Virus record (IMG/VR): IMGVR_UViG_3300036832_000665
Span: 1-29,079 of that record
Direction: 5' to 3' (one strand)
DNA: 29,079 nt
DNA from: a virus
The translations under genes and the position numbers were made by a program. Below are positions 1 to 29,079 of this stretch, piece by piece; the stretch's first letter is position 1, and every line of letters starts with the position of its first letter. The notes under the pieces were generated by a model. It was given only the letters and a program-made list of their open reading frames with translations. It was not told where the DNA came from and searched no databases.

Positions 1-38
1 CCGCTCGTTCTTCGCTTGATGCGAATTGTGTCAGTCAT
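1..38 (-). CDS. Start of a tail fibre-type gene (partial, runs off left edge)
   Basis: The minus strand starts an ATG at 38 that overlaps the TGA stop of the upstream gene (38-40), a coupling seen repeatedly in this window. It reads M-T-D-T-I-R-I-K-R-R-T-S-G before the window ends. The start M-x-x-T-I-x-I-K-R-x-T-S-G is typical of phage tail fibre or host-recognition proteins whose N-terminus continues with a 'GELAYNE'-type segment, but only 12-13 residues are visible. Function is inferred from this short motif and from its place after a fibre-like gene. Confidence 0.55.
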   Translation of the reverse strand, partial: MTDTIRIKRRTS

Positions 39-1543
39 CAGAAGTTTCCGCCGTCCAAGACGTCATTCGTGTACGCGAGCGCGCGGTGCCATTGCGCGCT
101 CTGTCGGCCGTACATCAGCCCATCGATCGGGGCTTCTGGGATTCCTCCGCTGACTGGCGGCGGCGTGGTGACCGTGACACCCCCGGCAGGCGACGCGATC
201 GGTCCGTCGGTCGTGTAACCCGGAGGCACCGTTATCGTCGGCCAGCCCGCGAGCACGTCGTAAGCGATCACAGCCGGGACGGTCGTCAGCGCCATCACTT
301 CCTTGATCTTCGTGTTCATGATCGTTTGCAGATTGGCGCGGCGCGCGGCGACGCCGGACATGATGTTCGAAATGTCTGTCGCCGAGAGATTGACCGCGAC
401 CGTCGCGCCGATCGGAAGCCAGGGGATCGATGCACCGCCGCCGCTAGCGATCGTGCCGGCGGAAACTGACAGCGGCGAGATCGAGAGCGCCGAGACTGTG
501 ACCGCGACGATCGAGAGCGGCGAGACCGAGAGCGGCGAGATCCCACTACCGCCAGCGAAGCTCTGATCGACGTGCGTCAGGCGATAGGATGAAGCGGTAT
601 AGGTCCAATCTTGAGGAAGTATTGTGAGACTTGCTGTAAGGCCTGGCACCGCGGCGTTGCCTGTCGCCCCAGAAACCGGACCAGACTGCAACAAAGCACT
701 GAGCGTGTTGAAACCGGTGTTGACTGCGTCTCTCGCTCCTTTGCTCTGATCGGCGTTGTAGTTGATTGCGGCATCGCTCTGATTGAGAGCGTTGTTGGTC
801 GGATCGACGATCCAATTGTTGATCTCGGCCACGAGGTTGTTGAAAGCACCGGCGTTTGATCCTCCCGTGCCGATGACGGCGCCGATCTGCGTGTACCAGG
901 TATTGTAGTTGGCGTTGAGTTGATCGTGCCACGTCGTGTAGTTCTGATTGATCTGAATCTGATACGACAAGAAGTTCGTATCGAGCTCAGACTTCCACGT
1001 CGCGTAGTTCGCATTTATCTGATCGTGCCAGGTCGTATAGTTGGCGTTGAGTTGCGCGACGAGCGAAGTCTGAGATCCCCCGGAAGTGCCCTCGAGCGTG
1101 AAGAGCGACCCGATCAGTTTCGGCGTCACTGCGCAGTTCATCGCCGTGATCGAACTGTCGTCGGCGGGCCACCAGTAGCTTGTACCCGATACCGTTTGGC
1201 TAAGCGGTAGCTGTCGCTTCGATTCGAACAGCAGTTTGATTAGATCGACTTGAACCCGTTGCGCCTGGTCGAGAGTGACGTCAGGTAGGAGCTCGAGGAA
1301 CTGCTGAAAAAACGGAACGTAGGGCGTGACGTCGTAGAATTTCTCACGCAGACCGTTGAGGTTTACTCCTGGCACCCCGTTGGGGTTTACTCCATCGGGA
1401 TCCTGATACTCAATTTCTCCTTTGCCATCGATCCAATGAACCATCCACAAGTCGCGCGGCAGCGACGAGAAGTCCATCCCGCCTGGAACGAAGGCGTTGT
1501 CGACAGAGAACGCCTTGTTGTCTGTATTGAGCCACCATCGCAT
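38..1543 (-). CDS. Fibre-like tail protein with hendecad and pentad repeats
   Basis: 501 residues, last complete gene at the distal end of the tail operon. Residues 1-50 (MRWWLNTDNKAFSVDN..., then a W-x-D-G-x-G-E-I-E-Y stretch) look like the N-terminal module of phage tail proteins of the DUF4376 kind. Residues 165-219 hold five tandem 11-residue repeats of the form LNANYTTWHDQ, suggesting a right-handed coiled coil. Residues 336-365 hold six five-residue repeats (SPLSV, SPLSI, VAVTV, SALSI, SPLSV, SAGTI) that could stack as a beta-helix. Near the C-terminus is EAPIDGLMYGRQSAQW, close to the EAPxDGxxYgRxxxxW motif common in tail proteins. No convincing Shine-Dalgarno precedes the ATG at 1543, so the start is uncertain. 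Role in fibre or baseplate periphery is inferred from position and repeats. Confidence 0.7.
   Translation of the reverse strand: MRWWLNTDNKAFSVDNAFVPGGMDFSSLPRDLWMVHWIDGKGEIEYQDPDGVNPNGVPGVNLNGLREKFYDVTPYVPFFQQFLELLPDVTLDQAQRVQVDLIKLLFESKRQLPLSQTVSGTSYWWPADDSSITAMNCAVTPKLIGSLFTLEGTSGGSQTSLVAQLNANYTTWHDQINANYATWKSELDTNFLSYQIQINQNYTTWHDQLNANYNTWYTQIGAVIGTGGSNAGAFNNLVAEINNWIVDPTNNALNQSDAAINYNADQSKGARDAVNTGFNTLSALLQSGPVSGATGNAAVPGLTASLTILPQDWTYTASSYRLTHVDQSFAGGSGISPLSVSPLSIVAVTVSALSISPLSVSAGTIASGGGASIPWLPIGATVAVNLSATDISNIMSGVAARRANLQTIMNTKIKEVMALTTVPAVIAYDVLAGWPTITVPPGYTTDGPIASPAGGVTVTTPPPVSGGIPEAPIDGLMYGRQSAQWHRALAYTNDVLDGGNF
449..538 (-). repeat. Six tandem 15-bp repeats (pentapeptide repeat)
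   Basis: Within the fibre-like gene, six consecutive 15-bp units encode SPLSV-type pentapeptides (residues 336-365). Alternating small/hydrophobic residues fit stacked beta-strands. Repeats of this kind in fibre genes can vary in copy number. Confidence 0.75.
887..1051 (-). repeat. Five tandem 33-bp repeats (11-residue hendecads)
   Basis: Residues 165-219 of the fibre-like protein are five 11-residue units: LNANYTTWHDQ, INANYATWKSE, LDTNFLSYQIQ, INQNYTTWHDQ, LNANYNTWYTQ. Positions 1, 5 and 8 (L/I, Y/F, W/Y) are conserved, as expected for a hendecad coiled coil with aromatic core positions. Confidence 0.85.
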
Positions 1544-1566
1544 GGATCATTTTATCTGTGACTGTG

Positions 1567-2622
1567 TTAAGCTGAGCCGTTGCCATCGTCTTTTGGTTTT
1601 GGGGCGCTCTGACCGCTTTTGCTCTTACACAAACCATCTTTCTTCACGACGATCGGCATGTCGCTGAAGCAGCCGCCAGCGACCCAGATGTGGATGCCTG
1701 CGCCTCTGATGTGCGAGTGCCCATCGGTCGATTGGCAGGAGTTGTTTTCGGTGTACCAGAGCGTACTGTCGCTGCCGGTGCGCTGCACGTTAACTGCTTC
1801 GCCGTGGACGTTCTGAGTATCGGTCTTGTTCTGCTCCATCCAAATCGTCGAATCTTCTTTATGCAGCGTCTTCTGGCCAGTCGACTTGCCGCCGCCGGCA
1901 CCATCGCCAGCGCCGCCGCTGCCGTCACCGCCGCTGCCATTGCCACCGCTACCGCCGCCGTTGGCGTGAGTGCCGACGTTAGCCCAATGAGCCTCCTCGT
2001 CGAATAATTCGACTTCGAACTCGACACCAGACTTCGATCGAATGACGACCCTTCCATCCGGTAGCTCGATAGATCCCGGCGGATTTATAAGCTTCCTAGT
2101 CCTCGCCGCCGCCGACGCTCCGTTGCCTGACGAGCCGCCCTGAGTCTGGCCTTGCTGCTTCTGTCCGTTCTTGTTTTCGACGAGCGCGAAGCGATTCTTT
2201 TTCTGCACATTGCCGGTCAGGAAATTGCCGTCCTCGGTGTTCAAAAACTGCTGACCCCATTCCTTGAGGCCGAACATCGCCGAGGCGCCCTTCGCCGCGT
2301 CCTTCGCGAGGTTCATTAGGCGATGGCGGCGATCGTCCATCATCCCCATAATCGGGAAGCTGCGGTTGCCGCCCAGGAAAGACAGAAAACCTTCGGCACA
2401 ATTCTTGATCATGCCGTTTCCGGTCTTGGTGGCGTCACCGACGACTGATGTGAAGCCGTAGTTTTGCGGCGCCTCCATCTTTCCCCAAGATTCGCCGCGC
2501 ATGCCCTGACACTTGTTCGACTGTTGCATGAGCTTGTTGTCGTCGATCGTGTCGATCAGGGCGCGCGCACCGCCGCCGGTGTAGGCGCGCAGGGCCGCCG
2601 CAAATGGTGACGTTCTCTGCAT
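1567..2622 (-). CDS. Mu gp45-like baseplate spike protein
   Basis: 351 residues, resembling Mu gp45/P2 gpV, the trimeric central spike at the tail tip. The N-terminal region (about 15-160) has the gp45 pattern: MQQSNKCQGMRGE, then YGFTS, and MMDDRRHRLMNLAKD. A poly-Gly/Ser linker spans about 221-246. The C-terminal beta-rich segment carries DGHSHIRG (His302, His304) and IHIW (His311); HxH motifs near the spike apex bind iron in P2 gpV and related spikes. Cys318 and Cys332 lie nearby. The tail beyond 333 is Lys/Ser-rich and unusual. A good ribosome site (AGGAG, about 8 nt) precedes the ATG. It follows the hub gene as in Mu. The central Gly-rich insertion is longer than in Mu gp45. Confidence 0.82.
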   Translation of the reverse strand: MQRTSPFAAALRAYTGGGARALIDTIDDNKLMQQSNKCQGMRGESWGKMEAPQNYGFTSVVGDATKTGNGMIKNCAEGFLSFLGGNRSFPIMGMMDDRRHRLMNLAKDAAKGASAMFGLKEWGQQFLNTEDGNFLTGNVQKKNRFALVENKNGQKQQGQTQGGSSGNGASAAARTRKLINPPGSIELPDGRVVIRSKSGVEFEVELFDEEAHWANVGTHANGGGSGGNGSGGDGSGGAGDGAGGGKSTGQKTLHKEDSTIWMEQNKTDTQNVHGEAVNVQRTGSDSTLWYTENNSCQSTDGHSHIRGAGIHIWVAGGCFSDMPIVVKKDGLCKSKSGQSAPKPKDDGNGSA

Positions 2623-2633
2623 GACTTTCTCTC

Positions 2634-3980
2634 CTAACGCTGTGCTGCTGGACCTGATGGACTGCCGGGCAGACCTTGCACGCCGCCGGCTGCCCCACCG
2701 CCAGCACCGCCGCTAAATTGACTGCCCGTCGTCGCAGGCACGTTTGGATTGCCTTGAGCGCTGCCAGGCGCCGGGAGGATCTCGCCTCCCGCTCCCGTGC
2801 CTCCCGCGCGAAGGCCAGAATCGTTGAGCAGCCACGGCGCGCACAGGTCAAGAGTCGTTTGTGATCCTGACTGCTTATCTTGCGTACACGTCACCGCCCG
2901 GATCGCCATCTCGAAGCCGACGAGCGTTGTCATCGGCGAATTGAGAATAACCTTCTCGCCGCAAAGCTGCGCCCAGAGGACATGTCGGCTGGTGAACCAG
3001 CCATAGACAACGACAGTTGCCTCGATGATCTGACCCTCGCCGGTGCGAGCCTCATGTTCCGCGCGCATGGCGACTTCATCGTCTGTCCAGACCGGATGCT
3101 CCATCGCCACGAGCAGCGGGCTGTATCTTCTGTAGAATTCTGACTTAACCCACTTGTCCTGCTGTGCGGCTTCTTTCGGCGGCCCATCGTTGGTGTTCTG
3201 CTTCTGGCCGCGTGCGCCATATTCGCTATACCAATCGTCGATTTTGATCGTGCATTGGCATGATTTGATGTTCTCGCCCTCGATGAGCTCGTCGACGACT
3301 TGCGAGACATGATCGCCGATGAGAAGCAAATTCCCCATGTAGTCGGCGCCGAGCCTGACCTTGCGTTCGGGCGCGAGGCGGTTGAGGAAATCCCACACCG
3401 TCTCGCCGGTTTGACTATGCGCTCCGTCCGGCTCCCATGGCTTCGGATTGATGGTGCCGACGACGCGAGGCACAACTTCGAACGGCTTCATGACTTGCGT
3501 CGCGATGTCGACATAGCTGCCGTAAAAGGTCTGCTTCTCGTCGACGATCGCTCCGCGCCAGGTGAACCATTGCGTACCATTGCCTTGGATCGAGACGGCG
3601 TGACTGTTTCCGTCATAGGCGGTCTGGCGAACGATAACGACGCCGGTGATCGCGACCTGGCCGCCGAGCTTGATAACAACGTGGTCCGGCGGCCTGATGC
3701 GAAACGTTGTCCAGAGTGCCAGTTCTGCCTGTCTGGCTTCGATGTCGTCCCCCGGCGGATCGCGCTCGGCGGTTGTGAACCGAAACATTGGCCAACCGGC
3801 CATCCATCGATGCTGAAGCCACACCGTCTCCCAGTCAGAATAGGCCCCTCCTGACGCAGGATTAGTCGCACCAGCACCCCCCAACGTATAAATGGAATTG
3901 GCGACGAGGATCTCGGCGATCTCGTCGGGATCGGTGCCGGGTTCTGCCGGCTGCGAGATAACGTCGGAAGTGAAGGCCAT
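2634..3980 (-). CDS. Mu gpP-like baseplate hub protein (gp44 family)
   Basis: 448 residues. Position between the gpN halves and gp45, and the sequence pattern, match Mu gpP/gp44, the trimeric hub that joins tube to spike. Family-like features are a segment about residues 105-135 with a 'GxVxITGVVIxRQTxYDxxxHxVSIQGNG' character, a helical MKPFEVV region, then a 'TGETVWDFLNRLAPERKVRLGAD' segment and a 'GNLLLIG' strand, characteristic of hub proteins with late-control-gene-D-like folds. The last ~60 residues are a Gly/Pro/Ala-rich tail that looks like a linker. The gene starts 3 nt after the stop of the previous gene, with weak Shine-Dalgarno support, suggesting coupled translation. Confidence 0.8.
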   Translation of the reverse strand: MAFTSDVISQPAEPGTDPDEIAEILVANSIYTLGGAGATNPASGGAYSDWETVWLQHRWMAGWPMFRFTTAERDPPGDDIEARQAELALWTTFRIRPPDHVVIKLGGQVAITGVVIVRQTAYDGNSHAVSIQGNGTQWFTWRGAIVDEKQTFYGSYVDIATQVMKPFEVVPRVVGTINPKPWEPDGAHSQTGETVWDFLNRLAPERKVRLGADYMGNLLLIGDHVSQVVDELIEGENIKSCQCTIKIDDWYSEYGARGQKQNTNDGPPKEAAQQDKWVKSEFYRRYSPLLVAMEHPVWTDDEVAMRAEHEARTGEGQIIEATVVVYGWFTSRHVLWAQLCGEKVILNSPMTTLVGFEMAIRAVTCTQDKQSGSQTTLDLCAPWLLNDSGLRAGGTGAGGEILPAPGSAQGNPNVPATTGSQFSGGAGGGAAGGVQGLPGSPSGPAAQR

Positions 3981-3983
3981 GGG

Positions 3984-4655
3984 TCAGTTCGACAGAGCTC
4001 GTCCGAACGGGCGAGCAAAAGCGGGATGGACGACTTTATTCTCTGCGCGGAGCTCATCGGCCCGCCTGGCATCGGCATAAAGCCGATAGGCGATGATGAG
4101 CGTCGGCAGCGATGGTGAGGCGAATTGAAAGTTCAGCATCCGCGGTAGCGGCCGCGCCGTCTCGATCAGGTAGAACATGATCGCAGCGTGCAGCCGGATC
4201 AGCGCTTGGAAGATCTCCTGATCCATGTCGTCGGCGGCGACCTCTTCCATGACCGCAAAGGCGTCGTTCATCTGCTGTCTCACGCGATCGACATCGTCGC
4301 GACTGGTAAACGTCGTATTGACGAGGACGAAGCCGCCGGTCGAGTAGGTAAAATGGATCAGCGAGTTCTTGACCAAGAGCGCACCGACCGTCAGCGGCGC
4401 CTCGAGCTCGGCCTGCGCACGAACAGCGGCGAGTTGCGGCAGCGTGATGCCGGCGGCCATAAGCTTGTCGAAGACATCGGCCAGCGGCGGCCCGGCTTGA
4501 TCATTGCGCAGTAACGTCGGCGCGTTGGCAATGAAACTGCCGATTGCAGTTCGCACATCGGAGCCGGGGCGCCCACGTGTCGCGACCGTCGTCAGCGCAT
4601 AAGAAAGAACACGCTGGCAGATCGGTACCGCCTCGTTGACGTCGGCTTTATACAT
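3984..4655 (-). CDS. C-terminal half of Mu gpN-like tail/DNA circulation protein
   Basis: 223 residues. The end, about 180-215, reads L-I-I-A-Y-R-L-Y-A-D-A-R-R-A-D-E-L followed by N-K-V-V-H-P-A-F. This matches the C-terminal signature of Mu gpN (DNA circularisation protein) family members, where an AYRLYGDAxRADEI segment is followed by RNxIxHPGFVP. The protein has no DNA_circ_N region; that is encoded just upstream by the separate 201-residue gene. In Mu both parts are one protein of about 490 residues, so this looks like a split gpN. The two halves are 9 nt apart and presumably assemble together in the baseplate. Confidence 0.68.
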   Translation of the reverse strand: MYKADVNEAVPICQRVLSYALTTVATRGRPGSDVRTAIGSFIANAPTLLRNDQAGPPLADVFDKLMAAGITLPQLAAVRAQAELEAPLTVGALLVKNSLIHFTYSTGGFVLVNTTFTSRDDVDRVRQQMNDAFAVMEEVAADDMDQEIFQALIRLHAAIMFYLIETARPLPRMLNFQFASPSLPTLIIAYRLYADARRADELRAENKVVHPAFARPFGRALSN

Positions 4656-4664
4656 CGATGATCT

Positions 4665-5270
4665 CTACGGCAGCGGCGGTATTGCTATCGGACGGCCGCC
4701 TGCGATCGCCGCCGACGATGTTATCGGCGGTATCCTGGTTGACGGGTTCGGCGTCAATGCGTTGATGATTTGCTGTTTGAGATCTTCGGCCTGCTGACGG
4801 AGGTTAGATTCAGCATTCACGACCGCCTTCATTGGCGGGACGCCGAGCTCGACAAACTGCATGTCGAACGTAACATAGCCGCCGAGCTTGTCTTCCTCCG
4901 ACATCCGATAACGCGAGCAGACGACGGTCATCGGCTTCATCATCGGCAATTGCAGCGTGCCAAAGCCCGCCGTGTCGAGCCGCGATTGCAGTTTATCGCG
5001 CGCGATCGTGTAGTCCTTTTTGTAGAGATCGATGCCAGTATCGCGAACAAATTGAATGATGTAGCCGCGCACCGAAAACTCGGTCGCCTTTTTCCCCATG
5101 TCTTCGGAGTAGGGCAGCCGTTTTTTCGGGAATTCATGGGTGACGATTCTGCGACCACCCTCCATGCTTCCGGCCTCGACATGAAACAAGCAGCCGGCGA
5201 AATGCGCCGGTAGCAGTCTCGCGCGCCACGGCGAGACCTGGACGAGATCGCGGATTGTCGAGACTGCCAT
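4665..5270 (-). CDS. N-terminal half of Mu gpN-like protein (DNA_circ_N)
   Basis: 201 residues with the DNA_circ_N signature: W-R-A-R-L-L-P-A-H-F-A-G at 15-26, F-H-V-E, then G-G-R-R-I-V-T-H-E-F-P and L-P-Y-S-E-D-M-G-K-K-A. Family members act at the tail/baseplate; the name DNA circularisation protein is historical. It stops where full-length homologues continue into a helical C-terminal half, which here is the next gene. The last 30 residues are Pro/Ile-rich. AGAGG lies about 6 nt upstream of the ATG, so it is independently translated. It follows the second tape-measure gene by 8 nt. Confidence 0.82.
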   Translation of the reverse strand: MAVSTIRDLVQVSPWRARLLPAHFAGCLFHVEAGSMEGGRRIVTHEFPKKRLPYSEDMGKKATEFSVRGYIIQFVRDTGIDLYKKDYTIARDKLQSRLDTAGFGTLQLPMMKPMTVVCSRYRMSEEDKLGGYVTFDMQFVELGVPPMKAVVNAESNLRQQAEDLKQQIINALTPNPSTRIPPITSSAAIAGGRPIAIPPLP

Positions 5271-5278
5271 GAAGACCT

Positions 5279-8200
5279 CTAGCTATCGAGCGCAGCGTCG
5301 TGGCTCTCGCCAGTCGCGGCTTTCGGCGCAGGCGGACCGGGATCGGACTTTTCAGTCGACGAATAGGTGCTCAGCGGAACATGCTTGAGCACGCTCGGCT
5401 TGCGCACCCGCGGCCCGTGCCGAACATTGACGCGGATCTCGCCGTTGCCTTCGACTTTCTTGGGCCCCAAGATGCGATCGAGATCTTGGCGCGCCCGATT
5501 CAAATCGGCACGGCTCGACAACGATTTTTCTCGTTCCTTATCGTCGCGAAGCTTTTGCGCCTTCATCGCGGCGTCACGCCGCTGGGTTTCCTGTTTGTGA
5601 TCTTCCGATTCCTGACGGAGCTTGTCGTAAAGCGACGTGGCTACAGGGGGCGGCGGTGATTTCGTCGAGACCTGCGGTACCGCTGTTGGCGGCGGTGTAG
5701 TGCCCATTGCTCTCTTAACGTCATCAGGAGTCATGCCCGGCTTATAGTATGCGCCCCAACCTGGAGGCATATTTACAAGTTGCCCCGTTGCAGGATCGCG
5801 CATCGCGCCGCCGCCGGTGGCTGCCGGCGCTGCTGGCGGCGGTGCGGCCGCCGCTGCCGTCTTCTCGTCGTACCATCTGAGCTCGTCCTTGCGACGTCGC
5901 AGGAGGCCGGGCGCGACAGGCCCTCTCGGACCGTGAATATGAGAGAACTCGACGTGAGCGCGTTTCATCGCCTCGACGTCGTTTCTGAGAATCGCGTCCA
6001 TCATGCCGTGCTCTTTGAGCTTGTTGGCATCGCTGCCGAGGTTGAACAGCAGCGACGTCAGCGCCTTTTTCGAACCTTCACTTAGATTCGGATTCAGCGC
6101 CTCGATCTGCGCACGATTTTTCTGCAACGCAGTCTCAAGCCGTTTCGACGCCTCGGCCTCGGTTATCCGCTCGCCCGGTTTCTGCGGCGCGGTGCCGTAA
6201 CCAATCGAGGGACCGCCGATGTCCTTGTACGCGGTCGGATAGTATTTCCCCGTCTTCTCATTGACCTCATATTGTTTGACGAGCGCCGTCAGATCCGCCG
6301 GCACGGCCGGGCGTTCCGTCGTCGTGTCCGCTGTCGGCGCCGTCGACGCTCCGGGTGGCGTGGGAGGTTGCACCCCAGTCGGCGTCGCGGTTGGCGCGGC
6401 CGGCGGCTGCCCGGTGCGCTTTCTTTCCGCTTCCTGCACGGCTGCGTCGCCGGCATAGCGGAAGTCTAATTGTTTGATCGGGAATTTAGTGTGATGAACG
6501 CCATATTGATCGACGACCTGGACCGTCTGCGTCTTGGGATCATAGGTTCCTGGCACGACGGTCATCACATGGCCGCCGAGCTCGCCAGGGCGCAGCGGGC
6601 GGCCCTTCGCTGATCCATAAGTACCGATATTCGAAGTGGCGAACATCGAACCCATCGGACGCCCCGGCTTGTTGACGTCTTCCGGGTTCATTCCTTCGCC
6701 GAATTCGTGCCATCGCGTGGCGATCGCACTATCTTTCGGCGGCGCAAATCCCGCCGACTTCGCAAACTTCGTTGCGAGGATGCCGCAGTTGACCCCGCCG
6801 ATTTGATATTTTCTGTTGTTAAAGAGTCGCTGAAGCCCTGCGACGTCGCCCTTTCTGCCGAATTCTTCGGCTTTCACCAGAGTGTCGTGGTCAACGAAAT
6901 TTCCTCTCTCATCGACGAGCGCCGTTTTCCCGGGGACATAGGTCGCGGGAGGCGAGCCCAGAGCCTTGCGCTCTTCAGGCGTGAGGGCGCGCCCCGACGG
7001 CCCGCCGGGCAGACCGGGAACATCCCCGGCGACGCCCTTGCCCGTGCCGCCGCCGTAATCCGCGGGCCCGGTCGTCGTCGTGCCCCACGGCGGCATGATC
7101 TTGCCATAAGGGCCCTGCACGCCGACACCGCCAGGAGCACTGCCCGGAGGGGTGGCAGGAGCGGCGGTGGCGGGCGGCTGCGTCTTGCCGTCGTCTCGCG
7201 TCCCGCCCGGCGTCTTGCCGTCGCCACTCGGCGTTCCGCTCGGTGTTCCCGTGGCCCATGACGGAATAGGACCACGCGCCCCAGGCCGCAGCGATGGGTC
7301 CAGCATCCCGTACTTCTGACCGCCCGGCTTTTCCTCGCCGGACAGCAGCGCGTTCAATCGCTTGATCTCGCTGACCAGTGTCCGCGTCTGGTTGTTCTGG
7401 CTGTCGAGGAGTTGATTGCCGCGATCGGCGAGTTGCGTTTGCCGCAGGTCGACGACATTGCGCGACATCGGCATACCGCGCCAACCCGTGCCGGCGAAGT
7501 TGCCGCCAGGCGCCGTGATCGGCTGACCACCCGCGAGAAGATCTCCAATCTTCGGAATACCGAGGCCGGCGACGTTGACGCCACCGCCGCGGGTGCCGCC
7601 GCCGCCGAGCTCACCGCCGCCCATGAAGTTCAACGGCGCACCGCTCATCGGATCATAGGTCGGCGGCGTTGTCGGCGGCGTAGGCGTAGGACCGGGCGCC
7701 TGGGGCTTGTAGCCCTCCATCGGCAGACCGGTCATCGGATCGAGGGTGACAGGCGGCGGCTTCGTTCGCAGATCGATATCTGCTTGCGAAGGTTTCTTTT
7801 GCGTCAATGCGACCCAGCCCTTGAGAAGTTCATCGATATAATTCAGAGCCCTGACGAGACCGCTGTCCATCAGGTTGGTCGTCATCGAATTCGTGATTGA
7901 CTTCCAATTTTGCGCGATGGCTGCCGTCTGCTCTTTATATTTTTCCGCCTGTTCAATCTGCTTTTTCATATGCGCAGACATCGCATCGTCGATCGGCTTG
8001 AAGTCCTCCCTGATGTTGATGAGGCCAGGCGCGCCGACTGCTTGACTGGCAGCGCGTAGAAACTGATTGGCCAGAGATTTCATTCCCCGGCGCTCGAGAT
8101 CGTCATGGATCTCGTTAATCTTGGTTTTGTATAATTGGGCTTTGTCGACGGCGTTCGGCAGACGGCTCATCTGCTCGAACATGTCATGCACCATGCCGGT

Positions 8201-8719
8201 GGCGATCGGCTCGTTGGCCAGCGTCTTGAGGACCTCTTCGCGGACGCGGCTGTGGCTCCTAGCCAGATCGTCCATCGCCTCAGCAAACGCTATTGCCTCT
8301 TGGCGACCTTTCTCCCGCGCCATGCCGGCGCGTTCATAGATCTGTTGCCACTGTTTGATGACTGCCGGATCGAGCCCGGATAAGCGTCCGGCATGACCGA
8401 GCTCGAGTAGAGACTTCGTCAAACCGCCGACGGCGGCCATCGTCCGCTCGGCAGCGAGGGTAAACACGCCGAGACTGAGCCCGGCAACAGCCACGTTTCG
8501 CGATAGGTCGAGGAACGCGCGCGGTCCCTTCGAGACCGTCTCGATCATCTTTTTGAGCGCCTCGTCCAGTTCACTGAACTGGCGCTTCAGTTGATCACGG
8601 TTCTGCCCTCCCGACCCGAGCTCATCGAGTTGCTGCTTGATAAGCTTCAACTGCGGCGACGCGTTATCGGTCAGCGAGACCTGAAGTTTTAATTCGTCGA
8701 ACTGCGGACCGCTGGGCAT
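5279..8719 (-). CDS. Second tape-measure protein with cysteine-peptidase-like and GH24 lysozyme modules
   Basis: 1146 residues. Residues 1-300 are helical with a hydrophobic stretch near 74-100, as in tape-measure proteins that set tail length. A Pro/Gly-rich linker leads to NVVDLRQTQLADRGNQLL and EIKRLNALLSGEE (451-463), a segment shared with the upstream tape-measure gene. Residues 600-760 look like a cysteine peptidase module with NCGILATKFA (Cys645), GGHVMTVVPGTYD (His717) and VVDQYG (Asp737). Residues 808-955 are GH24 lysozyme-like: KQYE (Glu817, or Glu821), AYKDIGGPSIGYG (Asp833; Ser838 in place of the usual Thr), ending LLRRRKDELRWY. A charged coil and C-terminal strand follow. It starts 1 nt after the stop of the preceding gene (TGA C ATG). 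These modules probably open the cell wall during DNA entry. Confidence 0.83.
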   Translation of the reverse strand: MPSGPQFDELKLQVSLTDNASPQLKLIKQQLDELGSGGQNRDQLKRQFSELDEALKKMIETVSKGPRAFLDLSRNVAVAGLSLGVFTLAAERTMAAVGGLTKSLLELGHAGRLSGLDPAVIKQWQQIYERAGMAREKGRQEAIAFAEAMDDLARSHSRVREEVLKTLANEPIATGMVHDMFEQMSRLPNAVDKAQLYKTKINEIHDDLERRGMKSLANQFLRAASQAVGAPGLINIREDFKPIDDAMSAHMKKQIEQAEKYKEQTAAIAQNWKSITNSMTTNLMDSGLVRALNYIDELLKGWVALTQKKPSQADIDLRTKPPPVTLDPMTGLPMEGYKPQAPGPTPTPPTTPPTYDPMSGAPLNFMGGGELGGGGTRGGGVNVAGLGIPKIGDLLAGGQPITAPGGNFAGTGWRGMPMSRNVVDLRQTQLADRGNQLLDSQNNQTRTLVSEIKRLNALLSGEEKPGGQKYGMLDPSLRPGARGPIPSWATGTPSGTPSGDGKTPGGTRDDGKTQPPATAAPATPPGSAPGGVGVQGPYGKIMPPWGTTTTGPADYGGGTGKGVAGDVPGLPGGPSGRALTPEERKALGSPPATYVPGKTALVDERGNFVDHDTLVKAEEFGRKGDVAGLQRLFNNRKYQIGGVNCGILATKFAKSAGFAPPKDSAIATRWHEFGEGMNPEDVNKPGRPMGSMFATSNIGTYGSAKGRPLRPGELGGHVMTVVPGTYDPKTQTVQVVDQYGVHHTKFPIKQLDFRYAGDAAVQEAERKRTGQPPAAPTATPTGVQPPTPPGASTAPTADTTTERPAVPADLTALVKQYEVNEKTGKYYPTAYKDIGGPSIGYGTAPQKPGERITEAEASKRLETALQKNRAQIEALNPNLSEGSKKALTSLLFNLGSDANKLKEHGMMDAILRNDVEAMKRAHVEFSHIHGPRGPVAPGLLRRRKDELRWYDEKTAAAAAPPPAAPAATGGGAMRDPATGQLVNMPPGWGAYYKPGMTPDDVKRAMGTTPPPTAVPQVSTKSPPPPVATSLYDKLRQESEDHKQETQRRDAAMKAQKLRDDKEREKSLSSRADLNRARQDLDRILGPKKVEGNGEIRVNVRHGPRVRKPSVLKHVPLSTYSSTEKSDPGPPAPKAATGESHDAALDS

Positions 8720-8720
8720 G

Positions 8721-11393
8721 TCACATCACCGCCGGCAGCGAACGGTCGAGCGATACGCCGTTCTTGAACATTCCGTCGCCTGTCGCCTTGACCTCGGTCC
8801 CGGCCGGCGCGTCGACTTTCACGTTGAGCTTGCCGCTGACGTCGAGCTCGTTGCCCATGTCGCGATCGAGTCGCTTGCGTCCGGCAGCGAGTCCGGAAGG
8901 TTCCGGTCGTTCGTCAGGGTCGATTGGCGGCAGGTCGATCTTGTTGGGGTTTGCTGCGTCACGCTCAAGCTGATCGCGAGGGCGTCCCGCGATTAGCTGA
9001 TCTGCCGCATCTAATCGCTCTCTCTCGCGAAACCGCTCACCCGTTCGTCGCTCTGATTCTGTTATATCTTTCGCCCAATCGACGCCGAAGGAAGTGCTGC
9101 GCCCCCTCTCCATGCGCCTCTGGTGCATTTCCTCAAAATCTTCGTCCGTCATATTGGCGAGTCTTCTCTCGACGGCACCCTCCTGGCCAAATGTCGGCGC
9201 GCGCATCTTCAGACGCGGATTGTAGACTGAGCCATATGGATATTGCCGCACGTCTTTAATGTTCTGCGATTCGCCGCCGGGCTCACTTGCCCAGCGCGAG
9301 AATGCTGTCGACGGTTGCTCTCTGGCTCCAAACGCTCGACTGATTTCGACTAATTCTTGCGTTGAAAATGGCTGTGCTGCGCGTTGCGCGGTCTGTTCCG
9401 GCTTCTCTTGTCCCTTCGCAACATCTGCAACCTCTTCCGGCTTCTTTTCCGGATCTTTCAAATAGTCCGCAACATTTGCGAACCCGGCCTCGTCGACTGA
9501 TGGCGCGCCTTTCTCGGGTGCTCTGCGGAGATAAAGATCCTTCGCGTTGCGCCACATCTTCGAGACGATGCGACCCTCGCCGGTGTATGGCCCTTTCTTC
9601 CCCGGCTCGGCGGGATCTGGCTGGTTGCCGCCGAGCATTTCATATTGAAGCTCGCCAGTGTCGGGATCGACCCGCGTTTTCCCCGTCAGGAACGCGATAT
9701 GCTTTCCCTCGAGCGGCGTGCGGCTGGTCTTGCCTTTGATGACGCCGATATAGGTGCCCTGGCCGGACTCGACTTGCTCTCGTGTTGCCTCTGTCCCGTA
9801 CTTGGTAAACGATCCGGCCGCGGCACCGAGCTCTTTCGGCGACGAGCTCGTCGGATAACCAGTTGACTCGAGAACCGAGTTTGCCCAGGCGGCGCACCAA
9901 GCGACGGACTTCGGATTGATTTGACTGTAGCCGTGCGCTTTGAAGAAATCCCAAAGCTTCTGCTGATCGCGGATCTCGTGCAGTCCAAGCTGGCTCTGTG
10001 CATATTGCAACGCGTTGCTCGTGCCGGGCGGGGGGCGCGATTCAGCAGCACCGCCGCCGCCAGGCTGCGGCTCGCCATCCGGAAGCCGCATCGGGTTGCT
10101 CTCGCCGGTCGCACCACCCTGCGGTGCGTTGTGAAACCCCGGCCCGAGGTTTCGCGCCGCGGCGCTGCTCTCGCCCGACAACAGCGCGTTGAGAAAAGCG
10201 ATATTCTCGACCAGCCGTTTTTCTTCGATGAGAAGATCGGACTGGTTGTCGGTGTAGGTTTCGAGAAGCGGCTGAGCCCCACCCGATTGCGGCACGGGCG
10301 GCGTAGCAGGCGCGGGCGGCAGCCGAATTAAACCAAGAGATTCCAAAAGCTTCGCGAGCGGATTGCCAAGCCATAGCCGCGGATCTTGCTTCCGCTCCCT
10401 TAGCTGCCTGTTCAATCTTTCTCTGAGCTCTTGTTGCGTCTTTGGCGTTCCGACGCCCGCCGCCTGATCGGCAGTCAGTTTGAGCAACGCATCGAGAGCG
10501 CGCAGCGCTGGGGTGATGTGCAGCGCCTCGAAAGCGTTGCTCATGGTCGAGGCGATAATATCGTTGATGTTGTTTTTGATCGATGCGGTGACCGCGATGT
10601 ATTCGCGCGCGACAGTCTCATTTTTGTCCCACGCCTGCTTGGCTTCCTCTGACACCGCGACGAATTGCTTCGTCATGAAAATGATGTCGGGAGTGCCGAA
10701 CCAGCGCTCGAGATACTTCTGCCTGTTCTGAGTGCCGCGCAGTCTGCGCTGCTCGAGGCTGCCCTTGCCTTGCTCAATCTCAAACTTCTCGATCTGCTCT
10801 CCCATCTTGAGAACAAGATTTTCCATCGCCGTTTGGTCCGGCGCCTCCGCGAGTTGGCGGAAATGTTCGTGAAGAACATGCCCAAACTCGGGGTTAAACA
10901 TCTCCTCGAGGCTCTTTTTGAATTCACTATGATCTCTGAGAAATTCGTCGCGCTTCTGTCCGAATGTCACGAACATCGAAATGGCGCGCTGGCGCTCGAT
11001 GCCGAGCCGCTCGAGCGCGCGCACATCTTCCTCAAGCTGACGCGGGTGCATGGCGATCAGTCGAGCGGCGTTCGAAATGTCGACGATCTGCATTGATACA
11101 CCGGTGAACGCTCGGTGTATGACCATCGCCGCTTCGACGGCGAGGAAAGCCGCCCCGCCACGCGAAAAGAGTCTCGCGATATTTGCAAGTTGCTCAGTCG
11201 GCTTGTTGATCGTCTCAGCTAGTTGTTTGATCTGAACGTCAGTGAGCTTGAATTCCCGCGCGAGCCTCTGGAACCGTTCGATGTGCTGGACGTCGCCGAG
11301 ACCACGTAAAGCGTCCTTTAGCTGCCGATGATTTTCGGCGGCTTGTTTGTCGTCGACCTTTACGTTGATACTTAGTTCTTCAAATTCTGCCAC
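8721..11393 (-). CDS. Tape-measure protein with TIGR02594/CHAP-like peptidase module
   Basis: 890 residues with a GTG start preceded by GAGG at about 6 nt. Residues 1-300 are helical with a hydrophobic segment near 79-98, typical of tail tape-measure proteins. Segment ENIAFLNALLSGESS (396-410) matches a segment of the next tape-measure gene, indicating paralogy. Residues about 457-625 resemble TIGR02594/CHAP-type hydrolases: A-Q-S-Q-L-G-L-H-E-I, then S-V-A-W-C-A-A-W-A-N (Cys500), G-K-H-I-A-F-L-T-G (His565) and an L-G-G-N strand (Asn590). The C-terminal 240 residues are highly charged and end with a beta-like DVSGKLNVKVDAPAG segment. It follows the chaperone genes as in Mu (gp41, then gp42 tape measure). 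The peptidase module likely acts on peptidoglycan during infection. Confidence 0.82.
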   Translation of the reverse strand: MAEFEELSINVKVDDKQAAENHRQLKDALRGLGDVQHIERFQRLAREFKLTDVQIKQLAETINKPTEQLANIARLFSRGGAAFLAVEAAMVIHRAFTGVSMQIVDISNAARLIAMHPRQLEEDVRALERLGIERQRAISMFVTFGQKRDEFLRDHSEFKKSLEEMFNPEFGHVLHEHFRQLAEAPDQTAMENLVLKMGEQIEKFEIEQGKGSLEQRRLRGTQNRQKYLERWFGTPDIIFMTKQFVAVSEEAKQAWDKNETVAREYIAVTASIKNNINDIIASTMSNAFEALHITPALRALDALLKLTADQAAGVGTPKTQQELRERLNRQLRERKQDPRLWLGNPLAKLLESLGLIRLPPAPATPPVPQSGGAQPLLETYTDNQSDLLIEEKRLVENIAFLNALLSGESSAAARNLGPGFHNAPQGGATGESNPMRLPDGEPQPGGGGAAESRPPPGTSNALQYAQSQLGLHEIRDQQKLWDFFKAHGYSQINPKSVAWCAAWANSVLESTGYPTSSSPKELGAAAGSFTKYGTEATREQVESGQGTYIGVIKGKTSRTPLEGKHIAFLTGKTRVDPDTGELQYEMLGGNQPDPAEPGKKGPYTGEGRIVSKMWRNAKDLYLRRAPEKGAPSVDEAGFANVADYLKDPEKKPEEVADVAKGQEKPEQTAQRAAQPFSTQELVEISRAFGAREQPSTAFSRWASEPGGESQNIKDVRQYPYGSVYNPRLKMRAPTFGQEGAVERRLANMTDEDFEEMHQRRMERGRSTSFGVDWAKDITESERRTGERFRERERLDAADQLIAGRPRDQLERDAANPNKIDLPPIDPDERPEPSGLAAGRKRLDRDMGNELDVSGKLNVKVDAPAGTEVKATGDGMFKNGVSLDRSLPAVM

Positions 11394-11402
11394 GATGGCG
11401 CC

Positions 11403-11624
11403 TCAGTCGAGATCTCGGCTCTCTTGTTCACGCCGCTGCATATCGGACAGTTGCATGGTCCGATACAGATGTAGCTGTACCTGGCTCATCGGCATGCAGA
11501 GAAACACGTCTGGAGACGTGCCGTAGTATTTCGCTAGCCGATAGCAGTCGATGACTGCGCTGTCGTCGGCTACAGCCAGGAAACCATCTCCGGAAGAAAA
11601 AAATTGCGTAACCGATACGCGCAC
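11403..11624 (-). CDS. -1 frameshift extension of the tail assembly chaperone
   Basis: This open frame overlaps the end of the gp41-like gene in the -1 frame. Translation is expected to enter it through the T7 slippery run at 11597-11603 rather than at its own GTG (11624), which has no Shine-Dalgarno. The real extension is 64 residues starting SSGDGFLAVADDSAVIDCYRLAKYYGTSP (given here as SSGDGFLAVADD, then CYRLAKYYGTSPDVF). The D-x-Y-R-L-A-x-Y-Y-G-T-S-P-D pattern is what the C-terminal part of GpE/gpT-type chaperones looks like. The fusion would be 201 residues. Such paired products coat the tape measure during tail assembly in lambda, P2 and Mu. Confidence 0.72.
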   Translation of the reverse strand: MRVSVTQFFSSGDGFLAVADDSAVIDCYRLAKYYGTSPDVFLCMPMSQVQLHLYRTMQLSDMQRREQESRDLD

Positions 11625-12007
11625 GAGTTCCAGTCGCGCGGGTCCATTGCTTCGATAAGAGGAATGAGGAGGCCGGACAGCGCCGCGATGATTCGCATCA
11701 TCTTCTGCTCATCGAACACGACCTCGCCCTCGGAACTGATGCGACACGGGTTGCCGTAGCGATTGATGTCGCCGGCTGTCGGTTCGCGAAACACGAGCTC
11801 ATGAACCGTATCACCCTGCATATTCCTGATCGGTTTGTGCAGGAGCTTGACGCGAATCGGCCACAACTCACGCTCATCGCGATCGGGCACGGGTGGCGGC
11901 GCCGCCGCAGCGGGCGCCGGTTCCTGCGTCGCTGCCGTCGATCCGTTGCCTGATGGCGGGGGAGTTTCCGGATCGACAAACCCTTCACGCTTTGGCTGTA
12001 CGTTCAT
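11570..12007 (-). CDS. Mu gp41-like tail assembly chaperone
   Basis: 145 residues. After a Pro/Ala-rich start (15-45) it has the gp41-family core: V-K-L-L-H-K-P-I-R-N-M-Q-G-D-T-V-H-E-L-V-F-R-E-P-T-A-G-D-I (53-81, broken here for brevity), then a helix MMRIIAALSGL. GGAGG sits 7 nt before the ATG. In Mu-type tails gp41 lies between the tube and the tape measure, exactly as here. The gene ends shortly after a TTT-TTT codon pair within a run of seven T, giving a -1 frameshift product with the overlapping downstream frame. Confidence 0.8.
   Translation of the reverse strand: MNVQPKREGFVDPETPPPSGNGSTAATQEPAPAAAAPPPVPDRDERELWPIRVKLLHKPIRNMQGDTVHELVFREPTAGDINRYGNPCRISSEGEVVFDEQKMMRIIAALSGLLIPLIEAMDPRDWNSCAYRLRNFFLPEMVSWL
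11597..11603 (-). other. Slippery heptamer T TTT TTT for programmed -1 frameshift
   Basis: On the minus strand the chaperone frame reads AAT TTT TTT CTT. The heptamer T TTT TTT fits X XXY YYZ in the zero frame. Slipping back one base leads into the open 64-codon frame. Position matches the conserved frameshift between the two chaperone frames of contractile-tailed phages. Confidence 0.78.
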
Positions 12008-12091
12008 TCAAAGTCCTCCTCGCATATGCAAGATGTAGGCTGCGCCGATCACCATGACGGTGACGACAAGTATGGCGAGATAGATCACCAA
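12008..12091 (-). CDS. Possible single-helix membrane micro-protein
   Basis: Between the tube and chaperone genes the minus strand has an open frame encoding about 27 residues from a TTG at 12091 (or 26 from the next-codon GTG): VIYLAILVVTVMVIGAAYIL then HMRGGL. It is preceded in frame by RRREQ. This is a textbook single transmembrane helix with positively charged N-flank. No Shine-Dalgarno or ATG start is visible, and the codons could be read as continuing from inside the tube gene. It may be a real small membrane protein or chance. Confidence 0.3.
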   Translation of the reverse strand: MVIYLAILVVTVMVIGAAYILHMRGGL

Positions 12092-12108
12092 CTGTTCGCG
12101 GCGCCGCG

Positions 12109-12477
12109 TTAGCCGAGATTGATTTCGAGGCAGGCGATGCCCTCCCAGCGCACGCGCGCCTGGCCGTCTCTCGTGTTGATTTCGAAACCGCCTTTGACCG
12201 TCGCCCCCTGCAGCGTGTACTGCTTGCGATTGGCAAGCTGAGCGATCACCGTGCTGTTGACCTGCAACAACAGATCTTCGAAGTTCAGCCCGGGTACGGT
12301 CGAGAGATCTCCCTCGATGTACGGCACTCTCGGGAGCTCTTGGTAACCGTGGACTCCATCTTGGCCGGCGATCATCGTGCGCTCGACCGGCGACGGAGAA
12401 ACGGTGAAGTTGCCGCGAAGTTGATATTGGTTTCCGTCAACAGACAGAAACGCGATGCCAGCGAATCGAATCGCCAT
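12109..12477 (-). CDS. Mu gpM-like tail tube protein
   Basis: 122 residues. Pattern of the Mu gpM/phage tail tube family: MAIRFAGIAFLSVDGNQY, then GNFTVSPSPVERTMIAGQDGVHGY (quoted in part), P-Y-I-E-G-D-L-S, and a terminal R-W-E-G strand. The tube is the inner hollow cylinder of the contractile tail. I chose the ATG at 12477 because GAGGAG lies about 8 nt upstream; an in-frame GTG three codons earlier is less well placed. It follows the sheath gene, as in Mu (L then M), with a terminator-like hairpin between them. Confidence 0.82.
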   Translation of the reverse strand: MAIRFAGIAFLSVDGNQYQLRGNFTVSPSPVERTMIAGQDGVHGYQELPRVPYIEGDLSTVPGLNFEDLLLQVNSTVIAQLANRKQYTLQGATVKGGFEINTRDGQARVRWEGIACLEINLG

Positions 12478-12499
12478 CGTCGTCACTCCTCATGATGTG

Positions 12500-12531
12500 A
12501 AGAAAGAACCGGGCGCGAAGATCGCGCCCGG
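12500..12531 (-). terminator. Intrinsic terminator/attenuator between sheath and tube genes
   Basis: A perfect 10-bp GC-rich stem (CCGGGCGCGA / TCGCGCCCGG, 12509-12518 and 12522-12531) with a 3-nt loop is followed on the minus strand by TTCTTTCTT. It lies after the sheath stop (12558) and just before the tube's ribosome site. Partial read-through would tune sheath versus downstream expression. Confidence 0.8.
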
Positions 12532-12557
12532 CAGGCGCACGGCCCGCAAGGTTCAGA

Positions 12558-14420
12558 TCACCCTTGGAGGGCGAAGGTCGTTTGCGGAATGATGCCAGTC
12601 ATGCCGATCGTCGCCGGGTTCGGACCGAGGATCTGCGTATCGATGCCGCGGTCATATTGCAGACGGAACTGCGCAAGCACGGCAAAGATTCGAAGTTGGT
12701 TTATCAAGTCCGGCCCGTAGAGCACATTGACGCGATTCGGGTTATTCGGATCACGTTCGACGAGCAGATTGGCCTTGAAGGCGGTTATATTCTCCACCAG
12801 GCCGTTCCACATATCGTCGGCGTACTCGGCGATGAGCTCGCCCTTGATGATCCCGGGCGTCACGATAGCTTGCCCCGGACCGAAGCGCGTTCCGTCGTCC
12901 GCAAGTTTCACGCGCGGATATTTGCTCGTGATCGCGTGCCGCTGGTTTCTGATCAGACGCGCGAGCGTTGCGAGCGTTGTCACGAGCTCATAGGCGTCGT
13001 CACGGAATCCGTACAGATTCAACTGATACGTTGTAGTCTCGCGCGAGATCATCGGCTGGTTATCCGATCCAGCCTTCTGCGTCGCTAGCCCGTTCGTCGC
13101 CAGCGAGTTCAACTCGATGGTGTCGAAGCGATCCTGCAACGGCGCCAGTTTGCACGTGTTCAGCGTCAGTGTTTGCAGCGGCCTCGCCGGATCGTTGATG
13201 AGAGCCCGCTGCGCTTTTGCAACGTAGGCCGCCGTATAATCGAAGACACCTGACGGCGCCGTCATCTCCATGGCCATGACTGAAGTCACGCCGCTGTTGC
13301 GCGTGTTGCCGAACGTGAGCAGATCGGGATACGCACCGCGACGCGACGAGAAGATGTGGCCATACAACTGCCGACGCCACCCCCATCTTCCGACATCTTC
13401 GAACCCGAATTCGAGCTCCCAAGAATTCAGCGATGTGGAATCGGTGTAAGGCATCGCGACATATTCGAACGGCTTCTCGCCGAGGTTGGCGATCGCATCG
13501 TCGAAGATCGGCACACCGACCCCGCCGGTGAGAAAGCCCGTCGGTGGCAGCGAGATGCCCAAGCCGATCGGCGTAGCTTCCCCGCCGACAGTTCCGTAGT
13601 AGTTCAGATCGACGCGGATGTCGTTGCCGTTCACACCCTTCCAGGTGCAAGTCAGCACCACTGTCGACGCCGACGGCACCGCAGTGACAGGAAGATCGCC
13701 GACATCGTTGATCATCTCGGCGATCGCTGCGCAAACCTCGTCCGGCGTGTCGGATGCCGCGATGTTGGTCGCGACATGCCGGCCGGCAATATAGATGTGG
13801 ATCGTTCCCGCCTCCGTCTGCTGTTGCGAGATCGTGATCGTCCCGTGCGCCGCGGCCGCACCAGGAGGTTCAGGAATGCCGAGACCCCAAACCTCGTTAG
13901 CGAAATTATTTGCGAAGTAGGTTTTGAACATTCGCGAAACTTCTGAGCCCACGCCGAAGAGATTATCGGCCTGCGCTTGCGTGCCGATCGCGATCGGAAC
14001 ATTGGGCTGACCGACGCCAGGATTCGCCGATACCGGATTCGCGGTCCAGGTCAGCGTGAATGTCGCCCCGGTGCCGGTGCCTGATGTCGAGTATTGAGCG
14101 ACCGGATTTGCCGGCGGCGGCACGTTCGCCGGAATACTACCGCCGGCATCGACCACCACCGCAGTGATGGCCCCGCCCGCACCGATGGTTGACACATGCA
14201 GATGCACGCCGTTGTGCAGCGAGATCGTATCGCTGACGGCATAGCCAGTGCCAGGAGCCGCGATCACCGCAGTGGTGACGCCCATCGTCGGCGCGACCAT
14301 CGTGCCGACAATCAGCGCCGGTTGATACAGAACAGGCAGACCCGCCATCGACGGATCGACCTCAACCCAGTAGAGCGGAATTTTTAGATCCGCCGGGATG
14401 TTACTGAAACTAATCGGCAT
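12558..14420 (-). CDS. Tail sheath protein (Mu gpL-like)
   Basis: 620 residues; contractile outer tail cylinder. N-terminus MPISFSNIPADLKIPLYWVE matches the Mu gpL-type start. L-F-G-V-G-S-E-V-S-R-M at about 154-164 is a hallmark of this family. The C-terminal part about 480-610 (RLIRNQRHAITSKYPRVKL, then a tail domain with N-P-N-R-V-N-V-L) is also family-like. Residues about 47-128 are an insertion: P-G-T-G-Y-A-V-S-D-T-I-S-L, G-A-G-G-A-I-T-A-V-V-V, and S-G-T-G-T-G-A-T-F, resembling a Gly-rich beta module found as decoration in several phage proteins. AGGAGG is 6 nt before the ATG, the strongest ribosome site in the structural block. Confidence 0.86.
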   Translation of the reverse strand: MPISFSNIPADLKIPLYWVEVDPSMAGLPVLYQPALIVGTMVAPTMGVTTAVIAAPGTGYAVSDTISLHNGVHLHVSTIGAGGAITAVVVDAGGSIPANVPPPANPVAQYSTSGTGTGATFTLTWTANPVSANPGVGQPNVPIAIGTQAQADNLFGVGSEVSRMFKTYFANNFANEVWGLGIPEPPGAAAAHGTITISQQQTEAGTIHIYIAGRHVATNIAASDTPDEVCAAIAEMINDVGDLPVTAVPSASTVVLTCTWKGVNGNDIRVDLNYYGTVGGEATPIGLGISLPPTGFLTGGVGVPIFDDAIANLGEKPFEYVAMPYTDSTSLNSWELEFGFEDVGRWGWRRQLYGHIFSSRRGAYPDLLTFGNTRNSGVTSVMAMEMTAPSGVFDYTAAYVAKAQRALINDPARPLQTLTLNTCKLAPLQDRFDTIELNSLATNGLATQKAGSDNQPMISRETTTYQLNLYGFRDDAYELVTTLATLARLIRNQRHAITSKYPRVKLADDGTRFGPGQAIVTPGIIKGELIAEYADDMWNGLVENITAFKANLLVERDPNNPNRVNVLYGPDLINQLRIFAVLAQFRLQYDRGIDTQILGPNPATIGMTGIIPQTTFALQG

Positions 14421-14459
14421 GATGGCCTCCTATGAGTTCTGCCGCCGCGTTGGACTCGT

Positions 14460-14789
14460 TTACTTCTGCTCTTCTTTGCGCTGCTCGCCGCGAGCTCCGC
14501 GCTGTGCCGTGCGTTCCTGCGTCGCGTTCACGCCTGCGACGATGCGGATTGCGCCCTCGCGCAGCCTGCGCTTCGTCCAGCGATCGAACGGCCATTCGAC
14601 CGAGCCCTCTTTTCGGAAGGCCATGCCGTTTGGATGCTCGAGCACATCGCGATATTCGGGCTTGGTCGGTTCGACGCGCACGCGCGGCATCTTTCTGGCT
14701 TCGGCCAACGCCGCCAGATGCGACGCCTTAGCTTTTGGCCCGTGCGGCCGATTGACTTGCTGATTCACTTTCATCTGCTGGTAGTTCAT
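14460..14789 (-). CDS. Small basic protein of unknown function in tail operon
   Basis: 109 residues, very rich in Lys, Arg and Glu. Starts MNYQQMKVNQQVNRP with AAGGAG 8 nt before the ATG. The centre has E-Y-R-D-V-L-E-H-P-N-G-M-A-F and W-P-F-D-R-W-T-K-R-R-L-R-E-G, which look like folded, conserved segments; the last 25 residues are charged. It lies between the tail-terminator-like gene and the sheath gene, where small tail accessory proteins are common. I do not recognise the family. Confidence 0.75.
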   Translation of the reverse strand: MNYQQMKVNQQVNRPHGPKAKASHLAALAEARKMPRVRVEPTKPEYRDVLEHPNGMAFRKEGSVEWPFDRWTKRRLREGAIRIVAGVNATQERTAQRGARGEQRKEEQK

Positions 14790-14802
14790 TGCCGTCTCCT
14801 TT

Positions 14803-15729
14803 TCATGTCAGTGTGAGCACTTGCGGGTCGGTCATCGCGCCAACATTGTTTATGACGACGACGTCATAGCTTCCTGCCGGCAACGTGTCGGGTACTGTCG
14901 CCGTCAGTTCCGTCGACGAGACAACAGTCGTCACTTCCGGAGCGTCACCGATGACGATTGTCGCCGTCGAATCGAAATCGGTGCCGGTTGCTGTGATCAG
15001 TGTCGCCGTTCCGGCAACAGCAGTTGTCGGCGAGATCGATGTCAGCGTCGGATCTGGCGGCAGCGGAGTCGGCACCGAATCCGGATTGAACTCGTGAACA
15101 ATTTTGACCTGTTCGACGCCCGCCGTGTCGCCGCCGATCGGGAACGCCGTCGTGACGGTGATGCGCTCGAGCTCGGGGAAATCGGTCGGATACCATTCGC
15201 TGCGCAGTTTGAACGTGAACCAGAAGCAGCGTTCGCCGACTGGCGTTTCCTGCATGCCGGTTGTCGTTCCCCACACATCGGGTCGGAAATAGACGCGCGG
15301 CACACCTTCGATCGTGACGTTGTCCGGCAGCGACGTCGTGAGTCGATTCGTGAAGCTGTTGTCGCGAAGCAATTGATTGAGAGCGAACCACGAGGCGCGA
15401 TCGAGCAGCGCTTGCATCGCGACCGGGTCGTTGTTCTTGACGACGATTTGGATGCCGATCTGGATTAAGTGCTCGAAGCGAATATCGCCGGCATTGAGAT
15501 CGCCGTCCGGCGTCATGTTTTCTTCGCCGAGGAAGACGCCGATAAACGGGATCTGAATATCGGACTGGATCTGCAGCGCGCTGCTGATCCGTTTGCAAGG
15601 GAAGTTCACGAACAGCGATGAGCTCGAGAGCCGATCGTAAATCGCATTGAGGATGATGTGCGAATAGCTCTGGCTGTCGCTCAAACCTCCGGTGCCGGTC
15701 CAGGGGATGTCGCGCGCAGATACATTCAT
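14803..15729 (-). CDS. Tail-terminator-like protein with C-terminal IPT/TIG domain
   Basis: 308 residues from the ATG at 15729, which overlaps the previous stop (ATGA). Residues about 1-215 are a mixed alpha/beta protein with a segment I-P-F-I-G-V-F-L-G-E-E and a D-I-R-F-E-H-L-I-Q-I-G-I-Q-I-V-V stretch as seen in tail terminator or minor tail proteins that cap the tail at the neck; position before the sheath supports this. Residues about 225-308 form an IPT/TIG Ig-like domain: T-S-I-S-P-T-T-A-V-A-G, T-G-T-D-F, and L-P-A-G-S-Y-D-V-V-V-I-N-N-V-G. Ig-like domains on phage proteins are usually surface decorations. An alternative GTG start at 15747 is less likely. Confidence 0.68.
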   Translation of the reverse strand: MNVSARDIPWTGTGGLSDSQSYSHIILNAIYDRLSSSSLFVNFPCKRISSALQIQSDIQIPFIGVFLGEENMTPDGDLNAGDIRFEHLIQIGIQIVVKNNDPVAMQALLDRASWFALNQLLRDNSFTNRLTTSLPDNVTIEGVPRVYFRPDVWGTTTGMQETPVGERCFWFTFKLRSEWYPTDFPELERITVTTAFPIGGDTAGVEQVKIVHEFNPDSVPTPLPPDPTLTSISPTTAVAGTATLITATGTDFDSTATIVIGDAPEVTTVVSSTELTATVPDTLPAGSYDVVVINNVGAMTDPQVLTLT

Positions 15730-16097
15730 GGCGCGGGCGGGCCCCACTTGCGCAGTGAGAGCTTGGTTTCGCCGCCGCCGTTTTTGTCCTGATCGAGGAC
15801 TTCGAAATCGCCCTCGGCCGGCACATTGCCGTCGGCTGGGATGTTGATCAGGTCGCCTTGGATCGGCACCGGCTGGCCGATGTCGAAGAACTCGTTGTCA
15901 CGCACATCGAGGATGGTGACTTGATCGGAGACGATCGCCCCGCCCTCGGTCATCACGTCGATTTCGTCCGTCGTCCAGATGCCGCGGATGGGATAGGGCC
16001 CAGACGACGGATTCGACATGATCGGCGTGACGGTGACCGGACGCGCGAAGAAGTCATAGTTTGGCAGATAGACCATCGTCGAGAAATCGATGCCCAT
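15726..16097 (-). CDS. Small head-tail joining/neck-type protein (unknown family)
   Basis: 123 residues starting MGIDFSTMVYLPNYDFFARPV, followed by W-T-T-D-E-I-D-V, V-S-D-Q-V-T-I-L-D-V-R and a Gly/Pro-rich end. It looks all-beta, with a pattern (Y-F-A-R-P-V-T-V-T-P) seen in small head-tail joining or stopper proteins. It is preceded by TGA-G-ATG spacing and is followed with an ATGA overlap by the tail-terminator-like gene. Location between the connector and tail terminator fits a neck protein; family assignment is not certain. Confidence 0.6.
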   Translation of the reverse strand: MGIDFSTMVYLPNYDFFARPVTVTPIMSNPSSGPYPIRGIWTTDEIDVMTEGGAIVSDQVTILDVRDNEFFDIGQPVPIQGDLINIPADGNVPAEGDFEVLDQDKNGGGETKLSLRKWGPPAP

Positions 16098-16098
16098 C

Positions 16099-16518
16099 TC
16101 ATTTCTCTTTCGTGTTCTTCCAGGTGATCTTCTCGATCAGCATGCGGTGCATTCGCTCGTCGAGGACCGCGAGCATTTCCTCGCGTAGGATCGGCCGCGT
16201 GGAGTAGTGAACGTATCGCAGCGCTCGGAGGCTCTTTGCGCGGACGCGTTTGCCGGCCCCGATTGCCAGACGGACACGTTTGATTCGCCTCTGCTGAAGT
16301 GCCGCTCGTTCCATTTCATAGAGCGAATGCGGTCGTATTTTCGTCGTCGCCATGCCCCGCGCGCGCGATCGCATCGTGAAAGGCCGATTGCGGTGCATGT
16401 CCTGCACCTGGAAATCAGACAGTCCTATGCCGATGTCGACGCGCTTGAAGTGATCGATCTGCGCGAGCATACGGCCCAACATGTCGGACAGCGGTTTGGT
16501 ATTGATGTTGATCTGCAT
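16099..16518 (-). CDS. Neck protein candidate (HK97 gp10-like position)
   Basis: 139 residues, strongly basic. Begins MQININTKPLSDMLGRMLAQ, then a segment D-I-G-I-G-L-S-D-F, R-R-I-K-R-V-R-L-A-I and a helical C-terminus R-E-E-M-L-A-V-L-D-E-R-M-H-R-M. It starts 1 nt after the stop of the gp6-like connector gene. Position matches the small neck or tail-completion proteins that follow the connector in siphophage and Mu-type operons, but I cannot place the family by sequence. Confidence 0.6.
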   Translation of the reverse strand: MQININTKPLSDMLGRMLAQIDHFKRVDIGIGLSDFQVQDMHRNRPFTMRSRARGMATTKIRPHSLYEMERAALQQRRIKRVRLAIGAGKRVRAKSLRALRYVHYSTRPILREEMLAVLDERMHRMLIEKITWKNTKEK

Positions 16519-16519
16519 C

Positions 16520-17170
16520 TCAGATCTCGAAACGCATGTATTGCCGCAGCAACACTTCGGCCGCTTGCATCGCGGGCGACTTCTGGCCTGCAGTCTTGAT
16601 CAGGATTGCATTCGGATCGAAGAACACCACGCGCGCGTGCTTGTGCATGATCTGGCGAATGCCGGCGACTTGCGCTTGTTGCAATCTGATCCTGGCGTCT
16701 TGAATCAGCAGCGCAGTCGCCTGCTTGAGCGGCCAGGGTGCTTCGTCGGGGAGCACATAGCCGCCGGTGTAAGTGACCACCGCGGGCGCGATCCACGGCG
16801 TTGACTGATCGCCGCCAGGATTGTCGATCAGCGAAAGCTTGCCGGATTGGTTCTCGAGCTCATACTCCTCGGGGAACAACCCGATATTTCCATTCGACAC
16901 CGAGACGACGTCCGCGTCGTCAATCGGCCACTGCGACAGGAACAGGCGGCCGTGAACCGTCTCGCGCCAAGTCTCTGTGACTGTCTGTTTTGCAAAGGTT
17001 CGATTGCAGAGCTCGGAGACCGTCGCCGAGTACATCGAGATCCACAGCGCCAAAAGCTGGTCATGCGTTGTGTCTGTCAACGACATCCCAAGCAGAAGTT
17101 TTGCCTCCTCGATCGTGAGCAGGTCGAATTCTTCTGCGGGATCGAGCACCTTGATCGTTCGATCGGCCAT
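16520..17170 (-). CDS. gp6-like head-tail connector (DNA packaging/adaptor)
   Basis: 216 residues. Has the gp6-like adaptor pattern: an N-terminal helix LLTIEEAKLLLGMSLTDTTHDQ, a helix L-L-A-L-W-I-S-M-Y-S-A-T-V-S-E-L-C-N-R-T-F-A (split here), a beta portion, V-V-T-Y-T-G-G-Y-V-L-P and then P-W-P-L-K-Q-A-T-A-L-L-I-Q-D-A. These proteins form the ring below the portal. The start overlaps the stop of the collagen-like gene by 1 nt (TGATG). In HK97-type phages protease and capsid genes usually separate portal and connector; here they are not in the window. Confidence 0.75.
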   Translation of the reverse strand: MADRTIKVLDPAEEFDLLTIEEAKLLLGMSLTDTTHDQLLALWISMYSATVSELCNRTFAKQTVTETWRETVHGRLFLSQWPIDDADVVSVSNGNIGLFPEEYELENQSGKLSLIDNPGGDQSTPWIAPAVVTYTGGYVLPDEAPWPLKQATALLIQDARIRLQQAQVAGIRQIMHKHARVVFFDPNAILIKTAGQKSPAMQAAEVLLRQYMRFEI

Positions 17171-18126
17171 CAGCGCGTCTCAAGTTGAAACTGTTCGAAG
17201 AACGCGCGGAGCTCGAGCGGCGGGCCTTCGGATCCGTCGCTCATGAGCGGGATGGCGACGAAGCGCTTGCGGTCAGGCTTCCAGCCGATCTGCTTGGGCG
17301 CGTCTTTGCCGCGCGGGCCCTCGAGTCCGGTTACGCCGCGCTCGCCCTTCTCGCCGGCCGGCCCTCGCTTCCCCCCGCACGCGAGCATCTGCCAGCCGTC
17401 GCCCGGGCATGCTCCTGGCTCATTGCGCAGCGCGATGAACGACGAGCTCTCACGCGTGACGACGTCGAGCACCTGATATTTTTCGTTCGCGCTGTAAGTC
17501 CCGCGCATGATCGGCGAGCGCGCATCGCTGCCATTGCGGCCAGGTACCGCGAGCGGCAGCCAGTCGGCCCCCGGGCCCGGCGGCCGCCCAGTGTCTTTGG
17601 TCGCCTGCCAGGTCCCGCCCTCATGCACGACGACGTCGCCGGCATATGAGACGCCGTCGGTCCAAGGGCGCGCGATCGGCAGCATGCCGCGCGGACCTTC
17701 GGGCCCTGGCGCGCCGTCCTTGCCATCGCGACCAGCGTGCCCAGCGGCGCCGGGCTCACCCCGCGCACCAGCCAGGCCGACCGGGCCAACCGGACCAGCC
17801 GGACCAGCCGGCCCGGGAAGGCCGCGTTCGCCTTCAGGACCGCTGACCCCGGCCGCACCGGGCACGCCCTGTTCACCGCGCGCCCCTGCCGGCCCCTGCT
17901 CGCCTGCGGGCCCAGCCGGCCCGACATCGCCTCGAGCTCCTACCTCACCCGCCGGCCCGGGAAGGCCGCGTTCGCCTGCGGGCCCCGCGGGCCCTGGCTC
18001 GCCGGCCGGGCCCTGCTCACCGTCGCGGCCCGGATGGCCATACAAGCCGCGACCAGTCGGTCCCGCCGCTCCTACGGGACCGCGCAGATTGCCGACCTTC
18101 CGCCAAAGCACGCCTGTCGTTTCCAT
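17170..18126 (-). CDS. Collagen-like protein with two carbohydrate-binding-like modules
   Basis: 318 residues from ATG 18126 ([10 protein letters not shown]). Residues about 15-147 are unbroken G-X-Y triplets, rich in GPAG and GERG. Residues about 149-197 ([23 protein letters not shown]) and 207-250 ([16 protein letters not shown], then G-D-G-W-Q-M-L) resemble CBM5/12-type modules, in which aromatic residues bind sugars. A short second G-X-Y stretch and a final [12 protein letters not shown] segment follow. A GTG start 30 nt upstream would read through the conserved cassette element at 18139-18152, so I prefer the ATG. Likely a virion surface protein binding carbohydrates; this is inference. 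Confidence 0.78.
17686..18084 (-). repeat. Collagen-like G-X-Y triplet tract
   Basis: About 44 consecutive Gly-X-Y triplets encoded by GGC/GGG-rich codons, residues 15-147 of the collagen-like protein. Such tracts form trimeric collagen helices in phage fibres. Confidence 0.9.
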
Positions 18127-18138
18127 TGCCGATCGCCT

Positions 18139-18152
18139 GTAACAATTCGTGA
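18139..18152 (+). repeat. Cassette element GTAACAATTCGTGA (copy 1)
   Basis: One mismatch from the four other copies. Unlike them it does not sit at a gene's stop codon, and 10 extra bases (18153-18162) separate it from the first operator half-site, which is exactly one helical turn. Confidence 0.7.
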
Positions 18153-18165
18153 ACACTGGCCCTCA

Positions 18166-18203
18166 TAGGACATCTTGACCTATAGGTCATTCTGTCCTAT
18201 ATT
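18166..18203 (+). promoter_or_regulatory. Cassette promoter 1 with two 17-bp operators
   Basis: TTGACC at 18175-18180, a 17-nt spacer, TATATT at 18198-18203. Two abutting operators cover it: TAGGACA-tct-TGACCTA (18166-18182) and TAGGTCA-ttc-TGTCCTA (18183-18199). The whole 34 bp is a symmetric nested dyad. Because it is symmetric, the minus strand also reads ATGACC-N17-TATGAG, which could drive the collagen-like gene. Confidence 0.88.
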
Positions 18204-18233
18204 CGCATCGTGAGAAGGAAAAGGAAAACGACG

Positions 18234-18419
18234 ATGACCGTGATGGAAAAGAACGCCGCGCTCGCCAAGCGCTTCACTGACTACGCGGCCGCCGCGGCAT
18301 TGGCCAAGAAGCTCAAGGCCGATGACCCCGACTGGGACTACGCCGCCAACACCCTGACCCCCGGCGTCTACGTGATCGCCGTGTCGGACGAGGACAACGA
18401 ACTCCTCGGCTACCTCTAA
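18234..18419 (+). CDS. Small acidic protein, unknown
   Basis: 61 residues, first gene of cassette 1. AAGGA precedes the ATG at 18234 (M-T-V-M-E-K-N-A-A-L-A-K). Sequence has a helical A-A-A-A-L-A-K-K-L-K stretch, then D-P-D-W-D-Y and V-Y-V-I-A-V-S-D-E-D-N-E. No family recognised. The in-frame GTG at 18210 has no ribosome site and lies too close to the promoter. Confidence 0.72.
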   Translation: MTVMEKNAALAKRFTDYAAAAALAKKLKADDPDWDYAANTLTPGVYVIAVSDEDNELLGYL

Positions 18420-18447
18420 CCCCAAGACAGAAAAGGACCTGACTGCA

Positions 18448-18738
18448 ATGCAACTCTCTGAAGCTCTCGCGATGGTCAAGGCCGCGGGCTACCGCGTGTC
18501 AAAGCCACGCGCAAAAGCCGCGGCACCCACGCTCAACGCCGTCGGCAAACCCTACGGCGCCAACTTCGATCCGAACTACCGGATGAAGTACCGGACGCCG
18601 CCGCTGAAACGCGGCGCCCAGAACCTCGCCGGCTGTGCGGTGACCCCCGCGAAATGGGCCGAGATGTGCCGCGAGGCGCAGGCCGCCTGGGATGCCAAGC
18701 AGGCCGCCGAGCTCGCGCCGATGCAGGAGGCCGCGTGA
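18448..18738 (+). CDS. Small Ala/Pro-rich protein, unknown
   Basis: 96 residues with AAAGGA 10 nt before the ATG. N-terminal helix MQLSEALAMVKAAGYRVSKP, a basic proline-rich middle (K-A-A-A-P-T-L-N), then W-A-E-M-C-R-E-A-Q-A-A-W-D-A-K-Q, a helix. The last three residues are E-A-A, and the codons for them carry GGAGG, the ribosome site for the next gene, whose ATG overlaps this stop codon. Confidence 0.72.
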   Translation: MQLSEALAMVKAAGYRVSKPRAKAAAPTLNAVGKPYGANFDPNYRMKYRTPPLKRGAQNLAGCAVTPAKWAEMCREAQAAWDAKQAAELAPMQEAA

Positions 18739-18740
18739 TG
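18726..18740 (+). repeat. Coupling junction GGAGGCCGCGTGATG (copy 1)
   Basis: A 15-bp sequence that ends one gene as E-A-A-stop and starts the next by a TGATG overlap; GGAGG is the ribosome site. Identical copies lie at 21266 and 21541. Confidence 0.85.
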
Positions 18741-19127
18741 GCCTCTCACGATCGGCAGACTTTCGGCTCGGCGCTGCGCCAACCTTGGGCATTGGCCCGC
18801 ATTGGGTCGAACTGCCCGCCCGGCCGGCGCCCAGCAACCGAGATCGTCTACCTCACCGACGACGAGGGCGACTGGTATCTCGGCGGCACCGTGTCGTTTT
18901 ACCGCGCGCGCGGCCGCCTGGTTCGCACCGAAACAGGTTTCAAGCGCACCGGCGAGGAGCTCACCCCGCGCTGGCACTACAGCTACAAACGCGCCAAGCG
19001 CATCGCCAAGGCCGACGTGCTGCACATCTTCCCCAGCACCGACAAGTCGACCTACGGCGGGCCCCTGATCGCCGAAGTCCGCCGCGCCCGCAAGGCGCTC
19101 CCCATCACGCCAGAGGATTCCCAATGA
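18738..19127 (+). CDS. Unknown protein, cassette 1
   Basis: 129 residues from the ATG in the TGATG overlap at 18738. Core is beta-rich: I-V-Y-L-T-D-D-E-G-D-W-Y-L-G-G-T-V-S-F-Y then R-T-E-T-G-F-K-R-T, and A-D-V-L-H-I-F-P. The D-D-x-G-D-W-Y pattern is reminiscent of small barrel proteins, but I recognise no named family. Translation is coupled to the gene upstream. Confidence 0.72.
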   Translation: MASHDRQTFGSALRQPWALARIGSNCPPGRRPATEIVYLTDDEGDWYLGGTVSFYRARGRLVRTETGFKRTGEELTPRWHYSYKRAKRIAKADVLHIFPSTDKSTYGGPLIAEVRRARKALPITPEDSQ

Positions 19128-19414
19128 CGACCTATTACCGCGCCACGTTTAGCGATGGCACCGTGATCAAACGATCGACCGCGTCCCGCAGATACACCCA
19201 CGCCTGGATCTATCGGCACGAGCTCGAGCCCGAGCTCGCGGCCAGGTGGGGAAGCCCGACCAGCCAGAGCCAAGGTTTTTCGGGAAGCATCGTTAACGCT
19301 TACGCCACGCTCGGCCGCTATCAGCGGCCAGGTAACAAGGTCCTGCTCGCCGAGGTCGCGCCGGTGTTCGAAATCACCGCCGCCGAATATCGGCAGAAGG
19401 CCCGCCGCTTGTAA
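19124..19414 (+). CDS. Unknown protein, last gene of cassette 1
   Basis: 96 residues starting MTTYYRATFSDGTVIKRST in an ATGA overlap with the previous gene. Beta-hairpin start, then R-R-Y-T-H-A-W-I-Y-R-H and A-P-V-F-E-I-T-A-A-E-Y-R-Q-K, a typical small-phage-protein sequence. No known domain. Its TAA stop lies inside the conserved GTAACATTTCGTGAT element. Confidence 0.74.
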   Translation: MTTYYRATFSDGTVIKRSTASRRYTHAWIYRHELEPELAARWGSPTSQSQGFSGSIVNAYATLGRYQRPGNKVLLAEVAPVFEITAAEYRQKARRL

Positions 19415-19428
19415 CATTTCGTGATGAT
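19411..19428 (+). repeat. Cassette element GTAACATTTCGTGATGAT (copy 2)
   Basis: Includes the TAA stop of the cassette 1 gene and abuts the first operator half-site of promoter 2. Identical to the copies at 20808 and 23570. Confidence 0.85.
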
Positions 19429-19465
19429 AGGACATCTTGACCTATAGGACAGAATGACCTATATC
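19428..19465 (+). promoter_or_regulatory. Cassette promoter 2 with two operators
   Basis: TTGACC at 19437-19442, 17-nt spacer, TATATC at 19460-19465. Operators TAGGACA-tct-TGACCTA (19428-19444) and TAGGACA-gaa-TGACCTA (19445-19461). The outer right half-site is TGACCTA instead of TGTCCTA, so the second operator uses a different W base. Confidence 0.85.
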
Positions 19466-19507
19466 AGCATCGAAGAAAGAAACATGGCCAACAGAAAGGA
19501 ACCCGCC

Positions 19508-19756
19508 ATGATCCCCAATTACCTGACCTCCCGTTGCGAGCGCGACATCTGTCGCAACGCGGATTGCGCCGAGGCCGTGAAGCAGCGGCCGGACACTGGC
19601 CGGTGGTACATCACGATGGGCCACCCTGGTTTCAACTCTTCGGCGAATAACCGGGACGGTTACCGTTCGGCCGCCAACGCGCGCGCCGCGGTCCGGATGT
19701 ATGGCGCGCGCGGAGCTCGGATCGAGAACAAAGTCGTCGAATGGCCGACGCGCTGA
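19508..19756 (+). CDS. Unknown Cys-containing protein, cassette 2
   Basis: 82 residues from the ATG at 19508, preceded by AAAGGA at about 8 nt. MIPNYLTSRCERDICRNADC has a Cys pattern, then R-W-Y-I-T-M-G-H-P-G-F-N and A-A-N-A-R-A-A-V-R-M-Y. An in-frame ATG at 19484 with a weaker site is possible; an earlier one at 19454 lies inside the operator and is rejected. Four cysteines near the start might bind a metal; no family recognised. Confidence 0.65.
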   Translation: MIPNYLTSRCERDICRNADCAEAVKQRPDTGRWYITMGHPGFNSSANNRDGYRSAANARAAVRMYGARGARIENKVVEWPTR

Positions 19757-19902
19757 CGGAGCACTGGCCTCGCCCTCGGCCAGACTTGCAAGACTAGGGG
19801 CCCTTGCCAGCCGCGGGGCATGTGCCGCGGCCCGGACCTGCCGACGGAGTGGAGCAGGCGCGCGAGGGGGCCTCAGCGACACGCCCCCAGGAGTTTGACC
19901 CC
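19757..19902 (+). other. Non-coding gap with two hairpins
   Basis: 146 nt without a gene. Hairpins: CTGGCC / GGCCAG at 19764-19783 directly after the stop of the previous gene, and GCCGCGG / CCGCGGC at 19810-19831. No T-tract follows, so termination is doubtful; they may act in the leader of the next gene. Confidence 0.5.
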
Positions 19903-20178
19903 GTGAAAAGTCTGCTTGCGATATTAACGCTGACCGCGGCGATGATGTCGAGCGCGCACGCCTGCGCCCCGCCCGATATCGGCGATCAGTTCCGATACAA
20001 CGATGGCCGGGTCATCGAGTTGGCAAAGCCAGTCGACCAGGACTGCTATTTCGAAAAGCGGAAAGCCTGCTTTCGGCCGGTTGGCTCGCATGAGCCTTGT
20101 CGCTGGATCAAGTTCCCCGACTTCTATGAGGGCCCCAGCGGCAAGTGGATCGTGATCAATGGCGTCAAGCAGGACTAA
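19903..20178 (+). CDS. Small secreted cysteine-containing protein
   Basis: 91 residues from a GTG preceded by AGGAG at about 10 nt. N-terminal VKSLLAILTLTAAMMSSAHA is a clear signal peptide with an AHA cleavage site before CAPP. The mature part has Cys in C-A-P-P, D-C-Y-F-E-K-R-K-A-C-F and P-C-R-W-I-K, likely forming disulfides, and a D-Q-F-R-Y-N-D-G-R-V motif. Probably exported to the periplasm. Role unknown; early secreted phage proteins sometimes alter the envelope or host surface. Confidence 0.72.
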   Translation: MKSLLAILTLTAAMMSSAHACAPPDIGDQFRYNDGRVIELAKPVDQDCYFEKRKACFRPVGSHEPCRWIKFPDFYEGPSGKWIVINGVKQD

Positions 20179-20186
20179 ACCAAATA

Positions 20187-20264
20187 GGCCAGCCACGAGA
20201 CGGGATAACCGCCTAGCTCCCCAGCCGCGGCATCCGCCCCGGGCTGGCCACCCCTGAAATTTTT
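20187..20264 (+). terminator. Possible terminator: inverted repeat with T-tract
   Basis: GGCCAGCC (20187-20194) and GGCTGGCC (20242-20249) form an 8-bp stem with a 47-nt loop, followed by AAATTTTT at 20257-20264. The large loop makes this weak. It separates the secreted protein gene from promoter 3. Confidence 0.35.
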
Positions 20265-20267
20265 CGA

Positions 20268-20305
20268 TAGGACATATTGACCTATGGGCCATTGGCCCCT
20301 ATATA
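20268..20305 (+). promoter_or_regulatory. Cassette promoter 3, second operator degenerate
   Basis: TTGACC at 20277-20282, 17-nt spacer, TATATA at 20300-20305. First operator TAGGACA-tat-TGACCTA (20268-20284) is intact. The second site has changed to TGGGCCA-ttg-GCCCCTA, keeping a dyad (GGGCC/GGCCC) but losing the consensus. It drives the alarmone hydrolase gene, which may therefore be less tightly repressed. Confidence 0.82.
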
Positions 20306-20322
20306 AGAGTCGAGGAGTTGAC

Positions 20323-20811
20323 ATGACCACCCTGGTCACCAGAGCCGCCGAGTTTGCCAGAACCGCCCACGCGGGCCAGGTCCGACGATACACCGGCGAA
20401 CCCTATTTCAATCACGCCGCCGCGGTCGCCCACCTGGTCGCCGCGTCCGGCGCCGACGAGGCCACGATCGCCGCGGCCTTCCTGCACGACACCCTCGAGG
20501 ACACCGCCACGACCTTTAACGAGCTCCTGGCTGCGTTCGGGCTCGAGGTCGCCACCCTGGTGCTCGAGGTCACCGACGTCGCGAGCCACGGCGACCGGGC
20601 GGCACGAGCGGCGCTCGCCCGAGCTCACCTGGCCAAGGCCTCGGCTCGAGCCAAGACGATCAAGCTCGCCGACGTCATCGACAACACGGGCTCGATCGCC
20701 GAGCGGGATCCCGAGTTTGCCAAGGTCTACCTCGCCGAGAAGCGGGCTTTGCTCGAGGTCCTCGGCGGCGGCAGCCCCGCCTTATTCGCCCTGGCCAAAG
20801 CCAACTTGTAA
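20323..20811 (+). CDS. Small alarmone (ppGpp) hydrolase, MESH1/SpoT HD type
   Basis: 162 residues with GAGGAG 6 nt before the ATG. HD-domain hydrolase of the RelA/SpoT N-terminal type: A-H-A-G-Q-V-R-R-Y (15-23), G-E-P-Y-F-N-H with metal ligand His31, F-L-H-D-T-L-E-D-T with His55-Asp56 and catalytic Glu59-Asp60, F-G-L-E-V-A-T-L-V-L-E-V-T-D (72-85), and K-L-A-D-V-I-D-N with Asp117. All residues needed in MESH1 and SpoT are present. It would remove the 3' pyrophosphate of (p)ppGpp. Size equals the hydrolase domain alone, with no synthetase, TGS or ACT domain. It is the sole gene of its cassette. Related HD hydrolases act on other nucleotides, so substrate is inferred. Confidence 0.85.
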   Translation: MTTLVTRAAEFARTAHAGQVRRYTGEPYFNHAAAVAHLVAASGADEATIAAAFLHDTLEDTATTFNELLAAFGLEVATLVLEVTDVASHGDRAARAALARAHLAKASARAKTIKLADVIDNTGSIAERDPEFAKVYLAEKRALLEVLGGGSPALFALAKANL

Positions 20812-20825
20812 CATTTCGTGATGAT
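20808..20825 (+). repeat. Cassette element GTAACATTTCGTGATGAT (copy 3)
   Basis: Contains the TAA stop of the hydrolase gene and abuts promoter 4. Identical to copies 2 and 5. Confidence 0.85.
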
Positions 20826-20862
20826 AGGACATCTTGACCTATAGGTCATTCTGTCCTATATT
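20825..20862 (+). promoter_or_regulatory. Cassette promoter 4 with two operators
   Basis: TTGACC at 20834-20839, 17-nt spacer, TATATT at 20857-20862. Operators TAGGACA-tct-TGACCTA (20825-20841) and TAGGTCA-ttc-TGTCCTA (20842-20858). Identical to promoters 1 and 6 throughout. Confidence 0.88.
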
Positions 20863-20895
20863 CCGGTTGTAAGAAGAAAGCAGGAGAATTGAGAG

Positions 20896-21033
20896 ATGAA
20901 ATGGATGGTTGAAGTTTTCAAGGACGGCGAATGGACGCCAGCGACAACCCACGGCACCAAAAAGAACGCGAAGTATTGGGCCGCCTGGTGGCTGAAGGAA
21001 GGGTTCGAAGCCGCCCGCATCGTGAAATTCTGA
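20896..21033 (+). CDS. 45-residue Trp-rich protein
   Basis: First gene of cassette 4, AGGAG 10 nt before the ATG. Sequence MKWMVEVFKDGEWTPATTH, then K-K-N-A-K-Y-W-A-A-W-W-L-K-E-G-F-E-A-A-R-I-V-K-F. Five Trp in 45 residues, and a two-part beta-helix-beta layout. The F-K-D-G-E-W-T and E-A-A-R-I-V-K pattern suggests a compact folded protein. No family recognised; clear ribosome site and position support it. Confidence 0.68.
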   Translation: MKWMVEVFKDGEWTPATTHGTKKNAKYWAAWWLKEGFEAARIVKF

Positions 21034-21044
21034 GAGAGGACACC

Positions 21045-21278
21045 ATGAAAAAGTTCGAAGTTGGCAAGACCTACTCGACCCGCTCTCTGTGCGACTGGGA
21101 CTGCGTCTTCTCGTTCAAGATCCTGGCCCGGACCGCCAAGACCGTGACGACCGAAGTTCACGGCAAGATCGTGCGGCGAGGCCTGTCTCCCAACTGGGAA
21201 GCCACCGCCGAGTCGTTCAAGCCCTTCGGCACCTATTCGATGTGCGCGGTGATCACCGCCGACAAGGAGGCCGCGTGA
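21045..21278 (+). CDS. Small conserved phage/plasmid protein of unknown function
   Basis: 77 residues, GAGAGGA before the ATG. MKKFEVGKTYSTRSLCDWDC, then a beta-rich body F-S-F-K-I-L-A-R-T-A-K-T-V-T-T-E-V and F-G-T-Y-S-M-C-A-V-I. This start (V-G-x-x-Y-x-T-R-S-x-C-D-W-D-C) resembles small proteins I associate with mobile elements; no function known. Ends in E-A-A with the GGAGG coupling junction to the next gene. Confidence 0.75.
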   Translation: MKKFEVGKTYSTRSLCDWDCVFSFKILARTAKTVTTEVHGKIVRRGLSPNWEATAESFKPFGTYSMCAVITADKEAA

Positions 21279-21280
21279 TG
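21266..21280 (+). repeat. Coupling junction GGAGGCCGCGTGATG (copy 2)
   Basis: Same 15-bp E-A-A-stop/ATG junction as at 18726 and 21541. GGAGG lies 7 nt before the overlapping ATG. Confidence 0.85.
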
Positions 21281-21553
21281 AGGACCCCAGTTGAAATGCT
21301 GAAGCCAGGCGATGTGATCCTGCCTCCTGAGCGCGAGTTGCGCTTGTGGATGCGTCGCGAGAATGCGGCGATGGGCCTGCCGGAAAGCGCCCTGAACCTG
21401 CGAGTGAAGACGGTCGAGGAGGCCGCGCCGGACAAGCGAGGGCGCTGGGTGCTCGTCACCGCGGAACACTTGGCCCCGGAATGGAGCCGCAGCTATCCGT
21501 TCAAATTCAAAGCCCGGCCCGGCACGCCCTGGCCGAAGATGGAGGCCGCGTGA
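21278..21553 (+). CDS. Unknown protein, cassette 4
   Basis: 91 residues starting MRTPVEMLKPGDVILPPERE in the TGATG overlap. The M-L-K-P-G-D-V-I-L start and E-E-A-A-P-D-K-R-G-R-W-V-L-V-T-A-E strand pattern suggest a small beta-barrel with an N-terminal hairpin. It ends K-M-E-A-A, again with the coupling junction. No family recognised. Confidence 0.72.
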   Translation: MRTPVEMLKPGDVILPPERELRLWMRRENAAMGLPESALNLRVKTVEEAAPDKRGRWVLVTAEHLAPEWSRSYPFKFKARPGTPWPKMEAA

Positions 21554-21555
21554 TG
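21541..21555 (+). repeat. Coupling junction GGAGGCCGCGTGATG (copy 3)
   Basis: Third identical junction, ending the 91-residue gene as E-A-A-stop and starting the 146-residue gene. Confidence 0.85.
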
Positions 21556-21993
21556 GACGCCGCAAAGTTCGATCGCCTGTTCCCCAAGGCCGCGCCGGGA
21601 CTGCCGGCGGGATATGCGGACTGGCGCAAGAAGGTCAACGCCGCGGTGTGGCGCAAGGCCGGCCTATCGGTCGACGACCTCCCCGACTTCGATCTGATCA
21701 GCGCGTTCGAAGACGGCGCCTCGCCGTCCAAGGCCGCGGCGGCCGCGATCCGCGCGGCGAAGGACGGCCTACGCCTTGGCGACGTCGTACGCGAGCGCGA
21801 CGGTTGCCACCTGGGCGAGGTCCGCGCGATCGACCAGACGCTTCTGGTCAAGATCGTCTGGCACGACACCGGCTGGATCAGTTGGATCCACCGCGACGAG
21901 CTCGAGCTCGTCTCCCGATCGACGACGACGAGCATGCAAGGCTTTAGCGCAGCGGTCGCGCGCAATCGTGCGCGCATCGGGCTGCCAGTCTGA
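21553..21993 (+). CDS. Unknown two-part protein, cassette 4
   Basis: 146 residues, ATG in the TGATG overlap. N-terminal helical half: F-D-R-L-F-P-K-A-A-P-G-L-P-A-G-Y-A-D-W-R and W-R-K-A-G-L-S-V-D-D-L-P-D. C-terminal half about 75-125 looks like a small barrel: L-R-L-G-D-V-V-R-E-R-D-G-C-H-L-G-E-V and T-L-L-V-K-I-V-W-H-D-T-G-W. The 'GDVVRERDGxxLGxV' layout is KOW/SH3-like. No named family. Confidence 0.72.
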   Translation: MDAAKFDRLFPKAAPGLPAGYADWRKKVNAAVWRKAGLSVDDLPDFDLISAFEDGASPSKAAAAAIRAAKDGLRLGDVVRERDGCHLGEVRAIDQTLLVKIVWHDTGWISWIHRDELELVSRSTTTSMQGFSAAVARNRARIGLPV

Positions 21994-22005
21994 AACGGAG
22001 CAAAA

Positions 22006-22245
22006 ATGAAAAAGTATCTTTACTGGCGCCGCGGAATGAATGGCCGATGGATTGGTACTGGCGATCATCGCTGGCCAAACACTCACGGCAAGCACTGGGT
22101 CATTCGTCGCGGCGAGCGCGCCGGTAAAACCATCGTCTATCTCGATCGTCCTACCTACGGGACCGAGGTCTGCAAAAACATCCGGCACGCCAAGGAATAC
22201 GCCAATGAACTGGCGCGGCTGGCCGGCTTCCCGGCTTGCTCCTGA
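22006..22245 (+). CDS. Small basic protein, last gene of cassette 4
   Basis: 79 residues, GGAG 6 nt before the ATG. MKKYLYWRRGMNGRWIGTGD is rich in Arg, Tyr and Trp, followed by H-W-V-I-R-R-G-E-R-A and a helix H-A-K-E-Y-A-N-E-L-A-R-L-A-G. It may bind nucleic acid, judged from charge only. No family recognised. Confidence 0.7.
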   Translation: MKKYLYWRRGMNGRWIGTGDHRWPNTHGKHWVIRRGERAGKTIVYLDRPTYGTEVCKNIRHAKEYANELARLAGFPACS

Positions 22246-22256
22246 CTTGGAACCTT

Positions 22257-22274
22257 GTAACATTTCGTGATCAT
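22257..22274 (+). repeat. Cassette element GTAACATTTCGTGATCAT (copy 4)
   Basis: One base differs from copies 2, 3 and 5. Unlike these, it lies 11 nt after the upstream gene's own stop at 22245, so here the TAA is not used. Confidence 0.8.
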
Positions 22275-22311
22275 AGGACATATTGACCTATAGGACAGAT
22301 TGACCTATATT
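22274..22311 (+). promoter_or_regulatory. Cassette promoter 5 with two operators
   Basis: TTGACC at 22283-22288, 17-nt spacer, TATATT at 22306-22311. Operators TAGGACA-tat-TGACCTA (22274-22290) and TAGGACA-gat-TGACCTA (22291-22307), the same half-site choice as promoter 2. Confidence 0.86.
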
Positions 22312-22339
22312 CCGATTGTCAGAAGGAAGGACAACGGAA

Positions 22340-22483
22340 ATGAAAAAGAAGCCCTGGATTTCGCCGACAAAAAAGAAGCTCTGGATTTTTCTCGATTACA
22401 CCCGGTTCGGCGTGTTCGTGGTGAACTTTGCCGACAAGGCCAACAGTTCGGTGTGGATGATCCCCGGCACCGCGACCGCCTGA
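22340..22483 (+). CDS. 47-residue protein with internal duplication
   Basis: First gene of cassette 5. AAGGAAGGA lies about 10 nt before the ATG. MKKKPWISPTKKKLWIFLDY shows a repeat (K-K-K-x-W-I), visible in DNA as AAGAAGCCCTGGATTT and AAGAAGCTCTGGATTT. The rest is T-R-F-G-V-F-V-V-N-F-A-D-K-A-N-S-S-V-W-M-I-P. A compact folded small protein is likely; function unknown. Confidence 0.62.
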   Translation: MKKKPWISPTKKKLWIFLDYTRFGVFVVNFADKANSSVWMIPGTATA

Positions 22484-22498
22484 AGAAAGGAAAGACCG

Positions 22499-22732
22499 AT
22501 GACCCTCGTCCGCCAGTTCTCCCGTTGCGGCCCGTGCCTCACCCTCGGCCGCCTCACCAAAGAGACCGCCCAGTTTTACTGCTTCGACGAGTGGTGCGGC
22601 GGTGACGTGTTCCAGGGCGCCAAGCGGGTGCGCAAAGAGCTCCCCGGCCAGTGGTCACCGAACCACGTCGAACCGTGCCCGTCATGCCGGGATCACCCCC
22701 GGACCCAATACCCCAACGGATACCAGGACTGA
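22499..22732 (+). CDS. Zinc-ribbon-like small protein
   Basis: 77 residues, AAAGGA before the ATG. C-G-P-C at 10-13, C28 and C33 in F-Y-C-F-D-E-W-C-G-G, and C-P-S-C near the C-terminus (59-62) suggest one or two zinc sites. Cys pairs of this spacing are found in DNA- or RNA-binding ribbons, though no family is certain. Confidence 0.7.
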   Translation: MTLVRQFSRCGPCLTLGRLTKETAQFYCFDEWCGGDVFQGAKRVRKELPGQWSPNHVEPCPSCRDHPRTQYPNGYQD

Positions 22733-22746
22733 AAGGAGTCACTCCC

Positions 22747-23181
22747 ATGGGCTACTCATGCACTGCCAAAGCCGCGCTCGTCCTCGACGCCGTCCAGGCG
22801 ATCATGGACGCGGCGCTGCCAAACGAAAAATCTTCGAACAAGCTGCCCGGTGGCGGCTTCTGGGAACGCGGCCGCGAGCAGCCTGACGGCGCCGTGACCG
22901 GAACCACCTGGAAGCCTTCGGGCCCGAAGATGACCGATGCCCAGAAGCTCGCCTATGCCCGCAGCAAGGGCTGGACCGACGACTACGCCAAATATGTCGG
23001 CGACCCCTGCCGCCGCGCCGGCTCGTTCAAGATCTCAGCCGACGGCAAGATCGTCCGGTTCCCCGGCTTGACGAAGGCGCAGAAGACCGCGGCCGAGCGC
23101 GCCGGTGCCAACGCCTTCGCCGAGCGCTTCGGCGGCTTCAACTATGACACCCGAGGCATGGGTCGCGGGCTGGTCCGATGA
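22747..23181 (+). CDS. Unknown protein, cassette 5
   Basis: 144 residues, GGAGT 8 nt before the ATG. MGYSCTAKAALVLDAVQAIM helical start, then G-G-G-F-W-E-R-G-R-E-Q-P-D-G-A-V-T-G-T-T-W-K and K-I-S-A-D-G-K-I-V-R-F-P-G-L, with a basic helical end. The start and 'GxVTGTVWK' motif look like a family seen in mobile elements, but the function is unknown. Confidence 0.74.
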   Translation: MGYSCTAKAALVLDAVQAIMDAALPNEKSSNKLPGGGFWERGREQPDGAVTGTTWKPSGPKMTDAQKLAYARSKGWTDDYAKYVGDPCRRAGSFKISADGKIVRFPGLTKAQKTAAERAGANAFAERFGGFNYDTRGMGRGLVR

Positions 23182-23573
23182 AAAAGCTTCTACTCGCCGC
23201 CGTCGCCGCGCTCGCGATTGCGACCCCCGCCGACGCCGCCAGACGATGCAACTGGAACAACGACTCGTGTCTCGTGTCGCTCGAGATCACCCCCGACTCA
23301 AGCAAGAAGTCTGACACGACATTTGTTCAAGCCGGCAGCATTCCGCTCAATACAGCGCGCGGGGTTCCGGTCATTCTCACGATCAGCAACGATAGCGATT
23401 ATGACATCATCGCCATGACCTGGGGCTGTCGAGCTCCGGGCCGGCGCGGCGGGATGATCTTTACCGGCCAGGTCAAAGCACACAGCACCGAAACTGAAGT
23501 GACTGAATTGCCTTCATTTGCATATCAGCCCGGCGACCAGCAGGAATGCAAAGTCCTCGAGTTCCGTCGGTAA
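23178..23573 (+). CDS. Secreted protein, last gene of cassette 5
   Basis: 131 residues in an ATGA overlap. MKKLLLAAVAALAIATPADA is a signal peptide with an ADA cleavage site. The mature domain is beta-rich with Cys in R-R-C-N-W, S-C-L-V-S-L-E, W-G-C-R and E-C-K-V-L-E: four Cys likely make two disulfides. Exported by Sec. Role unknown; secreted proteins in early phage cassettes can alter the cell envelope. Its TAA stop lies inside the next cassette element. Confidence 0.75.
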   Translation: MKKLLLAAVAALAIATPADAARRCNWNNDSCLVSLEITPDSSKKSDTTFVQAGSIPLNTARGVPVILTISNDSDYDIIAMTWGCRAPGRRGGMIFTGQVKAHSTETEVTELPSFAYQPGDQQECKVLEFRR

Positions 23574-23587
23574 CATTTCGTGATGAT
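23570..23587 (+). repeat. Cassette element GTAACATTTCGTGATGAT (copy 5)
   Basis: Contains the TAA stop of the secreted protein gene and abuts promoter 6. Identical to copies 2 and 3. Confidence 0.85.
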
Positions 23588-23624
23588 AGGACATCTTGAC
23601 CTATAGGTCATTCTGTCCTATATT
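23587..23624 (+). promoter_or_regulatory. Cassette promoter 6 with two operators
   Basis: TTGACC at 23596-23601, 17-nt spacer, TATATT at 23619-23624. Operators TAGGACA-tct-TGACCTA (23587-23603) and TAGGTCA-ttc-TGTCCTA (23604-23620). Identical to promoters 1 and 4. Confidence 0.88.
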
Positions 23625-23652
23625 CGGATTGTAGAAAGGAAAGGAAAAAACA

Positions 23653-24189
23653 ATGGCTATCCGAATGATGGTTGAAGCAGGAGCTCCGGGCGCGGTCCGC
23701 GACGAGTATTGGTCAAAGACCACCGGCCAGGAGATCTACACCGCCATATCGCACGAGGGGCTGGTCCTCAGCCTGGGCGAGTACAACGGTTACGACGACA
23801 GCGATTTTTACGCCGTGGTCTGGAACGAGGAAAAGGGCAACACCGAGCGGGTCGTTTACGCCAGTACGCGGGGATGGACTTATCCCAACGGCGCCGCGGT
23901 CGACGCCACCGAAGAGGTTCAGGCCAAGTATGCCGCCCGCTGCGAGAAGATCACCGCCGAGTTACGGGCCGCGCGCGCTGAGCGGGAGGCCAAGACGCCG
24001 GCCCGCGGCAAGAAGGCCAAGACCACCCGCAACGTCCGCGGCAAGTCGGCGATCGAGGCCGGTATCGAGGGCGAGATCTTCTGGGTCGGCAAGGACCGCT
24101 ATTCCGGCGCCATGCGGATCGGCTTCGCTGCCGCCGACGGCCGCAAGGTCTTCATCGCCGCCAACGCCGTCGAAGTCACGAGCTCGTGA
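23653..24189 (+). CDS. Unknown protein with C-terminal SH3-like segment
   Basis: 178 residues, sole gene of its cassette, AAAGGAAAGGA before the ATG. N-terminal part beta-rich: Y-T-A-I-S-H-E-G-L-V-L-S-L-G-E-Y-N-G-Y-D-D-S-D-F-Y and V-Y-A-S-T-R-G-W-T. A charged helix (about 91-120) with K-K-A-K-T-T follows, then G-I-E-G-E-I-F-W-V-G-K-D-R-Y and G-R-K-V-F-I-A-A-N-A-V, a short KOW/SH3-like barrel. May bind nucleic acid; no family known. Confidence 0.75.
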   Translation: MAIRMMVEAGAPGAVRDEYWSKTTGQEIYTAISHEGLVLSLGEYNGYDDSDFYAVVWNEEKGNTERVVYASTRGWTYPNGAAVDATEEVQAKYAARCEKITAELRAARAEREAKTPARGKKAKTTRNVRGKSAIEAGIEGEIFWVGKDRYSGAMRIGFAAADGRKVFIAANAVEVTSS

Positions 24190-24202
24190 CCAAAAAATCT
24201 CC

Positions 24203-24240
24203 TAGGACATATTGACCTATAGGTCAGTGTGTCCTATATA
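24203..24240 (+). promoter_or_regulatory. Cassette promoter 7 with two operators
   Basis: TTGACC at 24212-24217, 17-nt spacer, TATATA at 24235-24240. Operators TAGGACA-tat-TGACCTA (24203-24219) and TAGGTCA-gtg-TGTCCTA (24220-24236). The GTAACATTTCGTGAT element is missing here. It leads the longest cassette. Confidence 0.87.
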
Positions 24241-24265
24241 CGGGGTCGTGAGAAAGGAAACGACG

Positions 24266-24505
24266 ATGTTTGAAGTTGGCACTTTTGTCGAGATCACCAC
24301 CAAGGCCCGGGCCTACACCCACATGGGCTACACCGACCCCGGTTACATCTTGCCCGAGACTAAGGCGGTCTTCCGGGTCAAGTCGAAGCGGATGACCAAG
24401 AACGGCTTGAAGGTTCACTTCCGCGATCAGAGCAACTGCGGTTTCGCGATCGATGTCGAGAAGACGCAGATCCATTCATTCCGAACCGTCGAGGCATGGT
24501 CATGA
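24266..24505 (+). CDS. Small beta-rich protein, cassette 7
   Basis: 79 residues with AAAGGAAACG before the ATG. MFEVGTFVEITTKARAYTHM, Y-I-L-P-E-T-K-A-V-F-R-V-K-S and G-L-K-V-H-F-R form a likely small barrel. The F-E-V-G-x-x-V start resembles the 77-residue protein of cassette 4 (K-F-E-V-G-K-T-Y), so the two may be distant relatives. Unknown function. Confidence 0.72.
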   Translation: MFEVGTFVEITTKARAYTHMGYTDPGYILPETKAVFRVKSKRMTKNGLKVHFRDQSNCGFAIDVEKTQIHSFRTVEAWS

Positions 24506-25017
24506 CCAAATACGTCACTAACGGCGCGCTATTCGGCAAGCCCGCGCAGATCCCCGACTTGCGGCGCTTTATGGCCGATTTGAGCAAAGCAATGAAAGGG
24601 CGACTTGTCCGCCACGACCTCGAAATCGAAGGCGTCCGCATTGTCGCGCATCCAATTGTCAAATGGTCCGAGTCCAAGGGCAAATATAGCGTCTCGCTGA
24701 CCGAAGCGCGCCTCGAAGTTCGCGGCGCACGGCGCCGGCTTGTCGGCAATTCGTTTTTGGTGCCAGAGGGCGAGGAATACAAACTCCCCACGCTCCGCAT
24801 CAATCTCGGCCGCTCGAAAGCAGCGCTCGCCAAAGAAATCAAGCGGGTTCTAGTCGAACCGTCGAAAACCGCGCTGCAGAAACATCGTGCTTGGAACGAG
24901 CAGCAAGAGGCGAACGACAAAGCACTGGGCAAGGCGCTCGCGCAGCACTTGCGCGGTGGCCCGGTGTCGCGAGAGCAGAAACAAATTCTGAAACGTCACA
25001 AGATAGCAACCCTCTGA
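24502..25017 (+). CDS. Unknown protein, cassette 7
   Basis: 171 residues, ATG in an ATGA overlap at 24502 with GAGG 7 nt upstream; an ATG two codons earlier is worse placed. Basic (many Lys/Arg) with an N-terminal helix P-D-L-R-R-F-M-A-D-L-S-K-A-M-K-G-R, a beta segment K-Y-S-V-S-L-T-E-A-R-L-E-V-R and a helical C-terminus. No domain recognised. Confidence 0.74.
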   Translation: MTKYVTNGALFGKPAQIPDLRRFMADLSKAMKGRLVRHDLEIEGVRIVAHPIVKWSESKGKYSVSLTEARLEVRGARRRLVGNSFLVPEGEEYKLPTLRINLGRSKAALAKEIKRVLVEPSKTALQKHRAWNEQQEANDKALGKALAQHLRGGPVSREQKQILKRHKIATL

Positions 25018-25031
25018 ATAGGAGCAAAACC

Positions 25032-26054
25032 GTGGTTAGCAATTCTGAACTTCTGAACCTGATCGAGGCACTGCGCATACACGGCGCCGAGATCACCGTG
25101 ACGATGGACGAAGAGGCCAGGGCCAGCGAGGGCCGGGACCTCATCGCCACCGTCACCGTTGCCGGCGTGCGCGGGATCGGCCCGTATCCGATGGCACCGA
25201 TCGCCGCCGCTGAAGCGATGCGAGCCGCCCTGGCCTCGATCGCCGACTATGAGAACAAGCTCGATGGCAAACGCGAGCGCCTCGAGGATCGCGCCGATCG
25301 CCTGCAGCGGGAGGCGAACGCCGCTTACAAGAGCGGCATGGACCGGCTCAAGGTGATCCCGTTCGGCCAGCCGATTCTGGTTGGCCACTACAGCGAGAAC
25401 CGCGACCGGAACTACCGGCGCAAGGCGATCGCCGCGGTCGACAAGGGCATCGAGCTCAACAAGACCGCCCAGGCGACAGCCGCGCGGGCTGAGGCGATCG
25501 GCACCGGCGGGATCTCGTCCGACGACCCGACCGCGGTCGCGCAACTCAAGATCAAGCTGGACAACCTCGAGCGCGAGCAGAAGCGGATGACAGCAATCAA
25601 TGCCGCCTGGCGTAAGGCCGGCAAACCGAAGGCCGACAACCTCGAGGCCTGGTCGAAGGTCGCCGACGCGATCGGCATGAACGTCAACGACCTGGGCAAA
25701 GTCCGCCAAGCGATGGCGAGCGACTTCCTCGATCGAGCTCCGTTCACCTATCACCTGACCAACAACAACGGAAACATGAAGCGGATCAAGGACCGCATTG
25801 CTGGCCTCGAGCGCGTCGCCACCGCGGAGACGAAGGAAACCGAGCTCCCCGGCGGCGTGCGGATGGTCGAGAACGTCGAGGCAAACCGGGTGCAGTTGTT
25901 CTTTCCCGGCAAACCCTCGGCCGAGGTTCGGACGTTGCTGAAGCGGTCCGGCTTCCGCTGGTCGCCCAGCGAGGGCGCCTGGCAGCGGCACCTGAACGGC
26001 GGCGGCGTCTGGCGCGCGCGTCAGGTGCTCGAGGACATCGCGAGGCTGCCATGA
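25032..26054 (+). CDS. DUF3560-type protein
   Basis: 340 residues from a GTG preceded by GGAG at 7 nt. Residues about 81-265 fit DUF3560: R-E-R-L-E-D-R-A-D-R-L-Q-R-E-A-N, then I-P-F-G-Q-P-I-L-V-G-H-Y-S-E-N-R-D-R-N-Y-R-R-K-A (109-132), a very characteristic segment. The C-terminus 287-321 is V-Q-L-F-F-P-G-K-P-S-A-E-V-R, L-L-K-R-S-G-F-R-W-S-P and G-A-W-Q-R-H-L, a module shared with plasmid antirestriction/replication-associated proteins. N-terminal 80 residues are separate and beta-rich. Function of DUF3560 is not established; found in plasmids and phages. Confidence 0.8.
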   Translation: MVSNSELLNLIEALRIHGAEITVTMDEEARASEGRDLIATVTVAGVRGIGPYPMAPIAAAEAMRAALASIADYENKLDGKRERLEDRADRLQREANAAYKSGMDRLKVIPFGQPILVGHYSENRDRNYRRKAIAAVDKGIELNKTAQATAARAEAIGTGGISSDDPTAVAQLKIKLDNLEREQKRMTAINAAWRKAGKPKADNLEAWSKVADAIGMNVNDLGKVRQAMASDFLDRAPFTYHLTNNNGNMKRIKDRIAGLERVATAETKETELPGGVRMVENVEANRVQLFFPGKPSAEVRTLLKRSGFRWSPSEGAWQRHLNGGGVWRARQVLEDIARLP

Positions 26055-26275
26055 ACACGCTCAAAACCGCTCTGCGCTCTGACACGCTCGATTCGGCGCT
26101 CTACGTTTTGCAGCGCGCGCTTGGCATCGAAACCGGCGACGTCGCCGGGCAAGTGTTTCGCAACCGCGATCATGCCACGTGGCCGCAGTTGCCCGATAAC
26201 CAACGCCGGATAGTGCTGTTGAACTATCTCAGCGCCGAGCTCGATCACGCGGAAGGTCGCCATGAGAATGCCTGA
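26051..26275 (+). CDS. Small unknown protein, cassette 7
   Basis: 74 residues in an ATGA overlap with the DUF3560 gene. MNTLKTALRSDTLDSALYVL and L-P-D-N-Q-R-R-I-V-L-L-N-Y-L-S-A-E-L form two helical segments around W-P-Q-L. Acidic C-terminus. No family known. Confidence 0.7.
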   Translation: MNTLKTALRSDTLDSALYVLQRALGIETGDVAGQVFRNRDHATWPQLPDNQRRIVLLNYLSAELDHAEGRHENA

Positions 26276-26498
26276 CGACGACGCGCTCGACATCGCTATC
26301 GAGTGGCTGACTTGTAACGAAGGCGAGGGCGCCGAGGGCGAGGCCTGTAAGGCGGTCGCCCGCTGGCTTGCTTTCGAGCAGTGCGAGCGAACAGTTCGCA
26401 CCGCTGCCCGCGCTGCCGGCGTGACGGTCGCGCAGCTACGTCGCAGGCTACAAGAGAAAACCTTGACAAATAGGACAAAATGTCCTAGATCAGAATGA
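26262..26498 (+). CDS. Small protein with C-terminal HTH-like segment
   Basis: 78 residues, GGAAGG before the ATG; overlaps the previous gene. MRMPDDDALDIAIEWLTCNE acidic start, then A-V-A-R-W-L-A-F-E-Q-C and R-T-A-A-R-A-A-G-V-T-V-A-Q-L-R-R-R-L-Q, a helix-turn-helix-like pattern. Its last 12 codons overlap promoter 8, so its end and the next gene's promoter share sequence. Confidence 0.68.
   Translation: MRMPDDDALDIAIEWLTCNEGEGAEGEACKAVARWLAFEQCERTVRTAARAAGVTVAQLRRRLQEKTLTNRTKCPRSE
26463..26491 (+). promoter_or_regulatory. Promoter 8 with a single operator (HTH gene)
   Basis: TTGACA at 26463-26468, a 17-nt spacer, TAGATC at 26486-26491. One 17-bp operator TAGGACA-aaa-TGTCCTA (26471-26487) in the same register as the second operator of the other promoters (ends one base into the -10). 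The first operator position is absent. It fits an autoregulated promoter. Confidence 0.82.
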
Positions 26499-26719
26499 CC
26501 ATGATGAAATCACGCCAATATCGCAGATTTCTCGACAAGCTCGAGATCTCGCAAGCCCGCGCCGGTGAGATGCTCGGCCTCACCCCGCGCACATCGCGCC
26601 GCTATGCGGCCGATGACACCGCCATTCCGGGCGCCGTCGACATCGTGCTGCGCATGATGATCAAGCACAAATACACGCCCGACGATATCGACAAGCTGAA
26701 ACGGGAGGCACTGCTATGA
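26495..26719 (+). CDS. Small HTH protein, candidate repressor
   Basis: 74 residues from the ATG at 26495; starts at 26501 and 26504 are also possible. HTH about 19-40: I-S-Q-A-R-A-G-E-M-L-G-L-T-P-R-T-S-R-R-Y, with Q20-A21-R22 opening helix 2 and P31-R32-T33-S34-R35-R36-Y37 as likely recognition helix (XRE-like). C-terminal region Y-T-P-D-D-I-D-K-L is short, with no peptidase or large dimerisation domain. There is no Shine-Dalgarno, and the start lies 4-13 nt after the -10, so the message may be leaderless. It is the best candidate for the protein that binds the TAGGWCA-N3-TGWCCTA operators. Confidence 0.75.
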   Translation: MTMMKSRQYRRFLDKLEISQARAGEMLGLTPRTSRRYAADDTAIPGAVDIVLRMMIKHKYTPDDIDKLKREALL

Positions 26720-26919
26720 AATACGGCGCCTTTGAATCTCACCCGGCGATGTTCGACGATCGCGAGGGCTGGGTGCTGTTCCCGTCTCCGCGCGAATGGC
26801 TCGAGCTCGCCCATTCCGAAGTTCTGCAGAAGACCAAGGTCATGAGCGAAGCGGAATTTGAGCGGACCTTCGGGAAGCTGCCGCCGCTGCCGAAAAATGC
26901 TTTTTCGGGCCAAGCTTGA
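26716..26919 (+). CDS. Small protein downstream of the HTH gene
   Basis: 67 residues in an ATGA overlap with the HTH gene (ATG at 26716). MKYGAFESHPAMFDDREGWV, P-S-P-R-E-W-L-E-L-A-H-S-E-V-L and M-S-E-A-E-F-E-R-T-F-G-K-L-P-P-L-P end in a conserved-looking motif. Likely co-translated with the regulator. It overlaps the convergent collagen/RelA-like gene by 80 nt, so one of these ends may be overcalled. Confidence 0.66.
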   Translation: MKYGAFESHPAMFDDREGWVLFPSPREWLELAHSEVLQKTKVMSEAEFERTFGKLPPLPKNAFSGQA

Positions 26920-28552
26920 GCGCCTCCCGCCAATCGCTCGAATAGCTGTCGGTCACCTTGCCGTAGATCCCGCGCTGCTTATCGCTGAGCGCCTGGTAGC
27001 GCGGATCGTTTTTGCCGAATTCCTTTTCAATTTTTTGCTGCTCTTTGTAGGCGGCGTGCCCGCCTTCCTTGTTCTTGGCGTTATACATCCCGCGCTCGAC
27101 GATCTGGACCTCGGCAACGAGACCGCTGGACCCGCGAAGCTGCAGCGCCTTGTCGGCGTAGCCGAGGTCGGTCGGCTTCCAGGGCTCCTCGGCGACTTCG
27201 AATCCGGCTTTGGCAAACTCCTCGGCGATGCCTTTGGCCTGCTCCGGGGTGTCGACGACGAAGCCGCCGCGAGCGAGATCGGTCACCCGCTCGACGCCTT
27301 TGCGCTGCTCGATCTTCTCGTCGATGCGCGCGCGATCGGTCTTGACGCCGGGATCCTGAAACTCGATGCCGCGCTTTTCCGCGACCGCGCGGCCGACGTC
27401 ACCGAGCATCTTCTGCTCCGCGGGCGCGGCTTTGACTGCCGCGTCCATGGCCGCCTTTTTGTCACCGCCGAACTTGTCGGCCCTGAACGGCGACGCCTGG
27501 AACCAGTCGGCCTTTGCTTTATCGACTGCCTCGTTGTCGTTCTTCGCCTTCACGCCCGCTGAAAAGCCCGCGACGGGTTTGCTGCCGTCGCCCTCTTTCG
27601 GTTCTTTGCCGCCGCCGCCAGTGTCGCCGCCGCCGCCGCCGCCAGAGCTCCATTTGCCGTCGTCGTCGCGCGGCTGGTCATCGGAATATTTGATCGACGA
27701 GTAAACGTCGCCGCTCTCGGTATCTAGGTAAATCGTCCCCGGAGCCATCGCTAGCAGCGGCGGACCGCGGCCGACGATGATGCCGGCGCCGTCGCGTCCG
27801 GCTAGCCCTCGAGGACCGACGTCGCCGGGCGCGCCTCGAGCTCCTGCCGGCCCGCATGAACCGGCCTCGCCTATCGGGCCACGTTCACCCGCTTGACCAA
27901 CAGGGCCGGCCGCGCCTTCCGGACCGCGCTCGCCGCGTTCACCCGGATCACCCTGGGCCCCGGCCTGACCAATTTCGCCCGGGGCACCTTCCGGGCCGCG
28001 CTCGCCCTGCGCGCCAGGCGCGCCGCGATCACCCGCAGGACCAACAGGCCCCGGTTCGCCTCGATCGCCTGGATCACCGCGCGCCCCATCTGCGCCACGC
28101 TCGCCTGCAGCGCCCTGAATTCCGGCGGCTCCGTCCGCTCCCCGCTCGCCCTGTAGACCACGCTCGCCTTGCTCGCCGCGCTCGCCTTGCTTGCCATCTT
28201 CGCCTCTTTCGCCTTTTGGGCCCGGAGCTCCATCGCGCACAACGGCTAATCGTTCGGCGACTTGTCGGATGAGCTCGGTGACTTGCTTGGTGACTCGTTC
28301 AAGATGTTCGGCGATGGTGCGCTCGAGTTCGGCCTTGAACAAGACCATCTGGGTCTGCTGTTCGGAAACCGAGCGGCCGCTTTCGGCAACGACCTTTTCC
28401 ATCTGCGCGACGAAAAGATCGCGCTCGCGTTTGAGCGTTGCACGCTCTTGCGCGACAAGGTCGCCGAGGACTTCCTGCCAAACTTCAAAGGTATCGTCGT
28501 CCAGCCTGGGCTGCGGCGGCCCAGACTCCTGCTCGTGCCCGTTTGACGACAT
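26840..28552 (-). CDS. Collagen-like protein with C-terminal RelA/SpoT-like domain
   Basis: 570 residues from the ATG at 28552 (AAAAGGA upstream). Residues 25-105 are a coiled coil; 108-256 are about 49 G-X-Y triplets; 262-302 contain G-T-I-Y-L-D-T-E-S-G-D-V-Y, a common fibre module; 303-316 are poly-Gly. Residues about 370-535 resemble RelA/SpoT-type nucleotidyltransferases: V-K-T-D-R-A-R-I-D-E-K-I (403-414), V-T-D-L-A-R-G-G-F-V-V-D-T with Asp425 and Arg428, L-G-Y-A-D-K-A-L-Q-L, then A-E-V-Q-I-V with Glu481. Asp425 and Glu481 match catalytic Asp and Glu of RelA synthetases (D264, E323 in Rel of Streptococcus). N-A-K-N-K-E-G-G-H-A-A-Y-K-E is also like phage members of this family. Product and target are unknown. 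Confidence 0.72.
   Translation of the reverse strand: MSSNGHEQESGPPQPRLDDDTFEVWQEVLGDLVAQERATLKRERDLFVAQMEKVVAESGRSVSEQQTQMVLFKAELERTIAEHLERVTKQVTELIRQVAERLAVVRDGAPGPKGERGEDGKQGERGEQGERGLQGERGADGAAGIQGAAGERGADGARGDPGDRGEPGPVGPAGDRGAPGAQGERGPEGAPGEIGQAGAQGDPGERGERGPEGAAGPVGQAGERGPIGEAGSCGPAGARGAPGDVGPRGLAGRDGAGIIVGRGPPLLAMAPGTIYLDTESGDVYSSIKYSDDQPRDDDGKWSSGGGGGGDTGGGGKEPKEGDGSKPVAGFSAGVKAKNDNEAVDKAKADWFQASPFRADKFGGDKKAAMDAAVKAAPAEQKMLGDVGRAVAEKRGIEFQDPGVKTDRARIDEKIEQRKGVERVTDLARGGFVVDTPEQAKGIAEEFAKAGFEVAEEPWKPTDLGYADKALQLRGSSGLVAEVQIVERGMYNAKNKEGGHAAYKEQQKIEKEFGKNDPRYQALSDKQRGIYGKVTDSYSSDWREALKLGPKKHFSAAAAASRRSAQIPLRS
26890..26908. terminator. Hairpin at the convergent gene ends
   Basis: CCGAAAAA (26890-26897), loop TGC, TTTTTCGG (26901-26908): a perfect 8-bp stem inside the overlap of the two convergent genes. 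Its A/T runs could act as a two-way terminator. No separate T-tract follows, so it is tentative. Confidence 0.4.
27785..28231 (-). repeat. Collagen-like G-X-Y triplet tract
   Basis: About 49 uninterrupted Gly-X-Y triplets (residues 108-256 of the 570-residue protein), with GERG and GEQG dominating. The triplet composition differs from the tract in the other collagen-like gene (GPAG-rich). Confidence 0.9.
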
Positions 28553-29079
28553 CGGCCTTATCCTTTTGCGGCTTCGGTTGCGGCTGCGGCGCGGGCGGCG
28601 CGCCTTCCGGACCAGGCGATGGCGGTGCAGGCGGCGGATGCGGACCGGTGGCACCGGGCGCGCCATGCTCTGGCACGATCTGCTCGGCAGCCGACAAGGG
28701 CACCACTTGCTGCTGGACCCTAGGCTCAAATCCCGCCTTCACGTCGTCGAGACCCTCGAGGTTTCTTGCCTCGTTCGGTGAGTAGATCCCGCCGAGCACG
28801 CCATCCTTGAGCGCAGTGATGCGATCCTTGAATGCCGATCGCAACAGCGCGGACGTATCAAACTCGACATATTCGTCGGGCTGGCCGGCAAGTTTGAAGA
28901 GCCCGCCGATCGCCTCTTCCACGTGATTCAGACAGAAGCCTAATCCTGAGGCGACCCAGAAATTCATCAGCGCTTCCGCCGAACCGTAGGATGGGCCACC
29001 GCTCAAGCCGAGGATCTGCAGCGGCACGCGAAACGCGAGCGCGATGCGTTCGGCCGAGAGCTTGGCCATTTCCGCGACC
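28485..29079 (-). CDS. HK97-type portal protein, C-terminal part (partial)
   Basis: About 198 residues visible; the frame is open to the right edge, so the N-terminus is outside. Family signature: L-S-A-E-R-I-A-L-A-F-R-V-P-L-Q-I-L-G, then a helix with W-V-A-S-G-L-G-F-C-L-N-H-V-E-E-A-I, V-E-F-D-T-S-A-L-L-R, and G-G-I-Y-S-P-N-E-A-R-N-L-E-G-L, all typical of HK97-type portals. The portal ring is the DNA entry channel in the capsid. The C-terminus is Pro/Ala/Lys-rich. Its stop overlaps the start of the collagen/RelA-like gene by 68 nt. Confidence 0.82.
   Translation of the reverse strand, partial: VAEMAKLSAERIALAFRVPLQILGLSGGPSYGSAEALMNFWVASGLGFCLNHVEEAIGGLFKLAGQPDEYVEFDTSALLRSAFKDRITALKDGVLGGIYSPNEARNLEGLDDVKAGFEPRVQQQVVPLSAAEQIVPEHGAPGATGPHPPPAPPSPGPEGAPPAPQPQPKPQKDKADVVKRARAGVWAAAAQAGRRYL

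Follow-up and report, generated by a model that had tools for sequence, protein, structure and literature searches.

What is the 15-bp sequence that recurs in front of the promoters of this virus: a conserved stop codon, a junction at which gene cassettes are exchanged, or a part of the promoters themselves? The window, that is, the whole analysed stretch of 29,079 nucleotides, contains the 15-mer GTAACATTTCGTGAT four times without a mismatch, and once as the variant GTAACAATTCGTGAA, which has two mismatches. The copies are as follows.

18139 to 18153, plus strand: variant copy of the element (GTAACAATTCGTGAA), more distant from its -35 by 10 bp, or one helical turn
19411 to 19425, plus strand: exact copy, whose TAA ends ORF 19124-19414
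20808 to 20822, plus strand: exact copy, whose TAA ends the HD-domain gene 20323-20811
22257 to 22271, plus strand: exact copy, whose TAA ends no gene, since gene 22006-22245 stops before it
23570 to 23584, plus strand: exact copy, whose TAA ends ORF 23178-23573

When up to three mismatches are allowed, the window has five matches to the element where 0.45 are expected, and none of 100 shuffles reaches five, confirming the four copies and the weaker fifth at 18139 that were listed in the initial annotation.

Behind every copy of the element we found two abutting 17-bp inverted repeats of the form TAGGWCA-N3-TGWCCTA. At the five element promoters, the first palindrome overlaps the -35 (TTGACC) and the second reaches a -10 of the TATATT type. 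The distance from the start of the element to the start of this operator is 17 bases in the exact copies and 27 bases at 18139, a difference of exactly 10 bp. Eight promoters of the window have the same operator, and three of them (20268, 24203 and 26471) are without the element. The operators and the genes that they precede are given below.

18166 to 18199, plus strand: two abutting operator palindromes; -35 TTGACC at 18175-18180, -10 TATATT at 18198-18203
19428 to 19461, plus strand: two operator palindromes; -35 TTGACC at 19437-19442, -10 TATATC at 19460-19465
20268 to 20301, plus strand: element-free operator promoter with a degenerate second palindrome, preceding the HD-domain gene
20825 to 20858, plus strand: two operator palindromes; -35 at 20834-20839, -10 TATATT at 20857-20862
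22274 to 22307, plus strand: two operator palindromes; -35 at 22283-22288, -10 TATATT at 22306-22311
23587 to 23620, plus strand: two operator palindromes; -35 at 23596-23601, -10 TATATT at 23619-23624
24203 to 24236, plus strand: two operator palindromes of a promoter without the element
26471 to 26487, plus strand: one operator palindrome, placed within the spacer of the helix-turn-helix (HTH) gene's own promoter; TTGACA at 26463-26468, TAGATC at 26486-26491
18234 to 26272, plus strand: small-gene cassettes behind the operator promoters, mostly of no known family

We scanned IMG/VR in three ways: with the element and loosened flanks, with the 16-mer alone, and with the element plus a TTGAC at most 30 bases behind it. 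The element was detected, at the least, in more than 119 IMG/VR stretches, in many of them upstream of promoters. Its consensus is GTAACA-WTWC-GTGAT, and GWAACAWTWCGTGAN is its search pattern, for use upstream of -35 boxes. Additional copies with one mismatch are present within the same loci (17, compared with 0.1 for permuted motifs). When the gap between the two halves was varied (GTAACA-N(1-8)-GTGATTTGACA), most matches were found at N4 (21 matches); the 15 matches at N1 (GTAACAgGTGATTTGACA) look like unrelated conserved sequence.

The 10-bp shift of the copy at 18139 led to the finding that the element is helically phased with the -35. After dereplication, TTGAC starts at an offset of 0 (24 cases), 10-11 (31), 20-22 (24) or 30-31 bases (5) behind the 15-mer, with few cases between. 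A Rayleigh test at 10.5 bp gives R 0.59 with p of about 7e-17, and p is still about 5e-9 when the offset-0 class is left out. These offsets place the element on one face of the helix, as is the case for activator sites. Of 106 elements, 27 have promoter-like sequence at the phased offsets on their 3' side, and 4 have it on the opposite side. Phasing combined with one-sided promoters is the signature of a directional site whose bound protein reaches RNA polymerase, and the arrangement found here, a specific site upstream of the -35 in fixed helical phase, is that of activator-dependent class I/II sigma-70 promoters. The element is an upstream promoter element that is used in one orientation, lies about zero, one, two or three turns from the -35, and is conserved amid changing flanks. 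The phasing, the directionality and the conservation across unrelated phages strongly support a side remark of the initial annotation, which had suggested a protein or polymerase as a possible binder of the element. As judged from these sequence patterns, the repeated 15-mer is very probably a protein-binding promoter element.

The initial annotation had given prominence to the TAA of the element, which it described as the actual stop of different upstream genes at three copies, and it had proposed a conserved stop-codon element that would allow cassettes to recombine as units. The three stops are there (TAA starting at 19412, 20809 and 23571) and end different genes; the TAA at 22258 and 18140 are non-stops, and the neighbouring gene on that side of 18140 is divergent. 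Beyond the window, however, TAA ends the upstream ORF in 23 of 112 phased elements, barely above the 13-18 of 112 at shifted control positions, and the element also occurs in divergent and non-coding contexts. The reading as a stop-codon element thus does not hold, and the stops at three of the five copies reflect the tight packing of genes at this place. An exchange junction would fit with the near-identical promoter units that repeat before different genes, both in the window and in locus L366, where, as an indirect hint, two promoter copies nearly identical over about 60 bp precede different genes. However, the 15-mer is kept in unrelated phages despite different operators and flanks, and recombination does not explain the helical phasing to the -35. 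A conserved stop codon that doubles as a junction for cassette exchange is therefore very unlikely, and cassette recombination at the element is unsupported. A second indirect hint of exchange is a homologue of the window gene 18738-19127, which is located behind the same kind of operator, without the element, in two other loci (L334 and L335). No close relatives of this phage were found.

Among isolates, the element is present in the Bradyrhizobium elkanii prophage ppBeUSDA76-2, in three phages of Rhizobium (RHph_I3_11, N3_13 and N3_19), at about 440 bp from the record's left end, and, with one mismatch, in Ochrobactrum phage OC. Roseobacter phage CRP-13 has three variants of the element, close to the end from which its leftward genes start. 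Eight other alphaproteobacterial phages, seven of which were chosen arbitrarily, have no convincing copy (ten isolates were searched, eight of them chosen regardless of the element), so the element is common and scattered, not general; in CRP-207 a copy with one mismatch is located inside the annotated DNA polymerase gene. Matches in phages of other classes are mostly inside genes and look like chance. The element was not detected in nine alphaproteobacterial megaplasmids (10.8 Mb), and a scan of genome contigs with a TAGG-specific pattern returned two chance-like matches. A search for the TACGC type of promoter found none in the isolates and one chance-level match in the plasmids. Literature searches for the sequence of the element or its complement found nothing. 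This upstream promoter element is real, apparently has not been described before, and belongs to a subset of the alphaproteobacterial phages.

The window also encodes a protein that probably acts on these operators.

26495 to 26719, plus strand: Aca-like helix-turn-helix protein of 74 amino acids, the proposed repressor of all operator promoters; its start is perhaps at 26504, judging by homologues

The nearest relative of known structure is Aca1 (profile match with E 1.3e-4). The model of the protein (pLDDT 92) matches the folds of HigA2, MqsA, Aca10, Aca2 and Aca1, with Z of 8.3 for Aca1 (32% identity) and 9.6 for Aca10, whereas HigA2 (10.5) and MqsA (10.3) fit equally well. Homologues are found near the element in many loci. 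Across dereplicated loci, R or K at one position of the recognition helix goes with TAGG operators (14:1, one tie) and Q or H with TACG operators (17:0), with a Fisher p of 3e-8 that is not corrected for kinship. At L366, the single locus that breaks this rule, another HTH protein is encoded next to the first, and it belongs to the H class. The published Aca1 site is TAGGCACAATGTGCCTA, and the Aca1 helix (...RVMRYY) has R at the position of the rule; the published Aca10 site is ATACGCTCATTGAGCGTAT, and Aca10 has Q37 (PMC9410906, PMC9410881). Both sites agree with the same residue-operator rule. Because the recognition-helix residue predicts the operator across phages and the published Aca1 and Aca10 sites fit, the 74-amino-acid protein probably binds the paired inverted repeats of the window. 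This one-residue link between Aca-like repressor and operator is testable and could predict cross-regulation between prophages.

A sample selected without regard to the element was obtained by fetching loci by the HTH protein alone (55 loci after dereplication). The element (up to two mismatches) is located within 1200 bp upstream in 28 of these 55 loci and on the reverse strand in none, compared with 0.05 for permuted motifs; about half of the loci are without it. Positions 1, 4, 6, 8, 10, 11, 12 and 14 are invariant across the 28 elements. The interval between promoter and HTH gene usually holds one or two ORFs of about 30-120 amino acids, which differ between phages. A small HTH regulator ends a small-gene operon, and inverted repeats are placed inside the core promoter, here as 17-bp palindromes over the -35 and -10. 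This layout of small ORFs and an HTH gene is that of acr-aca operons, and the window is an expanded version with eight promoters, small-gene cassettes and an HD-domain gene. As in the operons of Aca1, Aca2 and Aca10 (PMC9410906, PMC9410881), one or two inverted repeats cover the -35 and -10, small diverse genes are combined with a small HTH protein, here a putative autorepressor, and the operators fall into the classes TAGG (R helix of Aca1) and TACG (Q helix of Aca10). The window differs from acr-aca operons in the additional upstream element, in the single HTH gene that appears to serve eight promoters, and in its cargo, which has no known CRISPR inhibition. The small-gene clusters appear to be held in check by an Aca-like repressor, and the layout suggests that the small genes of the cassettes are candidate early or anti-defence genes.

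We propose that GTAACA-WTWC-GTGAT is the site of an activator, most likely a host regulator, that contacts RNA polymerase upstream of a sigma-70-type promoter and is exploited by many unrelated phages for early promoters (probability of roughly 0.7). It could be argued that no activator is needed and that the element is similar to an UP element, read directly by the C-terminal domain of the RNA polymerase alpha subunit, given that it is located just upstream of the -35 and tolerates shifts of one turn. However, its 15 nearly invariant mixed positions, including CGTG, are far more specific than A/T-rich UP elements, and it is present only in some alphaproteobacterial phages, making this reading unlikely. 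It is considerably less probable still that the element is one more site for the HTH repressor of the phage, or for some other protein that the phage encodes. Although the copies in the window always adjoin operators, the element does not follow the joint changes of HTH helix and operator, and RHph_I3_11 and CRP-13 carry it before promoters that lack these operators. That the element stays the same next to operators which differ, in phages of various kinds, some temperate and some apparently lytic, favours a protein of the host. We infer that the element is bound by a protein, that the protein is activating, and that it is host-encoded.

One special case of the host-activator reading is CenR, the essential OmpR-family regulator of alphaproteobacteria. 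The promoters of the CenR regulon in Rhodobacter (PMC9275681) are similar in having a site upstream of the -35, oriented with transcription, with similar half-sites; published CenR sites are directly upstream of the -35, co-directional, and have the half-sites TNRC and GTGA. If one base of the linker is dropped, most positions of the dropped column place the score of the element among the best 0.3-0.9% of shuffles. With the CenR motif as published, however, it scores at shuffle level. The half-sites are spaced by 11 bp in CenR sites and by 10 bp in the element, which does not fit the TGA-N8-TGA pattern of 11-bp spaced half-sites, and the second base of the left half is A in the element but mostly G or C in CenR sites. 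The sites of the CenR regulon are also degenerate and belong to host envelope genes (PMC9275681). We therefore consider CenR an improbable, if specific, identification of the host activator. Other regulators were compared and set aside. The published ChvI motifs TTGC-N3-GCAA and N-GCC-N8-GCC are unlike the element (ChvI/BvrR), and IHF, LexA, the PHO box and CRP/FixK do not fit in spacing or letters (compared by eye with consensus sites). The CtrA site, given as TTAA-N7-TTAA (PMC9437464), has half-sites that are absent from the element consensus. The CtrA sites of alphaproteobacterial phages are similar in being host regulator sites in promoters, proposed to time phage genes, but they are clustered in intergenic regions of particular phages and are not known to show one-turn phasing to a -35.

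With a host activator, transcription in this phage and its kin would probably proceed in two steps. The activator would be present when the DNA enters the cell and the repressor not yet, leading to a burst of transcription of the small early genes. As the HTH protein accumulates, it would bind the paired palindromes over the promoter core and shut transcription off, as in acr-aca operons. Being short and searchable, the element can serve to recognize promoters (probably of early genes) in phages that infect rhizobia and marine roseobacters, and it offers a route to candidate anti-defence genes in a class of bacteria with few known examples. The question that follows directly is which host protein these phages depend on. 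For the small genes, an anti-defence role is suggested by their layout. More tentatively, and at somewhat less than even odds, an activator of Rhizobiales and Rhodobacterales, still to be linked to the site, may be exploited by many unrelated phages for immediate-early transcription, with the nearly invariant 15-bp site and Aca-type operators marking a large untapped set of alphaproteobacterial anti-defence genes, and with a single residue of the repressor's recognition helix sufficing to read off the operator. The archaeal virus SIRV2 with Aca8 (PMC11065993) is similar in that one regulatory sequence is repeated before many small early genes. Its anti-defence promoters are of the archaeal TATA/BRE type, whereas those described here are sigma-70-type promoters combined with an activator-like site.

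The small-gene region, whose genes lie behind operator promoters (17-bp inverted repeats over the -35 and -10 boxes), and its flanks include the following features:

17170-18156, minus strand, collagen-like (Gly-X-Y) gene on one side of the region
20323-20811, gene for an HD_4-domain protein (HD_4 domain match)
24891-26054, DUF3560-domain reading frame (domain match, E 3.6e-26) within the operator-controlled region
26840-28729, minus strand, collagen-like (Gly-X-Y) gene on the right side of the region

The right-hand collagen-like gene matches tail fibre families. The DNA of the HD_4-domain gene resembles a gene of Bradyrhizobium phage BDU-MI-1 annotated as GTP pyrophosphokinase, and its promoter is of the operator type, without the element (the repeated 15-base sequence upstream of -35).

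A relative of the window's cassette gene at 18738-19127, with 48% identity, occurs in a second phage (L334:586-1098), where it is located behind a TAGG-type operator promoter that lacks the element and followed downstream by an HTH gene. Within a single phage, L366, two promoter copies (1661-1722 and 2135-2196) are almost identical over ~60 bp and precede differing small genes and two HTH genes whose helix classes differ.

Six viral loci, probably from marine phages (L018, L048, L076, L092, L127 and L140), carry additional GTWACA words at distances of ~10 and ~20 bp on the upstream side of the element, a pattern that points to tandem binding sites. The one-base-linker word GTAACAGGTGATTTGACA, with 15 dereplicated occurrences in viral contigs, is probably a conserved sequence unrelated to the element.

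In the stretch 26463-26510, which spans the HTH gene's own promoter and the beginning of the gene, the -10 box lies 3 bp 5' of the annotated ATG (26495). Judging by homologues, translation may instead start at 26504, in which case the transcript would be nearly leaderless.
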